A stretch of 64,000 nt of DNA. Origin: Plebeiibacterium marinum (lineage in GTDB: Bacteria > Bacteroidota > Bacteroidia > Bacteroidales > Marinilabiliaceae). Position 1 is the first letter of the stretch; every line of letters starts with the position of its first letter. Below are positions 1 through 64,000 of this stretch, in pieces. Made by a program: the position numbers and the translations under genes. The notes beneath the pieces are model-generated. The model had not been told where the DNA came from, did no database searches, and saw nothing but the letters and a program-made list of their open reading frames with translations. The DNA lies in NCBI RefSeq assembly GCF_026013615.1, contig NZ_JAPDPI010000013.1, positions 1-64,000 of the forward strand, in the 5' to 3' direction.

Positions 1-143
1 GGTAGTTTCCACTTCAGAGCCTGTCCCGATCAAACGGGAGGATGTATGGAGGAGTATAACGAGAAAGTACTTTCAGTTTGTAAGTAACCACTCTTAGTTA
101 AAAGAGTTTTCTCACACCCCCTACCAGGGGAAGATTGATTCCC
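1..143. repeat. Intergenic hairpin-rich segment related to the one at 51541-51703
   Basis: No gene is supported here. The segment holds a short hairpin (cccg/cggga around 27-40) followed by TGTATGGAGG, and later a ccct/agggg pairing near 118-130. The same pieces (an AGAGCCT lead, a TCCCGA hairpin arm, TGTATGGAGG, and a CACCCC...AGGGGAA stretch) recur in the gap at 51541-51703, so this looks like one member of a dispersed intergenic family. The alignment is by eye and imperfect. Confidence 0.4.
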
Positions 144-287
144 GTGATGTTTATTATTTTTATAGTAATGCATTATGCATCAAGGAAATCAACCATCCAC
201 CTGTGGCCGGACAGATGGGTGGTTTTAAAATATTTGCTATTTTTATGTTTCTTTGTGTTGTCTCTTTTGTAACATACACAACTTATA

Positions 288-1574
288 ATGGCAGTAAAAA
301 GTACAGGAACAAAGATTCCATCATCAATACAAAAATTCTTACTTCATCTGCACCCGGTTAAAATTGATTCCAGGGCAACAAATTTTACTCACACTTTTGG
401 CTTAGGGGGTATATCTGCATTGCTTTTTGTTTTACTCTGTTTCACCGGACTTATATTAAGGTTTTCGTATATTCCTACTGTTGAGCATGCTTACGAATCA
501 ATCCTGGCACTTCAAAGCAACACCATTTTTGGTCAGTTCATCCGCAACCTGCACCATTTATCCGCCAAGCTGTTGGTTATAGCATCATTTTTACATTTAA
601 TCAGGGTTTTATACACACAATCTATATATAAAAAACGGGCAGAAAACTGGGTTTATGGTTTGCTGATGATGTTTTTAGTTGTTGCATCAAGTTTTACCGG
701 ATATCTTTTACCCTGGGATCAGCTGGCCTACTGGGCTGTAACCGTAATTACACAGATTATTGAATATATTCCGGGTGTTGGGCATCATATTGCAAACCTG
801 GTAAGGGGTAGCGAAACCGTTGATGGAAATACCTTGCTCAATTTTTATTCGTTACATACAGGGATATTTCCCATCCTTTTTATTTTTTTAATGTGTATGC
901 ATTTTTGGCTGGTACGAAAAGCAGGAGGTGTTGCTCTTCCTAAAACCAAAGAAAAAAATAAGGTAGATGTGATCTCTCACCTGGTTTGGAAAGAAGTAAT
1001 GGTAGCCAGTCTGGTTTTGGCAGGCATATTTTTGGTAGCTGTATTTTACCATGCCCCATTGCTCCACCAGGCCAATCCGCTAAAAAGTCCAAATCCGAGC
1101 AAAGCGCCATGGTATTTTCTGGGAGCACAAGAGCTGCTACTGCATGTGCATCCTGTTTTTAGCGCAGTAATTATTCCAATAACAATGGGATTCTTTTTCC
1201 TTTACTTGCCATATTTTAATTTTTTAAAACCAAACACAGGGGTTTGGTTCAACTCAGCTTTGGGCAAAAAAATCACCATTCAGTCCGGTATATTTTCATT
1301 TGTATACACATTTGTGTTAATCTATATTCTCGATCATTTTTTACACTTTGACCTTTGGTTTAAATCATGGCCATCGTGGATAGCTACAGGATTAATACCC
1401 TTTTCCCTATACATGGGTCCTGCACTCGGTTTCCTTTCATTTTGGGATAAAAAACACAAGGCCAACAAAACTGAATTGATGATGGCATCGGTTACCATAT
1501 TATTTGCTTCCTACATTTGTATGTTACTTATATCTCTCTTACTTAGAGGCAAAGGGATGCTGCTGATTTTTTAA
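288..1574 (+). CDS. Cytochrome b of a Rieske/cytochrome b complex
   Basis: This is an integral membrane quinol-oxidising cytochrome b of 428 residues, combining the b6-like N-terminal part (about 1-215) with a subunit-IV-like C-terminal part (about 225-428). Two bis-histidine heme pairs are visible with the expected spacings: H89/H103 on one helix and H190/H205 on another. The Qo-site tetrapeptide, normally PEWY, reads APWY (273-276), so the usual glutamate is missing. It is the first gene of a tight three-gene operon with a Rieske protein (13-nt gap) and an octaheme cytochrome c, which suggests quinol oxidation with electrons passed to periplasmic hemes. Family assignment is firm; the terminal acceptor is unknown. 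Confidence 0.93.
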   Translation: MAVKSTGTKIPSSIQKFLLHLHPVKIDSRATNFTHTFGLGGISALLFVLLCFTGLILRFSYIPTVEHAYESILALQSNTIFGQFIRNLHHLSAKLLVIASFLHLIRVLYTQSIYKKRAENWVYGLLMMFLVVASSFTGYLLPWDQLAYWAVTVITQIIEYIPGVGHHIANLVRGSETVDGNTLLNFYSLHTGIFPILFIFLMCMHFWLVRKAGGVALPKTKEKNKVDVISHLVWKEVMVASLVLAGIFLVAVFYHAPLLHQANPLKSPNPSKAPWYFLGAQELLLHVHPVFSAVIIPITMGFFFLYLPYFNFLKPNTGVWFNSALGKKITIQSGIFSFVYTFVLIYILDHFLHFDLWFKSWPSWIATGLIPFSLYMGPALGFLSFWDKKHKANKTELMMASVTILFASYICMLLISLLLRGKGMLLIF

Positions 1575-1587
1575 TTATTGAAGAACA

Positions 1588-2049
1588 ATGAAGTTTAACA
1601 GACGAACATTTATAAAACGGTTATTCATAGCTGCGGCTTCTATTGAAACTTTCTTTTTGATAAAAGGAAGCATCAGCAAAACACATCTCGAAAAAGATAA
1701 AAAGGAATTATTCAATGCCGGGAAAGCCGACTCTTTTGAAAAAAATAAGCCATACCCGTTTTTAACAGGTCAGTTTTTCCTTAGGAGGTTTGATGACGGG
1801 GGATTTATTGCCATGTCGATAAAATGTACCCATTTGGGATGCATAGTACAATCCAACATAAAAACCGGCGGGTTTAACTGTCCCTGCCACGCATCACAAT
1901 TCAACAGGTTTGGCGAAGTATTATCTTCTCCCGCCACCCGTCCGTTAGATTATTTTCCTATCACCATAAAAAATGGTGATATACTGGTTGATACCAGCAA
2001 ACCAACCAAAAGAAAGTCGTTTTCAAAATCGCAATTAACTTACGTATAA
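1588..2049 (+). CDS. Rieske 2Fe-2S protein
   Basis: A 153-residue Rieske iron-sulfur subunit, expected to shuttle electrons from quinol at cytochrome b to the adjacent cytochrome c. The N-terminus is a twin-arginine-type membrane anchor (RRTFIK, then a hydrophobic stretch to about residue 27), as usual for Rieske proteins folded before export. The cluster motifs are CTHLGC (C80, H82, C85) and CPCH (C98, C100, H101), giving the two Cys and two His ligands plus the disulfide pair. The stop codon overlaps the next start in TAATG, so translation of the two is probably coupled. Confidence 0.95.
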   Translation: MKFNRRTFIKRLFIAAASIETFFLIKGSISKTHLEKDKKELFNAGKADSFEKNKPYPFLTGQFFLRRFDDGGFIAMSIKCTHLGCIVQSNIKTGGFNCPCHASQFNRFGEVLSSPATRPLDYFPITIKNGDILVDTSKPTKRKSFSKSQLTYV

Positions 2050-4349
2050 TGGAGAATCGTAAAAAAATTGAAAGAATCAGCTTTACGGCAATGGCTGTTA
2101 CCATATTAACCGTGCCTCTATATCTTTTAATCCATACCTACGGTCAATCCAGCGATACTACATTGGATTCAGCCCAATATGTAGGACGCCAAGCATGTAT
2201 TGAATGCCATCTAAATGAATATACCCAATGGACTGGATCGGATCACGACCTGGCCATGCAACCTGCCAACGACTCAACCGTATTGGGTAATTTCAACAAC
2301 CAAACCATTGAATACAACGGCATGACACATAAACTTTTTAGGAAGGATGATAAATTCTTTGTGTATACTGATGGTGAAAATGGTGAAATGGAAGAATTTG
2401 AAGTTAAGTACACTTTTGGCTATTATCCGTTGCAGCAATATCTGGTTGAATTTGACAAGGGACGCCTGCAAACCCTTCCGCTAACATGGAATTCAAAGGA
2501 CAATGCATGGTACCATATGGCCAATGAAATTTATAAAGATGAAATCATCGAACACAACAACTGGCTTCACTGGACCAACCAGGCTCAAAACTGGAATAGC
2601 ATGTGTGCCGATTGCCACTCCACAAACCTGGTAAAAGGTTACGATGTTGACCATGATTCGTACAACACCACCTGGAACGAAATTGATGTAAGCTGCGAAG
2701 CCTGTCATGGCCCGGCCTCAAAACACCTTGAATGGGCAGCTAAAGCTGAATACGCACGTAACGAACACAACAACTATGGACTGGTGGTACAAACCAGCAA
2801 TATTGACAACAAACAGTACACTGATTTGTGTGTTCGCTGCCATACCCGACGTGGTACCGTTTCTGATTTTAAACACAGTGCTGATATATACAACCATACT
2901 ATTCCAAACCTCCCTACAGGTGAAAACTATCACATTGATGGCCAGATTTTAGATGAGGATTATGTTTATGGGTCTTTTACCCAGAGCAAGATGTTTATGC
3001 AAAACGTTCAGTGCAACGATTGCCACGATGTACACAGCACCAGGCGCCACTTTGAAGATAACCGACTTTGTACTCAATGTCACAGGGCAGATGATTATGA
3101 TACTTACAACCACCATTTCCATAAAAAATTTGGGGAACAAGGCAATGCGGTAATTGCTGATGATGGCGTTAAGTTTGCAGTGGGCGAAGGAACCCGTTGT
3201 ATCAATTGCCATATGCCGGCTCAGTTTTATATGGGGGTAGACTACCGTAACGACCATAGCATAAGAATTCCCCGTCCGGATTTAACCAAAGAACTTGGAA
3301 CACCTAATGCCTGTAACCAATGCCATGCAGATAAATCGACCCAATGGGCTATTGATTACGTAAACAAATGGCATGGCGTGGGCAGACCGTACCAATACGG
3401 ATTGGCCTTTAAAGAAGCACAAACAGGAAGCCCCAAAGGATTTGATGACCTGGTAAACATATATAAAGACGAGGTGTACCCCGAGATAGTCAGAGCCATT
3501 GCCGTACATTACCTTGGTGTGTATTACCAATCACAGTCGAAAGATATTTTATACACAGCCATAAACAATTTTAACGGACACATCCGTTATAATGCCTTGC
3601 AAAGTCTGGTTGTTAATGATCAAAAGTCGCTCAATAAAGTGTTAGAAATGCTTAGCGACAATACAAAAGCCATCAGAATTGAGTGTGCCACAAAACTAAA
3701 TACCCTACAGCCCGATCAGATTCCGGTCAAATACAAAAAAGCGTATGCAAAGGCTCAAAATGAATATCTGGAAACATTAAGGTACAGTGCAGATTTCCCT
3801 ACCGGAAAATTCAACCTGGCCAACTATTATTACAACACAAACCAAATTGACAAAGCAGAAGAGTTTTTTAAAAGGGCGTTAAAACAAGACGATCAGCTCC
3901 ATACCATTAAAATCAACCTGGCTTTATTATATAATTCAAAAGGAGAACATAAAAAAACAGATTTATTATTTAAAGATTACCTGAAACATATGCCTGAAGA
4001 TGGCAACACTATGTTTAGCTACTCGCTCTTTTTATCGGAACAAAAACGATATGACGAGTCAATGGAATATTTGCTAAAAGCACATAAATTATCGCCCAAA
4101 AATTCCAGAATTGCCTATAACATAGCCATGATGTATGATTTTGAAAACAATAAAACAGAAGCCATAAAATTCTTAAAAACGGCTATCGACAACTCCCCTA
4201 ACGACCCCGGATTTTATGTAGCCCTGCTACAACTCCATGTAAAATACCAACAAACTGCAAAATCAAAAACAGTAGCACGTACTATCCTGGAAAAATTCCC
4301 GGATATAAGTGACAAAGAGCAGATTGAGGCAATAGCGAACAGAAAGTAG
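2049..4349 (+). CDS. Octaheme cytochrome c with HEAT-like and TPR regions
   Basis: A 766-residue exported multiheme cytochrome. An N-terminal membrane segment (about 12-30) is followed by eight CxxCH heme sites at about residues 50, 186, 216, 261, 322, 341, 384 and 422. After the hemes comes a helical HEAT-like stretch (about 480-560), then TPR-like repeats (about 590-720). This layout resembles the large family of cytochrome c-554-like/TPR proteins. As the third gene of the cytochrome b-Rieske operon, it is the probable electron acceptor and docking subunit, taking the place of cytochrome c1/f. No site typical of nitrite or hydroxylamine reductases was recognised, so a catalytic role is not claimed. 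Confidence 0.9.
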   Translation: MENRKKIERISFTAMAVTILTVPLYLLIHTYGQSSDTTLDSAQYVGRQACIECHLNEYTQWTGSDHDLAMQPANDSTVLGNFNNQTIEYNGMTHKLFRKDDKFFVYTDGENGEMEEFEVKYTFGYYPLQQYLVEFDKGRLQTLPLTWNSKDNAWYHMANEIYKDEIIEHNNWLHWTNQAQNWNSMCADCHSTNLVKGYDVDHDSYNTTWNEIDVSCEACHGPASKHLEWAAKAEYARNEHNNYGLVVQTSNIDNKQYTDLCVRCHTRRGTVSDFKHSADIYNHTIPNLPTGENYHIDGQILDEDYVYGSFTQSKMFMQNVQCNDCHDVHSTRRHFEDNRLCTQCHRADDYDTYNHHFHKKFGEQGNAVIADDGVKFAVGEGTRCINCHMPAQFYMGVDYRNDHSIRIPRPDLTKELGTPNACNQCHADKSTQWAIDYVNKWHGVGRPYQYGLAFKEAQTGSPKGFDDLVNIYKDEVYPEIVRAIAVHYLGVYYQSQSKDILYTAINNFNGHIRYNALQSLVVNDQKSLNKVLEMLSDNTKAIRIECATKLNTLQPDQIPVKYKKAYAKAQNEYLETLRYSADFPTGKFNLANYYYNTNQIDKAEEFFKRALKQDDQLHTIKINLALLYNSKGEHKKTDLLFKDYLKHMPEDGNTMFSYSLFLSEQKRYDESMEYLLKAHKLSPKNSRIAYNIAMMYDFENNKTEAIKFLKTAIDNSPNDPGFYVALLQLHVKYQQTAKSKTVARTILEKFPDISDKEQIEAIANRK

Positions 4350-5198
4350 CGTGAGTGGTGATTGATGAGCAGATAGCTACTAGCTGCCAGCCATAAGCTA
4401 CCACCATTGACCTTTGACTAATTGACTATTGACCATTGACCAATAACCAACCCCTTCCCTAAAGGCGAAGCCGTCCTAAAAGCTAAAGCGAAGCGTCCTA
4501 TTAGCTATTCGCTATCAGCTATCTATTACAAAAGGTAAGGAACCGATCTTATTTCCGTTTTTGATTATAAAGATCGGATCCTATAATATTATGCAATTGA
4601 TAGATATTTTCCCATAGACCATTGACTAATAACCATTGACAATTGACCATTGACATAGTGACTAATATCCAATAACCAACCCTTTCCCTAAAGGCAAAGC
4701 CGTCCTAAAAGCTAAAGCGAAGCGTCCTATTTACTATTCGCTATCAGCTCTCTATACAAAAGGTAAGGAACCGATCTTATTTCCGTTTTTGATTATAAAG
4801 ATCGGATCCTATAATGTTATACAATTGATAGATATTTTCCCATAGACCATCGGCTCCCCTACCTCTAAAAAACCATTAGCTACTCGCTACCAGCTATAAG
4901 CAACCACCATTGACTAATGACCATTGACTAACAACTAATGACTAATATCCAATAACCAATCCTTTTCCCTAAAGGCGAAGCCGTCCTATTAGCTAAAGCG
5001 AAGCGTCCTATTAGCTAAAGCGAAGCGTCCTATTAGCTATTCGCTATCAGCTAATTCACCTTTAACCTTTCATTAACTTTTCTTTCTCAGCCTTTTTTGC
5101 TTTCTTTAGCCACCCGAATTAGCTTCAAACACAATAATACATCAAAAAATATGTTTGAACTAAGGACATGAAAATTTTAGTACCATAATTGAATAAAA
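4350..5198. repeat. Non-coding tandem repeat array, 2.5 copies of a ~180-bp unit
   Basis: No gene is seen in these 849 bases. Two near-identical units lie at 4442-4621 and 4671-4849 (229-nt period, a few substitutions). A partial third copy at 4951-5053 keeps only the left half and internally duplicates a 22-nt piece (AGCTAAAGCGAAGCGTCCTA plus TT). Each full unit carries an inverted repeat CCGATCTT/AAGATCGG. The units are separated by runs of TGACCATTGAC-type short repeats (4405-4440, 4610-4665, 4905-4950), a motif that recurs in other gaps of this window (12620-12735, 19550-19570). Confidence 0.85.
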
Positions 5199-7145
5199 AT
5201 GACAAGAGTTAAGCTTCTATTTATCCTGGTTGCACTAATTATCATAAATACAGTATCAGCACAGGATTCTCACACTTTAGTAACTATTGGAGATAATAAC
5301 TATAGTATTGAAGAGTTTGATTTTATTTATGGAAAAAACAACAGTTACACCGAAGAACCAAAATCAAAAAAGGAATATATCGACCTGTTTGTCAACTATA
5401 AGTTAAAAGTACATGAGGCCATGGCCCAGGGGTTTGACACCTTAGATTCATTTGTTAAGGAATTTAACTATTACAAGGCAGAACTGGCCAAACCTTATTT
5501 ATCGGACAAGTCGGTAACAGAGGAACTAAAAAAAGAAGCCTATCAACGTCTAACCCAGGAAGTGAATGCCAGTCATATTTTAATCCGCACAGAAAAATCG
5601 GCTTCTCCCGAAGACACATTAAGAGCATACAACAAAATCAAATCCATACAAGAACGAATTAATAAGGGTGAGGACTTTAATAAGTTGGCTGCAGAATTTT
5701 CTGAAGACCCATCTGCAAAACAAAACCAGGGTAAGCTTGGATTTTTTGGTGGATTTATGATGGTTTACCCTTTTGAATCGGCTGCATACAATACAGCTGT
5801 TGGTGAAGTTTCGGATATTGTAAAAACATCCTTTGGCTACCATTTAATTAAAGTACACGAAAAAAGGGATAACAGGGGGGAATTAAAAACAGCACACATC
5901 ATGATGATGTTCAGACCTGATGCCCCAGAAAGTGTTATTGCAGAAAAGAAAGCCAGGATTGATTCCATTTACCAGCAAATAGTAAAAGGAGACGACTTTG
6001 GAACCCTGGCACAAAACTTCTCTGAAGACAAAAACAGTGCACGCAACAACGGGGAATTGCCATGGTTTGGTACCGGAAGGATGATCCCTGAATTTAGCGA
6101 ACCAGCCTATAAACTGGATTCAATCGGGGCTATTTCAAAAGTAATCCGCACTCCATACGGCTTCCATATTATCAAACTTTTAGAAAAAAGAGGCATTAAA
6201 AGTTTTGAGGAAATGGAAGATGAAATCACAAATAAAATTTCAAGAGATGAAAGGGCTTTCAAGGAAAAGAAAGTAGTTATCGACCGTTTGAAAAAAGAAT
6301 ATAACTACCAGGAAAACAAAGAGCTTATCAATCAGCTAAAAGAAAACGCTTCCATTGAAGCAGATCCGGTTTTTTACAAAAGCCTTGAAGAATTAACCGG
6401 CAGCATTGCATCATTTGCTTCACAAGAGGTAAATACGGGTTCGTTAAAAGAGTTTTTACAGTCGAACCGCCAGTTTACTAAAAAGCGAAAAGCGGCCTTA
6501 ATAGAGCAACTGGTAAACGACTTTATTGAAAAATCTATCCTTGACTACGAAAAAAGCCAGCTGGAAAATAAATACCCGGAATACAAATTTTTATTAAACG
6601 AATATCATGATGGTCTGCTGATATTTGAAATTAGTCAAAAAGAAATCTGGAATAAAGCCAGCCAGGATAGTGCTGGAATTGAAAACTATTTCAACAGCCA
6701 CAAATCAGATTATTTTTATCCGGAAAAATTGATTGGAAAGGCCTTCTTTATCAAAGACAAAAAAGATATTAAAACAGTAAAAAGTCATTTGACAGCTACA
6801 CCTGAAATATCTGTGGACTCATTAAAACAAATTATCGGAACAGATAAAATCAAATGTATCAATGGTGAATTTGAAAAAGGGGAATACGTGGCTATCGACA
6901 AGCAGGTTTGGAACATCAAAAAATCAGAAGGCAAAACAGATGAAGCCTACCCTTATGTATATGCCATAGGCGAAACAACTGCTAAAAAACAAAAAGCACT
7001 TGACGAAACTAAGGGACAGGTTATTAGCGATTACCAGACTGAAATTGAAAACCAATGGATAAACCAGCTTAAAGAAAAATTCAATCCGGTTGTCAACACT
7101 AAAGCCTTAAAGTATTCGCAAAAAACAATAAAAAGTAAACCTTAA
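5199..7145 (+). CDS. Periplasmic PpiC/parvulin peptidyl-prolyl isomerase, two PPIase domains
   Basis: A 648-residue exported foldase. A signal peptide (about 1-22, ending SAQ) is followed by an N-terminal SurA-like helical region and two parvulin domains at about residues 120-225 and 230-335. Both have the family pattern (NASHILI and TAHIMM at the starts; FGYHLIK and YGFHIIK at the ends). The remaining ~300 residues are an extended C-terminal region of the type seen in Bacteroidota rotamases. It heads a cluster of three SurA-like genes followed by an OstA-like gene, which points to chaperoning of outer-membrane proteins. One nucleotide separates its stop from the next start. Confidence 0.9.
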   Translation: MTRVKLLFILVALIIINTVSAQDSHTLVTIGDNNYSIEEFDFIYGKNNSYTEEPKSKKEYIDLFVNYKLKVHEAMAQGFDTLDSFVKEFNYYKAELAKPYLSDKSVTEELKKEAYQRLTQEVNASHILIRTEKSASPEDTLRAYNKIKSIQERINKGEDFNKLAAEFSEDPSAKQNQGKLGFFGGFMMVYPFESAAYNTAVGEVSDIVKTSFGYHLIKVHEKRDNRGELKTAHIMMMFRPDAPESVIAEKKARIDSIYQQIVKGDDFGTLAQNFSEDKNSARNNGELPWFGTGRMIPEFSEPAYKLDSIGAISKVIRTPYGFHIIKLLEKRGIKSFEEMEDEITNKISRDERAFKEKKVVIDRLKKEYNYQENKELINQLKENASIEADPVFYKSLEELTGSIASFASQEVNTGSLKEFLQSNRQFTKKRKAALIEQLVNDFIEKSILDYEKSQLENKYPEYKFLLNEYHDGLLIFEISQKEIWNKASQDSAGIENYFNSHKSDYFYPEKLIGKAFFIKDKKDIKTVKSHLTATPEISVDSLKQIIGTDKIKCINGEFEKGEYVAIDKQVWNIKKSEGKTDEAYPYVYAIGETTAKKQKALDETKGQVISDYQTEIENQWINQLKEKFNPVVNTKALKYSQKTIKSKP

Positions 7146-7146
7146 A

Positions 7147-7995
7147 ATGAGATTAGCATCTTTTACAGGAATATTGATAGTTTACATACTCACTTCGTGT
7201 AATACCATTTCAAACCACGAAACATCGGCTCCTGTTGCCGAAGTGGATGGACAGATATTAACGATAGACGAGCTACAAAAAGCTATTCCCAAAAACTTAA
7301 GCAAAAATGACAGTCTGGCTTTTACCCAGAACTATATTTCGAGATGGGTAAAAGAAACTCTGTTGCTCAGGAAAGCAGAACTGAATTTATCTCCTGAAGA
7401 AAAAGATGTGAATCAGATTTTAAAGGATTACAGGGCATCACTTTTAATTAATAAATACCAGCAAAAACTCTTATTGGCAAAACATTCCCCTCTGATTACT
7501 CACAACGAAATAGAGGATTATTACAACCAGATGAGTGAAAATTTTATTTTAAACGAAGATGTTATTCAAGGTATCTTTATAAAGATTCCCCTGAATGCAC
7601 CCAAACTATCAGAACTTAAAAAATGGTATAAGTCTGATAAACCGGAAGATTTAGTTGCACTGGAGGAATATTGCTATCAAAATGCTCAAAATTTTGATAA
7701 CTTTTTAGACAAATGGGTATCGGTAAAAACCATTTCCGATTTGATGCCCTCCCCTATTCCCAATAATCCAAACTTTTTAAAGTACAATAAATTTTACGAA
7801 ACTTCCGATTCGCTGTCTCATTACATGGTTTCGTTCCGCGATTACCACAAAACAGATGAAGTAGCTCCTATACAGTATGTTTCAGATAAAATTAAAGCTA
7901 TATTGCTAAACAAAAAACGCATCGAATTCATCCAAAATCTTGAAGAAGAGTTATACCAGGAAGGTTTGAAGCAAAAAGTTATAAAATTCTATTAA
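7147..7995 (+). CDS. SurA-like lipoprotein without a recognisable PPIase domain
   Basis: A 282-residue putative lipoprotein (lipobox LTSC at about residues 15-18). The sequence after it resembles the N-terminal chaperone part of SurA/PpiC proteins: an opening like VAEVDGQILTIDEL and a long helical stretch. The signature parvulin motifs (HILI, GYHIIK) that both neighbours carry are absent. It is therefore probably a non-enzymatic chaperone or accessory factor for outer-membrane protein delivery. It starts 1 nt after the preceding gene and ends 21 nt before the next SurA homologue. Confidence 0.72.
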   Translation: MRLASFTGILIVYILTSCNTISNHETSAPVAEVDGQILTIDELQKAIPKNLSKNDSLAFTQNYISRWVKETLLLRKAELNLSPEEKDVNQILKDYRASLLINKYQQKLLLAKHSPLITHNEIEDYYNQMSENFILNEDVIQGIFIKIPLNAPKLSELKKWYKSDKPEDLVALEEYCYQNAQNFDNFLDKWVSVKTISDLMPSPIPNNPNFLKYNKFYETSDSLSHYMVSFRDYHKTDEVAPIQYVSDKIKAILLNKKRIEFIQNLEEELYQEGLKQKVIKFY

Positions 7996-8000
7996 ATTTG
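7993..8000 (+). promoter_or_regulatory. Possible -7 element TAAATTTG upstream of the third foldase gene
   Basis: TAAATTTG matches the Bacteroidota -7 consensus TAnnTTTG and lies 16 nt before the ATG at 8017, overlapping the end of the previous gene. A TTTG at 7965-7968 is 24 nt upstream, slightly too far for a good -33 element, so this may be only a weak internal promoter. Confidence 0.35.
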
Positions 8001-8016
8001 CGCAAAAAATTACCTT

Positions 8017-9384
8017 ATGCAAAAAATATATTTCTCACTGATCATTTCAATAATAACCATCTTTTCATTTGAAACAACTTTGATTGCACAAAAAAATGTA
8101 ATTGACGAGGTTATTGCCGTTGTTGGCGACAATGCCATCTTAAAATCGGACATTGAATACCAGTACCAACAAGCCATCATGCAAGGTATGTCGGCTAAAG
8201 GCGACTTGAAATGTCAGCTTTTTGAACAACAGTTAATTCAAAAAATGATGCTAAACCAGGCCGTACTGGATAGTGTTGAAGTAAATGAGAATTCGGTTAT
8301 TAACGAGGTGGATCGCAAAATGAATATGTTCATTGACCGTGCCGGAGGAAAAGATAAGCTTGAAGAATGGTTTAAAAAATCGATCATTCAAATTAAAAAG
8401 GAGCAAATGCAGGTAGTGCGCGACCAGATGTTAACCAATTCAATGCAACAAAACATCACCAGCGGTATTGAGCCAACACCTTCGCAGGTTAGGGCCTACT
8501 ACAGAAAAACAGACCCGGACAGTTTGCCTATGGTACCTGTACAATACGAAATTCAAAAAATTGCTATTTACCCTAAAATTGACCAAAAGGAAATTGACAG
8601 GGTAAAATCAAAGCTGCGTGATTTTCAGCGCCAGGTGGCCGAAGGCAGAGACTTTGGTACATTAGCGGTTCTTTATTCTGAAGACCCGGGTAGCGCCAGT
8701 CGTGGAGGTGAAATGGGATGGGCAACACGTTCGACCTACGTACCTGAGTTTGCTAACGTAGCATTTAATATCCAGGAAAAAAACAAGGTTTCTAAAATTG
8801 TGGAAACAGAATTTGGTTATCATATCATCCAGTTGCTGGATAAAAAAGGAGAAAGGATCAACGTGCGCCATATCCTGTTAAAACCAAAAGTATCGGCTGA
8901 TGCCAACACCAAGGCTATAAGCAGGCTGGATTCAATCAAAACCTTAATTAACGACGAGAAATTAAGTTTTGAAGATGCCGCTTATTATTTTTCGATGGAT
9001 AAGGATACCAAAACCAACGGAGGGTTGATGGTGAACCAACGCACACAATCGTCTCAATTCGAACTGGAAGTGTTAGCTGCCATGCGCCAACCAGCACTGG
9101 CAAAAGAGCTTCAAAAACTTGAAGAGGGAGAGATTTCAGAGCCGTTTAACATTAAGGATGAAAAGGGAAAAGATGTTTTCATCATCATTAAGCAAAAAAG
9201 AAAAATTCCCCCTCACCGCGCCAATATGAGCAACGATTATCAGTTGATTACCGATATCATGACTCAGAAAAAACAAGAAGATGCCATACACGAATGGATT
9301 AAGGAGAAACAATTAGATACTTATATCACCATCAGGGAAGAATGGTCAGGATGTAATTTTGAGTATAAAAACTGGATAAAGTAA
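8017..9384 (+). CDS. SurA-type periplasmic chaperone / peptidyl-prolyl isomerase
   Basis: A 455-residue SurA homologue. A signal peptide (about 1-24) is followed by a SurA N-terminal domain opening with VIDEVIAVVGDNAILKSDIE, a hallmark of SurA. A first parvulin domain (about 178-280, FGYHIIQLL at its end) and a second, less regular one (about 285-390, starting VRHILL) follow. It should escort unfolded outer-membrane proteins across the periplasm. It is co-directional with two other PpiC/SurA-like genes and the OstA-like gene downstream. Of the three it is the closest to canonical SurA. Confidence 0.9.
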   Translation: MQKIYFSLIISIITIFSFETTLIAQKNVIDEVIAVVGDNAILKSDIEYQYQQAIMQGMSAKGDLKCQLFEQQLIQKMMLNQAVLDSVEVNENSVINEVDRKMNMFIDRAGGKDKLEEWFKKSIIQIKKEQMQVVRDQMLTNSMQQNITSGIEPTPSQVRAYYRKTDPDSLPMVPVQYEIQKIAIYPKIDQKEIDRVKSKLRDFQRQVAEGRDFGTLAVLYSEDPGSASRGGEMGWATRSTYVPEFANVAFNIQEKNKVSKIVETEFGYHIIQLLDKKGERINVRHILLKPKVSADANTKAISRLDSIKTLINDEKLSFEDAAYYFSMDKDTKTNGGLMVNQRTQSSQFELEVLAAMRQPALAKELQKLEEGEISEPFNIKDEKGKDVFIIIKQKRKIPPHRANMSNDYQLITDIMTQKKQEDAIHEWIKEKQLDTYITIREEWSGCNFEYKNWIK

Positions 9385-9428
9385 ATTATTTTATATAATT
9401 TAGGAGGGCTTAACGTGAAGATTGGAAG

Positions 9429-9854
9429 ATGGTTACTTCGGGGCGGAAAATATATTTCTACATCATTTCTTTGTTGATAATAAACACCTCTTGTATACGG
9501 GAGGCTTATTACATTACCGGAAATGCTGTGGTTATTGATGATGAAACCCTGGCGCCTGTTTCCAATTCTTCAATTGTTTCGCAATGCTTCTATCAGGAAA
9601 ATATCGACAAAAGCTCCTTTGATATCCAACATTCAAAAACAGACAGTCTGGGTAGTTTTTCTCTTGAATTTAATAAGGGATATAAAATTAGCATGGTTAT
9701 TGATGCTGAGGATTACATGAAAAATATAATTCAGTACAACCCAAGAAGGGATCAATTGCCAGATACCATCTATCTTAAAAGAAGAGTTAGTTTTGAAACC
9801 TCTGCAGCCAAAGCCCCAAAGGCAAATTTGTTAGAAAAAAAACTCGGGCAATAA
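9429..9854 (+). CDS. Small lipoprotein with carboxypeptidase-regulatory-like fold
   Basis: A 141-residue predicted lipoprotein. A signal ending in INTSC (Cys at about 22) is followed by a beta-rich stretch beginning YYITGNAVVIDDETLAPV, which fits the carboxypeptidase regulatory-like / CNA-B-like domain common in Bacteroidota surface proteins. The C-terminus is short and basic. A strong AGGAGG-like site lies about 20 nt upstream of the ATG, but the GTG nearer to it is out of frame and stops after 20 codons, so the ATG at 9429 is preferred. Function is unknown; position between SurA and the OstA-like gene suggests an envelope role. Confidence 0.6.
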   Translation: MVTSGRKIYFYIISLLIINTSCIREAYYITGNAVVIDDETLAPVSNSSIVSQCFYQENIDKSSFDIQHSKTDSLGSFSLEFNKGYKISMVIDAEDYMKNIIQYNPRRDQLPDTIYLKRRVSFETSAAKAPKANLLEKKLGQ

Positions 9855-9884
9855 CATACTATTTCTTTATTTGCTTTTTACTGC

Positions 9885-9892
9885 TATTTTTG
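9885..9892 (+). promoter_or_regulatory. Possible -7 element TATTTTTG before the OstA-like gene
   Basis: TATTTTTG is an exact TAnnTTTG match 31 nt upstream of the ATG at 9924. No good TTTG is found about 20 nt further upstream, so the promoter call rests on the -7 box alone. Confidence 0.4.
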
Positions 9893-9923
9893 CCAAAAAT
9901 ATTTATTCAATTTGTTGTTTTTA

Positions 9924-11504
9924 ATGATACGCACTTTTAAGAGCACATTACCATACTTTTTATGCTTATTTTTTATAAGCGCTCTTCATGGTCAAAAAAA
10001 GATCAATGTTAAACATGCCGATTTTTTAAAGGGCAACAAAGCCATATTTGGGAAAGACGTTAATGTTCTTATCGGAAACGTTAAGTTTACCCATGAAACA
10101 GCAACCATGTTCTGTGATACTGCATATCTGTATGAAAAAGAAAACAAGTTAAACGCAGTTGGTAATATCCATATCATTCAGAACGACACACTACACCTGT
10201 ACGGAAAAAAACTAAATTATTACGGCAATACCGGACTTGCCGAAGTAAGAGAAAACGTAAAGCTGGTTAACAAAGACGTAACCTTAACCACCGAATACCT
10301 GGACTACGACAGAAAAAACAACATTGCATATTATTACAACAATGGTAAAATTGTAAACAAGGATAATATTTTAACCAGTAAAAAAGGTTATTATTACCCG
10401 AATACCAATACCGCTTTTTATAAAGACAGTGTTGTGGTAACCAACCCTAAATACACCATGTTTTCAGATACCTTAACTTACCACACCGTAACAAAGGTAG
10501 CCAGCATTGAAGGTCCCACGTTTATTATAAGCGAAGAAAATACTATTTATGCTGAATCTGGTTTTTACGATACCCAAAACGATGTTGCCCTTTTACAGCA
10601 CAATGCATACGTTGACGGCAAACAGCTTTTAAAAGGAGATTCGATACATTACGACAGGAAAAACGGCATTGGAGAGGTATTTAACAACATGGAACTACAT
10701 GACACAGCAAACCATGTGATTATAGCAGGAAACTACGGTTTTTACAATGAACTAACCCAGGATGCCTTAACTACTGAAGATGCTCTTTTAATGCAGATTT
10801 ATAACAACGATACCTTATTTTTACATGCAGACACCCTGGAAGCTGTTCCCTTAGAAAACCCTGAAGAAAAACTGATTAAAGCATACAGAAAAGTACAATA
10901 CTACCGTAGCGACATGCAAGGCAGGTGCGACTCCATGGTATTTGATTCGAGGGATACAACCAACTCGTTTTATCATGAACCCATTATGTGGTCGTTGGGG
11001 AACCAGCTCACTGCCGATGAAATTAAAATGTATACCAAAAACGAAGTAATGGATAAGGTGGATTTAATAAACCGCGCCTTTATCATTTCGGAAGAAGATT
11101 CTGGCCGATACAACCAGATTAAAGGGAAAAGCATGACTGGTTTCGTTAAGGACAACGAGATATATAAAATTGATGTTGATGGCAATGCCCAGTCAATATA
11201 CTACCCCATGGATAAAGAGAACGCCATTGGTGTTAACAAGGCTGAATGCAGCAATATGATTATCTACCTGAAAGAAAGAATGGTTAGTAAAATCAACATG
11301 CAGGTATCCCCAACAGGAAAAATGTCGCCTATCATATTGGTTCCCGACGAAGAACTCAGACTTCAGGGCTTTTACTGGCTGGAAATGTTCCGCCCCAAAA
11401 ACAAAAAAGAAATCTTTACATGGAAAGAACTCCCGGAAATTGACCGGGGCGAAGACAGGTCGGAATATAATTTAGATGAAACCTATTCTGAGTTTGAAAA
11501 CTAG
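9924..11504 (+). CDS. OstA/LptA-like periplasmic protein
   Basis: A 526-residue exported protein with repeated beta-strand pattern of the OstA/LptA family (early segments such as VNVLIGNVKFTHETATMFCDTA, then repeated D-x-L-x-Y units). It fits the Bacteroidota OstA-like proteins thought to bridge lipopolysaccharide across the periplasm. The signal peptide ends near LHGQ. The reading frame also opens at a TTG at 9912, but the ATG at 9924 gives a normal signal peptide (MIRTFKS) and is chosen here. Its place after three SurA-like genes makes an outer-membrane biogenesis block. The role in LPS transport is inferred from the family. Confidence 0.8.
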   Translation: MIRTFKSTLPYFLCLFFISALHGQKKINVKHADFLKGNKAIFGKDVNVLIGNVKFTHETATMFCDTAYLYEKENKLNAVGNIHIIQNDTLHLYGKKLNYYGNTGLAEVRENVKLVNKDVTLTTEYLDYDRKNNIAYYYNNGKIVNKDNILTSKKGYYYPNTNTAFYKDSVVVTNPKYTMFSDTLTYHTVTKVASIEGPTFIISEENTIYAESGFYDTQNDVALLQHNAYVDGKQLLKGDSIHYDRKNGIGEVFNNMELHDTANHVIIAGNYGFYNELTQDALTTEDALLMQIYNNDTLFLHADTLEAVPLENPEEKLIKAYRKVQYYRSDMQGRCDSMVFDSRDTTNSFYHEPIMWSLGNQLTADEIKMYTKNEVMDKVDLINRAFIISEEDSGRYNQIKGKSMTGFVKDNEIYKIDVDGNAQSIYYPMDKENAIGVNKAECSNMIIYLKERMVSKINMQVSPTGKMSPIILVPDEELRLQGFYWLEMFRPKNKKEIFTWKELPEIDRGEDRSEYNLDETYSEFEN

Positions 11505-11606
11505 GGGCTTATAGCGGATAGCTTTTAGCTTATAGCGGATAGCGAATAGCGGATAGCTTATGGCGGATCAAGCCAATAAGCAACAACTAATAGCCAAACA
11601 TAAAAA

Positions 11607-11638
11607 AAGCTGCTATGATTTTTACACCATAACAGCTT
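11607..11638. terminator. Bidirectional terminator between convergent genes
   Basis: Arms AAGCTGCTATG (11607-11617) and CATAACAGCTT (11628-11638) form an 11-bp stem with one wobble and a 10-nt loop. T-rich tracts follow on both strands (seven Ts on the minus strand), as expected between the plus-strand OstA-like gene and the minus-strand gene at 11664. Just upstream (11510-11590) are short direct repeats of TAGCGGATAGC type with no coding potential. Confidence 0.8.
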
Positions 11639-11663
11639 CTTTTCTCTTTAGCCCCGGCTGGTA

Positions 11664-11885
11664 CTAATATTCATCTTCGTTAAAGAAAAAATCATCCTTG
11701 CTAGGATAATCAGGCCATATATCTTCAATACTCTCATAGATATCTCCCTCGTCCTCAATCTCCTGAAGATTTTCGATAACTTCCAATGGTGCTCCTGAAC
11801 GAATCGCAAAATCGATCAATTCATCTTTTGAAGCTGGCCAGGGTGCATCCTCTAATTTTGATGCCAATTCTAGTGTCCAATACAT
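11664..11885 (-). CDS. Small DUF2795-like acidic protein
   Basis: A 73-residue acidic cytosolic protein with no signal peptide, matching in length and sequence style the short DUF2795-type proteins found throughout Bacteroidota (core pattern APWPASKDELIDFAIRSGAP, then an acidic tail rich in D/E). Function is not known; some members are thought to be regulatory. It has its own terminator and lies as a single gene downstream of the cobalamin adenosyltransferase. Family naming is from memory and only moderately certain; that the gene is real is well supported by composition and conservation style. Confidence 0.75.
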   Translation of the reverse strand: MYWTLELASKLEDAPWPASKDELIDFAIRSGAPLEVIENLQEIEDEGDIYESIEDIWPDYPSKDDFFFNEDEY

Positions 11886-11963
11886 ACCCTGAAATTTTAA
11901 ATATTAATGTTTGTTAAATATTGATTCTGTTATTTTCTGCGAATATAAAAAAAAACTTAAAAC

Positions 11964-12524
11964 TCACAACTCAGGAATCCAAGGAATTTCATTTACTTCA
12001 AAATGTTTTGACAAATAACGAGACAATACAAACAAATAGTCCGATAACCGGTTGATATATTTTATTACCCAGGGATGTACTTCTGAATATTCTGCCATGG
12101 TTAAAATCCTTCTTTCTGCCCTTCTGCATACCGTTCTGCTAATATGGCAATAACTTATACATGGATCCCCACCTGGAAGTACAAAATATTTCAACGGAGG
12201 GAGTGCTGCTTCCATCCGGTCCATTTCTTCTTCCAGCTGCTGTATTTCAGATTCATCATAGTTCATTTTCTCTCTTAAATCAGCCACATTGGAGTCTGTA
12301 GCCAGATAGGCGCCTATCTCAAACAGCTTCTTCTGTATATCAATTAACCTGTCCTTACTGCCACTATCAATCTCATAAGAACGGATCATCCCAATACATG
12401 TATTTAACTCATCAACGGTACCATATGCCTCAAGCCTCACATCATTTTTAGGTATGCGGGTACCTCCTATCAAACTGGTTCTCCCTCTGTCGCCAGTTTT
12501 TGTATATACAATACTCTTTGCCAT
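11964..12524 (-). CDS. PduO-type cob(I)yrinic acid a,c-diamide adenosyltransferase
   Basis: A 186-residue cytosolic ATP:cob(I)alamin adenosyltransferase that makes adenosylcobalamin. Family motifs are present: TKTGDRGRTSL near the N-terminus (ATP loop), YGTVDELN, the LPGGD segment and RTVCRRAERR in the C-terminal helix bundle. The frame opens one codon earlier at a TTG; the ATG at 12524 is preferred. It is a lone gene here with no other cobalamin genes nearby, consistent with salvage for B12-dependent enzymes encoded elsewhere. Confidence 0.92.
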   Translation of the reverse strand: MAKSIVYTKTGDRGRTSLIGGTRIPKNDVRLEAYGTVDELNTCIGMIRSYEIDSGSKDRLIDIQKKLFEIGAYLATDSNVADLREKMNYDESEIQQLEEEMDRMEAALPPLKYFVLPGGDPCISYCHISRTVCRRAERRILTMAEYSEVHPWVIKYINRLSDYLFVLSRYLSKHFEVNEIPWIPEL

Positions 12525-12527
12525 CAA

Positions 12528-12743
12528 ATATTATTTTATTCTCTAATTCCGGTTATTTAATGACTAACAATCTTAATGTTTAATAGTTCTAAAGGGAAAA
12601 AGGGAGAAGGGTGCTAATTGGTCATTGGTCATTATGTCATTGGTCATTAGACATTAATGTCATTCATAATTGGTTATTGGTTATTGTTAATTGATCATTG
12701 GTCATTGGTCATTGTTAATTGATCATTGATAATTGATCCCCCT
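12528..12743. repeat. Gap with tandem TTGGTCATTGGTCATT-type repeats
   Basis: The gap between two minus-strand genes holds runs of GGTCATT/GATCATT heptamers from about 12617 to 12738, the reverse complement of the TGACCATTGAC repeats in the 4350-5198 array. No gene or clear terminator is seen. Confidence 0.7.
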
Positions 12744-13535
12744 CTACGGCCATCTAACCATATAATGCTGTTTTTTTACTTCTTTATTCAATATGGTTAT
12801 TCCAAAACGAAACAAATCAAAAGAAATAGATACTTGCGGGTGGGCTACAACTTCTTTCCATGCCTGAGCCATATCGCGCGACCAATAAATATCATCGAAA
12901 ATAAAAATGGCAGACTTTGAAGCTTTTTCCAGGCACAGGCTAAAATAATCAAGGGTTGCCTGATAATCATGATGCCCATCAAAATACACCATATCTACTG
13001 ATTGACATTGCCTTAAAACAATAGGGAGTTCATCATTAAACGATCCACTAATCGGGGTAATATTATGTGCTCCTGCCTTTTTAAAAAGTTCTCCTGCCAA
13101 AACAGATATATTCGGACAACCTTCAATGGTAAAAACCTTCGATGCAGAATCAGGCATTGCAAGATAAAGTGTGCCAACCCCCAGGGAGGTCCCAAGCTCA
13201 ATAATATTTTGGGGCTTAAACATAGCAACTAATCGAGAAATTAGCTCCCCCTGACGTTTGGGTGTAGCGTTATATTTAAGAATATCTTTAACCTTTCTGT
13301 CGTTATGCAAAAACTTTTTTGAGCCAGCACCCAAATCTGTAACTTTAACCAAAGTATGGTCATGCGCCAATTCTTCTCGTATTTCATTGATTACCTCAAA
13401 ATGATAATATGAATGCTTTTCATAAAACAAATGACGAACCAAATCGAAAGCAAAGGGCGGGTGGATCCGGTGCCCTCTCCTATAACGCGCCTTGAATATA
13501 TACTTTATGTAGGCCTTAACCTGAAACCAATTCAT
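12744..13535 (-). CDS. Class I SAM-dependent methyltransferase
   Basis: A 263-residue cytosolic protein with the Rossmann methyltransferase motifs: SAM-binding loop IELGTSLGVGTL (about 117-128), an acidic strand end (DMVYFDGHHDY, about 184-194) and FDDIYWS (about 218-224). The pattern is closest to O-methyltransferase / methyltransferase_24-like proteins that keep an acidic metal-binding pair. The substrate cannot be read from sequence. It lies 47 nt downstream of the patatin gene on the same strand and may be cotranscribed with it. Confidence 0.75.
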   Translation of the reverse strand: MNWFQVKAYIKYIFKARYRRGHRIHPPFAFDLVRHLFYEKHSYYHFEVINEIREELAHDHTLVKVTDLGAGSKKFLHNDRKVKDILKYNATPKRQGELISRLVAMFKPQNIIELGTSLGVGTLYLAMPDSASKVFTIEGCPNISVLAGELFKKAGAHNITPISGSFNDELPIVLRQCQSVDMVYFDGHHDYQATLDYFSLCLEKASKSAIFIFDDIYWSRDMAQAWKEVVAHPQVSISFDLFRFGITILNKEVKKQHYMVRWP

Positions 13536-13582
13536 TGATATAATTTTGTGGGCAAAGATAAATAAAACATAAGCACAACAAA

Positions 13583-14362
13583 TTAACCTTGCAATTCTGG
13601 TATCATAAATTTCTTTATCACCTTACAAGCAGAATCATAACCCACATCAATTAGCTCATCCACCTTAGAATAGTCCCAGGTTGGAAATTTTCGTATAGCC
13701 CTTGATTCAATATAAAAATCGCAATAAGTTCTGCTATGCCAGGTGTTTTGTGCAATAGCCAGGTTAAAAACCCGGTCTCCCACCTGCTTTACCGATTCAA
13801 CGTTTTCTTCCCTGTTAACCGGCATCACGTTTGAGCCAACAATAGTATTACAATCACTAACCAGTGCTTCGGCCGGAAGGTTATGAAACAAACCACCATC
13901 AACATAACTACTGCCATTAATTGGTACAGGTGTAAACAAAACAGGAACACTTGCGCTGGCGATTACCCAATCGAGCAAACCTGTTCCTTTATTTACTATT
14001 TCACCTTTCCCCGAATTCAAATTAGAAACGCAAACCCAGTATGGTTTTTTAAGCCTCTCAAATTCATTGTACCCAATATATTTAAATAGTATTTCTTTAA
14101 CTCCCGCCAGACTCAACAATCCGGCATGGAACCATTCTACTTTAAACCACTTGTAAATCTTTTCCGTTTTTAAAACCGAAGCAATTTCATCTGCATTAAA
14201 ACCGGCTGCATACATCACACCCACTATAGCCCCCATACTGGTTCCGGCAATTTTATCCGGTACCATATCAAATTCCTCAAGAGCTTTAAGCACGCCAATA
14301 TGTGCGATTCCCCTGGCACCACCACCACTTAGAGCAATGCCAATTTCTGTATCTGTTCTCAT
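13583..14362 (-). CDS. Patatin-like phospholipase
   Basis: A 259-residue soluble patatin/RssA-type acyl hydrolase. It has the oxyanion motif GGGARG (about 14-19), the nucleophile elbow GTSMG (serine at about 42) and the catalytic DGG (about 153-155), so the Ser-Asp dyad is complete. No signal peptide is seen, which favours action on cytoplasmic or inner-membrane lipids. It is 8 nt downstream of the oxyR gene and so probably shares its transcript; whether it is part of the oxidative stress response is inference. Confidence 0.88.
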   Translation of the reverse strand: MRTDTEIGIALSGGGARGIAHIGVLKALEEFDMVPDKIAGTSMGAIVGVMYAAGFNADEIASVLKTEKIYKWFKVEWFHAGLLSLAGVKEILFKYIGYNEFERLKKPYWVCVSNLNSGKGEIVNKGTGLLDWVIASASVPVLFTPVPINGSSYVDGGLFHNLPAEALVSDCNTIVGSNVMPVNREENVESVKQVGDRVFNLAIAQNTWHSRTYCDFYIESRAIRKFPTWDYSKVDELIDVGYDSACKVIKKFMIPELQG

Positions 14363-14370
14363 TTATTTAA

Positions 14371-15318
14371 TTAATTTCTCCATTCAACAATATGACCTTC
14401 TGTTTGTAATGAAAGCTGCGAAGGTATCACTTCCTTAATGGTATTAAAAAGAACTTCCATTAGCTGATTTTTAACAAAATTGCGTGAATAAACCATACTC
14501 ACTTCCCTTAACGGGTCACTTGCTCCTATATTTTTTACCTGTGCCTTTTTGTTGTTCAGCACCTGATCGGTCAATGCAAGTTCCGGCAATAAGGTATACC
14601 CACCTTCATCCTCCACCAATCTTTTAATCGTTTCGAGCGAACCACTTTCATAATTCACTGAAACCCGTTCCTTTAACTGGTCATGGTATGAACACAAATT
14701 AACAACCTGGCTTCTAAAACAATGTCCATGACTAAGCAACCATAATCCTTCACCAGCAATTTCTTCGGGTTCTACCCTTGCTTTTTGCGCCAAAAGATGC
14801 GAATTATTCACATATAAAAACATGCGCTCATAAAACAATTGCTTTTCAAAAATCCCGGCTTCTTTTATGGGGGTTACCAGTATGCCTATATCCAACTGAT
14901 CCTTCTGAAGCATCCTGATAATATCTTCAGACAAAAGCTCTGAAATATTTAATTTTACTTCAGGATACCTTTTTGTAAACGCCCCAAGAAACAAGGGCAG
15001 TAAATAGGGCGCTAAAGAAGGTATGATACCCATATTTAGTTCTCCCGAAAGATCTTGCTTGTGCTCCTTGATCAAGCTATATATCCTGTTATTCTCAGCC
15101 AACACTCTCCTTGCTTGCTCTATTACTTTTTGTCCAATTTGGGTTGGAATAATGGGTTGCTTTGTCCTGTCAAATATGACAATATCCAGTTCCTCTTCAA
15201 GCTTTTTTATTTGCATGCTCAGGGTGGGTTGCGAAACAAAACACTTTTCACTTGCCGTAACAAAATGCCGATAGGTATCAACTGCAACAACGTATTCTAA
15301 TTGAGTAATTGTTATCAT
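14371..15318 (-). CDS. OxyR-type LysR hydrogen peroxide sensor
   Basis: A LysR-family regulator of about 315 residues with an N-terminal winged helix-turn-helix and a C-terminal substrate-like domain. It carries the redox cysteine pair of OxyR in the context GHCFRSQVVNLC: two Cys nine residues apart, the same spacing as Cys199/Cys208 in E. coli OxyR. The frame extends upstream to a TTG at 15357, but the ATG at 15318 begins the normal LysR start (MITITQLEYVVAV) and is chosen. It is divergent from dps, a classic OxyR target, across a 151-nt intergenic region. Confidence 0.9.
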   Translation of the reverse strand: MITITQLEYVVAVDTYRHFVTASEKCFVSQPTLSMQIKKLEEELDIVIFDRTKQPIIPTQIGQKVIEQARRVLAENNRIYSLIKEHKQDLSGELNMGIIPSLAPYLLPLFLGAFTKRYPEVKLNISELLSEDIIRMLQKDQLDIGILVTPIKEAGIFEKQLFYERMFLYVNNSHLLAQKARVEPEEIAGEGLWLLSHGHCFRSQVVNLCSYHDQLKERVSVNYESGSLETIKRLVEDEGGYTLLPELALTDQVLNNKKAQVKNIGASDPLREVSMVYSRNFVKNQLMEVLFNTIKEVIPSQLSLQTEGHIVEWRN

Positions 15319-15397
15319 TTTTTTCTGACTATACACATGTATCGTAAAGATAATCAATTATTATAAATCATATCTATACATACATAAAAACAATTGA

Positions 15398-15429
15398 TTT
15401 GATTTATATATCAAAGAAAACAATCTTTG
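15398..15429 (+). promoter_or_regulatory. dps promoter with overlapping palindrome
   Basis: TTTG (15398-15401) and AATCTTTG (15422-15429, consensus TAnnTTTG) are separated by 20 nt, a good Bacteroidota promoter 41 nt before the dps start. The -33 box is itself part of an inverted repeat TTTGAT-TTATAT-ATCAAA (15398-15415), a plausible site for a peroxide regulator such as the divergently encoded OxyR, or for PerR. Confidence 0.55.
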
Positions 15430-15469
15430 TATCAACAAATAAAAACAATAACAATAAAAACTTACAGAC

Positions 15470-15937
15470 ATGAAAAATTTAATAGGACTTGATCAAAACA
15501 AAGTAAAAGTATTATCCGGCAAATTAAACACACTACTTGCCAATTATCAATTATTTTATCAAAACCTCAGGGGATTTCATTGGAATATTAAGGGTCGTGA
15601 TTTTTTTGAATTACACGCCAAATTTGAAGAATACTACGATGATGCCGTTATAAAAATTGACGAAATAGCAGAAAGGATTTTAACACTGGAAACAGAGCCA
15701 TTACATACTTTCAGCGATTATCTTGAAAAATCCTCCATAGAGGAAACAAAGGGTATTTCCAATGGCATACAGGCAGTGGAAGTTGTTGTCAATAATTTTT
15801 CGACGCTTATAAGTATTGAAAGAGAAATTTTAGCGCTGGCAGGTGATGCTAATGACGAAGGAACCGTTTCTTTGATGAGTGATTATATATCGGAAACTGA
15901 AAAAACCCTTTGGATGCTTAATTCATATTTAAAGTAA
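15470..15937 (+). CDS. Dps family DNA-protecting ferritin-like protein
   Basis: A 155-residue Dps/miniferritin. It has the family four-helix bundle pattern with the ferroxidase site residues spread over the first two helices (NLRGFHWNIKGRDFFELHAKFEEYYDD: the His-Trp start and the D/E ligands), and a length typical for Dps. It would bind DNA and oxidise Fe(II) with peroxide in the cytosol. Its promoter faces oxyR. Confidence in the family is high. Confidence 0.94.
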   Translation: MKNLIGLDQNKVKVLSGKLNTLLANYQLFYQNLRGFHWNIKGRDFFELHAKFEEYYDDAVIKIDEIAERILTLETEPLHTFSDYLEKSSIEETKGISNGIQAVEVVVNNFSTLISIEREILALAGDANDEGTVSLMSDYISETEKTLWMLNSYLK

Positions 15938-15956
15938 ATAAGATTACACAATATTC

Positions 15957-16041
15957 AACCCCAGGGATGCAAAGGACTCGTAGAAACGCAAAGACAATAT
16001 AAATCTCAGTGTTTATTGGAGTTCCCAGTGTCCCTGGGGTT
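15957..16041. terminator. Inverted repeat between convergent dps and fbp
   Basis: Perfect 11-bp arms AACCCCAGGGA (15957-15967) and TCCCTGGGGTT (16031-16041) enclose 63 nt and are followed by TAAACTTTTT. The position between convergent genes suggests a terminator, though the long loop is unusual and a small mobile or structured element is also possible. Confidence 0.5.
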
Positions 16042-16105
16042 AAACTTTTTACTTACAATACGCAATCTGACTACTGAAACAGGCGTATTTTTCTCTAATG
16101 ATTGA

Positions 16106-18106
16106 TTAAGCCCTCTTCACCTTTACAATACCTTTACGGTAAGCTTCAAGCAACCTGTTTAACCCTTCAATTTGTTTACGGAGTTCATTTCCTATATCTG
16201 TATCTCCAACAGAAATACGATAAGTGGCATGTTCAATCATATTCCTTGTTGACACGATATCAATCTCATCTTCTATAGCTTTACGTTTCGACTCAAAGGG
16301 CTTATGCTCAGCAAGAATCAAGCTATAGGAATCGTACATTAAAGTATAACCAGCTATCCCGGTTACTTTTTGATAAGGCTTTGACATCCCTCCATCTATC
16401 ACAAAAAGCTTTCCTTCGGCCTTTACCGGGCTTTCTCCTTTTGTAACCTTCACGGGAACATGCCCGTTTACAATGTGCGAAGATTCAGGATCCAGACCAA
16501 ACTCCTCCAGAATCCGGCAACAGGTATCTTTATCATCACGAAGCTTATAATACATATTGCTTTCTTCTTTTTGGGCTTCCTTATCGTTTAAAAAATATCT
16601 TTCAAACGTAGCCATCTTCTTTTTTCCAAAGAGAGGTGAGTCTGCCCCACTCCACAAATACCACAAATAATCGCGGTCCTTGCTCATCCTTTCAGGATGC
16701 TCACGGTTAAAATAAGCACGTCGCGAAATCAGGTCAAACTGATCGCACAAGGCCTTGCCTTTATAAATTTTTCCATTGAGCTCCACTCCTTTAAAATCCC
16801 CTTTTTCATCCAAAGGGATACACCCATGGTACAATAAGTTTGAGTTATACGACAAATAGGTGGCACCCTTTGAGAAAAGCGTTTTAATATGGCGCTGCAG
16901 CTTTTCACTATTCAAAAATGAAAAGCGCAATTTTTCAGCCAGCTCCTGCTCCTCTTCTGTTAGCCTAAACGGATCAGACGGATCGATAGTTGGAAACAAC
17001 TTGTCGGTTAATTCCAGCTCCCTGCCCCCGATCACAATGGTACCTTTTTCGTAATCTACCTTATCCAACAGCAAGCGATCATCCATTCCCAATTTGGGAT
17101 TTCGCTTTATTATCTCAGCAGCCAGTTTCATTTCCAGAACAGCAATAGCTTTATGCATCCTGCTGGTCAGCTTGATATGTGTTGAGCCTATATTTTCAGG
17201 TGGTGTATTTACCGGAATAAAGGCCTCGCAAGGATCTCCTTTATAGGCCTTCATGGCAAATGTTGCTAAAGGCATCAGGTTAATACCATAAGCATCTTCC
17301 AGGGTATCCAGATTATTATATCTTGCACTCAAACGGATTACGGCAGCTATGCTGGCCCGTATACCACTGGCAGCAGCCATCCAAACAATATCGTGGTTAC
17401 CCCATTGTATATCTACCGAATGATGATTTTCTATCAAATCCATAACCTTATCGGCATAAGGGCCCCGATCAAAAATATCACCAATAATATGTAATCGGTC
17501 AATAAGCAGGCGCTGGATAAATTTACTGATGGCCACGATAAAATGGTTGGCACGGTCTACATCAATAATAGACTGTATGATCTTGTCGAAATATAATTCC
17601 TTTTTTTCATTGGGCTCATTCAAAAGTTCATCTATTACATAGGCAAAATCTACCGGCATAGCCTTTCGCACTTTTGAGCGCGTATATTTATCTGCTGCCA
17701 CACGGGCTACAGCAATAAGCCTGCGCAAAGTAATGGCATACCAGTTTTCCAGATCCTCTTCCTCTTTGGTTATAATTTCTAATTTTTCCTCAGGATAATA
17801 GATTAGCGTAGCCAACTGATTTTTTGTTTTCTCGCTCAAGGTATACTGATATACTGCATCAATCTTTTTGCGCACCATGCCTGATGCATTGCGCAACACA
17901 TGACTGAATGTTTCATATTCACCATGTATATCTGTAAGGAAATGCTCGGTTCCCTTTGGCAGGTTCAATATAGATTCCAGATTGATTATTTCGGTACACG
18001 CAGCCTGCACCGTAGGAAATTTTTCTGCAAGAAGATTTAAATATTTCAATTCATCTTCACTATAGTCTTTTTTTAACAGCTCTTCTCTTTCGTAATCCAA
18101 TACCAT
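16106..18106 (-). CDS. Class III fructose-1,6-bisphosphatase
   Basis: A 666-residue cytosolic fructose-1,6-bisphosphatase of the class III (Firmicutes/Bacteroides) type, removing the 1-phosphate in gluconeogenesis. The calcineurin-like metal motifs are visible: TDIHGEY (about 58-64), GDIFDRGP (about 206-213), WGNHD (about 233-237) and the late NGHVPVK. Length is normal for the class (~640-670). The frame opens earlier at a TTG (18136); the first ATG, at 18106, is preferred. It is a stand-alone gene, divergent from purT. Confidence 0.92.
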   Translation of the reverse strand: MVLDYEREELLKKDYSEDELKYLNLLAEKFPTVQAACTEIINLESILNLPKGTEHFLTDIHGEYETFSHVLRNASGMVRKKIDAVYQYTLSEKTKNQLATLIYYPEEKLEIITKEEEDLENWYAITLRRLIAVARVAADKYTRSKVRKAMPVDFAYVIDELLNEPNEKKELYFDKIIQSIIDVDRANHFIVAISKFIQRLLIDRLHIIGDIFDRGPYADKVMDLIENHHSVDIQWGNHDIVWMAAASGIRASIAAVIRLSARYNNLDTLEDAYGINLMPLATFAMKAYKGDPCEAFIPVNTPPENIGSTHIKLTSRMHKAIAVLEMKLAAEIIKRNPKLGMDDRLLLDKVDYEKGTIVIGGRELELTDKLFPTIDPSDPFRLTEEEQELAEKLRFSFLNSEKLQRHIKTLFSKGATYLSYNSNLLYHGCIPLDEKGDFKGVELNGKIYKGKALCDQFDLISRRAYFNREHPERMSKDRDYLWYLWSGADSPLFGKKKMATFERYFLNDKEAQKEESNMYYKLRDDKDTCCRILEEFGLDPESSHIVNGHVPVKVTKGESPVKAEGKLFVIDGGMSKPYQKVTGIAGYTLMYDSYSLILAEHKPFESKRKAIEDEIDIVSTRNMIEHATYRISVGDTDIGNELRKQIEGLNRLLEAYRKGIVKVKRA

Positions 18107-18297
18107 AATTTGATTTTTGATACTTAGTCTCTGCAAGCACTACTTATACAACAATTTTTATAACAACGAATACTAAATAAAGGTTGTTCTAATAGCTCTT
18201 GTTATTTACTAAATGCTGCGTAAAGATAATAAGGTTTTAGTTTTACTCAGGTATTAAGGTTTTATAATCAGTGTTTTTTCATCTCAAAATATAAAAC

Positions 18298-18305
18298 TAT
18301 TTTTG
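18298..18305 (+). promoter_or_regulatory. purT promoter -7 element
   Basis: TATTTTTG is an exact TAnnTTTG match 29 nt before the purT start. The -33 region is only a T-run (18274-18279), so the upstream element is weak. No PurR-like palindrome was noticed. Confidence 0.45.
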
Positions 18306-18334
18306 CGCCATTAACATTATTACACCAATTAATC

Positions 18335-19531
18335 ATGAGCACATTATCCAATACAGTAATTGGCACACCTTTATCCCCATCTGCAACAAAAGTAATTATG
18401 TTGGGTTCGGGTGAACTAGGGAAAGAGGTTGTTATCGAATTCCAGCGATATGGCGTTGAAGTAATTGCCATCGACAAATACGAGAACGCCCCTGCCATGC
18501 AAGTGGCACACCGCAGCTATATAGTATCCATGCTTGATGGAGAATCATTGGCTAAAATAATCAGGGAAGAAAAACCGGATTATATTATTCCGGAAGTTGA
18601 AGCTATTGCAACAGATACTTTACTTGAATTGGAGAAAGAAGGTTTTAACGTAATTCCTACTGCCAATGCCACAAAACTAACCATGAACAGGGAAGGTATC
18701 AGGACATTAGCAGCTGAAGATTTAGGTTTAAAAACTTCACCATATAAATTTGCAGGAACAAAAGAAGAATTTGAAGCTGCCATTACCGAAGTGGGATGTC
18801 CCTGCGTGGTTAAGCCTATCATGAGTTCTTCGGGGAAAGGCCAAAGCGTGGTTAAAAGCAAGGCTGATATTGATTACGCATGGAACTATGCTCTGGAAGG
18901 TGCCCGCGGAAACAGCGACAGGGTTATCGTGGAAGGTTTTGTGGATTTTGATTATGAAATCACTTTACTGACCATCAGCCATGCCGGCGGAGTTTCTTTC
19001 TGTGCACCTATTGGCCACAGACAAGAGGGTGGCGACTATCAGGAATCGTGGCAACCTCAGGCCATGAGCGATAAAGCCTTAAAAGATGCTCAATACATTG
19101 CCGAAAAAGTAGTTAAAGCCTTAGGTGGAAGAGGTTTGTTTGGCGTAGAATTCTTTATCAAAGGTGATACGGTGTACTTCAGTGAACTATCTCCTCGTCC
19201 GCATGATACAGGAATGGTAACTATGATTTCCCAGGATTTAAGCGAATTTGCGTTACACGTAAGGGCTATCCTTGGATTACCAATTCCCAATATCGTTCAG
19301 CACTCCCCTGCTGCCAGTAGTGTAATCATGGTTGAAGGAAACTCAACCCAGGTAAAATTCAGCGGCTTAGAAGAAGCCCTGGCAGAACCGGATACGCAGG
19401 TAAGACTTTTTGGAAAACCTGAAGTACAGGGAGAAAGACGAATGGGTGTTTGTTTGGCTCGCGGTGCTTCTGTTGAAGAAGCCAGAGACAAAGCAAATAA
19501 AGCAAGTGCTGCAATTAAAGTGACTTTATAA
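18335..19531 (+). CDS. Formate-dependent phosphoribosylglycinamide formyltransferase
   Basis: A 398-residue ATP-grasp enzyme, PurT, which formylates GAR using formate and ATP in purine synthesis. The N-terminal Rossmann part ([18 protein letters not shown], about 25-45) is followed by the ATP-grasp core with [15 protein letters not shown] (about 152-166) and the metal-binding late motif [26 protein letters not shown]. Length and motifs fit the family along the whole protein. It is a single-gene unit with its own terminator. Confidence 0.96.
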
Positions 19532-19689
19532 CAACAATAGTTCGTTAGTTTTTAGTCATTGGTCATTAGTTTATTTGTCAACAGCCTAGATTTCTGCATC
19601 TTATATAAAAATCTTTATTAATGTTAAATTTCTAAACATTAAACACGTACAAAAACTTAACGAATTAATGTAACAAACTATTGTAAAAA

Positions 19690-19735
19690 AAAATCCTCCA
19701 ACAATTGATTATTTATTTATTTATTGGGGGATTTT
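19690..19735 (+). terminator. purT terminator
   Basis: AAAATCCTCCAA (19690-19701) pairs with TTGGGGGATTTT (19724-19735), a 12-bp stem with one wobble and an AT-rich loop, followed by a T tract. It ends the purT transcript; A-run symmetry means it could also act on the other strand. Between purT and this hairpin (19532-19689) only TTAGTCATTGGTCATT-type repeats are seen. Confidence 0.75.
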
Positions 19736-19769
19736 TTATCACATCATCACTCCTTCCTTTAAACTCTGT

Positions 19770-19801
19770 GTTGCAACATTACATACAATCTGTTATTTTT
19801 G
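19770..19801 (+). promoter_or_regulatory. recG promoter
   Basis: GTTG (19770-19773) and TATTTTTG (19794-19801) are spaced by 20 nt, matching the Bacteroidota -33/-7 pattern, 20 nt before the recG ATG. Confidence 0.55.
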
Positions 19802-19821
19802 AGGTTCGATTTTTTTGAAGT

Positions 19822-21921
19822 ATGTCGGAATTAGCAACAAGGGATATAACATATTTACCCGGGGTTGGCCCCAAAAAGGCAGACCTGCTGCGTAATGAAT
19901 TAAAAATTCAATCGTATGAGGATTTGCTATACCACTTCCCATACAAATATATCGACAGGAGCAGAACCTACAAAATCAGGGAAATAAGCACTACCTCATC
20001 CCATATTCAGCTTAGGGGCAAAGTAGTAGGACTAAACACCGTTGGCTCAGGAAAATCGCAACGTCTGGTTGCAAAGTTTGCAGATGACTCAGGTGTTATT
20101 GAGCTGGTATGGTTTAAATTCTTAAAGCAAATCAAATCCAGTCTCGACCCCAATGTTGAATACGTTATTTTTGGGAAACCCAGCAAATTCAACAGTTCAT
20201 ACAACATTGTACACCCTGAAATGGAAAAGGTAGATCCCGCAAAACCAAAGATTGTATCCGGGTTACAGGCTTTTTACCACACTACCGAAAAAATGAAAAA
20301 CAATTACCTGAGTTCAAAGGGGATTCAGAAAATGCAACAAAATATCTTTTTGTCGTTTCAGGGGTTGATTTCAGAAACACTGCCTGCCTATATTATCCAG
20401 CAATATAAGCTGATGATATTAGATCATGCGCTAAGGACAGTACACTTTCCAAAAAACAGCCAGGAATTACAACAAGCACAGTTCCGATTAAAGTTTGAGG
20501 AGCTCTTTTATATTCAACTGAACATCTTACGCCTGAAAAATCAGAGATCCAGAAACATAAAAGGCCATATTTTTTCAACTGTAGGGGATTTTTTCAATCA
20601 CTTTTTTTACAATAACCTCCCTTTTGAATTAACCGGAGCCCAAAAAAGGGTGATACGGGAAATAAGAAATGATGTGGGCACAGGAAGACAATTGAACAGG
20701 CTATTGCAGGGTGATGTGGGCAGCGGAAAAACCATGGTGGCTTTAATGGTAATGCTCATTGCTTTAGACAATAGCTATCAGGCCTGTTTGATGGCTCCTA
20801 CCGAAATACTGGCTACCCAGCATTTTGAATCCATAACCCAGATGCTGAACGGGATGGATCTAAACGTTCGCCTGCTTACCGGATCAACCAGAAAGAAACA
20901 ACGCGATATCATCCATTCCGAACTACAATCAGGTGAATTGCAGATTTTAATAGGTACCCATGCTTTACTTGAAGATGTGGTGCAGTTTAACAACCTGGGT
21001 ATGGTAATTATTGATGAACAACACAGGTTCGGGGTGGCTCAAAGAGCTAAACTCTGGAAGAAAAACGATATACCTCCCCATGTTTTGGTCATGACTGCAA
21101 CACCAATCCCCAGAACTTTGGCCATGACGGTATACGGAGATTTGGATGTGTCGGTAATTGATGAACTCCCTCCGGGACGAAAACCCATCGAAACCAAACA
21201 CTATTTTCATAACCGTCGGAATAATCTGAATAAATTTATTAAAACCGAAATAGTAAAAGGCCGTCAAGTATATGTGGTATATCCCTTGATTGAAGAATCG
21301 GAAAAGATGGACTTTAAAAACCTGGCAGAAGGTTTTGAATACATGCAAACAGCATTCCCTGAATACAAAACCACTATGGTGCATGGAAAAATGAAACCTG
21401 CAGAAAAAGATGCTGCCATGCAGGAATTTGCCAGAGGTGAGGCTCAGATACTGGTAGCTACTACTGTAATTGAAGTTGGCGTTAATGTGCCCAATGCATC
21501 CGTGATGATTATTGAAAGTGCTGAACGCTTTGGGCTTTCGCAACTCCACCAGCTGCGTGGTCGTGTTGGCCGGGGAGCCGAACAAAGCTACTGCATATTA
21601 ATGACCGGCCACAAATTAGGCGAAGACACCCGGAAACGCATGAACATTATGGTGGATTCAAATGATGGTTTTGAAATTGCCGAAGCCGATATGAAACTCC
21701 GTGGACCTGGTGATTTGGAAGGAACCCAGCAAAGCGGCTTGCCATTTGAGCTTAAAATTGCCAACATTACCAGGGACTCCCAATTATTGCAACATGCCCG
21801 CAATGTGGCCAATGCCATACTTGAAAAGGATCCCAACCTTGAACAACCGGAAAACCAGATACTCAACCGCCAGCTCACAAAACTTGCCCGTCAGAAGATG
21901 AACTGGAGCATGATTAGTTAG
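19822..21921 (+). CDS. ATP-dependent DNA helicase RecG
   Basis: A 699-residue RecG branch-migration helicase, which rewinds forks and processes D-loops. It has the N-terminal wedge/OB region (about 1-190, beginning with a PGVGPKKA helix-hairpin-helix-like motif) and superfamily 2 motifs: Walker A GDVGSGKT (about 298), DEQHRFG box (about 399-405), motif III TATPIPRTLAMT, and motif VI QLRGRVGRG. Length is normal. It has its own promoter and ends in a hairpin region. Confidence 0.97.
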   Translation: MSELATRDITYLPGVGPKKADLLRNELKIQSYEDLLYHFPYKYIDRSRTYKIREISTTSSHIQLRGKVVGLNTVGSGKSQRLVAKFADDSGVIELVWFKFLKQIKSSLDPNVEYVIFGKPSKFNSSYNIVHPEMEKVDPAKPKIVSGLQAFYHTTEKMKNNYLSSKGIQKMQQNIFLSFQGLISETLPAYIIQQYKLMILDHALRTVHFPKNSQELQQAQFRLKFEELFYIQLNILRLKNQRSRNIKGHIFSTVGDFFNHFFYNNLPFELTGAQKRVIREIRNDVGTGRQLNRLLQGDVGSGKTMVALMVMLIALDNSYQACLMAPTEILATQHFESITQMLNGMDLNVRLLTGSTRKKQRDIIHSELQSGELQILIGTHALLEDVVQFNNLGMVIIDEQHRFGVAQRAKLWKKNDIPPHVLVMTATPIPRTLAMTVYGDLDVSVIDELPPGRKPIETKHYFHNRRNNLNKFIKTEIVKGRQVYVVYPLIEESEKMDFKNLAEGFEYMQTAFPEYKTTMVHGKMKPAEKDAAMQEFARGEAQILVATTVIEVGVNVPNASVMIIESAERFGLSQLHQLRGRVGRGAEQSYCILMTGHKLGEDTRKRMNIMVDSNDGFEIAEADMKLRGPGDLEGTQQSGLPFELKIANITRDSQLLQHARNVANAILEKDPNLEQPENQILNRQLTKLARQKMNWSMIS

Positions 21922-22012
21922 TGTTGGCAAGAAAAGTTCGGGAAACGTTCGGGTAGCGTTCGGGTTTGTTCGGGTGGTGTTCGGATAGGCATCGGCTATG
22001 GTACCCGAACAC
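21917..22012. repeat. Repeat block after recG: copy of a dispersed 23-mer, GTTCGGG tandem repeats and a hairpin
   Basis: GTTAGTGTTGGCAAGAAAAG plus TTC (21917-21939) recurs exactly, in reverse complement, at 51681-51703. It runs into five tandem copies of GTTCGGGnnn(n) at 21936, 21947, 21958, 21968 and 21979 (periods 11, 11, 10, 11). The last copy starts a hairpin whose arms are GTGTTCGG (21977-21984) and CCGAACAC (22005-22012), which may terminate recG. Confidence 0.8.
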
Positions 22013-22116
22013 AGCCCAAAGACATATGCAAAATTATCCAAAATCGCACCAAGCTTGCTTTGTAACTATTACGGACAATTCTTTCCTAAAACTCTCCCTG
22101 TAGCAAGTGTTTTTTA

Positions 22117-22177
22117 AAATGACCCCCTTGCTTTTTCGATTTAACCCATTTATGGAAATGAACTTTCTTTAATTTTA
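22117..22177 (+). promoter_or_regulatory. Candidate hybrid-regulator operator and promoter of the first GH95 gene
   Basis: AAATGACCC (22117-22125), 12 nt, GATTTAACCC (22138-22147), 22 nt, then TAATTTTA (22170-22177), a one-off match to the -7 box. The same half-sites at the same 12- and 22-nt spacings lie before the CE7 operon at 51427-51367 (minus strand). No -33 box is present, consistent with an activator-dependent promoter. The remainder of the 313-nt gap (22013-22116, 22178-22234) shows nothing else. Confidence 0.6.
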
Positions 22178-22234
22178 TCATGTGTTTCAATAATATATAT
22201 GATAGTGTGGTTAACGCATTGAAATTTTAAAAAG

Positions 22235-24709
22235 ATGAAGAATCTAATTTATTTTATGGGACTTATCATCACCCTGATGTCTTGTTCAAAAGATGATAGT
22301 AAAAAAGTGAATCTGCTGAAATTATGGTATTCAAAACCCGCAACTGCATGGGAAGAAGCCTTGCCCCTTGGCAATGGACGATTAGGGGCAATGGTTTTTG
22401 GAACCGTTGAAAAAGAACACCTGCAATTAAATGAAGAAACTGTATGGGCCGGAGAACCCGGAAATAACCTACCCAAAGGGTTCAGGGATGTTTTACCCCG
22501 GGTTAGAGAACTTATCTTTGCGGGAAGGTATAAGGAAGCTGAGGAATTAACAATGACAGTAACTCCCCGACATGCCCCGGAGTGGAATAACTATGGCATG
22601 CCATACCAAACTGTAGGAGATTTATTCATTGAATTTCCGCATCAACAAAATTACAGCAATTATTATAGAGAGTTGGATATAAGCAATGCTATAAGCAAAA
22701 CTTCGTACCAAGTAGATGGGACAACATTTAATCGTGAATATTTTATTTCTGCGCCGGAACAGGTTATGGTTGTTCGCTTAACCGCTAGTAAAAAAGGGCA
22801 AATTTCCTGTACCCTCAAAATGGATTCCCCACATTCTAAACATAAAGTATCTACTTTAAATAAGCAATTGATTTTAACAGGAAATGGAGAAAATGTAAAG
22901 AACAAAAAAGGGAAAATTCGTTTTTACACTTCTGTAAAACCTGTTCTTTCCGGTGGTGAACTGATACAGGGTGAAGACCACTTAAATATCAAAAATGCTG
23001 ACACTGTTACGGTTTTTTTATCTATTGGTACAAATTTTAAAAACTACAAGGATATTAGTGGCGATGAAACAAAAGTATCTGAAGGGTATTTAGCTAATGC
23101 TATTAATGAGCCATACGGAGCGCTAAAAAGCAACCATATTAAGGATTACAAACAATACTTTGATAGAGTGGAACTTGATCTTGGAATAACCGACTCCATA
23201 AAAAAACCGATAGATCAGCGAATTGTAGATTTCAACAAAGGCTATGATCCTCAATTGGTTTCACTTTACTTTCAGTTTGGGCGTTATTTATTAATATCAT
23301 CTTCCCGTCCGGGTACACAACCTGCCAATCTCCAAGGCATCTGGAACCACAAGAACAATCCTCCCTGGGATAGTAAATATACTGTAAACATTAACACTGA
23401 AATGAATTACTGGCCAGCGGAAGTGACTAATTTATCAGAGATGCACCAACCCCTGTTTTCAATGTTAAAGGATTTGTCAGTCACGGGACAGGAAACAGCG
23501 AAAGAAATGTATGGCGCCAGGGGCTGGGCAATGCATCATAATACGGACATATGGCGAATTACCGGACCTGTAGATGGTGCTTTTTATGGTATGTGGCCAA
23601 TGGGAGGAGCTTGGTTAACCCAGCACTTGTGGTATCATTATTTATATTCAGGTGACAAATCATTTTTAAAGGAAATTTACCCAATATTAAAAGGAGCGGC
23701 ATTGTATTATGCAGATGTTTTACAGCAAGAACCTGAAAATGGATGGATGGTAGTGTCCCCCTGTATGTCACCGGAAAACAAACATCCGCACCAAACCTCA
23801 ATGGCTGCAGGAAATACAATGGATAACCAGTTAGTTTTTGATGTTTTTTCGAATTTGATGGCAGCTTCTGATATATTAGATACAGATAAGGATTTTGCCA
23901 GGGAAGTAAAAGCACTATTTGATAAATTACCCCCCATGCAGATTGGAAAGCATAGCCAGTTGCAAGAGTGGCTTCAGGATTGGGACCGCACTGACGATCA
24001 TCACCGCCATGTATCTCATTTATACGGATTGTTTCCTGGAAGCCAAATTTCACCATTCTCCAACCCTGAATTATTCCAGTCAGCAAAAAATTCCCTGATA
24101 TACCGGGGCGACAAATCTACGGGATGGTCAATGGGATGGAAAGTAAATTTGTGGGCCAGGTTGCTGGATGGAAACAGGGCTTTCAAACTCATAAAAGATC
24201 AGCTATCACCTGCTCCAATTGAAAAAAAAGGGGAGCATGGAGGTACTTACCCTAATTTGTTTGATGCCCACCCCCCATTCCAAATTGATGGAAATTTTGG
24301 ATGCACTTCCGGTATTGCTGAGATGTTGCTACAATCATACGATGGCGATATTTATTTACTTCCGGCACTACCTGACGAATGGGAAAAAGGCTCTGTAAAG
24401 GGATTAAAAACTATAGGAGGTTTTACTATTGATATGATTTGGGACGATTGGCAGGTGAAACAGCTTGTTGTACATTCCTCTGTTGGCGGAAATTGCAGAC
24501 TCAGAATAATAAATAATTTAGAGGGAACTGTAGCTCTAAATAAAGTAAAGGATGAAATGGACAATCCTAATCCTTTGTTTTCAAAAACAAGAATAAAGAC
24601 CCCGATTATAAGCAAAAAAGCCTCTTTTCAATCGTTAGAATTACCTCACACTAATTTGGTTGAATTTGATACTGAAAAAGGCCAGAACTATGTATTTAGG
24701 GCGTTATAA
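22235..24709 (+). CDS. GH95 family glycoside hydrolase (lipoprotein)
   Basis: An 824-residue GH95 enzyme, a family of alpha-L-fucosidases and alpha-L-galactosidases. A lipobox places Cys at residue 17, so it is probably anchored to the membrane facing the periplasm or the surface. The family features are clear: opening [31 protein letters not shown] in the (alpha/alpha)6 barrel, MHHNTDIWR, the SPE segment in the SPCMSPEN context (candidate general acid) and [11 protein letters not shown] with the conserved Asp. It is a monocistronic unit at the left edge of the pectin locus with the same operator as the CE7 operon. A homologue of similar length lies at 52807. Confidence 0.9.
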   Translation: MKNLIYFMGLIITLMSCSKDDSKKVNLLKLWYSKPATAWEEALPLGNGRLGAMVFGTVEKEHLQLNEETVWAGEPGNNLPKGFRDVLPRVRELIFAGRYKEAEELTMTVTPRHAPEWNNYGMPYQTVGDLFIEFPHQQNYSNYYRELDISNAISKTSYQVDGTTFNREYFISAPEQVMVVRLTASKKGQISCTLKMDSPHSKHKVSTLNKQLILTGNGENVKNKKGKIRFYTSVKPVLSGGELIQGEDHLNIKNADTVTVFLSIGTNFKNYKDISGDETKVSEGYLANAINEPYGALKSNHIKDYKQYFDRVELDLGITDSIKKPIDQRIVDFNKGYDPQLVSLYFQFGRYLLISSSRPGTQPANLQGIWNHKNNPPWDSKYTVNINTEMNYWPAEVTNLSEMHQPLFSMLKDLSVTGQETAKEMYGARGWAMHHNTDIWRITGPVDGAFYGMWPMGGAWLTQHLWYHYLYSGDKSFLKEIYPILKGAALYYADVLQQEPENGWMVVSPCMSPENKHPHQTSMAAGNTMDNQLVFDVFSNLMAASDILDTDKDFAREVKALFDKLPPMQIGKHSQLQEWLQDWDRTDDHHRHVSHLYGLFPGSQISPFSNPELFQSAKNSLIYRGDKSTGWSMGWKVNLWARLLDGNRAFKLIKDQLSPAPIEKKGEHGGTYPNLFDAHPPFQIDGNFGCTSGIAEMLLQSYDGDIYLLPALPDEWEKGSVKGLKTIGGFTIDMIWDDWQVKQLVVHSSVGGNCRLRIINNLEGTVALNKVKDEMDNPNPLFSKTRIKTPIISKKASFQSLELPHTNLVEFDTEKGQNYVFRAL

Positions 24710-24800
24710 AACTCAGTATCAATCTTTTAAACTTTAAGACCGACATTATAGGTCAGAATGTTATTCTAATAATATATAATGCCAATATTTTTAAAAAAAC

Positions 24801-24866
24801 AGCCCCGATATTTAGAGGTAAAGCCAGATCATTAAAGGCTTACCTCTGATGTCGGGCTTCTTTTTT
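24801..24866 (+). terminator. Strong terminator after GH95
   Basis: A ~20-bp imperfect stem is formed by the AGCCCCGATA...AGAGGTAA arm (24801-24821) and the TTACCTCTGATGTCGGGCTT arm (24840-24859), followed by TTCTTTTTT. It closes the plus-strand GH95 unit. Confidence 0.85.
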
Positions 24867-24948
24867 AAACAAAACACATACTACCTCAATATCAGCCAGA
24901 GTAAAATCATCTTTCCTTTTATCCAATTCACCTCCATCAAACAACAAA

Positions 24949-24986
24949 AAAGGTTATCAAAGAAATAACACTCTTTGATAACCTTT
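24949..24986 (-). terminator. Terminator of the giant pectin methylesterase gene
   Basis: A perfect 14-bp stem, AAAGGTTATCAAAG (24949-24962) with CTTTGATAACCTTT (24973-24986), is followed on the minus strand by a run of Ts. The transcript of the gene ending at 25102 would first pass a 23-nt segment (25013-24991) that is repeated exactly behind the GH28 gene. Confidence 0.85.
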
Positions 24987-25101
24987 AGCAAACAAATACT
25001 ATAAACTTACTTTAAAAAAACTATTATTATAAACCCTCAATATGGATACCTAAGAGCAGATCCATTAAGCTTCATCAAATAGTTATGCCGAAATTCAAAT
25101 A

Positions 25102-28100
25102 CTAAAATAACGCTTTACATACCTTATTATTAACCTTGACAATATATAAACCGTGTAAATCAAGCTGCTTAGTATAGCTTGAATTATTTGTCCTATCCAA
25201 ATAAATCAAATTGCCACATAAAGAATAAACAGCTATAACTGATTCTCCTTTTAAATTATCAATATGAAGCACTGAATCATAAATACTGACAAACACCTGA
25301 GCCTCATCAGAATCACTTACCGACAGACTCACATCGTTACTAACTTCTTCTGATAGCTCACTCAAGCTACCATATTCATTTGCTGCACACACACTGTATG
25401 TATAACTCACCCCTGGTTCTGCATCAAGATCGGTATAAGAAGGTTCTGTTGTAAATCCAATAACCTCTTCATTACGATAAACTACATAACAAATAGCATA
25501 ATCCGACAAATTCCAATCTAAATCATTATTATTTACCGACAATCCAGTAGGTTTTTCTACCGGTTCAAAATACATTCTGGGATTCCAGTTATCACTACCA
25601 CACAAAACATTATCATAGGTATAGTTAGCTGCTTCTTCCTGAGATAATACAGCCTGTAAACCGGAAACTGTTTCGCCACCTTCTCCTTCACTTTCGGTAT
25701 AAGTAGTTTTTCTATTCGACAAATCAATGGCGTTTCCTTCTGAATCCAAACTATTATACTCTGCAAATAATTTAGGTATCACTCCCATATTAGTCCAACC
25801 TTCAACAGCTGGTAAAATATTCATCTTTGTATTAAGATATACTGCAATTGGTTCATTATGCCAGGGACGCCCTAATTTCAAATTTCCGTCTGCTGCTGCT
25901 TCATTTCCATCAATAGTACAGCTATTAAAAACATATCCATATTTAGTTCCATTGTTATGAGCTGGTGCCACAATTACTGATCCACTGCGTACATTATACA
26001 AAGTACATTCATCTATAAACACATCCCCTGAACCGTATATATAATCTACAGCACCCTCAATATAACAATTGTAGGCGTAATGTCTATCATTTAAACCATT
26101 GGTTGTATACCAAGTATCCTGGAAAGATTTAAAATTACAATTATTAAAAGTAAATCTATCATTATTGGATCGCATAGCCAAAGCCATTGGTCCATTCTGG
26201 TAATCAACACCATAATCATTAACAAATGATATATTTTCAGCATAAAAGTCGCCTGCAGAAACAACTACAACTGCACAATCACTCATTCCCCAAAGTTCTT
26301 TTCTGAAATCCCAACCACTATCCGTTTCACTTGCACTACAGCATATTGCAAAAGAAATAATGGTATTTTCTTTATCCTGACCTATTAAATACATATATGG
26401 TTTATCCTCAGGAATGCGAACTAATTCATTGTATGTTCCTTTTTTAATAAATATCAGCCAAGGAGATGTTTGGTTTGAAGGAGCTGCATCAATGGCCTCC
26501 TGAACCGTGATATAATCCCCGCTTCCATCTTTTGCCACAACTGCGTCATACAGCCTGGCAATTGGCTGTGGCCGGTTCATAGTACTAAAAGATAAAGTAA
26601 GGCCACTAAAGGAGTTACCCGATTTATCTGTCAATGCCCCATCCGGTACCGTAAAAGTATATTCTGTGTCATACTCAAGTTTGGTATAGCTGAATGTTAC
26701 CGTTTTTGAGCCAAAACTTGGGGAAAGAACCGTTGAGCCAAGTGTACAGTTACCTGCACCAGCCATCACCGGCTCATCAAAAGTCAGCACAATGGAACCA
26801 TTGGCCGAAGCATTGGTGGCTCCCTCTGTAGGTACTGTCGATATTAGTGTGGGTGCTGTTTGGTCGTTTACAACAACTTGATCTGCAAACACAAAAACAT
26901 TTGTAATAGCAGTTCCGTCAACATCTGTAGCGTTCCCTATTTCGGCACTTGATGTGTCGGCAATCCATCTCACGTACACCTTTGCCTGTCCCTCTGCATC
27001 TTCAGGTAGCGTAACATTTAAATCAGCCCATGACGCCCCCCAAACTGCTGAAAGGTCTGCATTTCCCAATTGGGTAAAGTTTGTCCCGTCTAACGAATAT
27101 TGAATGGTCATTACCGAGTATCCGTGGTACGATCCAGAAAGCATAGAGTTAACCTGTATGTTTTCATATCCCACGGTGGAGAACGAGGCTTGATAGGCCC
27201 GTGGCGTTGCAAATTCAGATGTAGATGCCCAAAACTGAGCACATGCATAACCTGGCGAGAATGAACTGGAAGTGCGGGCCAGCCAGCCGGTTGTAGATCC
27301 ATCATTTTTCACAACTGAAAACATACCTGTATTGTCCGTTGCAGAAAAATAATCAGCAGACCTGTCACTTGTTGGGTCTTTTTCGGAAAAATCCCATCCC
27401 ACAATAAATGGGACTTCATCAAAATTTGCTATATAAGCTTTGTCCTCATTTACTAATACAGTGCGAATCAAATCAGTAGTGTTATCTTCCCAGTTTAAAA
27501 AGTTGGCTACAACATTTGGCTCTGCAGTCACCGTAACAATTGTTCCTGCCTCATACCTACCTCCCGTAGGTTCAGGGCTTAATGAAACTTTTCCCCAATC
27601 ACAACCATTAACCTCTACATTAAACGCATAGGTTGTTTTTGCATTAAAGACAGCTTTTACACTTACATCTCCATTAATTGTGAAAATGTATGGATTTTCA
27701 GAAGATAATACAGCTCCAGTATTACCATCCTGCCACTCAACAAACTCATATCCAAAATTATTGGTTGCCGTTAATGTAACCTCATCCCCTTCATTATATG
27801 TACCTGACGTTGGTGCAACCTCCCCTGCTGCTTCTTCCGATAAAGAAACAGTCAGCTCTGCTGCAGCTGTCAACTGTTTTAACCAACGAGGATCCCCAAT
27901 GATACCGCCGGTTGTACTTGCAGTAGCTATAGGCGATGAAGACAATATTGTAAAATCTCCTGCATCAGCATTTGCAAAACCTATTTCGGTCAAACCTAAT
28001 GTTTCAAGGGAATTATCAGTAATAGAAGATGATGTGGCACTTGTTATATTATAACTCCCGTAATTAACCACAAGGTTGTTTTCGGCAGATAGGTTACCCC

Positions 28101-28854
28101 CGGTAGCAACAATTATATTGGGTAATGTAGTCGCTCCTGGTTCTGCAATAATATTATCGGTAAAGATATAATTTGAATTTGAGCTATAAAGATTGCGAAC
28201 ATTACATATAGCACGGCTATTATCCTTACCCCACTTAAATACTGTATTATTAGTAAATGTAAAAGTGAAATCATTACTGCTGTCTGTGGTTTGTGGATAG
28301 AAGAAACTTTCTCCGTTTAAGTAGTTATATAGTGTGGTATTAGTAACGCTTATAGAATTAACAATATGCTTTGTATAAATAAAGTTCCAACCATTATTGC
28401 CACAATCTTTTATTATACATTGATCAAATGTTATAGCGCCTATACTAAAACCTTCATTCCCGGTCCTTAAAAAACAACGGTTTACATTTTGAATCGTCAC
28501 ATTAGTAAATGCAAGTTCTGTAATATCCCCAATATTACCACTCATAAAATAATCTGATCCCCGGTCAATAGTAACCCCCTCAAACCTTAATCCACAGTTT
28601 GTAAGTGCATCGCCCATTGAAATCTGTTGGGTTATTGTTACATCGCCATCACCTGCGGCTTTTAGCGTTAAAACCTTATCGCTTTGAAAATTTATTCCTG
28701 AAGAATATGTGCCCGCTTCTAAAAGCAGGACATCGCCATCCATTGCATTTCCCATTGCTGCCTCTATTGTGGCAGGACTAACATTTATGGATGCCGCATA
28801 ACTTTGGATTACTGCAAGCATTAATCCCCAAAATAAAATGTAAACTTTTTTCAT
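25102..28854 (-). CDS. Multidomain secreted pectin methylesterase (CE8) with beta-helix, InlB-type repeats and T9SS tail
   Basis: A 1250-residue exported protein. Visible order: signal peptide (1-21); pectate-lyase-like beta-helix (about 22-330, DUF4957/DUF5123-like, ending GDPRW); two InlB-type bacterial repeats (about 335-480, pattern GEVAPTSGTYNEGDEVTLTA); a beta-sandwich (about 485-660); a Big_5/SbsA Ig-like domain (about 665-765); the CE8 pectin methylesterase (about 768-1090) with QDT, VDYIYGSG and LGRPW catalytic motifs; an Fn3-like domain; and a type IX secretion C-terminal tail (about 1180-1250). It should remove methyl esters from homogalacturonan at the cell surface or outside. The frame opens earlier at 28911; the ATG at 28854 starts a normal signal peptide. 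It has its own promoter and terminator. Confidence 0.88.
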   Translation of the reverse strand: MKKVYILFWGLMLAVIQSYAASINVSPATIEAAMGNAMDGDVLLLEAGTYSSGINFQSDKVLTLKAAGDGDVTITQQISMGDALTNCGLRFEGVTIDRGSDYFMSGNIGDITELAFTNVTIQNVNRCFLRTGNEGFSIGAITFDQCIIKDCGNNGWNFIYTKHIVNSISVTNTTLYNYLNGESFFYPQTTDSSNDFTFTFTNNTVFKWGKDNSRAICNVRNLYSSNSNYIFTDNIIAEPGATTLPNIIVATGGNLSAENNLVVNYGSYNITSATSSSITDNSLETLGLTEIGFANADAGDFTILSSSPIATASTTGGIIGDPRWLKQLTAAAELTVSLSEEAAGEVAPTSGTYNEGDEVTLTATNNFGYEFVEWQDGNTGAVLSSENPYIFTINGDVSVKAVFNAKTTYAFNVEVNGCDWGKVSLSPEPTGGRYEAGTIVTVTAEPNVVANFLNWEDNTTDLIRTVLVNEDKAYIANFDEVPFIVGWDFSEKDPTSDRSADYFSATDNTGMFSVVKNDGSTTGWLARTSSSFSPGYACAQFWASTSEFATPRAYQASFSTVGYENIQVNSMLSGSYHGYSVMTIQYSLDGTNFTQLGNADLSAVWGASWADLNVTLPEDAEGQAKVYVRWIADTSSAEIGNATDVDGTAITNVFVFADQVVVNDQTAPTLISTVPTEGATNASANGSIVLTFDEPVMAGAGNCTLGSTVLSPSFGSKTVTFSYTKLEYDTEYTFTVPDGALTDKSGNSFSGLTLSFSTMNRPQPIARLYDAVVAKDGSGDYITVQEAIDAAPSNQTSPWLIFIKKGTYNELVRIPEDKPYMYLIGQDKENTIISFAICCSASETDSGWDFRKELWGMSDCAVVVVSAGDFYAENISFVNDYGVDYQNGPMALAMRSNNDRFTFNNCNFKSFQDTWYTTNGLNDRHYAYNCYIEGAVDYIYGSGDVFIDECTLYNVRSGSVIVAPAHNNGTKYGYVFNSCTIDGNEAAADGNLKLGRPWHNEPIAVYLNTKMNILPAVEGWTNMGVIPKLFAEYNSLDSEGNAIDLSNRKTTYTESEGEGGETVSGLQAVLSQEEAANYTYDNVLCGSDNWNPRMYFEPVEKPTGLSVNNNDLDWNLSDYAICYVVYRNEEVIGFTTEPSYTDLDAEPGVSYTYSVCAANEYGSLSELSEEVSNDVSLSVSDSDEAQVFVSIYDSVLHIDNLKGESVIAVYSLCGNLIYLDRTNNSSYTKQLDLHGLYIVKVNNKVCKALF

Positions 28855-28895
28855 AAATAAATCATTTAGTTGAATAAAAACTTTTGTTTTCACAC

Positions 28896-28957
28896 CAAAT
28901 GTAAATCGCAAAAATTGGCGATAGGTATTTCATTTTACAATTACAATAGGGCTATAT
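28896..28957 (-). promoter_or_regulatory. Promoter of the giant CE8 gene with degenerate operator half-sites
   Basis: On the minus strand TACATTTG (28903 to 28896) is an exact -7 match 41 nt before the ATG. Upstream lie ATATAGCCC (28957 to 28949), 45 nt from the -7 box, and GAAATACC (28931 to 28924). These resemble the two half-sites of the operator seen at 22117 and 51427, but the inner spacing differs, so this is a weaker candidate. The rest of the 327-nt gap up to the GH28 terminator shows nothing else. Confidence 0.4.
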
Positions 28958-29103
28958 TGCAACTAACTATATACATGAACATTAACCAACATAAAACACC
29001 ATTAACAAGTTTAAAACATTGCGATTTTGCACCCCAATTATGACTTATAATTGCATAGAAATGCTTGTATATATATTTTAAGGATTTGCTTGTATATAAA
29101 AAA

Positions 29104-29131
29104 AAAGAGCAGCTCAACAGAACTACTCTTT
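29104..29131 (-). terminator. Terminator of the main pectin operon
   Basis: On the minus strand AAAGAGTAG (29131 to 29123) pairs with CTGCTCTTT (29112 to 29104; one wobble), followed by about nine Ts. It ends the operon after GH28. Between the stop codon and the hairpin lies the 23-nt repeat at 29141-29163 shared with 24991-25013. Confidence 0.8.
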
Positions 29132-29181
29132 ACAAACTATAACAAATACTATAAACTTACTTTTTATGTAAGTGCAGAATA

Positions 29182-30855
29182 TTACTTAAACTGCACGTTA
29201 TTTTCAGGAGTACCAATAACCTTCACATACTTTTGGGGATTAGATACATTTTTGAAGTCAAAATACACCTTACCTGTTGACTCACCTTTAACAACAATGC
29301 TATGCTGATCAATGTCAGCCACCTCGCTATTATTAAACTTTATACTTTCACTATTCTGAACAATAATGGATTCAGGCTTTTTTACATCGAGGCTTAAGCC
29401 CTCTATTTCTATTCCTTTTGCATACCTTAGTAAAACACCTTCGTTCGACACTATTTTACTGTTTTTAATTTTAATATTCTGAACCGGCATTTCAGGAATC
29501 CCATTGATTGTGATTGCCTTTTCAACATCATAACATTCAATATCCTCAAAAACAAAATTTCTAAAACAAGGAGTTTCTTCCGTAACCGGTTCTGTGGTGA
29601 CTCCTATAATATTTCCGTTTTCATCTTCTTTAATTTTTCCACCATAATACAGGTTAAAACGAATTGCATCCGAGGGTATGTTCGTCATGCGGACACCTTT
29701 TACATAAATATTTTCAACAACACCTCCCCTGCCTCGTGTACTCTTAAAGCGCAGACCGCAATCAGTTCCCAGGAAAGTACAATTTTCAACATACATATTT
29801 TTCACTCCTCCAGACATTTCGCTGCCAATAACAAAACCTCCGTGCCCATGATAAACAACACAATTACGTACAATAATATACTCGGTAGGAACACCGATAT
29901 CACGACCTTGCTTATCTTTTCCTGATTTTATACAAATAGCATCGTCACCCACATCAAAAGTACAGTTCTCCACAATCCCATATTTACATGATTCTAAATC
30001 TATTCCATCACCATTTTGAGCAAACCAGGGATTACGTACATTAATATTCCTGACCGTAATATTTTTACACTGCAAGGGATGGATATTCCACGACGGGGAG
30101 TTTTGAAAAGTAGGACCATCCAACAATACATTTTCACATTGAGTCAGGTTTATCAATTGAGGCCTGAAAAAATCTTTATAGGGTTGAAGAGCATCTACAT
30201 TGTCATAATCCACTTTTCCCGAGCGCACTAATTGCTCCCCGTTGTAATAAGATTCTGAGGGGTACCATGTTTTTTCGTTATAAACAAAACCCCCTCCGGC
30301 AACAACTTCTTTCCATTGCCCTTCAGTTAGCTTACCTTTTTTTATTTGTCTCCAGGCACCTCCTGCTCCATCAATAACACCCTTTCCGGTAATGGCAATA
30401 TTCTTTAGGCTTTTACCTGACACCGGGTTTTGGCATCTGGGATTTTTTTTCCCTTCATAAAAATTATCCAAAAGCGGATATAGATTTCGGTCGCCACTAA
30501 ACTGCAACAAAGCACCATCTTCCACATGAAGATTAACATTATCTTTTAACACTATTGGACCTGTTAACCAAACGCCCTTTGGTATCAATACAACTCCACC
30601 ATTGTTTTTTGAGCATAAATCTATGGCATCGTTAATCACTTCTGTGTTCAAAAACTTCCCATTTGAAACAGCCCCATAGTTTACAATATTAAAAGTGTCT
30701 GCCTTAAATACCGGAACGATTACCTCAGGCATTTCAAAAGGTAAATCCATTGCTAAGGCTTTCTGTTCCGACTTTTTTACATCAGCACACGAAATGCATC
30801 CTACCAGGCTAATCATTATTAAAAGCCTGTATATATTATCTGATAACTTCTTCAT
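29182..30855 (-). CDS. GH28 polygalacturonase-type glycoside hydrolase (lipoprotein)
   Basis: A 557-residue GH28 enzyme hydrolysing alpha-1,4-galacturonan or related pectic linkages. The signal ends in a lipobox (GCISC, Cys at about 23). GH28 catalytic signatures are all visible on the beta-helix: NGDGID, the GDDAI pair of aspartates, GHGGFVIGSE (catalytic-site His) and RFKSTRGRGG (substrate-binding Arg-Lys). It is the last gene of the eight-gene operon, 8 nt downstream of GH43. Exo- versus endo-action cannot be told from sequence. Confidence 0.92.
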   Translation of the reverse strand: MKKLSDNIYRLLIMISLVGCISCADVKKSEQKALAMDLPFEMPEVIVPVFKADTFNIVNYGAVSNGKFLNTEVINDAIDLCSKNNGGVVLIPKGVWLTGPIVLKDNVNLHVEDGALLQFSGDRNLYPLLDNFYEGKKNPRCQNPVSGKSLKNIAITGKGVIDGAGGAWRQIKKGKLTEGQWKEVVAGGGFVYNEKTWYPSESYYNGEQLVRSGKVDYDNVDALQPYKDFFRPQLINLTQCENVLLDGPTFQNSPSWNIHPLQCKNITVRNINVRNPWFAQNGDGIDLESCKYGIVENCTFDVGDDAICIKSGKDKQGRDIGVPTEYIIVRNCVVYHGHGGFVIGSEMSGGVKNMYVENCTFLGTDCGLRFKSTRGRGGVVENIYVKGVRMTNIPSDAIRFNLYYGGKIKEDENGNIIGVTTEPVTEETPCFRNFVFEDIECYDVEKAITINGIPEMPVQNIKIKNSKIVSNEGVLLRYAKGIEIEGLSLDVKKPESIIVQNSESIKFNNSEVADIDQHSIVVKGESTGKVYFDFKNVSNPQKYVKVIGTPENNVQFK

Positions 30856-30863
30856 TTTCTATA

Positions 30864-32519
30864 TTATTTTGTCACTCTAAACCAATCCACATCAATCCAA
30901 CCACTATCTTTATGATAATTATGCCTGTTTACAAACACCCCCATCTTAGCACCAATCCACTGACCTTCACGCGCCTTAAAAGGCTGTCCTATATCTGTAA
31001 ACTTTTTACCGTTAAAACTATAGCTAAACTGACAGTCGTTTTCGCCCTGCATCGTAACTCTTAAATAAACAGGCTTATTGTTTTTAATGGTTACTTTTTC
31101 GTTTATGATCTCCGCTTTGCCTTTATCGGCACCCTTACAAAATCCCTGAGACAGAACAATTCCATCTTTAGTATCCTCTATAGCCACAACACCATAATCA
31201 CGTCCCATAATTACAAACCCGGCACGTTCCCCATCATTCTCTGGATTTGGATGAAATGTCATTTTAACTGTAGCAGTAAATTCAGGTGCAGGAATCTTTT
31301 GTAGAAATAAATTCGGAACGTCCCATAAGCTCTTATAGTCTTCAGGAGTTAAAACCGAATAAAGTCTCATGTTACCATTAGTGGCATCATTAAAAATCCA
31401 GAATGGAGAGCTGTTGCCATGCCATTGCCATTGGTATCCGGTTTTAGTATCGTTAAACTCATCGCTTTCAGCAGGTGTCATTATTGAATATGTTTTACCT
31501 ACGTTTGGTTTTTTGTAGGTAAGAACAGGATCTCCACAACCATCTTTATCTTTATCAATACCCATTACCGGCCATCCATTTTTCCATGTCATGGGTTGTA
31601 AGTGTACAATACGGCCAACAGCACCAACATCCTGAAAGTGAATAAACCAATCTTCGCCTGATGGTGTATCTACCCAACCACCCTGGTGCGGACCGTTAAT
31701 CGCGGTTTTACCCTGGGCTAATACAATTTTGTCTTCGTAAGGACCGTAAACATTTTTAGATCGCATTACAATTTGCCATCCTGTTGGCACGCCTCCTCCC
31801 GGGGCAAAGATGTAGTAATAACCATCTTTTTTATAAAATTTAGGTCCTTCAATAGTTGGATGTTTTCCATGCCCGTCAAAAACTATAACACTCTCGGTTA
31901 TGGCTTTTGTAGCTTCCTTATTTAACTCACAAACCGATAATACACTTTTAAAAGAAGCCCGGCTTCCTGCTACACCATGAACAAGGTAAACACGACCATC
32001 TTCGTCCCATAAAGGACATGCATCAATTAAACCTTTCCCTTCTTTCACTAAAGTTAGAGAAGACCAGGGGCCGGCAGGATCTTTTGCCTTTGTCATGTAA
32101 ATACCATAATCAGGATCTCCATAAAAAATATAGAATTCATTGTTATGGTAGCGAATTGAGGGAGCCCAAACGCCATTGCCATGCTGAGGTTTTGAAAACA
32201 CGTCAGCAGGGGGTAAACCATTAGGAATTGCGGCACCAATCAGTTCCCAGTTCACCAAATCTTTAGAGTGTAAGATCTGTAATCCTGGAATACAATTAAA
32301 ACTTGACGAGGTCATGTAATAATCATCGCCAGCCCTGCAAACATCCGGATCAGAGTAATCTGTATACAAAATCGGATTTTTATAGGTACCATCGCCCTGA
32401 TCGGCTACCCATACTTCAGAAACATAATTTGATTTTTCCTGAGCTAACACATTAGCTACTCCCACAAATATCATCAACGACAATAGTGATAATACTCTTG
32501 ATTTCATTTTTAAATTCAT
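30864..32519 (-). CDS. GH43 family glycoside hydrolase
   Basis: A 551-residue exported five-bladed beta-propeller glycosidase of GH43. The three catalytic positions are suggested by YSDPDVCR (catalytic base Asp), the DACPLWDEDGRVYLVHG pKa-modulating region and TIEGPKFYKKDGYYY (general acid Glu). The last ~200 residues form a concanavalin-like beta-sandwich (GH43_C2/DUF1349-like). GH43 members release arabinose, xylose or galactose; in a pectin operon an arabinan or galactan side-chain role is likely but inferred. An alternative ATG four codons in (32507) gives an equally good signal peptide. Confidence 0.88.
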   Translation of the reverse strand: MNLKMKSRVLSLLSLMIFVGVANVLAQEKSNYVSEVWVADQGDGTYKNPILYTDYSDPDVCRAGDDYYMTSSSFNCIPGLQILHSKDLVNWELIGAAIPNGLPPADVFSKPQHGNGVWAPSIRYHNNEFYIFYGDPDYGIYMTKAKDPAGPWSSLTLVKEGKGLIDACPLWDEDGRVYLVHGVAGSRASFKSVLSVCELNKEATKAITESVIVFDGHGKHPTIEGPKFYKKDGYYYIFAPGGGVPTGWQIVMRSKNVYGPYEDKIVLAQGKTAINGPHQGGWVDTPSGEDWFIHFQDVGAVGRIVHLQPMTWKNGWPVMGIDKDKDGCGDPVLTYKKPNVGKTYSIMTPAESDEFNDTKTGYQWQWHGNSSPFWIFNDATNGNMRLYSVLTPEDYKSLWDVPNLFLQKIPAPEFTATVKMTFHPNPENDGERAGFVIMGRDYGVVAIEDTKDGIVLSQGFCKGADKGKAEIINEKVTIKNNKPVYLRVTMQGENDCQFSYSFNGKKFTDIGQPFKAREGQWIGAKMGVFVNRHNYHKDSGWIDVDWFRVTK

Positions 32520-32538
32520 ATGTTTAATTTTTCTTTCA

Positions 32539-33750
32539 TTACTCTTCCACTTTCCAATCAGGATTATTCTCTACCAATAAGCAGGTCATAATCAACGGCC
32601 CGATAGCCTTTCCATCATTTGACCTGATTTTTTCTTTTATGTAATATTCATAAGAACCATCTCTCACCGGATTATCAGCAGGCCCTAATCCTGCTCCTGC
32701 ACAACAATCGGTTATTTCCAGGTTTCCATTTTGATCTACCTGTACAAGATTTTTAAAAATACCCTGATAGGCTTTTTTTGCAAAAACCAGATATCTGTCG
32801 CTTAACAATCCGTTTTGAATCCCCTTAAACATGCCATAGGCAAACATACATGATGCTGTGGCTTCCTGATAGTTCCCCTCTCTGTCCGGACAATCCATCA
32901 CCTGCCACCACAAGCCGTGATCCTCCTGTTGAAACTGTATGATTGCATCTGTCAGGTCCTGAAACATTAAAACCAACTCGCTATAATCGCCATGACTCTT
33001 AGGGATGTAATCCAATACATCCACCAAAGCCATATAAAGCCAGCCTACGCCCCTTCCCCAAAAATTTTCAGACAACCCTGTATCCGAATCTGCCCAATAC
33101 ACTTTCTTAGACGCATCCCAACCATGATAATAAAGTCCTGTTGGTCCATCCTTTAAATATTTTTTTACCAGCAACAATTGGCTTGTTATATCATTAAAAT
33201 CCAAAGAATCTCCATACATGGTTGCATATTGGGCGTAAAAAGGAAGCCCCATATAAAGACCATCTAACCACATTTGATTGGTGTAAACCTTTTTGTGCCA
33301 GAAACCTCCCTCCTCAATTCGGGGCTGATCAGTTACCTGGTCCCTAAGTATTTGTATTGCACCACGATATCGCTCGTCGTTTGTTTTAGCATAGAGGGGA
33401 AAAAGAATTTTGCCTGAGTTAATATCATCCAGCTTAAAGCTTTCTTTTTTGTAACCTGAGATATTCCCTGTGGAATCAATTAAAACATCAGCATAAGTAT
33501 CTTTTACATACTTATAATATTTAGGGTCGCCATTTTGCTCAGATACTTTAACAAGTGCCTGACAAACCAACCCCTCAACATATCCCCAACGAGGTTTACT
33601 CCGGAAATCCGTCATCCATGCCTTGGGGTTATTCTGCATAACAGCTTCTGCCAGTTGAACAGAATAACTTATTGGGCTCTTGTCTTTCTTTTTACCCGAT
33701 TCACACTGTACAAATAATAAAATCAAACAGCTTGCGATTATACGTATCAT
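32539..33750 (-). CDS. GH105 unsaturated rhamnogalacturonyl/galacturonyl hydrolase (lipoprotein)
   Basis: A 403-residue GH105 (YteR/RhiN-like) (alpha/alpha)6-barrel enzyme that removes the unsaturated uronic acid left by pectate and rhamnogalacturonan lyases. The lipobox gives Cys at about residue 16 (VQC). Characteristic segments include QMWLDGLYMG (catalytic Asp), WADSDTGLSENFWGRGVGW and the HGLWWQVMDCP stretch. Its product logic follows directly from the PL1 lyase encoded 22 nt upstream. Well-supported family call. Confidence 0.92.
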   Translation of the reverse strand: MIRIIASCLILLFVQCESGKKKDKSPISYSVQLAEAVMQNNPKAWMTDFRSKPRWGYVEGLVCQALVKVSEQNGDPKYYKYVKDTYADVLIDSTGNISGYKKESFKLDDINSGKILFPLYAKTNDERYRGAIQILRDQVTDQPRIEEGGFWHKKVYTNQMWLDGLYMGLPFYAQYATMYGDSLDFNDITSQLLLVKKYLKDGPTGLYYHGWDASKKVYWADSDTGLSENFWGRGVGWLYMALVDVLDYIPKSHGDYSELVLMFQDLTDAIIQFQQEDHGLWWQVMDCPDREGNYQEATASCMFAYGMFKGIQNGLLSDRYLVFAKKAYQGIFKNLVQVDQNGNLEITDCCAGAGLGPADNPVRDGSYEYYIKEKIRSNDGKAIGPLIMTCLLVENNPDWKVEE

Positions 33751-33772
33751 ATATCAAATTTTGTTTTTATCC

Positions 33773-35365
33773 TTACTTCTTGGCATCAGTAATATCTGAC
33801 ACTAAACTATTTATATAAACCTCAATATTATCATACGCTGTACTTAAATTCCTTCCTTTGTGATCTTTTAGGTTAGGATCAAGTCCGTTATCAGTTTCCC
33901 ATTGATCAGGCATACCGTCATTATCAGTATCCACCAAAGGCGTTCCAGCATCCAGATCAGGCCAGGCACTCCACTCATCACCTGCTCCTTCCGGTTTGGT
34001 ATCATCCTGACTATCTATAATCCCTAATCTAGGATAATTGGTACTTTTCCAGTTTACATCCGAACCGGGAAAATCGGTACCATATCCATTGTGTTCGTTA
34101 AGTCCCTTATAGGCAGCCGTACCGTTTGTTACTTCATTTACAATACGATTATCAACCGCATCGCGCACCAGTGAACTTCCGGCATAAGCCAATACTTTTT
34201 CGTAAGCCGTTTCTGCATCATGCGTAGTAATAGCATCTGTTTCAACTTCAGTATACAGCCTCAAAAGTGCTTCTGTACCTTCAGTAAATCCATCCTTTTG
34301 ATATATGTTAATACCAGTCCAGTTATTTCCAGTAACCCCACTGTTATATGGAAAAACGTTTCCGGAAATATAATAACGTCCCCAGACTCCAATTATTTCT
34401 TCAAAATAACCACCTGTGCCACTAATATCAATCTGCATAATACGACTGGCAACTTTATCAGCCGTGGCTGGTCCTGGTTTATAATAATTATTAACAATAT
34501 TTATATGCATGGCCTCTCCGCCATAACAACCATTGCCATTCCAATTATAAAAAACATTATTACGAACATCAACCCTGTCGGTACCTGCATGTACAGCTCC
34601 TGGTCCAAACCTGGGTGTACGGCTATCATGATGAGCCATTAAGTTATGGTGAAACGAAGCATTCACTCCTCCCCAAATAGCCCCATAACCATGAGGGCCT
34701 TTAGAGTGTTTTGAAAGTCGCAAGCTTTCGGAAATAATAGACCATTGAAGCGTGAAGTTTTCATTATCGTAAAAAGAACAACATTCATCAGTACACCAGC
34801 TTACAGAACAATGGTCGATGATAATATTGTTTCGTTGACGCCCTCCCAAAGCATCGGCACCATCAGCCACTCCAGCTTCGAATACTTTCTTGTCACCCAT
34901 CCTGAAACGTATAAAACGAATAATCACCTCATTTGCACTAACTGAAACAGGAAAATCAGCCAAAGTGATACCATCACCCGGTGCAGTTTGGCCTGCAATA
35001 GTAATATTATCATTATCAATTGACAGGGAAGATTGTAAATGAATGGTTCCTGAAGTATCAAAAACTACAATTCGGGCCCCTTCCTGATTAATAGCATAAC
35101 GCAAAGTACCCGGAGAATTTGTATCCTCAAGAGAGGTTACCTTATAAACATTTCCTCCCCGGCCACCAATAGTGTTCATTCCTCCACCTTCAGCTCCCGG
35201 AAAAGCATATGGATCTTCCACCACGGCGTTATTGTTTCCTCCTTTAGTATCATCATCAGATTCTGATGTAACCGGACTCTTGGCCCATTTTTCATCCTTT
35301 TCACATCCTAACGAAATTAGCATGCTAAACGTAAAAATAACCAAGTAATACAAAGTATTTTTCAT
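33773..35365 (-). CDS. PL1 pectate lyase (lipoprotein)
   Basis: A 530-residue PL1 lyase cleaving galacturonan by beta-elimination. The signal ends in a lipobox (LGC, Cys at about 21). The family core is obvious: FPGAEGGG, GRGGNVYKVTSLEDT, NITIAGQTAPGDGI, IDHCSVSWCTDECCSFYD and TPRFGPGAVH around the catalytic region. Near the C-terminus the DTDNDGMPDQWE segment is a calcium-binding thrombospondin-type-3 repeat. As a probable outer-membrane lipoprotein it would make the oligosaccharides imported by the SusC/SusD pair. It is separated from the upstream gene by a 126-nt gap without a clear hairpin. Confidence 0.93.
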   Translation of the reverse strand: MKNTLYYLVIFTFSMLISLGCEKDEKWAKSPVTSESDDDTKGGNNNAVVEDPYAFPGAEGGGMNTIGGRGGNVYKVTSLEDTNSPGTLRYAINQEGARIVVFDTSGTIHLQSSLSIDNDNITIAGQTAPGDGITLADFPVSVSANEVIIRFIRFRMGDKKVFEAGVADGADALGGRQRNNIIIDHCSVSWCTDECCSFYDNENFTLQWSIISESLRLSKHSKGPHGYGAIWGGVNASFHHNLMAHHDSRTPRFGPGAVHAGTDRVDVRNNVFYNWNGNGCYGGEAMHINIVNNYYKPGPATADKVASRIMQIDISGTGGYFEEIIGVWGRYYISGNVFPYNSGVTGNNWTGINIYQKDGFTEGTEALLRLYTEVETDAITTHDAETAYEKVLAYAGSSLVRDAVDNRIVNEVTNGTAAYKGLNEHNGYGTDFPGSDVNWKSTNYPRLGIIDSQDDTKPEGAGDEWSAWPDLDAGTPLVDTDNDGMPDQWETDNGLDPNLKDHKGRNLSTAYDNIEVYINSLVSDITDAKK

Positions 35366-35491
35366 TTTTTATTAGTTATAGATAACAGCGGACTCGTAAA
35401 AAAAGATATAGAATTATCTTAACCCTAAACCTATGCCCTAAATAATGAGGGAGAATTACAAGCAACTCTCCCCCAAACAAATATTTACTAT

Positions 35492-37090
35492 TTAATTAAA
35501 CCATCTTTTATCTCCTGCCACTCCTGTACCAGCAAAACCGGCATCTTCCTGAATATGGAAATCTCCATTAACCGGATCAACAAACAATCCCTCCATACTT
35601 AGAGGTAATTCGGTAATTCCCGTTAACGGACGGTCTTTGATTAATAAATCATTGGTTTTGTAACTACCTGTATAATATATGGTAATATTACTATAAGTAC
35701 CATAGGTATCGTTCAATTCCACGCCTCCGTTTGGCCCGCTGAAAATACAATCCTCAATAGTGACATTGGCAGGATTATTATTATCAAATCGCCAGAAATG
35801 GCTCATCGACCTGTTAATATTGCATAAAGTAATATTGCTAAATGTAATATCTGTAGAAACGCGAATATCTGCAAAACGAGTACTAATTTCGGTTAATGTA
35901 CAATTGGTAACATCAATAGATCCAATTACGGATCCTGAGCCCACGTTTAGCATACCCCATCCACCGGTTTCTGAAATCATACAGTTATTTACAACAATAC
36001 TATTTGCTGATCCTCCACTACGCAACCTTACAATTGAGTTGATTTCAGACACGTTACATCCATTTATTCTGATGTCAAAAGCGCTTTTATCACTACTATC
36101 AATATCAATGAGGAAGTTACCATCTGAAGTTGTTGACAGGTATTGAAGATTGATATTGTTGACAGCACTTTCTACTGTAAAATAAGCATTTTGCAGAGAT
36201 GTTTTCACACCACTGACATCCTCTGAACCAACAAAGGCAATATTATTCACACCTGTAGGAATTATAATTTTTCCGCCAATATCATAAGATTGACCGGCAG
36301 CAAATTCCACATTAATATTAGTATTCCCACCTGCAACAAGATCCTGCAATGCTGCAGTAATAGCCTCTGCATTATCTGTATCCAAAACCTGGTATAAATA
36401 ACCATCAGCAATACCGCTTGTTACCACATTAAGCGTACCCCGTACCTTATCTGCATTAAACATTTGAGCAATATAGTTTGTACCCATACTCAGTCCCTCA
36501 ATCAGTATATTCCCAGCTGCCTTTTGATCATCAGTTAACTCAAAATTACTAACCAACTCATTATTAATATCAAACAAACTCAAATTTGTTACCCTATCCG
36601 AAACCGTCCATGATAAAGCTATTGATGTTGAAGTAGGTGTATATCCTGTAAATATTTGCTCGGCCGGAGTTTCAAAGTATAGTTCACACCAGTTTGATTC
36701 CTTTCCACTTGTTTCATCCACACTTTTCATCCTTACGGAATACCCAGTTGTTCCATCCAGATCAATAATTGTTTCCCTGAATTCGTTTTTTGTGATAGTT
36801 GATGAAGACGAAAATGGTGTTAAAGTATCTGCCCCCATTTCAACTATCCTTACTATATCCAGAAATTCCAGACTATCCTCACTAAATTCAAAAACATATT
36901 TGGTAGCAGATACAGACTGCGTGAATTTCAACTCCACAGCTGTAGATTCAATGCCCGAGACCTCAAAAAGTAAAGATTTAAAAAGTCTGTCATGCCCCTC
37001 TTCTACCTCCCAGTTGTTGTAATCATCCTCACAACTAATCCAAATAACCGAGAGAAGAGAAATACTTAGTATATATATTAATTTCTTCAT
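35492..37090 (-). CDS. Surface lipoprotein with Fn3-like and pectate-lyase-like beta-helix domains
   Basis: A 532-residue lipoprotein (lipobox WISC) encoded directly after SusD, the usual place for an accessory glycan-binding or SusE-like protein. The N-terminal ~230 residues are Fn3-like; the rest is a beta-helix of the DUF4957/DUF5123 type ending in a GDKRW motif, similar to the N-terminal domain of the giant CE8 protein (GDPRW). No catalytic lyase residues were identified, so glycan binding is the favoured role. The frame also opens at 37123, where its ATG overlaps the SusD stop; the ATG at 37090 gives a normal lipoprotein signal. Confidence 0.75.
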   Translation of the reverse strand: MKKLIYILSISLLSVIWISCEDDYNNWEVEEGHDRLFKSLLFEVSGIESTAVELKFTQSVSATKYVFEFSEDSLEFLDIVRIVEMGADTLTPFSSSSTITKNEFRETIIDLDGTTGYSVRMKSVDETSGKESNWCELYFETPAEQIFTGYTPTSTSIALSWTVSDRVTNLSLFDINNELVSNFELTDDQKAAGNILIEGLSMGTNYIAQMFNADKVRGTLNVVTSGIADGYLYQVLDTDNAEAITAALQDLVAGGNTNINVEFAAGQSYDIGGKIIIPTGVNNIAFVGSEDVSGVKTSLQNAYFTVESAVNNINLQYLSTTSDGNFLIDIDSSDKSAFDIRINGCNVSEINSIVRLRSGGSANSIVVNNCMISETGGWGMLNVGSGSVIGSIDVTNCTLTEISTRFADIRVSTDITFSNITLCNINRSMSHFWRFDNNNPANVTIEDCIFSGPNGGVELNDTYGTYSNITIYYTGSYKTNDLLIKDRPLTGITELPLSMEGLFVDPVNGDFHIQEDAGFAGTGVAGDKRWFN

Positions 37091-37122
37091 TTTAATAAAC
37101 AAATTGATTAAACAAAACATCA

Positions 37123-39144
37123 TTAATAACCATAAGAGTTTGTCAATTTCCCTTTTGATTCATAAATATCTTCGTAATAGATGGCATAAAAATGCCTGTA
37201 GTTACAAATGTTATTTCCCATTGAGTATTGCGACAGGCTGGTTGCAATTTCATCACCATGGCTTAATGTACCAAGGAAACTTGAGTAGTCGTAATGTGCA
37301 TACATTCCTGTACCTGCCAATAGTGTTTTTACAGGCCAATCAATGTAATATGTGCTGGTTCCCTCTTCGGGCTTAGCTGCTCTTTTAGGAAACCAGTCCA
37401 CTGACTCATAATCGGCACCAGGACTAGCCCCCAACTCCTCATAGTAATTTATAGAAGAAGGATCAATATACTCATCATCAGCATATCTATAATATACGGT
37501 TTCAGGAAAATCAGAAGGTTGATATGTTTTATCAAATATTTGTACCTGTTGTGTATGATCCAGCATCAGGCATATGGCTTTTTTCATATCCTCAATCTTA
37601 TCATACAATAATCCCCATCGTACTAAATCCTGTTTGCGGATAGACTCACAACCAAACTCCCACGCACGTTCGTTTACTATAGCCTCAAAGAAATCGGCAT
37701 CGTATTGTTGAATTTTTGAAGACCCTGCACCAAAAGCTCTTTCACGCACTTTTTCCAAAGCCTGGCGAGCAGACATTTTTGCTGTTGCATTCACGTTATC
37801 CGATCCGTTTAAAGCATACTCAGCTTCGGCAAACATTAAATAAATATCAGAATAACGCATTAATATCCAGTTGATACCTGTAGCAATACGGCTATTAGCT
37901 GTTTTATGCAAGGCCAAATAAGCATCTGAAGTCCAGTATATGCGCCATTTGGCAAAAGTTACACCTAGCGGGTTGTTTGATAATTCCTCAATATTATCTT
38001 TTGAGTAATTCCTCCATGTCAGAGTAACATCCCGACGGGTATCTTCACGATCGAATGAATAAAAATAATAAGCTGTTGAAGTCACATAAGAACCTCCAAA
38101 ACCACGGGCTCCATATTTTGTATTAGAAGCCACACTGTATCCCATCAATGAGCCAATATCACCATTGTTACCCATACCAAATGCCACTTCAAACAAGTTT
38201 TCATTTGATGCATTTTGTTGCTGGGCACAAACCGTTTTCCATATATTTTCATAATCAGGATCCAACTGATGAGGATTATCATCACTACCAATTACCTCTG
38301 CACATTGTTGAGCCGCTATGGCATAATACTCTCTCCAGTTTTGAACACGACCAACAAAATAACCACCACTTTCAGGAATAGTTGGATGATGCTCAATGGT
38401 TGTACTTTCAAATAAATTACCATCACGCAATGACCAACCTCCGGCAAACAAGGCTACTTTTGCCAATAATCCTTTAACATATCCTTTCGATATACGCTCT
38501 GAGGTTCCGTATTCGGTATTATCTCCTAACCATGGCACATAATCTACTGCTTCTTGCAAATCAGCTACCAGATATTTATAAATAGTATCGCGATCGGTTT
38601 TACTCATATACACATTTGAAAGGTCAGATTTGGATGACTCTGTTTTAAATGGAACATCGCCCCAATATCGCACTAACTCAAAATACACCATAGCACGTAG
38701 TGTTAATGCCTCTCCTAACATTGGTTTCATTTGAGATGCTGCGCTCTCTAAAATGGGTGAGTTTCTGAATCCATCAACTGCTGTAGATGCCAGTTCGGCC
38801 ATTTCGAATAGAGATTGCCAGCGTGTTGTTCTGTTGTACTGATCATCGTAATAATTACCGGCACCTTCATCCCTTGAGGTGGAGTTATAAGTAGTATTAT
38901 TAAACTCACGATTTGATTCTATATCGGTAACTCCCTGCCAGTTTACAGACAGCTTTTGTCCGTAAATATAAGTATCGGTCATTTTACCATAAAGTCCCAT
39001 AACAGCAGCCTCGGCCATTGATGCTGTTTGATATACCGTTTCGGAACTTAATTTTGAAGGAGAACTTGTTTCCAGAAAATCATCTTCGCAAGAAACTACT
39101 CCCAAAGTTAAAATTATTGATAAGTAATATATTATTCGTTTCAT
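37123..39144 (-). CDS. SusD/RagB family outer-membrane glycan-binding lipoprotein
   Basis: A 673-residue SusD homologue. It has a lipobox (GVVSC, Cys at about 19), the N-terminal TPR-like SusD region (SSPSKLSSETVYQTASMAEAAVMGLYG) and the C-terminal RagB/SusD part with NERAWEFGCESIRKQDLVRWG. It caps the SusC transporter encoded 11 nt upstream and captures pectic oligosaccharides at the surface. Slightly longer than average for the family. Substrate is inferred from the enzymes of the operon. Confidence 0.96.
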   Translation of the reverse strand: MKRIIYYLSIILTLGVVSCEDDFLETSSPSKLSSETVYQTASMAEAAVMGLYGKMTDTYIYGQKLSVNWQGVTDIESNREFNNTTYNSTSRDEGAGNYYDDQYNRTTRWQSLFEMAELASTAVDGFRNSPILESAASQMKPMLGEALTLRAMVYFELVRYWGDVPFKTESSKSDLSNVYMSKTDRDTIYKYLVADLQEAVDYVPWLGDNTEYGTSERISKGYVKGLLAKVALFAGGWSLRDGNLFESTTIEHHPTIPESGGYFVGRVQNWREYYAIAAQQCAEVIGSDDNPHQLDPDYENIWKTVCAQQQNASNENLFEVAFGMGNNGDIGSLMGYSVASNTKYGARGFGGSYVTSTAYYFYSFDREDTRRDVTLTWRNYSKDNIEELSNNPLGVTFAKWRIYWTSDAYLALHKTANSRIATGINWILMRYSDIYLMFAEAEYALNGSDNVNATAKMSARQALEKVRERAFGAGSSKIQQYDADFFEAIVNERAWEFGCESIRKQDLVRWGLLYDKIEDMKKAICLMLDHTQQVQIFDKTYQPSDFPETVYYRYADDEYIDPSSINYYEELGASPGADYESVDWFPKRAAKPEEGTSTYYIDWPVKTLLAGTGMYAHYDYSSFLGTLSHGDEIATSLSQYSMGNNICNYRHFYAIYYEDIYESKGKLTNSYGY

Positions 39145-39155
39145 TTTACTAACAC

Positions 39156-42100
39156 TTAAAAAGTTACATTAATACCAAACAATAGTGTTTTTGCTTTTGG
39201 ATAAGCAGAGTAATCTACTCCCGGAGTCAAAGGTGTTGAGCGGCGGGTATCTACTTCCGGATCTTGTCCTGTATATTTTGTCCAACACTTTAAATTGTTT
39301 GCAGTTACATATACACGTAGTTTTTTCATCAAAACCTTTTCTGATATGCTTTTAGGTAAAGTATACCCCAAAGTCAGGTTACTCAGTCGTAAAAACGAAC
39401 CATCTTCAATAGCCCAATCGGTTAAAACAGTTGAATTAGCCCTGGGATGCCAGATCCGTGCATCTTTATTTAACTCTTTTAGCAATTCAGGATTGGCATT
39501 TTCTCCAAACATGATGTTATATCCTGTTGCAGGATCGATGGTTGTAAAACGATTATCCAAACTCATTACCGACAATAGATTCTGATATCTTTTTGATCCG
39601 CTAAATGAGGTAAAGTCAATTTTATTTGCGTTATAAATATCATTTCCATACGACCAATTAAACTGTGCGCCAAAGTCGAATCCTTTATAACTGGCATTCA
39701 TTGAAAATCCACCGGTATGTTTTGGTTGGGCATGTCCGATGACTTTCCTATCCTCATCCGGAGAGATTTCGGTACCCTCACCACTTAACTTTTTAAGTTT
39801 CATATGTCCGGGACCAAAATAATCACCCGAATTGGTAAACACCGATGAAGCATCTACAACACCTTCTTTCAGATCCCATTTGTTAGTAGTTTCATTAAAA
39901 GTAAAATCATCAAAAGTGTACATACCATCAGAAACATAACCATACATTTCACCAACCGGCTGACCAACCACAGCACGAAAATCATCGCTACCTAAATTAA
40001 GTCCCCATCCCGAAGATGCTATTAACTCATCTGAACCATCCAGCTCTTCAATTTTATTCCTGTTAAATGAAATATTAAAACTGGCCGAAAGTTTAAAATC
40101 TCTATTATCAACAATATATCCTGTAGCTGCTATTTCAATACCCCGGTTAGAAGTACTTCCTACATTTTGATACTGCTTATCATATCCTGAATTCGAAGGT
40201 AATGCCACACCCAGGATCAAATCCTTCACTTCGGTTTTGTAGGCATCAATATTAACCGACAATCTTTGATCAAAAAATCCTAAATCCAGACCAATATTAG
40301 AAGAAATGGTTGTTTCCCAGGTTAAGTCCTCATTTTTTAATACCGACGAAGTAACCAAAGCACTTTGCGCCTCATCGTTAATATAATACAGGTTTCTGTA
40401 ATTATCCTCAAAACTATACTCTTGTCGCCAGTAAGAACCCACGCGGGCATTACCTACTGCACCATAACTCAAACGAAGTTTTGCATTTGACATCCAGTCT
40501 TTAACACCATCCATAAAAGCTTCATCCGACAGTCTCCAGGCAAAGGCTGCTCCCGGAAAATAACCCCAACGATTATTCGGTGCGAACACGTTTTTACCAT
40601 CGGCGCGTAGCGTTAAAGTAAGAAGGTAACGATCGTACAAGTTATAGTTTAAACGACCAAAATAAGAATTGGTACGAGATGGTTCATTTATGGTAGTATA
40701 GGTAGGAGATGCTGTACCATAATTCCACATTGCCAGTACATCATCGGCCGAAAAATCGGAAGGGAAAAATTTAGACATCACTTCCATATCTTTTCTCTCG
40801 GAACTATACAATTCCTGCCCTGCCAACAACTTGAATTTATGCACCTTATTATTTAAGTCAAAATCATATGTCAATGTATTTTGAACAGAATACCTAAAGC
40901 CTTTTTGATCGGTTCGCTTAGCTACCGGCTGGCCACCATTAGAACTGGCTTCGCCTGTTTTTTTAAGCCAGATATTATCGGTATAATTTTTCTCATAATC
41001 GTAAGATCCTTTTGTTGTATACCTTAAACCTTTAATAATGTCCCACGATAAACTTGCATTGTAAGTTTGTCTGAACTTATTTTGCTCCTTATATTCATTA
41101 ACCGTATTAAAAATAGGATCATTAAGCGAGCTCAAAGCCTCTGCCGAAGTCACATCTTCATTCCCTACCAACTGATCTTCGGATAAATACGACAAACTAC
41201 GAACCGGGGCATACTTAACTCCATCACGTAGTTTTTTCCCACTTGATACACTAGGCCCTTCTATGGTAGTATTAGATAATCTTGAGGTTAAATTAAATGA
41301 AAGTTTTCTGCCAATCTTTTTGCTTAACTTCAATGTTACGTAATCTCTTTTATAGGCAGAATTTAACATGATAAAATCCTCATCATCACGCGTATAATTA
41401 AGATTATACTTAAAATCCTTATCTCCGCCATTTAAGCTGACACTAAGATTTTTTTGCACACCTGTATTTCCATACAACTGATCTTGCCAATCAATTCCTT
41501 CTACCCCTTTGTATATATCGATATCTTCCCACAAACCATAACTATTGGTAAATGCAGAATTGGTACTGGTACTTGGATCGAGTTCCCTTTGATAATAAAC
41601 AAACTCATAGGGAGACAAAACATCATTTAAATTATATGCCTTTTTAATTCCCACATATGAATTAATGTTTATTTCTGTTTTCCCTTCCTTACCTGATTTA
41701 GTTGTAATTAAAATTACACCATTAGCACCCTGAGCACCATAAATAGCTGTTGAAGAGGCATCTTTTAACACATCAATAGTCTCAATATCACCAGGAGGTA
41801 TATCTCCAATGCTACTAACCTGGAAGCCATCAACTATATATAAAGGTGAATTATCCTGGGTAATAGATCCCCCACCACGCACACGGATTTTCACTTCTGC
41901 ATCAGGCGAACCTTCTGTTACGGTAACATTAACCCCGGCCAAACGACCTGAGATAGCCTGCATGGCAGATGTAGCCGGTATATCACTCAACGCCTCAGCG
42001 CTAACTGAGGCCACCGAACCAGTAAGGTCTCTTCGCTTTGTTGTTCCATAACCTACAGCAACAACTTCCTCTAAACCAATAAACTCATCTTTCAACACTG

Positions 42101-42428
42101 TATTAATTACTTTCCTTCTATCCACACTAATTTCCTGCGTTTTCATACCAATAAAAGAAAATACGAGTATTCCGTCAACAGGAACATCATTTAAAATATA
42201 TTGGCCGTTTACATCAGTAATAGTACCGGTATTTAACCCTTTTACAGCAATTGTAACACCCGGAATTACCATACCATTTTCATCAGAAACTTTCCCTGTA
42301 ACCGTAATTTTCTCTCCTCCTTGAGAAAACATGATTGAGGAATACATAAGAATTGAAATCAAAACCAGAAATTTCAATTGTTGATTCTTCCACAAGTCAA
42401 AGAATCTCTTTGACAGATAATTTTTCAT
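39156..42428 (-). CDS. SusC/RagA TonB-dependent outer-membrane transporter
   Basis: A 1090-residue SusC homologue. After the signal peptide comes a carboxypeptidase-regulatory-like domain (about 40-120, GKVSDENGMVIPGVTIAVKG), then a TonB-box-bearing plug (VVAVGYGTTKRRDLTGSV, and YGAQGANGVILITTK) and a 22-strand barrel ending in an aromatic residue (GINVTF). It imports oligosaccharides in a TonB-dependent way with SusD. It lies second in the operon, 32 nt after the esterase gene. Confidence 0.97.
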   Translation of the reverse strand: MKNYLSKRFFDLWKNQQLKFLVLISILMYSSIMFSQGGEKITVTGKVSDENGMVIPGVTIAVKGLNTGTITDVNGQYILNDVPVDGILVFSFIGMKTQEISVDRRKVINTVLKDEFIGLEEVVAVGYGTTKRRDLTGSVASVSAEALSDIPATSAMQAISGRLAGVNVTVTEGSPDAEVKIRVRGGGSITQDNSPLYIVDGFQVSSIGDIPPGDIETIDVLKDASSTAIYGAQGANGVILITTKSGKEGKTEININSYVGIKKAYNLNDVLSPYEFVYYQRELDPSTSTNSAFTNSYGLWEDIDIYKGVEGIDWQDQLYGNTGVQKNLSVSLNGGDKDFKYNLNYTRDDEDFIMLNSAYKRDYVTLKLSKKIGRKLSFNLTSRLSNTTIEGPSVSSGKKLRDGVKYAPVRSLSYLSEDQLVGNEDVTSAEALSSLNDPIFNTVNEYKEQNKFRQTYNASLSWDIIKGLRYTTKGSYDYEKNYTDNIWLKKTGEASSNGGQPVAKRTDQKGFRYSVQNTLTYDFDLNNKVHKFKLLAGQELYSSERKDMEVMSKFFPSDFSADDVLAMWNYGTASPTYTTINEPSRTNSYFGRLNYNLYDRYLLTLTLRADGKNVFAPNNRWGYFPGAAFAWRLSDEAFMDGVKDWMSNAKLRLSYGAVGNARVGSYWRQEYSFEDNYRNLYYINDEAQSALVTSSVLKNEDLTWETTISSNIGLDLGFFDQRLSVNIDAYKTEVKDLILGVALPSNSGYDKQYQNVGSTSNRGIEIAATGYIVDNRDFKLSASFNISFNRNKIEELDGSDELIASSGWGLNLGSDDFRAVVGQPVGEMYGYVSDGMYTFDDFTFNETTNKWDLKEGVVDASSVFTNSGDYFGPGHMKLKKLSGEGTEISPDEDRKVIGHAQPKHTGGFSMNASYKGFDFGAQFNWSYGNDIYNANKIDFTSFSGSKRYQNLLSVMSLDNRFTTIDPATGYNIMFGENANPELLKELNKDARIWHPRANSTVLTDWAIEDGSFLRLSNLTLGYTLPKSISEKVLMKKLRVYVTANNLKCWTKYTGQDPEVDTRRSTPLTPGVDYSAYPKAKTLLFGINVTF

Positions 42429-42460
42429 AAATTTTTGATTTTAAATTAATAATATTTGAA

Positions 42461-43393
42461 TTACAAAACTTCTTTTCTTGTTAAATATCCCATCTCATTC
42501 ATCCAGGCTTCACATAAGTCTGTCCATAAGTTTGTGGACCCCGGATTGTTGCGCAGAGCAATTGAATGCTTTCCTTTAGAAAAAACATGCAAACAAGATG
42601 GTATGCCTGCAGCTTGTAAGGCCTGATAGTAACGCAGGCTGTTCATTGGGTTTACTACCGGATCATCAGAAGCACAGGCTATAAAAGCAGGAGGCGTATG
42701 AACTCCGACATTCAGCTCTCCTGAGAATAAAGATTTCATTTTCTCATCTGGATTTTCTCCCAGCAATGCCTTTCTGCTCCCCTTATGAGCATCTTGCTGC
42801 ATGCTGATGGCTCCTGATATTGAAATCTGAAAATCAGGAACAAAAGTGAAACGATCAATAGAATCACCGGCACAGGAATAATCATTTGTTAAAGTGGATA
42901 AATTGGATACCAAACCACCACCTGCAGAACATCCCATCGCACCAATCCTTTCCGGATCCATATTCCATAAGGCAGCATGAGAACGAACCAGTTTCATTGC
43001 TCTCTGAGCATCAGTCAAAGGACCAAACGCACTATCGGTTAAATCCGGGGAAACGGGCAAACGATATAATACAACAAAAGCATTAACCCCAAAGGTATTA
43101 AACCACTTTGCCAACTGGATGCCGGCAATATTATAAGCTTCTTTACGATAACCTCCCGGAGGGAAAATCAATACGGCCGAACCTGTATTTTCTTCTTTGG
43201 AAGTAAAATAACAATACATGCCCGGAACATCAATCTGCGTTATTCTTTCACGCTCTTCTATTCGGGGCAATTCCATTCCCCTGGAATTTGGCATATTATA
43301 CTCGCCCCATAGCGGCATATACTCCTGTGAGTAAATACTTCCACTGAACCATAATATAACACTACCTAATATCATTAACTTTATATGTTCCAT
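42461..43393 (-). CDS. Exported alpha/beta-hydrolase esterase, first gene of the main operon
   Basis: A 310-residue secreted serine esterase. Signal peptide (1-22, ending YSQ); oxyanion-type segment FPPGGYRK; nucleophile elbow GCSAGGG (serine at about 155); an acidic residue in CASDDPVVNP; and the late SKGKHSIAL histidine complete a triad. It belongs to the BD-FAE/acetylxylan esterase-like group. In this context it probably removes acetyl groups from pectin. It is unusual that an esterase, not SusC, opens the operon. Confidence 0.8.
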   Translation of the reverse strand: MEHIKLMILGSVILWFSGSIYSQEYMPLWGEYNMPNSRGMELPRIEERERITQIDVPGMYCYFTSKEENTGSAVLIFPPGGYRKEAYNIAGIQLAKWFNTFGVNAFVVLYRLPVSPDLTDSAFGPLTDAQRAMKLVRSHAALWNMDPERIGAMGCSAGGGLVSNLSTLTNDYSCAGDSIDRFTFVPDFQISISGAISMQQDAHKGSRKALLGENPDEKMKSLFSGELNVGVHTPPAFIACASDDPVVNPMNSLRYYQALQAAGIPSCLHVFSKGKHSIALRNNPGSTNLWTDLCEAWMNEMGYLTRKEVL

Positions 43394-43415
43394 CGCGTTT
43401 TTTAAATTACTGTAA

Positions 43416-43477
43416 CAAAACTATTTAATATCTATCCAGACATAGGATGGCACATTGCAATATGTAGGTAGTCATTT
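43416..43477 (-). promoter_or_regulatory. Promoter of the main pectin operon with one operator-like half-site
   Basis: On the minus strand TAGTTTTG (43423 to 43416) is an exact -7 match 22 nt before the esterase ATG. AAATGACTACC (43477 to 43467) lies 43 nt upstream and resembles the first half-site AAATGACCC, which is 44 nt from the -7 box at the two strong sites. The second half-site is not recognisable here. Confidence 0.4.
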
Positions 43478-43564
43478 TGCAATAAGGGTATATTTGTATA
43501 AATTTCAGATAGGAGGTGATTTTGCAGAACAATTGATCTGCAGTCGATTTCAACCCATAAACAG

Positions 43565-43595
43565 GGGGTATTTCACAACATAGGAAGGGTTGTTT
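43565..43595 (-). promoter_or_regulatory. Operator-like bipartite site between esterase and hybrid regulator
   Basis: On the minus strand AAACAACCC (43595 to 43587), 12 nt, GAAATACCCC (43574 to 43565). Half-sites and 12-nt spacing follow the pattern AAAnnACCC-N12-GAnnTAnCCC of the sites at 22117 and 51427. It sits 86 nt from the regulator start and about 140 nt from the esterase -7 box, so it may act on either gene. Confidence 0.5.
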
Positions 43596-43680
43596 TACAA
43601 TAATACAGACAATCATTTATGTTTGATTAATAACTCTTATTTTTATAAAAAATACCGTTGAAATTTTAAATAATATTGAG

Positions 43681-46600
43681 ATGAAAAAACTGAGTACATA
43701 CTCTATTGTTCTTTTTGTTTGCATCATATCTTTTGTCAAAACAAGCGGCCAGGTTGTTTCTACCCTTAATCATTATTTGGTTGAAGACGGGCTTCCCCAT
43801 AATTTAATTAATGATATTATTCAGGATAAAAAAGGTTTTATATGGATTAGTACGTTTAATGGTTTATGCAAGTATGATGGTTATGCATTTCACCAGTACA
43901 CACCTCATGCTTACGACTCAACAATCTTAAAAACCAACAGAATAGGCAGGCTAACTGAAGACAGTCTGGGCAGAATATGGATGGAATCAAAAGCTTTTGG
44001 TCCTATTATTAATTGCTTTGACCCGGAAACTGAAAAGTTTTGGGACAAAAAAACGGATAAGGATAAACTGACCGAGAACTTTAATTTATCACGTATAGTT
44101 CCTACAAAATCGGATATGGTTTGGCTACTTTCCGACTCTGCAGGATGTATTTGTGTTTCAGGTAAAGATTACTTAGTAAGTTATTTTAATTCGTCTCAAA
44201 ATAATTTAAATGCAACAGGCGTATACAATGTACACCAGGATCTGCAAAATAATACGTGGTTATTGACAAACAACGGGATTACCACGTTCCCAAAGAATAA
44301 TTTTAAAACCCCTGCTCACTTTTTTGACAAAGAACCAGGAAAAAACACCCCTTTTTACGAGTATCTGGAGTTTGATGATGAAATATGGTTTGGAGGTATT
44401 TCCGGAATTATTGCCAAATACTCCAAATCGAATAAATCATTCAGCATACAAAAGCTGCCTATTGATGGAAATATAATTAAACTAATCCCATTAAATAACT
44501 TTAGCGTATTAGCAGTAACAAACAACAAAGGTTTTTGTACGATACATCGGTATTCAAGGAACACTAAAGTTTATAATTCTGCAACTTATCCTCATTTGAA
44601 TATAAGGCATCTACATCCTTTAACAATTACAAACGACTATCAGTTTTGGTATTACAACAGCTCAAAACCTGGCATTAACCTTTTTAATTTTAATGATAAC
44701 AGCAATACATTTTTTCCCGCCAAAAGATCAGACAATTCTAATTCTTCCAAACAATCAACTCCTTATGTTCTAACAAATAGTAAAGGACAGATCTGGGTAC
44801 AAGCTCTTGATGGAGGCTTTTCTTTATATAATCAGGAATCAAATACGCTTGTTCCTTTAAAATCGGAATACAAAGAACCAGAAATGGCCTTTTCAAATGA
44901 TTTCAGAGTTGCCTTGTTTGACAAACAGGACAATTTATGGTTTAATAGCTATGCCGCAGGATTGGGAAAAATAGTTTTTAGTAAAAACAATTTTGAAACC
45001 CTAAAAATAAAAAGCCAAATCAGCAGTAACATCAGGGCCATATACCAACTAAAGAACAATTACATTCTTGTTGCCAATAAAGACAACCAAATATTAGTTT
45101 TTGATAAAGACTTAAACTTTACCGGACAGCTATCATCTAATGGTAAACTGGCTGATAATTCAAATTGGGGAAAACCGGCTTACAATTTTTTTGAAGATTC
45201 AAAGGGAAATCTATGGATTGCCACAAGAGGGGATGGAGTATATAAGTTAACGCCCAATAAAAAATTATTTAATTATTCGGTTTCTCATTTCAAGCACAAT
45301 CCGAATAATATCCATAGCCTTAGCAATGACCAGGTATACTCAATATTTGAAGATAGCAATAAACGTATATGGATTGGGACTCTCGACGGGCTTCATCTTG
45401 CCTTAAACAATAAAGATTCCATCCAGTTTATTAATATTCATAATAAGTTTAAAATAAAAGATATTGGCAAAAGAAGAATCAGGTGTGTAAATGAAACCCC
45501 TTCAGGATTGCTGTGCTCAGGATCCATGAATGGTTTATTAATTTTTAATCCAGACTCTCTTAATAGTAAAAATTTAAGCTGGAAAACTTATAATAAACAG
45601 ATATTACCAAACAAAGGATTAGGAAGTAATGATGTTATTGATTTATGTGTATCAAAATCTAAAAAGGTATTTATTGCCACAGCTTATGGAGGCATAACAC
45701 GTATTGACTCTGTTGATAACTTTGGGTATCCTGTAGTCTTTAAAACTTACACAAAGAAAGACGGTTTGCCTTCAAATAATATCCTCTCGTTAGTTGAGGA
45801 TTTAAATGGGAAATTATGGATTACCATGGACTTTCAGATATGCAGGTTTGACCCTAACAAGGAGCACATTGAAGTATTTCCGGAAATAAAAACCAAGATT
45901 CACGGCAGAAACTTTTCTGAAGCCACAAGGTATTGTCTCAATTCCGGAGAACTGCTTTTTGGCTATAGCAACGGAGTTATTCATTTTTTTCCCGACCAAA
46001 TTAAAACAAACAATTATTCGCCATATATTTCATTATTGAGTATTCGGAAATTCAACAAAAGGGGGTCATCCCAAAATCAAATCACAACTTTAAATGGTGT
46101 CGACAACGGCCACCCCGTTGTGTTTTCCCATCAGGAAAACTTTTTTCATATTGACTATGCAGCACTGGATTACGACAACCCTTCAAACATAAAGTATGCA
46201 TACAAATTAGAGGGTTTTGATAACTACTGGAATTATGTAGATAAACAAAGAACGGCTATTTATACAAATGTTCCTAAAGGAGACTACCTTTTCAAGGTCA
46301 AATCTACCAATAGCCAGGGTGTGTGGTCGAATAACCAAAGGGAATTACCCATTACCATTTTACCTTCATTTTGGGAAACAAACTGGGCGTATGCTCTTTA
46401 TATTTCCATCATGTTAATTATTCTATTAACCACCAATTACACATTAATAACCATTTACAAACTCAAATCAAATATTAATGTGGAGAGAAAAATGTCTCGT
46501 TTAAGACAAAAATTCTTTACGGATATCTCTCATGAAATACGAACCCCTTTAACCATGATTACAGGTCCTATTGATTACCTGATTAATGATCCCCGCACAC

Positions 46601-48048
46601 CTAAAAACGTAAAAAACCAATTGAGTTACGTAGCCCAAAGCTCATCGCGCATGTTACGACTTGTAAACCAAATTCTTGATTTCAGAAAAGTACAGGAGAT
46701 GAAATTGAAAGTATCTGAAATTGAAATCGGAACCTTTGTCAAGGAAATATATAATGATTTTATTGAAATTGCCCATGAACAGGATATTTCTTTTAATTTT
46801 GAAAACCACGCTGAAGGTGTAAAAATTTGGGCAGACCATAAAAGCCTTGAAAAAATCGTGATGAACCTTCTTTCCAATGCTTTTAAATATACTCCGCAGG
46901 GAAAATCAATTACAGTCAGCATTTTTTCTGATGAAAAAACTGCAACCATAAATGTTAGTGATCAGGGCATTGGTATTTCAAAAGATGTTATTAACAAGCT
47001 ATTTACCCGTTTTGTTTCTTTTAGCGAAGATGAAAATAAACCGAGCACGGGGATTGGCCTATCCATAGTTAAAGAGGAAGCAGACAAGCACAAAGCCAGG
47101 GTAACAGTAAATAGTCAACCAGGTAAAGGAAGCGTATTTTCGGTACAGTTTAAAACCGGGAAAAACCACTTTCCTGACGATATAGAATTTATAAATACTA
47201 ATCCTGCTGATCAAAGCAACCCCGAAGTATCAAAAAATCAAATAACCACAAAAATAAAGATCCCCAATAGCAGTAAAGTTAAGGTGCTGATTGTTGAAGA
47301 TGACCATGAACTAAGGTCTTTCATTAAAAACATTTTGGAACAAGACTATGAAATATTAACCGCTGAAGACGGGTTTGCAGGTTTTAACATTGCTGTTGAG
47401 CATTGTCCTGATTTTATTATCAGCGACATTATGATGCCCAAAATAAATGGTATCGATCTGCTTAAAAAACTCAGGGACGATATTAGAACCAGTCATATCC
47501 CAATCATACTATTAACGGCAAAAGCAAATATCGAAAGCAAACTGGAAGGCTTAACCTATGGAGCTGATGATTATATAACCAAGCCCTTTAGTGTTCCTTA
47601 TTTTAAAGCAAGGATTGAAAATTTGTTAAACCAACGAAAGAGGTTACATGAAATATTTACCCGGGGAGACAATGCCGAATTTAAAGAGTTTAAACCCAAG
47701 CCCTTCCTGATTACAAACCAGGACGAGGCTATAATGGAAAAAATAATACATATCATTGAGCAAAACATGGACAACGGTGAGTTTTCTGTTGAGGATTTAG
47801 CCTCTCATATTGGTTTAAACAGAACAACTATGTTTTACAAAATAAAAGGTTTAACCGGTTTTTCACCTGTAGAATTTGTAAGAGATTTTCGCCTGAAACG
47901 AGCTGCTCAAATGATTACCGACAGTCAGCTGCTTATTAAAGAAATAGCTTTTATGACAGGATTCCAGGACCTGAAGTATTTTGGAAAATGCTTTAAAAAG
48001 AAATACGAAATGACTCCAATGGAATACAGGAAAAGTAACTTGAAATAG
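43681..48048 (+). CDS. Hybrid two-component system sensor/regulator (HTCS)
   Basis: A 1455-residue one-protein signalling system: signal peptide (about 1-24); a large periplasmic sensor made of Reg_prop beta-propeller repeats (about 30-800, repeats such as DKKGFIWISTFNGL); a Y_Y_Y domain (about 835-895); a membrane segment (about 902-925); HisKA with DISHEIRTPL (His about 951); HATPase (NLLSNAFKYTP, TGIGLSIV); a receiver with phospho-acceptor Asp at about 1249 (ISDIMMPK); and a C-terminal AraC-type DNA-binding domain (about 1355-1455). It senses a released oligosaccharide in the periplasm and activates the surrounding locus. It is divergent from the operon it most likely controls. Confidence 0.97.
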   Translation: MKKLSTYSIVLFVCIISFVKTSGQVVSTLNHYLVEDGLPHNLINDIIQDKKGFIWISTFNGLCKYDGYAFHQYTPHAYDSTILKTNRIGRLTEDSLGRIWMESKAFGPIINCFDPETEKFWDKKTDKDKLTENFNLSRIVPTKSDMVWLLSDSAGCICVSGKDYLVSYFNSSQNNLNATGVYNVHQDLQNNTWLLTNNGITTFPKNNFKTPAHFFDKEPGKNTPFYEYLEFDDEIWFGGISGIIAKYSKSNKSFSIQKLPIDGNIIKLIPLNNFSVLAVTNNKGFCTIHRYSRNTKVYNSATYPHLNIRHLHPLTITNDYQFWYYNSSKPGINLFNFNDNSNTFFPAKRSDNSNSSKQSTPYVLTNSKGQIWVQALDGGFSLYNQESNTLVPLKSEYKEPEMAFSNDFRVALFDKQDNLWFNSYAAGLGKIVFSKNNFETLKIKSQISSNIRAIYQLKNNYILVANKDNQILVFDKDLNFTGQLSSNGKLADNSNWGKPAYNFFEDSKGNLWIATRGDGVYKLTPNKKLFNYSVSHFKHNPNNIHSLSNDQVYSIFEDSNKRIWIGTLDGLHLALNNKDSIQFINIHNKFKIKDIGKRRIRCVNETPSGLLCSGSMNGLLIFNPDSLNSKNLSWKTYNKQILPNKGLGSNDVIDLCVSKSKKVFIATAYGGITRIDSVDNFGYPVVFKTYTKKDGLPSNNILSLVEDLNGKLWITMDFQICRFDPNKEHIEVFPEIKTKIHGRNFSEATRYCLNSGELLFGYSNGVIHFFPDQIKTNNYSPYISLLSIRKFNKRGSSQNQITTLNGVDNGHPVVFSHQENFFHIDYAALDYDNPSNIKYAYKLEGFDNYWNYVDKQRTAIYTNVPKGDYLFKVKSTNSQGVWSNNQRELPITILPSFWETNWAYALYISIMLIILLTTNYTLITIYKLKSNINVERKMSRLRQKFFTDISHEIRTPLTMITGPIDYLINDPRTPKNVKNQLSYVAQSSSRMLRLVNQILDFRKVQEMKLKVSEIEIGTFVKEIYNDFIEIAHEQDISFNFENHAEGVKIWADHKSLEKIVMNLLSNAFKYTPQGKSITVSIFSDEKTATINVSDQGIGISKDVINKLFTRFVSFSEDENKPSTGIGLSIVKEEADKHKARVTVNSQPGKGSVFSVQFKTGKNHFPDDIEFINTNPADQSNPEVSKNQITTKIKIPNSSKVKVLIVEDDHELRSFIKNILEQDYEILTAEDGFAGFNIAVEHCPDFIISDIMMPKINGIDLLKKLRDDIRTSHIPIILLTAKANIESKLEGLTYGADDYITKPFSVPYFKARIENLLNQRKRLHEIFTRGDNAEFKEFKPKPFLITNQDEAIMEKIIHIIEQNMDNGEFSVEDLASHIGLNRTTMFYKIKGLTGFSPVEFVRDFRLKRAAQMITDSQLLIKEIAFMTGFQDLKYFGKCFKKKYEMTPMEYRKSNLK

Positions 48049-48068
48049 CATAGCAACTATTTCAAGTT
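48037..48068. terminator. Hairpin shared by convergent genes, overlapping the HTCS stop codon
   Basis: Perfect 12-bp arms AACTTGAAATAG (48037-48048) and CTATTTCAAGTT (48057-48068) with an 8-nt loop. The left arm includes the last codons and stop of the HTCS gene; the right arm lies 12 nt beyond the stop of the minus-strand CE8 gene. AT-rich but symmetrical, so it may serve both strands. Confidence 0.6.
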
Positions 48069-48080
48069 AAAGTATATTCG

Positions 48081-49028
48081 TTAGTCCATCTCAACTTCAA
48101 ATCTAAAGATATTGTTAATTGAATATTGCTCTGCTTGCTTTGGGGTTAACTGGTGCGACCATTTAACCCGTTTCGCAACATTGGCACCCGGACCTTTGCT
48201 GTTATATTCAGCATAAAAAGAAGTTTTCTCCCTATTGGGTTGTCCCCAATTATGCCAGCCTTCCGGTACAATATGAGCCCCCATTTCACAATCGATAAAA
48301 ACTACATTGGCATAATCTCGCCATGGCCGTCCAAGGTACACCTTATCCACTCCCTCTTCAGCGCTTAGTTTACAGTCTTTAAAAACATAGCCATATTTGT
48401 GATCCTTTGTAGTGCTTGCGGCTGTTATATATGAATTTCGTTTACTATGGAGCGTACAGTTTTCAAATACAGCAATGGCTGCACCAAAAATAAAATCAGT
48501 TGTCCCATCAATAAAACAGTTTGTAAACAATTGGCGACTATTTTTCCCTGCTGCGTATAATGTGTCTTGATTTCCCAATAGATTACAGTCTTTAATTTCA
48601 AACAAATCACCTTCTACATGTAAGGCTACAGCTTGTCCTACTTCACCTGCCCCATTTTCAATTGTTAAATTAACCATCTTAATATTATCACCTGACACTT
48701 TCACGGTATAGCTATTAAAAGTTCCAATACCAGGCATTCCTGCATGGTCAGAGTATGTAATTATCGTATTTTCCTTACTTTCTCCTACCAGTTTAATATT
48801 TGTCAGAAATGAATCTATAAAAACCTTTTCATGATAAATTCCATCCTTAATAAAAATCACCTGTTCATAATCCCTAAAAGCTTTACAGTGATTCAAAGCC
48901 TCCTGGATTGTAGTATAATCCCCGCTTCCATCAATTGCAACAACAACTTTATCCTGCCCTGACACTGTTACACTTAACAGAAAAGCCAGCATAATTATTC
49001 CAAAAACTTTATTTAATATCAATTTCAT
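48081..49028 (-). CDS. Pectin methylesterase, CE8
   Basis: A 315-residue secreted CE8 enzyme, removing methyl esters from homogalacturonan. Signal peptide (about 1-24). All catalytic landmarks are present: GNQDTLY (Gln, Asp), TTDFIFGAA (nucleophile Asp) and YLGRPWRDY (Arg, Trp). Length is that of a single catalytic domain, without added modules. Last gene of the three-gene operon CE7-hydrolase-CE8, 5 nt after the hydrolase. Confidence 0.95.
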   Translation of the reverse strand: MKLILNKVFGIIMLAFLLSVTVSGQDKVVVAIDGSGDYTTIQEALNHCKAFRDYEQVIFIKDGIYHEKVFIDSFLTNIKLVGESKENTIITYSDHAGMPGIGTFNSYTVKVSGDNIKMVNLTIENGAGEVGQAVALHVEGDLFEIKDCNLLGNQDTLYAAGKNSRQLFTNCFIDGTTDFIFGAAIAVFENCTLHSKRNSYITAASTTKDHKYGYVFKDCKLSAEEGVDKVYLGRPWRDYANVVFIDCEMGAHIVPEGWHNWGQPNREKTSFYAEYNSKGPGANVAKRVKWSHQLTPKQAEQYSINNIFRFEVEMD

Positions 49029-49033
49029 AATTC

Positions 49034-50020
49034 CTACTTCATTACTTTGTTCATAAAATCCACCATATAATCCACTGTTTCATCTATAAATGGATGAAAC
49101 AACCAGAATGTATGCATACGGACTTTAAACTTTACCACATCGTTATATATTCCCCATTCATTTAACATACCAATTAACTCATCCTGACCTGCATGAAATC
49201 TGGGATAACCACTATTGATAAACAACATTGGAACTGAGTTTTCATTAGCCCAGTATATGGGAGATACTTCTTTCCAACGTTCCGGAACATCTTTAAATTG
49301 CCCGCCTATCCATTGTACGTCCGGAGAATCATCACGCCTTTCTTTGTTTAACGAAAGAGGAGCCATAAAATTCAACACTCCGTCAATATCAATAATTGCC
49401 TGTACAGAACTTGAGTTGGATTCATTTCCCATAGTCCCTTCAAATTTCTCTACGCCATTGGTTAATCCCACTAATGAAGCCAGGTGACCTCCGGCTGATG
49501 TGCCGGAAATAGCGATTCTTTCAGGATCGATATTATATTTATCGGCATTAGCACGCATCCATCGTATTGCAGATTTTATATTATGAACAGCAGCAGGATA
49601 AGGCGCTTCCAAAGCCAATTGGTATTCAACAGCAATGGCCACAAAACCTCTTTTGGCAATCATCTGTGCCATTGGCACCAATAGTGACTTGTTGCCCGAT
49701 TTCCAGCCACCTCCGTGAATAAGAATGATGGCAGGGTATTTTCCTTCCTTTTCCGGTCGAAATATATCTACATGCAGATCGCGTTTACCATACTCTGTTT
49801 TTTTTAGCGTTGTATAGATCACATCTCTTTCTCCATCAACACCTTTAGGTAACTCATCCTCTGCTGCCAATAAATAGGGGTAATGTTTTTGATATTTGCG
49901 TAACTGGTTTGCAACGGTATAACTGGTATCAACCGGAAAAGCCGGCGCTTTTGTTTGCGCACTCACCATTGAGGCAAAAAATAAAAAATATATTATTACA
50001 GTCGTTGTTTTTAAACTCAT
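49034..50020 (-). CDS. Exported alpha/beta-hydrolase (BD-FAE/acetylesterase-like)
   Basis: A 328-residue secreted esterase. A signal peptide ends near SAQ (about 22). The HGGGW oxyanion motif (IHGGGWKSGN), elbow GTSAGGH (nucleophile Ser) and a late histidine region (RMHTFWLFHPF) match the hormone-sensitive-lipase/BD-FAE group used as acetyl or feruloyl esterases in polysaccharide loci. Second gene of its operon, 6 nt after CE7. The precise ester is not determinable by eye. Confidence 0.82.
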   Translation of the reverse strand: MSLKTTTVIIYFLFFASMVSAQTKAPAFPVDTSYTVANQLRKYQKHYPYLLAAEDELPKGVDGERDVIYTTLKKTEYGKRDLHVDIFRPEKEGKYPAIILIHGGGWKSGNKSLLVPMAQMIAKRGFVAIAVEYQLALEAPYPAAVHNIKSAIRWMRANADKYNIDPERIAISGTSAGGHLASLVGLTNGVEKFEGTMGNESNSSSVQAIIDIDGVLNFMAPLSLNKERRDDSPDVQWIGGQFKDVPERWKEVSPIYWANENSVPMLFINSGYPRFHAGQDELIGMLNEWGIYNDVVKFKVRMHTFWLFHPFIDETVDYMVDFMNKVMK

Positions 50021-50026
50021 AGTAAT

Positions 50027-51343
50027 TTATTTTAATTGTGTTCGGATCCAATCTAAAATGTAATGACGCGTGGTTAGCGAAATCCAATGTTCATTTACGG
50101 GAGTAACTAACGATTCTTTTTTAGTGTTTAGGGTATTATATACAATATAACTTGTTGTTGGAGGACAAACATTATCATTATACCCCCATGTCATAAATAC
50201 TGGAACTCTAATTTTTCGGGCGAAATTTACAACATCAAAATACTGCAAGGTTTTCAGTTTTTCAGGTGTGTCCATACCATCAAACTTTGTAAATAAATGA
50301 GGATACCCTCCTGCTTTACCAATTTTATACCTGGCCATATCGCTTAAAGCCGGATGATTTGCTGCACAAGCTGTAATTCGGGAGTCAAGACCTGCAGTTA
50401 TCAGAGCCAATGCTCCTCCCTGACTTCCGCCTTGTGCTATCAGGTTTTTGCCGTCCCATTCAGGTAATGTTGTTAAATAATCAAGAACCCTGACACATGA
50501 CAAGTAAACTTTCTTCATGTAATAATTATCCCTGTTATCCAATCCGTTAACCAGATAGCTATTATGCTTATTACCAAATGCGCTACTAATCTCATTATAA
50601 TCTTTACGCTCAAGATCTGGCCTGATACCATGAATCTCCATATCAAAGCGAATAAATCCGCTTTCTGCATAAAAAATATCTTTTAAAGGATTCATCGGTT
50701 TAATACCAGCTCCCGGTGGAGAGAAAACAACTGGGAATTTACCTTCTTTTTTAGGAATAGTTAAATAGCCATAAACATATCGTCCTTTTTCATAGGCCTG
50801 TATTTTAACCAAATAGCAATCTATTTTATCGCTTGAATATTCTGGAACAAAAGTACGTTCCACTTTCATTGTACATGCTGCAGCTTCTTCTTTTGCATCT
50901 TCCCAGAAGGAATCAAAATCTGAAGGCATTTTGGTATAAGCGATTAACTTTTCCGGGTCAAATCCTATCTTAATGTGATGTTTATATTCTTTTCCGTTCA
51001 GGGTTATCTTCAAATTCAAATCCATAAAACCAGGATACTTTAAAGTCCCCATGTTAATCGAAGCTACTCCATTTTTGATTTTTACAGATCCTGATTTGTC
51101 AGCCTCCATCATATCCGGAGCTATACTGTAATTTACGGTAAGTGTATCTTGTAGTATTCCATAATGGTAAACAGCAACTGAAATTTTTGCCTTTTCATTG
51201 GTTTTGTACAACCAATTGGAATGATCCGGAGTTGTTACCCACAACACATCACTTCTGTGAGGATAATTTTCAGCAGATATTTTTGTGTATACACCAAATA
51301 AAAAAGCAATTACGAGTAGAATATTTATTCTGTACATTATCAT
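50027..51343 (-). CDS. CE7-type acetyl esterase
   Basis: A 438-residue secreted enzyme. An N-terminal beta domain (about 25-135) precedes the AXE1/CE7 catalytic alpha/beta-hydrolase with GGSQGG (nucleophile Ser), WGYNDNVCPP (Asp) and NEHWIS (His). CE7 enzymes deacetylate oligosaccharides; in this locus acetylated galacturonan or side chains are likely targets. First gene of a minus-strand operon whose promoter carries the clearest operator of the window. A second ATG two codons in is equally acceptable. Confidence 0.88.
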   Translation of the reverse strand: MIMYRINILLVIAFLFGVYTKISAENYPHRSDVLWVTTPDHSNWLYKTNEKAKISVAVYHYGILQDTLTVNYSIAPDMMEADKSGSVKIKNGVASINMGTLKYPGFMDLNLKITLNGKEYKHHIKIGFDPEKLIAYTKMPSDFDSFWEDAKEEAAACTMKVERTFVPEYSSDKIDCYLVKIQAYEKGRYVYGYLTIPKKEGKFPVVFSPPGAGIKPMNPLKDIFYAESGFIRFDMEIHGIRPDLERKDYNEISSAFGNKHNSYLVNGLDNRDNYYMKKVYLSCVRVLDYLTTLPEWDGKNLIAQGGSQGGALALITAGLDSRITACAANHPALSDMARYKIGKAGGYPHLFTKFDGMDTPEKLKTLQYFDVVNFARKIRVPVFMTWGYNDNVCPPTTSYIVYNTLNTKKESLVTPVNEHWISLTTRHYILDWIRTQLK

Positions 51344-51366
51344 AAAAGTTTTAATATATTTTCATA

Positions 51367-51427
51367 CAAAGTTATAGAGTATTTACTATAAACACGGGGC
51401 TAAATCATCCCAAAGAAAGGGTCATTT
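51367..51427 (-). promoter_or_regulatory. Operator and promoter of the CE7 operon
   Basis: On the minus strand: AAATGACCC (51427 to 51419), 12 nt, GATTTAGCCC (51406 to 51397), 22 nt, then TAACTTTG (51374 to 51367), an exact -7 match 23 nt before the ATG. No -33 box is present; the inner half-site ends where an activator contacting RNA polymerase would be expected. Same arrangement as at 22117-22177. Confidence 0.65.
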
Positions 51428-51450
51428 AACAAACCTCCATAGTCAATAGT

Positions 51451-51513
51451 AAAATACCCCTTTCTTTTCTGCAAAACACAACCGCCTATATACCAATCTA
51501 CAATCTACTTTTG
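51451..51513 (+). promoter_or_regulatory. Candidate promoter of the CE8-GH95 operon
   Basis: AAAATACCC (51451-51459) fits the first half-site pattern AAAnnACCC, and TACTTTTG (51506-51513) is an exact -7 match 46 nt downstream; the second half-site is poor. The leader to the ATG at 51745 would be about 230 nt because the repeat at 51541-51703 lies between. Confidence 0.35.
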
Positions 51514-51540
51514 TTAATCAGTTGCAGCAAGAAAACTCCT

Positions 51541-51703
51541 GTTTTATAGTGACTCCCATCGCTCACCCCGAACCCCTAAAGGGGAAATCCCTCGCTCTAT
51601 GCGGGTTGATGGTTCTCCCATTAGAGCCTTTCCCGAACTTGTATTCGGGAAAGTAAGAGAGTGTATGGAGGGAAGAAGTTGAACTTTTCTTGCCAACACT
51701 AAC
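51541..51703. repeat. Dispersed intergenic repeat in the leader of the CE8-GH95 operon
   Basis: The block has several short hairpins, the best being TTTCCCGAA (51629-51637) with TTCGGGAAA (51644-51652), then TGTATGGAGG as at 41-55, and ends with the reverse complement (51681-51703) of the 23-mer at 21917-21939. No gene is seen in the 401-nt gap 51344-51744 apart from this repeat and the two divergent promoters. Confidence 0.7.
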
Positions 51704-51744
51704 AAGTAACAAGTCATATTAATAACAATAAAAACAAAAAGAAA

Positions 51745-52800
51745 ATGAAGACCTTTCGTCCATTTTTACTAATCATCTTATTGGCATGTACTTTTTTTCC
51801 ATCTTATGCCATAAACAATTCCGAATCTTATATTACCGTTTCTTTAGATGGAACAGGTAACTTTTCGAGCATACAGGAAGCTATTAATTCTATCAAAAAC
51901 AATCAGGAAAAACGAACTGTAATATTTATTAAAAATGGGTTGTACGATACTGAAAAAATCTTAATCCCAGAGGATAAAACGAATATTACTTTTCGGGGAG
52001 AAAGTCGTGATAAAACAATTATTAGTTACCATATTTATGATTGCAAAGGTGGGTTTAACAATAAATGTCCTGCAGAGGATGCAGCCAAGTGGACCGGACA
52101 AGCCATTAGAACTTCAGCATCTATAACCATTCAAGGAGACGGATTTCAGGCAGAAAATATTACTTTCCAAAACACAGCAGGAGCTGTTGGTCAGGCTTTG
52201 GCCATATTTATAACCTCCGACAAAAATGTTTTTTACAATTGCGCTTTTCTTAGTTATCAGGATACGATGCTATTAGGAAAAGACCAAACCAGAAGCTACT
52301 TTAAAAACTGCTTGATTTTAGGCAGGACAGACTATATCTATGGCTCTGGAATTGGTTTCTTCGATTCGTGTGAAATCCGAAGTTACGGTGGTGGATGGAT
52401 AACAGCTCCAAGTACACCTAAAAAACAAAACTATGGCTTTGTATTTTATAAATGTAAACTCACATTCGCAAACAACAGCCCTAGACCTAAAGATGACAAT
52501 CAGTTAATCAGTTTAGGGAGGCCGTGGCATAATTACCCCAAAGTTGCCTGGATAAAATGTGAAATGGGAGAAAAAATAAATCCTGTAGGATGGCCTACTT
52601 TATGGCATATGGAATATGCCCCAACAAGTAAGGACTTGCATTTATACGAATACAAAAATACAGGTGTGAGCTCAGATATTTCCCAAAGGGCTACATGGGC
52701 CGGATTACGGGAACTTATGCCTGATGAAGCAAAGCTTTACTCAATAAAAAATGTTTTAAAAGGCAATGATAACTGGATAGCAAAATTACAAAAACGATAA
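51745..52800 (+). CDS. Pectin methylesterase, CE8 (second stand-alone copy)
   Basis: A 351-residue secreted CE8 enzyme with signal peptide (about 1-22, ending SYA). Catalytic motifs YQDTML, GRTDYIYGSG and LGRPWHNYP are complete. Compared with the copy at 48081 it carries an insertion after the early beta-helix turn (about 95-115, with a Cys pair) and the YIYGSG variant also seen in the giant CE8 protein, to which it looks closer. First gene of a two-gene unit with GH95. Confidence 0.94.
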   Translation: MKTFRPFLLIILLACTFFPSYAINNSESYITVSLDGTGNFSSIQEAINSIKNNQEKRTVIFIKNGLYDTEKILIPEDKTNITFRGESRDKTIISYHIYDCKGGFNNKCPAEDAAKWTGQAIRTSASITIQGDGFQAENITFQNTAGAVGQALAIFITSDKNVFYNCAFLSYQDTMLLGKDQTRSYFKNCLILGRTDYIYGSGIGFFDSCEIRSYGGGWITAPSTPKKQNYGFVFYKCKLTFANNSPRPKDDNQLISLGRPWHNYPKVAWIKCEMGEKINPVGWPTLWHMEYAPTSKDLHLYEYKNTGVSSDISQRATWAGLRELMPDEAKLYSIKNVLKGNDNWIAKLQKR

Positions 52801-52806
52801 AATCTC

Positions 52807-55350
52807 ATGATGAAAAAAATTATTCTCAGCTTAATAGCTTTAATAACGTGTTATAACCTCTTTTCACAAAAAGAATTAACACTATGGTACGATACCCCGT
52901 CTAAAGCATGGACAGACGCTTTGCCATTGGGAAATGGAAGGTTGGGAGCTATGGTATATGGAATTCCGTCAAAAGATACCATTCAAATTAACGAAGACAC
53001 TTTTTGGTCAGGCAGCCCCTACCAAAATGTTAATCCCAACGCAAAAAAAAGTCTGAAAACAATTCAGAAACATATTGAAAACGGCAACTATATTGAAGCT
53101 CAAAAAATAGCCCTTAAAGATATTATTGCTGACAGAAAAACAACTTCTCACGGTCAGGTTTATCAATCAATTGGCAACCTTGTTTTAGATTTTCCCGGCC
53201 ATGAAAACTTTACAGATTTTCACAGGGAACTAGACCTAAAAACAGCCATAGCAAAAACAACCTATAAAGTCAATGGTGTTTTGTATAAACGTGAAGTTTT
53301 TACATCCTTTCCTGATCAGCTGATAATTATCCGTATAACGTCAGACAAAAAGGGGGCAATCAGCTTTAACACCTCTTTTGCAGGCCCTTTAAAAAAACAC
53401 ATGGTATCAGTGGATACTTCAGCTCCTGATAATCAAAACGAATTGCTTGAAGTAAATGGCAAATGCGCAAGAGAAAAAGAAGAGAACATCTTAAACCTGT
53501 TAAACTTTAATGCTCAAATTAAAGTAAAATCGCAAGGTGGTTCACAGGCAATAAACTCCAATAGCATATTAGTTAAAAATGCAGATGAAGCAACCATTTA
53601 TATATCTGTTGCGACAAACTTTAAAAACTATCAGGATATTTCAGGTAATGCCAGAAATAAAGCCAGGAAATATTTGACAGACTATGCTAAAGATTACGAA
53701 CAGGCAAAATCCGACCATATATCCACATATCAAAAACAATTTAACAGGGTTAAATTTGATTTAGGCCAATCAGCACAAACCATAAAACCAACAGATGTAA
53801 GAATACAGGAGTTTTCAACCAGCTATGATCCCGATTTAGTATCTACATACTTTCAGTTTGGCCGATACCTGTTAATAAGCTCATCGCAACCGGGAACACA
53901 ACCGGCAAACCTGCAAGGAATCTGGAATCCCAATTCGGGCCAATATCCGGCATGGGATAGTAAATACACAACGAATATCAATGTTGAGATGAACTATTGG
54001 CCTGCAGAAATAACCAATTTAAGTGAATGCCATGAACCTTTTATCCAAATGGTTAAAGATGTAAGTATTACAGGCAAACAATCGGCATCAGAGATGTATG
54101 ATTGCAGGGGATGGACACTTCATCACAATACAGATTTATGGAGAATGACCGGAGCTGTTGATAAAACTGCAGGTGTGTGGCCTACCTGTAATGCTTGGTT
54201 CTGTGCCCATTTATGGGAAAAATATCTCTTTTCAGGAGACCAAGCCTATTTAGAAGATATATATCCTATTTTAAAAAGTGCCAGCGAATTTTATCAGGAT
54301 TACCTGATTAAGGATAAAAACACAGGCTATCTGGTTGCATCCCCATCCATTTCCCCTGAACACACACCGGGCTTGCATTTTTATGAAGAGATAAGAGCTG
54401 ATGGCAGCAGCCATAGAGAAAGGTGCAGTGTTTTTGCTGGTATTACCATGGACAATCAAATGATTTTTGATTTATTATCCAATACAATTGATGCCGCCCA
54501 TTTATTAAATATTGATACTGAATTTACAGCTCAGCTAGATAAAATCAGGTCTCAACTTCCTCCTATGCAAATTGGAAAACATACCCAATTACAAGAATGG
54601 ATTGAAGATTGGGATCGGAAAAATGATAAACACCGTCATATATCACATTTATGGGGTGTATATCCCGGAAGACAGGTTTCCGCATTTAAAACTCCTGAAC
54701 TTTTTGAAGCATCAAAAAATACTTTAATCGGGAAAGGCGATGCCAGCAGGGGCTGGTCTATGGGATGGAAAGTTGTACTCTGGGCCCGTTTTCTGGATGG
54801 AGATCACGCATATAAACTAATACAGAACCAATTAAATTTAAAACCTGCAAATGCTACCATAAAAGATCCTGATGGAGGAACTTACTGCAATATGTTTGAT
54901 GCCCACCCTCCTTTCCAAATCGATGGAAACTTTGGATGTACAGCAGGTATTGCTGAAATGCTTATCCAAAGCCACGATGGTGCACTTAGCCTGTTGCCTG
55001 CCCTACCTGAGGTATGGGAAAAGGGAATGGTTTCGGGATTAAGAGCCCGCGGAGGATTTGAAATTGAAAATATGGAATGGAAAAACAATAAAATACATAC
55101 CGTAACAATTAAATCAAAACTCGGTGGAAACCTTAGATTAAGAACCTACAATAAAATTGAAGGTAAAGGCATCAGCCTGGCCAAAGGTGATAACAAAAAT
55201 GACTTCTATAGATTTCAACCCATAGAAACACCTGTTATTTCATCGCAAGCAGAACTAAAAGGAACAAGCATCAAGCCAGTTTACGAATATGACATACAAA
55301 CCAGCAAAGGAAAATCATACACCTTTAAGCTAGCTGAAGATCTTTTGTAA
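52807..55350 (+). CDS. GH95 family glycoside hydrolase (second copy)
   Basis: An 847-residue GH95 enzyme, homologous over its length to the copy at 22235. It has an ordinary secretion signal (ending LFSQ) rather than a lipobox, so the two enzymes probably differ in location. Family segments [40 protein letters not shown] and [11 protein letters not shown] are all present. Members cleave alpha-L-fucose or alpha-L-galactose; which one cannot be read here. It follows CE8 by 6 nt. Confidence 0.92.
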
Positions 55351-55365
55351 AGGCATTGTGTATAA

Positions 55366-55478
55366 CGTGCTGAAAGCACAACTTATCCTGGCCCCATGCA
55401 ACGCATGGGGCTAGGTAAAGAGGTAATCAACGTCCTGTAGGGACAACTCATTCATTTTTGAATTGTGTTTTCAGCACG
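55366..55478. repeat. Structured palindromic element with 16-nt terminal inverted repeats
   Basis: Terminal arms CGTGCTGAAAGCACAA (55366-55381) and TTGTGTTTTCAGCACG (55463-55478) match at 15 of 16 positions. Inside are two more hairpins: CCCCATGC-AAC-GCATGGGG (about 55392-55410) and GTCC-TGTA-GGAC (about 55432-55444). The compact nested fold of 113 bp is like a REPIN/MITE-type element; it also ends the GH95 transcript. Confidence 0.65.
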
Positions 55479-55523
55479 AGTTAAATGAGTTTTAAAATGC
55501 ATATTGCAGGTTTAACAAAACAA

Positions 55524-55555
55524 AACCCTGCCCGGCATAAAAACCAAACAGGGTT
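55524..55555 (-). terminator. Terminator of the DUF6261-like gene
   Basis: AACCCTG (55524-55530) and CAGGGTT (55549-55555) form a 7-bp stem; on the minus strand it is followed by TTGTTTTGTT. Confidence 0.55.
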
Positions 55556-55608
55556 ACTTGCTTCATGGGAACTTTATAAAGTTGTAAATCAACTTCCACT
55601 TCCTACTA

Positions 55609-56355
55609 TTAACTTTCCTCTCCCACATCGTTTTCGATATCATTTTTCAATTGGTTCCTTTTACGCGTATCAACCGATCTGGCCGTTATCATGGTTTCTG
55701 ATACCAATTGATTCAGATTTTGATTTAATTGTGTAAGTTCATCGCTTGGTGTCGACTGACTTAGTAAATCAACCAGAGTAAAAAGAGAACGTAAATTTTT
55801 ATCCAATTCTTTTCTGGTATCCACCAGCTTCGGTTTTTCATGAAGTTCATAAATCAAACTCTCCTGCATAACGGTTTCAAATATTTCCTGTTGACTCTCC
55901 ATTTCCTCAAACCATACAGTGGCACTACATGTTTCCAACTCCGGCATACAATCTTTACGTATTTCATAAATTACACTAATTTCGGCACTACTCTGCTTTT
56001 TATAGCCAAGTTTTGATATGTATTTTGCATGTTTATTAATAACCAGCATAAGTTTTTCTCCGGAAGCACGTACTGTTTCGTTAATGCTCATACAACAAGC
56101 TTTTATAAAATGCCTAAAAGCGTGAAAACTTTGATTACGGTTAGAATTCGCCTTGGCCTTTTTCTTAGTAAAAGGATCTATAAATTCCCTTTCAAAAGCA
56201 TTCTGCATCACTTCATGCTGCTTTTTAACTTTATTATAAAAAGGAAGTAAAGTAGGCGTAATGTTCTCTTCGTTTCCGAATAAAGATAAGGCATGTTTAC
56301 AAAATGAAAACATAGTACCATTATCAATAATTGAATAATTCATATTAGTCATCAT
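55609..56355 (-). CDS. DUF6261-like coiled-coil protein of unknown function
   Basis: A 248-residue soluble protein without signal peptide, mostly helical, with long heptad-like stretches (about 185-245) and a charged C-terminus. It resembles the DUF6261 group of Bacteroidota in length and style, but the assignment is from memory and tentative. No catalytic motif was recognised. It stands alone between a palindromic element and a 1-kb gap with repeats, which is a typical setting for accessory genes. A start at the fifth codon (56343) is also possible. Confidence 0.6.
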   Translation of the reverse strand: MMTNMNYSIIDNGTMFSFCKHALSLFGNEENITPTLLPFYNKVKKQHEVMQNAFEREFIDPFTKKKAKANSNRNQSFHAFRHFIKACCMSINETVRASGEKLMLVINKHAKYISKLGYKKQSSAEISVIYEIRKDCMPELETCSATVWFEEMESQQEIFETVMQESLIYELHEKPKLVDTRKELDKNLRSLFTLVDLLSQSTPSDELTQLNQNLNQLVSETMITARSVDTRKRNQLKNDIENDVGEES

Positions 56356-57353
56356 AATTCAAACATTTAATGGTTAGTAATTTTTTTGATCCGTATTAAA
56401 AATGAGAGTCGCAATTGCATTAAAATAATGGCAACTATACGTGATGATCCACGCATACAAAAAAGTAATTAAATGCAATAGTTGTATTGATCCCGACTTC
56501 AACAATCTATGATTTTTACAGCAAAGAACTGTTGAGCCATATGTTATTACAATAAGTGTAAAGAATTATAGTATACTGTATTTCTGTTATAGGTTAAGTG
56601 TAATAACTTACTTAGTCCTGTTCAAGTTTTGTGCCAAAACCTTTTTAAATATTTATTTTTTTATGCTTTTATGTACAAACATGCAAATATTCTATAAAAT
56701 ACATGATTTTGGCCGTTTAATATGAATCTCGTCAATGGAAATGCATCATTCTGACCGTTAAAATCATCCAGATTAAAAAGAAATACCGCTATTTAACAGA
56801 TACAAAGGATCTCGTTGAGGGAAATGTATCATTTTGACCATTATAAATGGCTTCGTCATGTGAAATTAGGGTAAAAAAAACATCAAAATGGTTTATATCA
56901 TTTGATATATACCCTATAAATGGAAAAAAATGATGTTCCCCAGGGCTATTTTTGCATAAAAACGGTTATTTGGGGCGATTTCCAATAGCGAGACTCGATT
57001 TTTTCTATCAAAAACATACATTTTCACAAAAAACATACGTTTTTTGTGGTTTAAATAGCACATTGTTAACTGAACTATAAGGAATTAACCATTTGACACA
57101 TCGATTTTAAATGGTTGTATATGATTCTGATGATTTAAAAGGTCGATTGTTAATAGAACTGTATGTTTTTAAGGTTTACAAGACCGATTCTCATGCAAAA
57201 TATAACATTTTGATGGATAAAAAGGGGATCCGCCTCCTTCCTATTGGGCAAATAATGGGAGTATATATATTGAGTCGCTTTAGGGATTGGTTGTGCTTCA
57301 TGCGGGAAAAGCGACCTGCAAATAAATACCATCATCTGAATCATTGGATGTAT
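56356..57353. other. Gene-poor AT-rich gap with degenerate direct repeats and a hairpin
   Basis: No supported gene in about 1 kb. A ~40-nt sequence occurs twice (56724-56763 and 56808-56847; core ATCTCGT...GGAAATG.ATCATT.TGACC) with mostly transition differences. A perfect 10-bp hairpin CACAAAAAAC-ATAC-GTTTTTTGTG lies at 57025-57048. One open frame at 57111-57392 was judged not to be a gene. Confidence 0.6.
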
Positions 57354-57374
57354 GTAACGAATTCGTTACTTTTG
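57343..57374 (+). promoter_or_regulatory. higBA promoter with palindromic operator
   Basis: ATTG (57343-57346) and TACTTTTG (57367-57374) are 20 nt apart, a good -33/-7 pair. The perfect 16-bp palindrome GTAACGAATTCGTTAC (57354-57369) fills the spacer and overlaps the -7 box, as expected for autorepression by the HigA antitoxin. The -7 box ends only 4 nt before the toxin ATG, so the mRNA may be leaderless. Confidence 0.7.
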
Positions 57375-57378
57375 TACC

Positions 57379-57723
57379 ATGAGAGAAATTGACATTACAG
57401 AAAAATGCTTGGATTTCATCGATTCACAAGAACAAAGATTGTCTGATAAATTCTTTCAACTGATTGAAATTATTGGAGAAGTAAAGATTGTTCATACTAC
57501 TTTTGTTAAAAAGTTGACAAATACGAGGTTTTATGAATTGAGGATTAAAGCTGGAAACGAATATCGCGTATTGATTTTTGCAATTGACCATCTGAATTTT
57601 TCTGAATGTACAAATGCAGTTTGCTTGAATGGATTTATTAAAAAGTCGAATAAGGACTATGTTAAAGCGGTTAAGGAAGCTGAGAAAATTTTAGAGGAAT
57701 ATTTAAAAAACAAGGAATTATGA
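57379..57723 (+). CDS. HigB-like toxin, RelE/ParE superfamily (Gp49 type)
   Basis: A 114-residue probable mRNA-interferase toxin. The fold pattern of the phage Gp49-like/HigB group is visible: helical N-terminus, then FVKKLTNTRFYELRIKAGNEYRVLIFAID and a C-terminal LNGFIKKSNKDYVKAVKEAEKILEEY, with the basic/aromatic residues typical of ribosome-dependent cleavers. Toxin-first order and a 4-nt ATGA overlap with the antitoxin are the classic HigBA arrangement. Confidence 0.88.
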   Translation: MREIDITEKCLDFIDSQEQRLSDKFFQLIEIIGEVKIVHTTFVKKLTNTRFYELRIKAGNEYRVLIFAIDHLNFSECTNAVCLNGFIKKSNKDYVKAVKEAEKILEEYLKNKEL

Positions 57724-58001
57724 AGACAATGAAAGCAAAGGACTTATTAGCAAAACGCTATGGAAAAGAAGGTTCGGAAAATAGAGAGAAATTCCGAGAA
57801 GAAGCATATTCCTACTATTTCGGAGAAATTATAAGGAATCGAAGAAAAGAACTTCACATGAGCCAAGAAAAACTGGCAGAGGTAGTTGGGAAAAAGCGTC
57901 CTTATATTTCTCGGATTGAAAATGGAGAAGATGTGAGAATTTCTAATCTATTATTAGTTGCAAATGCTTTAGATTTATCAATTCAATTGACACCAAAATA
58001 A
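57720..58001 (+). CDS. HigA-like antitoxin, XRE-type helix-turn-helix
   Basis: A 93-residue DNA-binding antitoxin. The C-terminal half is a Cro/C1-type helix-turn-helix (RNRRKELHMSQEKLAEVVGK, then RPYISRIENGEDVRISNLLL), preceded by a helical toxin-binding part. It should neutralise HigB and repress the shared promoter through the palindrome at 57354-57369. Confidence 0.9.
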   Translation: MKTMKAKDLLAKRYGKEGSENREKFREEAYSYYFGEIIRNRRKELHMSQEKLAEVVGKKRPYISRIENGEDVRISNLLLVANALDLSIQLTPK

Positions 58002-58023
58002 TAAAGCACGAAAGCAAAATCGT

Positions 58024-58069
58024 AGACTGCCGATAGGCTAGTAGCCTATCGGAGAGCCTCTCACACCTC
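58024..58069. repeat. Palindromic repeat R1 before the membrane protein/DJ-1 cassette
   Basis: The repeat core contains a perfect 11-bp palindrome with one central base, CCGATAGGCTA-G-TAGCCTATCGG (58030-58052), then GAGCCTCTCACACC. A related copy lies at 59297-59342 in the same orientation. The gap 58002-58185 holds nothing else recognisable. Confidence 0.7.
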
Positions 58070-58185
58070 TGGTCGTAAGGGTAGCTACGCTATTCTTCTG
58101 CATAAATTGATATACCTTATCAATTTAATTGAACATATACGATTATTCCAGGCAAGCCTAAGGGACACCTCGTAACAAACAAACA

Positions 58186-58686
58186 ATGATATTGATAAAA
58201 CGAGAAAATTATAGGATTGACAATTATTACATTGATGTGATTAAGGATAAAATGGCAGCAGAGACATGTAAAACTAATTTGAGCCCTCAATTAATGTTTA
58301 AACAAAGTTTTACAGGCATTACTTTAAAAACATTTGTTGGCAATTGGACTAAAAATGGATTTTGGATTTCAAAGTTTAGAATGCAGCTAATGCAATTAAG
58401 ACCAGATATAATTGCGAAATTTAAATTCGGTGATAAATCAGAAAATAATATGCTTTCAATACGATATTCGATTGGCTTTTCTAGTCTTTTTATCGGATTA
58501 ATGTGGATTACTATGTTTGCTTTGCCTTTTTCAGCATTTGGATTAACTGGATACTTGATTGGCTTAGCTGTAATGATTGGAGGTTATGCTGTATTGTCGA
58601 TAATTGAACTAGAAAATTTGCAAGAGACAATTATGGAGAAAATAATGAGTAATGTTGCTCACAAATCTATTGAAACAAATGAGTAA
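58186..58686 (+). CDS. Small membrane protein of unknown function
   Basis: A 166-residue protein not recognised as any family. The N-terminal ~85 residues are soluble and mixed; two adjacent membrane helices follow (about 86-142, IGFSSLFIGLMWITMFALPF and LIGLAVMIGGYAVLSIIEL), then a short charged tail. No signal peptide is seen. Its end overlaps the next gene by 8 nt, so the two are translated together and probably act together. Flanking palindromic repeats suggest the pair was acquired as a unit. Confidence 0.6.
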   Translation: MILIKRENYRIDNYYIDVIKDKMAAETCKTNLSPQLMFKQSFTGITLKTFVGNWTKNGFWISKFRMQLMQLRPDIIAKFKFGDKSENNMLSIRYSIGFSSLFIGLMWITMFALPFSAFGLTGYLIGLAVMIGGYAVLSIIELENLQETIMEKIMSNVAHKSIETNE

Positions 58687-59272
58687 AAAGGTATTATTAT
58701 TTCTTTCCAATGGGTTCGAAGAATATGAAGCTGGAGTATTCACTAATGTAATTGGTTGGAGTAGAGAGTTAGGAAAAGAGCCTGTAGATATGATATCCAC
58801 ATCACTTAGACCTGAGATTAAATGCAAATGGAATTTAATAGTTCGCCCCGAGATTGAATTTGACAAAATAAACCTCGATGATTATGATGCATTAGCAATT
58901 CCAGGTGGATTTAAAAATTCAGGATATTATGATGATGTCTTTGATGAGAGATTTCAAAATGTGATACGTAAGTTTGATAAAGACAAAAAAATAATTGCAG
59001 CAGTTTGTGCAGCTGCAGTACCTGTTGCAAAATCTGGTGTTTTAAAAGGTAGAATGGGAACTACATACGATTTAACGGATATTTATGGAAGAGATTATCT
59101 CGCTGATTTCGGTGTGAATGTTCAAGATAAACATATAGTAATTGATGAAAATATTATTACATCAACAGGCCCTGCAACAGGATTAGATGTTGCATTTAAA
59201 TTGTTGGAAATGTTAACTTCAATACAAAACGTAGATGATGTAAAAAAATATATGAGATTTTCACATAAATAA
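58679..59272 (+). CDS. DJ-1/PfpI family protein
   Basis: A 197-residue cytosolic DJ-1/PfpI-type protein. The Rossmann-like core begins VLLFLSNGFEEYEAGVF (with the conserved Glu) and the nucleophile elbow is AAVCAAAVPVAKSG with the reactive cysteine. Members include deglycase/glyoxalase-like, chaperone and protease relatives; the activity is not predictable from sequence. The frame is open from 58652, but the ATG at 58679 gives the normal DJ-1 start. Confidence 0.85.
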   Translation: MSKKVLLFLSNGFEEYEAGVFTNVIGWSRELGKEPVDMISTSLRPEIKCKWNLIVRPEIEFDKINLDDYDALAIPGGFKNSGYYDDVFDERFQNVIRKFDKDKKIIAAVCAAAVPVAKSGVLKGRMGTTYDLTDIYGRDYLADFGVNVQDKHIVIDENIITSTGPATGLDVAFKLLEMLTSIQNVDDVKKYMRFSHK

Positions 59273-59296
59273 CAAAAGGCCAGACGCCGATCAAGC

Positions 59297-59342
59297 AGAC
59301 CGCCGATAGGCAAATAGCCTATCATAAAGCCCCTCACCACCT
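59297..59342. repeat. Palindromic repeat R2 after the DJ-1 gene
   Basis: A second, degenerate copy of the repeat at 58024-58069 (shared AGAC.GCCGATAGGC...TAGCCTATC and GCC.CTCAC), here with GATAGGC/GCCTATC as the remaining stem. No gene is seen in 59273-59525. Confidence 0.65.
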
Positions 59343-59525
59343 TTTCCCGGGCTAAGCTTCAGGACAGGCTCTTCATTTACATTCATCTTTATTAAATTTG
59401 ATGAATAATGCAGCTTAATTGAACAAACACCCCTATATTTAATTTCACTTTAAAGATAATTTCCAGAAATATCTGGTTTAGTAGTTATCTGCAAGACTTA
59501 AATCGTTCACCTAATAAGTATATAC

Positions 59526-60710
59526 ATGATATTTACCTCCATACATATCGATCCCCTGTTTTCAAAATTTGTTATCCTGTCATGCATTATTATCGTAGTA
59601 GGTTTCTTGCTTCGCCTTTTTAAACAACCCTCAATGATCACCTATATTATAGTAGGTGTGTTGGTAGGCCCATGGGGATTAAGCTTTATAACCGATGAAG
59701 CCCTCATATCGAACCTGGGCTCATTGGGACTGGTGCTCCTGCTTTTTTTTATCGGAATGGAAATCCACCTCCCAAAACTTATCGACAATTGGAAAGTATC
59801 AGTTGTTGGAACTTTTATGCAAGTAATTATAAGTCTGCTGGTAATATGGCTTATGAGCTTTTATTTTGGATGGAGCACAAACCAGATTATTATGATTGGG
59901 TTTGTTATCAGTTTAAGTAGTACGGCTGTTATTGTTAAAGTGCTACAGGAAAGAGAAGAACTCAACACCAAAGCAGGCCAATATGCACTGGGTATTTTAA
60001 TAGCCCAGGATATTTTAATTGTACCCATGCTTATTATCCTTGGCTATCTGGGGGGGCATAGGCCGGAAAAATCAGAACTGATCAAACAAATAATAGGCGG
60101 TATTTTAATCGTTGGCATGATCATCTACATCCTGAAAAAGAAAGAAATCAGGCTCCCCTTTCAGGTGGCCATATTCAAAGACCACGAGATGCAGGTTTTT
60201 ATAGCATTTAGTTTATGCTTTGGCTTTTCTGCCCTATCGGCATACTTCCACCTTTCAGCTGCACTGGGTGCGTTTATTGCCGGCATCCTGATATCCTCCA
60301 CAAAATCTACCAAATGGGTTCACGACAGCCTCTCTGCTTTTAAGGTATTGTTTGTAGCCCTCTTTTTTGTTTCTGTAGGGATGATTATTGACTTAAACTT
60401 CCTGAAAGAAAACCTGCTTACCGTTGTTTCTCTGATATTGGTAGTATTTATATTAAATAGCATTATAAACACTATTATTATAAAAGTGTTTTGTAAAGAT
60501 TGGAAAACCAGCCTTTATGTTAGTGCTTTATTATCCCAAATTGGGGAATTCAGCTTTATCATTGGGGCAACAGGGTACCAATCGGGCATTATACAGGATT
60601 ATGCCTACCAACTTATCATCAGCACTATTGCCCTTACCTTGTTATTGAGTCCTTTATGGATTAGTTTGACAAGGAAAATAACGGATTATAACAATTCCAG
60701 TGCTAATTAA
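59526..60710 (+). CDS. CPA2 cation/proton antiporter (Kef-like membrane domain)
   Basis: A 394-residue membrane protein with about 12 hydrophobic segments, matching the Na+/H+ exchanger (CPA2) domain: PSMITYIIVGVLVGPWGL at the start, LLFFIGMEIHLPKL, and FVISLSSTAVIVKVL with the family's central polar motif. It stops after the membrane domain and lacks the C-terminal TrkA-N regulatory domain of full KefB/KefC, so it is probably an ungated K+ or Na+/H+ antiporter. It is a single-gene unit 313 nt before the Rnf operon. Confidence 0.88.
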   Translation: MIFTSIHIDPLFSKFVILSCIIIVVGFLLRLFKQPSMITYIIVGVLVGPWGLSFITDEALISNLGSLGLVLLLFFIGMEIHLPKLIDNWKVSVVGTFMQVIISLLVIWLMSFYFGWSTNQIIMIGFVISLSSTAVIVKVLQEREELNTKAGQYALGILIAQDILIVPMLIILGYLGGHRPEKSELIKQIIGGILIVGMIIYILKKKEIRLPFQVAIFKDHEMQVFIAFSLCFGFSALSAYFHLSAALGAFIAGILISSTKSTKWVHDSLSAFKVLFVALFFVSVGMIIDLNFLKENLLTVVSLILVVFILNSIINTIIIKVFCKDWKTSLYVSALLSQIGEFSFIIGATGYQSGIIQDYAYQLIISTIALTLLLSPLWISLTRKITDYNNSSAN

Positions 60711-61023
60711 TAATTGACATCATAAAACGTGAACGTACACGAATTGGGTTTCCGTAAAATTCCGCCCAAATAATTAAAGAAATTTTTCTTTATAAACACC
60801 AATCTATCAACACTTAACATGATTTTTTTCAGTTTTGACATTTATTCAAAAAAAAATTTTTGTCCTTTTTTACAAATTGCAATCTCTACTTTACACTAAA
60901 CATCAAGGTTTTGCAATGTCGAAGTAGCAATTTTATTTATTTATACCAATTACAAATAGCAAAACTCACTTTTACATACTACCTTATTAATTACATTTGT
61001 TCTGATTTTTTCCCTTAAATATC
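60711..61023 (+). promoter_or_regulatory. Leader and promoter region of the Rnf operon
   Basis: No gene in these 313 nt. TACATTTG (60992-60999) is an exact -7 match 24 nt before the rseC start; the -33 region is not convincing. Long A and T runs (about 60848-60865) occur upstream. No terminator for the antiporter gene was recognised. Confidence 0.5.
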
Positions 61024-61443
61024 ATGTCGGAAGTTAGATTAGTAGAGCATACAGGTTACATAGAAGAGGTTTGTCCAAATCAAATTAAAGTTCGGATTAT
61101 CAGCGAATCAGCATGTGCATCGTGCCACGCAAAAGGTGCTTGTACTGCAGCTGACATGAAAGAAAAGATAATTGATGCATACAGTAAGGACCCCTCAAAA
61201 TATCAGGCCGGTCAAAAGGTTATCATACAAGGTGAAAAATCCCTTGGCCTTAAAGCTTCCTTGCTAGCTTACATTTTCCCTTTTATACTAGTTTTTATCG
61301 CACTGTTCATTACCTATGAACTTACCCAAAATGAAGGAATTGCAGGAATTTCTTCACTGGCTGTTCTTGTGCCATATTTTATAGTAATAAAAATGGTATC
61401 GCCAAGGCTGAAAAAGTCGTTTTCGTTTAAAATAAAAGAATAA
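61024..61443 (+). CDS. RseC/MucC-type SoxR-reducing system protein
   Basis: A 139-residue inner-membrane protein of the RseC family. A cytosolic N-terminal part carries a Cys motif C-x2-C-x5-C (SACASCHAKGAC, about 31-40), followed by two membrane helices (about 78-115). RseC commonly opens rnf operons in Bacteroidota and is thought to modulate redox signalling with the Rnf complex. 28 nt upstream of rnfB. Confidence 0.85.
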   Translation: MSEVRLVEHTGYIEEVCPNQIKVRIISESACASCHAKGACTAADMKEKIIDAYSKDPSKYQAGQKVIIQGEKSLGLKASLLAYIFPFILVFIALFITYELTQNEGIAGISSLAVLVPYFIVIKMVSPRLKKSFSFKIKE

Positions 61444-61471
61444 AATTAGCTTAGAATAAAATCAAATAATA

Positions 61472-62401
61472 ATGAATGTAGTAGTAATAACAGTTTTAAC
61501 ACTTGCCATTTTGGGTACCATTGCGGCCCTGGTGCTATATTTTGTGGCACAAAAGTTTAAAGTGTTCGAAGACCCAAGAATTGACCAGGTTGAGGAAGTA
61601 CTTCCTGCAGCCAACTGTGGTGGTTGTGGTTTTCCAGGTTGTAGGGCTTTTGCCGAAGCTATGGTTAAAAGCGACGACATTTCAGAGCTTAACTGTCCCG
61701 TAGGTGGCGCAGATACCATGAATGCCGCAGCCGGTATTTTAGGCAAAGAAATTGCGGCCAGCGACCCGATGATTGCAGTTGTTAAATGTAATGGAACCTG
61801 CGACAACCGTCCTAAAACCAACTTTTACGATGGTGCAACTTCATGTGCCGTTGCAGCCTCTCTTTATGCTGGGGATACTGGTTGTAGCTATGGCTGTTTA
61901 GGATGTGGCGATTGCGTTGAGGCTTGTACTTTTGATGCCATTGAAATGGATGAAAAAACCGGCCTGCCTGTTATCAAGGACAACTGCGTGGCTTGTGGTG
62001 CCTGTGTGGATGCCTGCCCTAAAAACATCATCGAACTCAGAAAACGTGGTCCTAAAGATCGCAGGGTTTTTGTTTCGTGTGTAAACAAGGACAAAGGTGG
62101 TGTGGCTAAAAAGGCATGTTCAGCAGCCTGTATCGGATGTAAAAAATGTATGAAAGAATGTCCGTTTGATGCCATTACCGTTGAAAACAACATTGCATAC
62201 ATCGACTTCAACAAATGTAAATTGTGCCGCAAGTGCGTTGCCGTTTGTCCTACAAATGCCATCCACGAAGTTAACTTTCCACCTAAGAAAGTAAAACCTG
62301 CTGCAGAAAAGCCTTCGGCACCCAAAGCAGAAACAGCTAAAGCTGAAGCAAAAACTAGTGAAAACATAACATCTTCGGATGATAAAAATAAGGAGGAATA
62401 A
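61472..62401 (+). CDS. RnfB, electron-transport complex subunit
   Basis: A 309-residue Rnf subunit accepting electrons from ferredoxin. An N-terminal membrane anchor (about 3-25) is followed by the Fe-S domain (CGGCGFPGC region) and four ferredoxin-type CxxCxxCxxxC motifs (CLGCGDC..., CVACGAC..., CIGCKKC..., CKLCRKC...). An alanine/lysine/glutamate-rich tail (about 270-309) ends the protein. It is in a tight operon; the stop is 3 nt before the rnfC GTG. Confidence 0.96.
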   Translation: MNVVVITVLTLAILGTIAALVLYFVAQKFKVFEDPRIDQVEEVLPAANCGGCGFPGCRAFAEAMVKSDDISELNCPVGGADTMNAAAGILGKEIAASDPMIAVVKCNGTCDNRPKTNFYDGATSCAVAASLYAGDTGCSYGCLGCGDCVEACTFDAIEMDEKTGLPVIKDNCVACGACVDACPKNIIELRKRGPKDRRVFVSCVNKDKGGVAKKACSAACIGCKKCMKECPFDAITVENNIAYIDFNKCKLCRKCVAVCPTNAIHEVNFPPKKVKPAAEKPSAPKAETAKAEAKTSENITSSDDKNKEE

Positions 62402-62404
62402 ATC

Positions 62405-63736
62405 GTGCTAAAGACATTTTCTCTTGGAGGTATCCATCCTCCTGAAAACAAATTTTCGGCTGGTAAACAAATTGAAGTGATGCCGGTCCCTGCACAGGTG
62501 GCTATTCCTATCGCTCAACATATTGGGGCACCTGCCACACCTGTAGTACAAAAAGGAGATACCGTAAAAGTTGGAACTTTGATCGCAAAATCTTCAGGTT
62601 TTGTATCAACCAACATCCATTCTTCGGTTTCGGGAACTGTATTTAAGATTGACGACATTGTTGATGCAAGTGGCTACAAAAAAGCCGCCATCATTATCAA
62701 TGTAGAAGGTGACGAATGGGAAGAATCTATCGACAGATCCGCTGATTTAGTGAAAGAAATAACAGCCTCTCCGGAAGAGATCATCAAAAAAGTTGGTGAA
62801 GCAGGAATTGTAGGACTCGGCGGGGCTACATTCCCATCGCATGTAAAACTATCCGTTCCTCCGGGAAAAACCTGTGATGTATTGATTTTAAATGCGGTTG
62901 AATGTGAACCTTACCTTACTGCCGACCACCAGATCATGCTGGAAAAAGGTGAAGAGATAATGGTAGGTACCCAAATATTGATGAAGTCTTTAAAAGTTGA
63001 CAAGGCAATCATTGGTATTGAAAACAATAAACCAGATGCCATCAAGCACCTGACAGAACTGGCATCATCGTATCCCGGCATTACTGTTGAACCTTTAAAA
63101 GTTCAGTATCCTCAGGGAGGTGAAAAGCAATTGATAGATGCCTGTATCAAACGTCAGATCCCATCAGGAAAACTTCCTATCGAGGTTGGAGCTGTGGTTC
63201 AAAATGTGGGTACTACAGTTGCGGTTTACGAAGCGGTTCAAAAAAACAAACCTCTTTTTGAGCGGGTAGTTACGGTTACCGGTAAATCGGTTTCCAAACC
63301 GTCTAACTTTTTAGCAAGGATCGGAACTCCTATCAACAACCTGATTGAGGCTGCCGGAGGTTTACCAGAAGATACAGGTAAGATTATTGGCGGGGGACCA
63401 ATGATGGGGAAAGCCCTTACCTCAACCGAAATTCCTGTTACCAAAGGTAGCTCAGGGATTTTAATCATGAAAAATGAGGAAGCCAAACGTAAGAAAATGC
63501 AAAACTGTATCAAATGCAGTAAATGTATTTCGGCTTGTGCCATGGGACTGGAGCCTTATTTATTGATGACTCTTTCGGACAAACAGGTTTGGGACAGAGC
63601 TGAAGAGGAAAAGATTATGGATTGTATTGAGTGTGGTTCATGTAGTTACACCTGTCCTTCACAGCGCCCTCTTTTAGACTATATCCGTTTAGGAAAGGGA
63701 AAAGTAGGACAGATCATGCGTAGTCGCACCAAATAA
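62405..63736 (+). CDS. RnfC, NADH-binding electron-transport complex subunit
   Basis: A 443-residue peripheral Rnf subunit that exchanges electrons with NAD+ through FMN and two 4Fe-4S clusters. The start codon is GTG, preceded by a strong AGGAGG at about 62391-62396, and begins LKTFSLGGIHPPENK as in other RnfC. The flavin/NADH domain has GIVGLGGATFPSHVKL (about 136-151). Clusters are seen as CIKCSKCISAC and CIECGSCSYTCP near the C-terminus. Confidence 0.96.
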   Translation: MLKTFSLGGIHPPENKFSAGKQIEVMPVPAQVAIPIAQHIGAPATPVVQKGDTVKVGTLIAKSSGFVSTNIHSSVSGTVFKIDDIVDASGYKKAAIIINVEGDEWEESIDRSADLVKEITASPEEIIKKVGEAGIVGLGGATFPSHVKLSVPPGKTCDVLILNAVECEPYLTADHQIMLEKGEEIMVGTQILMKSLKVDKAIIGIENNKPDAIKHLTELASSYPGITVEPLKVQYPQGGEKQLIDACIKRQIPSGKLPIEVGAVVQNVGTTVAVYEAVQKNKPLFERVVTVTGKSVSKPSNFLARIGTPINNLIEAAGGLPEDTGKIIGGGPMMGKALTSTEIPVTKGSSGILIMKNEEAKRKKMQNCIKCSKCISACAMGLEPYLLMTLSDKQVWDRAEEEKIMDCIECGSCSYTCPSQRPLLDYIRLGKGKVGQIMRSRTK

Positions 63737-63768
63737 TTTCAAATAAGAATTTAGACAAATATTAAGAT

Positions 63769-64000
63769 ATGAGCACATTAACTATTTCACCTTCACCGCA
63801 CGTACACAGTGGCGACAGCGTGAAAAAAAATATGTATGGAGTGGTGATTGCCATGATTCCGGCATTGCTTTTCTCTGTATACAACTTTGGAATTGGGACT
63901 CTGTCTGTTGTTATCACTTCTGTTCTGGCCTGTGTGTTTTTTGAATACGTAATTCAAAAGTACCTGCTAAAGGGAGAAGTTACCATAACAGATGGTTCGG
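63769..64000 (+). CDS. RnfD, electron-transport complex subunit (partial)
   Basis: The first 77 codons of RnfD, cut by the window end. The opening ISPSPHVHSGDSVKKNMYGVVIAMIPALLFS leads into the first membrane helices, as in RnfD/NqrB, which carry a covalent FMN and belong to the ion-pumping core. Its position after rnfC completes the order rseC-B-C-D typical of Bacteroidota; G, E and A should follow outside the window. Confidence 0.93.
   Translation, partial: MSTLTISPSPHVHSGDSVKKNMYGVVIAMIPALLFSVYNFGIGTLSVVITSVLACVFFEYVIQKYLLKGEVTITDGS

Follow-up and report, generated by a model that had tools for sequence, protein, structure and literature searches.

The pectin locus of Plebeiibacterium marinum raises the question of which protein reads a bipartite element shared by two of its distant promoters, and how many of its transcription units carry that element. 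We examined this in the window, the whole 64-kb stretch of DNA that was analysed. The locus is a pectin PUL holding GH95, PME, GH28, GH43, GH88, SusD, SusC, esterases, CE7, two further pectinesterases, a second GH95 (GH95b, paralogous to the first) and an HTCS. Transcription units and operons were deduced from gene order (Table 1), and the same-strand genes of the target 5 unit run on to about 29182.

Table 1. Genes, operators and promoter elements of the pectin locus (window coordinates; minus-strand elements are given in reading direction)
Feature	Position	Strand	Sequence, basis or remark
GH95 glycoside hydrolase, target 1	22235-24709	+	Pfam PF22124, 6.1e-186
Multidomain pectinesterase (PME), target 3	25102-28854	-	Pfam domains, scanned as 25102-28911
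Esterase, SusC, SusD; presumed operon, target 5	37123-43393	-	Gene order and domains
HTCS	43681-48048	+	Propeller sensor, Y_Y_Y, HisKA, HATPase, receiver and AraC-type HTH_18 in one chain (Pfam)
CE7/AXE1 esterase, BD-FAE esterase, pectinesterase; presumed operon, target 2	48081-51343	-	
Pectinesterase and second GH95 (GH95b); presumed operon, target 4	51745-55350	+	
Operator 1 (GH95)	22117-22147	+	AAATGACCC-N12-GATTTAACCC; read directly
Operator 1 half-sites	22117-22125; 22139-22147	+	AAATGACCC; ATTTAACCC
GH95 -7 box	22170-22177	+	TAATTTTA; 22 nt past operator 1
Operator 2 (CE7 operon)	51427-51397	-	AAATGACCC-N12-GATTTAGCCC; read directly
Operator 2 half-sites	51427-51419; 51405-51397	-	AAATGACCC; ATTTAGCCC
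CE7 operon -7 box	51374-51367	-	TAACTTTG; 22 nt past operator 2
Operator 3 (PME)	28957-28927	-	ATATAGCCC 28957-28949; AAATGAAAT 28935-28927, degenerate
PME -7 box	28903-28896	-	TACATTTG; 23 nt past operator 3
Operator 4 (pectinesterase-GH95b operon)	51452-51482	+	AAATACCCC 51452-51460; AAACACAAC 51474-51482, degenerate
Pectinesterase-GH95b -7 box	51506-51513	+	TACTTTTG; 23 nt past operator 4
Operator 5a (esterase-susC operon, distal)	43595-43565	-	AAACAACCC, AAATACCCC; no -7 box at 22/23 nt
Operator 5b (susC operon, proximal)	43477-43447	-	AAATGACTA, ATGTGCCAT; weak, second-best match of the region
susC operon -7 box	43423-43416	-	TAGTTTTG; 23 nt past operator 5b

The sequence-only reading had described AAATGACCC-N12-GATTTARCCC-N22 followed by a -7 box before GH95 (22117-22177, plus strand) and before the CE7 operon (51427-51367, minus strand). 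When both sites were re-read, the pattern was exact in each at these coordinates, and the spacers differed in sequence while matching in length. The half-sites lie on one strand as a direct repeat, as proposed, with the consensus AWWTRVCCC (halves AAATGACCC and ATTTARCCC), which extends by eye towards TTGTAAWWTRVCCC. The proposed period of 21 nt had to be revised, since the half-sites align on CCC and therefore repeat at 22 bp. In a period test over seven regions, one of which was a GH2 promoter beside another HTCS in genome G521, the mean best score was 19.2 at 22 bp, compared with 14.7 at 21 bp, 15.4 at 23 bp and 6.7-11.8 at 18-20 and 24-26 bp. Without the GH2 region, the means worked by hand were about 18.9 (22 bp), 15.0 (21 bp) and 15.5 (23 bp).

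We scanned the window with a half-site model built from four sites, the two reported ones and two from other genomes. The CE7 (32.4) and GH95 (29.5) sites ranked highest, followed by 28957 on the minus strand (18.0), 51452 on the plus strand (17.5), 43595 on the minus strand (14.8), one coding match (14.6) and 43477 on the minus strand (13.9); the next intergenic match scored 11.7. Every one of the six top intergenic matches is directed into PUL transcription units. Because 3 of 20 block-shuffled windows also reached 17.5, the weaker sites are not significant alone over 64 kb. Promoter regions were tested separately, with a model trained on the GH95 and CE7 sites alone. None of 1,000 shuffles was as good as the PME region, and p was 0.002 for the pectinesterase-GH95b operon and 0.004 for the susC operon, the latter through its distal site. 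With this two-site model, the operator was not found in the promoter region of the HTCS gene (p = 0.177), four operon-internal starts had no site (p = 0.139-0.516), and 15 control starts gave one p of 0.025, the others being at least 0.069. The operator had been claimed for two transcription units; both are real, but five inferred units carry sites, and what was taken for a pair of sites is very probably a regulon of five promoters, to which the HTCS gene does not belong.

The second half-sites are degenerate at PME, pectinesterase-GH95b and proximal susC. Before the susC operon, the distal operator is strong but lies about 140 bp upstream of the -7 box, and the two sites score similarly (proximal 12.2 versus distal 12.8); the proximal one has a counterpart at 14302 in a paralogous locus, C55, of the sister species G050. 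At PME, the position of operator and -7 box makes ATG 28854, not TTG 28911, the likely start. In the pectinesterase-GH95b operon, a leader of about 230 nt (51514-51744) contains a GC-rich, imperfect palindrome-like stretch, and this region is indel-variable in G050.

The distance from operator to -7 box was 22 nt at GH95 and CE7 and 23 nt at PME, pectinesterase-GH95b and proximal susC, both offsets having been picked after sites showing them had been seen. We took the Bacteroidota primary-sigma consensus for the -7 and -33 elements from PMC7366714. The latter three promoters and CE7 match TAnnTTTG at all six specified letters and GH95 at five of six. The -7 boxes reported earlier are thus present at both GH95 and CE7, but the final letter of the GH95 box is A, its single departure from TAnnTTTG. 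The reported lack of a -33 element was borne out at both promoters: no TTTG occurs across the 53 nt before the GH95 -7 box, and the sole TTTG at CE7 ends 36 nt before its box. It is the downstream half-site that occupies the -35/-33 position, 22-23 nt before the -7 box.

The strict motif is rare. At up to three mismatches, the window held two matches (GH95 and CE7) against 0.08 expected by chance, and one of 100 shuffled controls also gave two. Across the organism's own genome (5.62 Mb, 187 contigs, 98% complete), the strict pattern occurred twice at zero mismatches, never at one or two, and three times at three mismatches, all three inside ORFs; equal-quality matches at unrelated genes did not occur. 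Among 71 genomes of the family, 11 had a match at up to two mismatches, namely our genome (two sites), G050 (two sites) and nine others, whose 10 sites all fell in ORFs, with four matches in the reversed-pattern control. A genome scan with the full architecture for further operators returned four extra matches at three mismatches versus six in the reversed control. A sequence-profile search of the genome, in which 150 of 2,682 first-look candidates were scored, gave 17 further matches with E values of 0.063 or worse. Two of these are operators within the window; of the other 15, nine were inspected, eight of them lying in ORFs and the ninth, L127, lying where its 3-kb piece shows no ORF of 80 aa. 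As the strict, architecture and profile searches gave no convincing distant site, we confine the regulon claim to the locus, although weak members may exist outside it.

We then compared the locus with that of the sister species G050 (genus Plebeiibacterium, Marinilabiliaceae, NCBI), whose HTCS is 97% identical. G050 holds operators 1 and 2 with one mismatch each; its CE7-side site falls in a mechanically extended ORF, and in our genome the CE7 ORF begins downstream of the site. The blocks from operator to -7 box differ at 10 of 339 columns (1 of 62 from operator 3 to its -7 region). Outside the blocks, these intergenic regions differ at 134 of 890 columns when gapped ones are dropped and at 218 of 974 when they are counted. 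Between the two genomes, the half-sites were conserved no better than other positions of the blocks (6 changes in 108 columns versus 4 in 231), and on these counts we rejected sister-species conservation as evidence singling out the half-sites. As a side observation, stretches at window positions 51527-51569 and 7-49 match other places on the G050 contig at 91%.

With the G050 copy of the locus itself set aside, four relatives of the HTCS reaching at least 50% identity were found: one at the C55 locus of G050 (63%) and those of G991 (52%), G521 (52%) and Aestuariibaculum sediminum (51%). A 49% HTCS fragment in G349 was left out because it runs to the contig edge. In all four, the best match in 24-40 kb (the two best in G521) is intergenic and precedes a presumed susC, a pectinesterase, or PL11 and susC. 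The C55 locus (L048) is a second pectin PUL with its paralogous HTCS and its own operator copies: the best matches are AAATGACCC-N13-AAATGCCCC at 14472 and another at 8258, with the weaker one at 14302, and the sites at 14472 and 14302 precede the presumed susC, a 1,113-aa ORF adjoining a SusD gene. In A. sediminum, the top match of 24 kb, ATTTACCCC-N13-ATTTGACCA-N22-TATTTTTG, lies ahead of a pectinesterase gene that diverges from the HTCS gene. In G991, the highest-scoring match of 40 kb, ATATACCCC-N13-ATTTGACCC-N22-TAACTTTG (score 29.6), has the same setting. In G521, the two best of 36 kb precede a PL11-type rhamnogalacturonan lyase and susC; beside the HTCS itself no site was found (p = 0.147). 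For both G521 and G991, the prediction was written down ahead of the scan of their PUL promoters. At that point, G521 was already known to lack a site beside its HTCS and to have its top match on the other side next to another HTCS, and its two best matches came from the part scanned afterwards; nothing of G991 had been seen. In our own genome, the next-best HTCS match, among the matches listed, stands at 32%.

The HTCS at 43681 had been named as the natural candidate regulator, and the recurrence of the operator in all four of these loci gives that assignment comparative support. Because the operator recurs with the HTCS in sister and distant genomes, we take this HTCS as its reader, and give this identification of the element, as an operator of the HTCS encoded at 43681-48048, a probability of roughly 85%.

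Conservation at related loci held in four of four cases at 50% identity or more, but in only three of eight at 38-42%. In the latter range, the region beside the HTCS reached p ≤0.01 in G212, G202 and G298, while G375 (0.088), G556 (0.10), G099 (L060; 0.30), and G273 and G233 (0.8-0.9) failed. From about 36% identity downwards, most of the scanned HTCS relatives had no site, and a second HTCS of G521 (37% identity) passed with p = 0.007. Among 57 other HTCS loci (what is left of 73 rows after removing 2 that were too short, 10 named ones, 3 duplicates and G099), three reached p 0.01 (L037, L038 and L042). These p values rest on 300-2000 shuffles and shift between runs, L037 giving 0.002 in one and 0.023 in another. 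In another HTCS group (L030, L033-L035, L037 and L039), we noticed loosely similar repeats (ATTTGTCAC and alike), followed 23-24 nt on by TATATTG or TATCTTG. Beside a different HTCS of G521 (L144+L145), a site of the same geometry at position 21445 stands before the GH2 gene, an indication that HTCS promoters in general may share this arrangement.

A wider generalization is offered tentatively, and we think it rather doubtful as it stands: Bacteroidota HTCS promoters might form one class of fixed geometry (half-sites repeated at 22 bp, then 22-23 nt and TAnnTTTG), with the HTCS standing in for the -33 contact and the half-site set by a code in the second HTH, x-x-K-Y-F going with ...CCC and x-x-R-Y-F without it. 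In a post hoc comparison of 52 of 72 loci, which leaves out two same-locus entries and 18 loci with neither form, match scores were higher for K (n = 28) than for R (n = 24) loci (rank-sum p = 6e-5, kinship ignored; p = 4e-4 without four close relatives). A p of 0.02 or less was reached by 8 of the 28 K loci and 1 of the 24 R loci. Counter to such a code, the K loci L078 and L043 show no trace of a site, and L042, which was left out, passes.

A regulator other than this HTCS, either a free-standing AraC-family protein or another HTCS, could in principle read the same operator. The genome counts 15 matches to the HTCS, some other HTCS loci show loosely similar repeats that make cross-recognition possible, and a pair of ECF sigma and FecR genes also lies in the Aestuariibaculum locus, roughly 12 kb away from the operator. 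We nevertheless consider this unlikely, because the site tracks the HTCS across orders and the strict motif is missing from the remaining genome. Confinement of the strict motif to one locus within a 5.6-Mb genome also bears on the idea that the element is part of the promoter, an unusual upstream element read by the sigma factor or polymerase. The constant distance to the -7 box would suit that idea, but the two half-sites with a 22-bp period and the copy without a -7 box at 43565-43595 add to the case against it, and it appears highly improbable.

The sites might instead be repressor operators, with polymerase kept from -33 by the HTCS or some other protein as long as pectin is absent. The downstream half does overlap the -33 position, and PMC11253607 considers that HTCSs departing from the inhibitory motif may act as repressors. 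However, GH95 and CE7 have no -33 element to block, and the receiver of the HTCS carries a SHIP motif (S1271-H-I-P1274), an S/CHIP motif of the kind that goes with inhibited DNA binding in the absence of phosphate (PMC11253607). The unphosphorylated HTCS is therefore expected not to bind, and repression seems distinctly unlikely. Next to no weight falls on chance or on recent duplication of one promoter: the GH95 genes of the locus are paralogous, as duplication would have it, but the spacers are unrelated and it is GH95b that carries the weak site, while chance has to contend with the low window expectation (0.08) and with recurrence in distant genomes.

Under the preferred reading, an operator of the HTCS, the periplasmic propeller would bind a pectin fragment, and phosphorylation would then free the AraC-type domains. 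Two such domains would sit in tandem on one DNA face, the downstream monomer taking the place of the missing -33 element and recruiting RNA polymerase, while the -7 box would be read by the primary sigma factor. The perfect pairs at GH95 and CE7 would be expected to respond most strongly. We infer activation, the ligand and the dimer from sequence features.

The arrangement resembles that of Escherichia coli AraC, whose I1-I2 half-sites form a direct repeat two turns apart, with the downstream one at -35, and which activates as a tandem dimer. Here, too, the halves are directly repeated and the downstream half lies in the -35/-33 region. Unlike AraC, the present system has the sensor kinase fused into one membrane protein and the TAnnTTTG promoter of Bacteroidota; no looping site is shown here, though a distal operator precedes susC.

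Closer relatives are the HTCS operators of Bacteroides thetaiotaomicron, predicted in 2013 as direct repeats with an average distance of 21 bp and an unconserved spacer, and read as dimers on one DNA face (Ravcheev et al., PMC3878776). Of HTCS_Rgu-1, HTCS_Rgu-2 and HTCS_Man in that study, two serve rhamnogalacturonan/pectin. As in those systems, a direct repeat stands before several operons of one polysaccharide locus beside an AraC-type HTCS. The present operators differ in their 22-bp period and AWWTRVCCC half-site, as compared by description rather than letter by letter, and in occurring in marine Marinilabiliaceae and another order. They also keep a fixed 22-23 nt to the -7 box, and the HTCS section of PMC3878776 gives no such distance. 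SusR operators are likewise direct repeats before PUL genes of Bacteroides, but have 67 or 77 bp between repeat centres, compared with 22 bp here, and the DNA-binding domain of SusR does not significantly resemble other known regulators (PMC3878776). A literature search by title and abstract opening brought up no publication that treats this operator or the pectin locus of P. marinum; the supplementary alignments of 2013 lay outside the comparison. The element is thus of a known kind, an HTCS direct-repeat operator, and what is new is the half-site with its 22-bp period in this lineage, the fixed -7 distance and the recurrence in another order.

The rule of half-site, 22 bp, 22-23 nt and -7 box led to pectin promoters in G521 and G991, which belong to a different order, and could tie orphan HTCS regulators to their targets in environmental Bacteroidota without expression data. 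The locus also offers matched, presumably pectin-inducible promoters, and gel shifts have been reported for HTCS response-regulator fragments (PMC11253607). Elsewhere in the window, positions 4374-5053 hold an internal duplicated repeat block whose copies are 78-100% alike.
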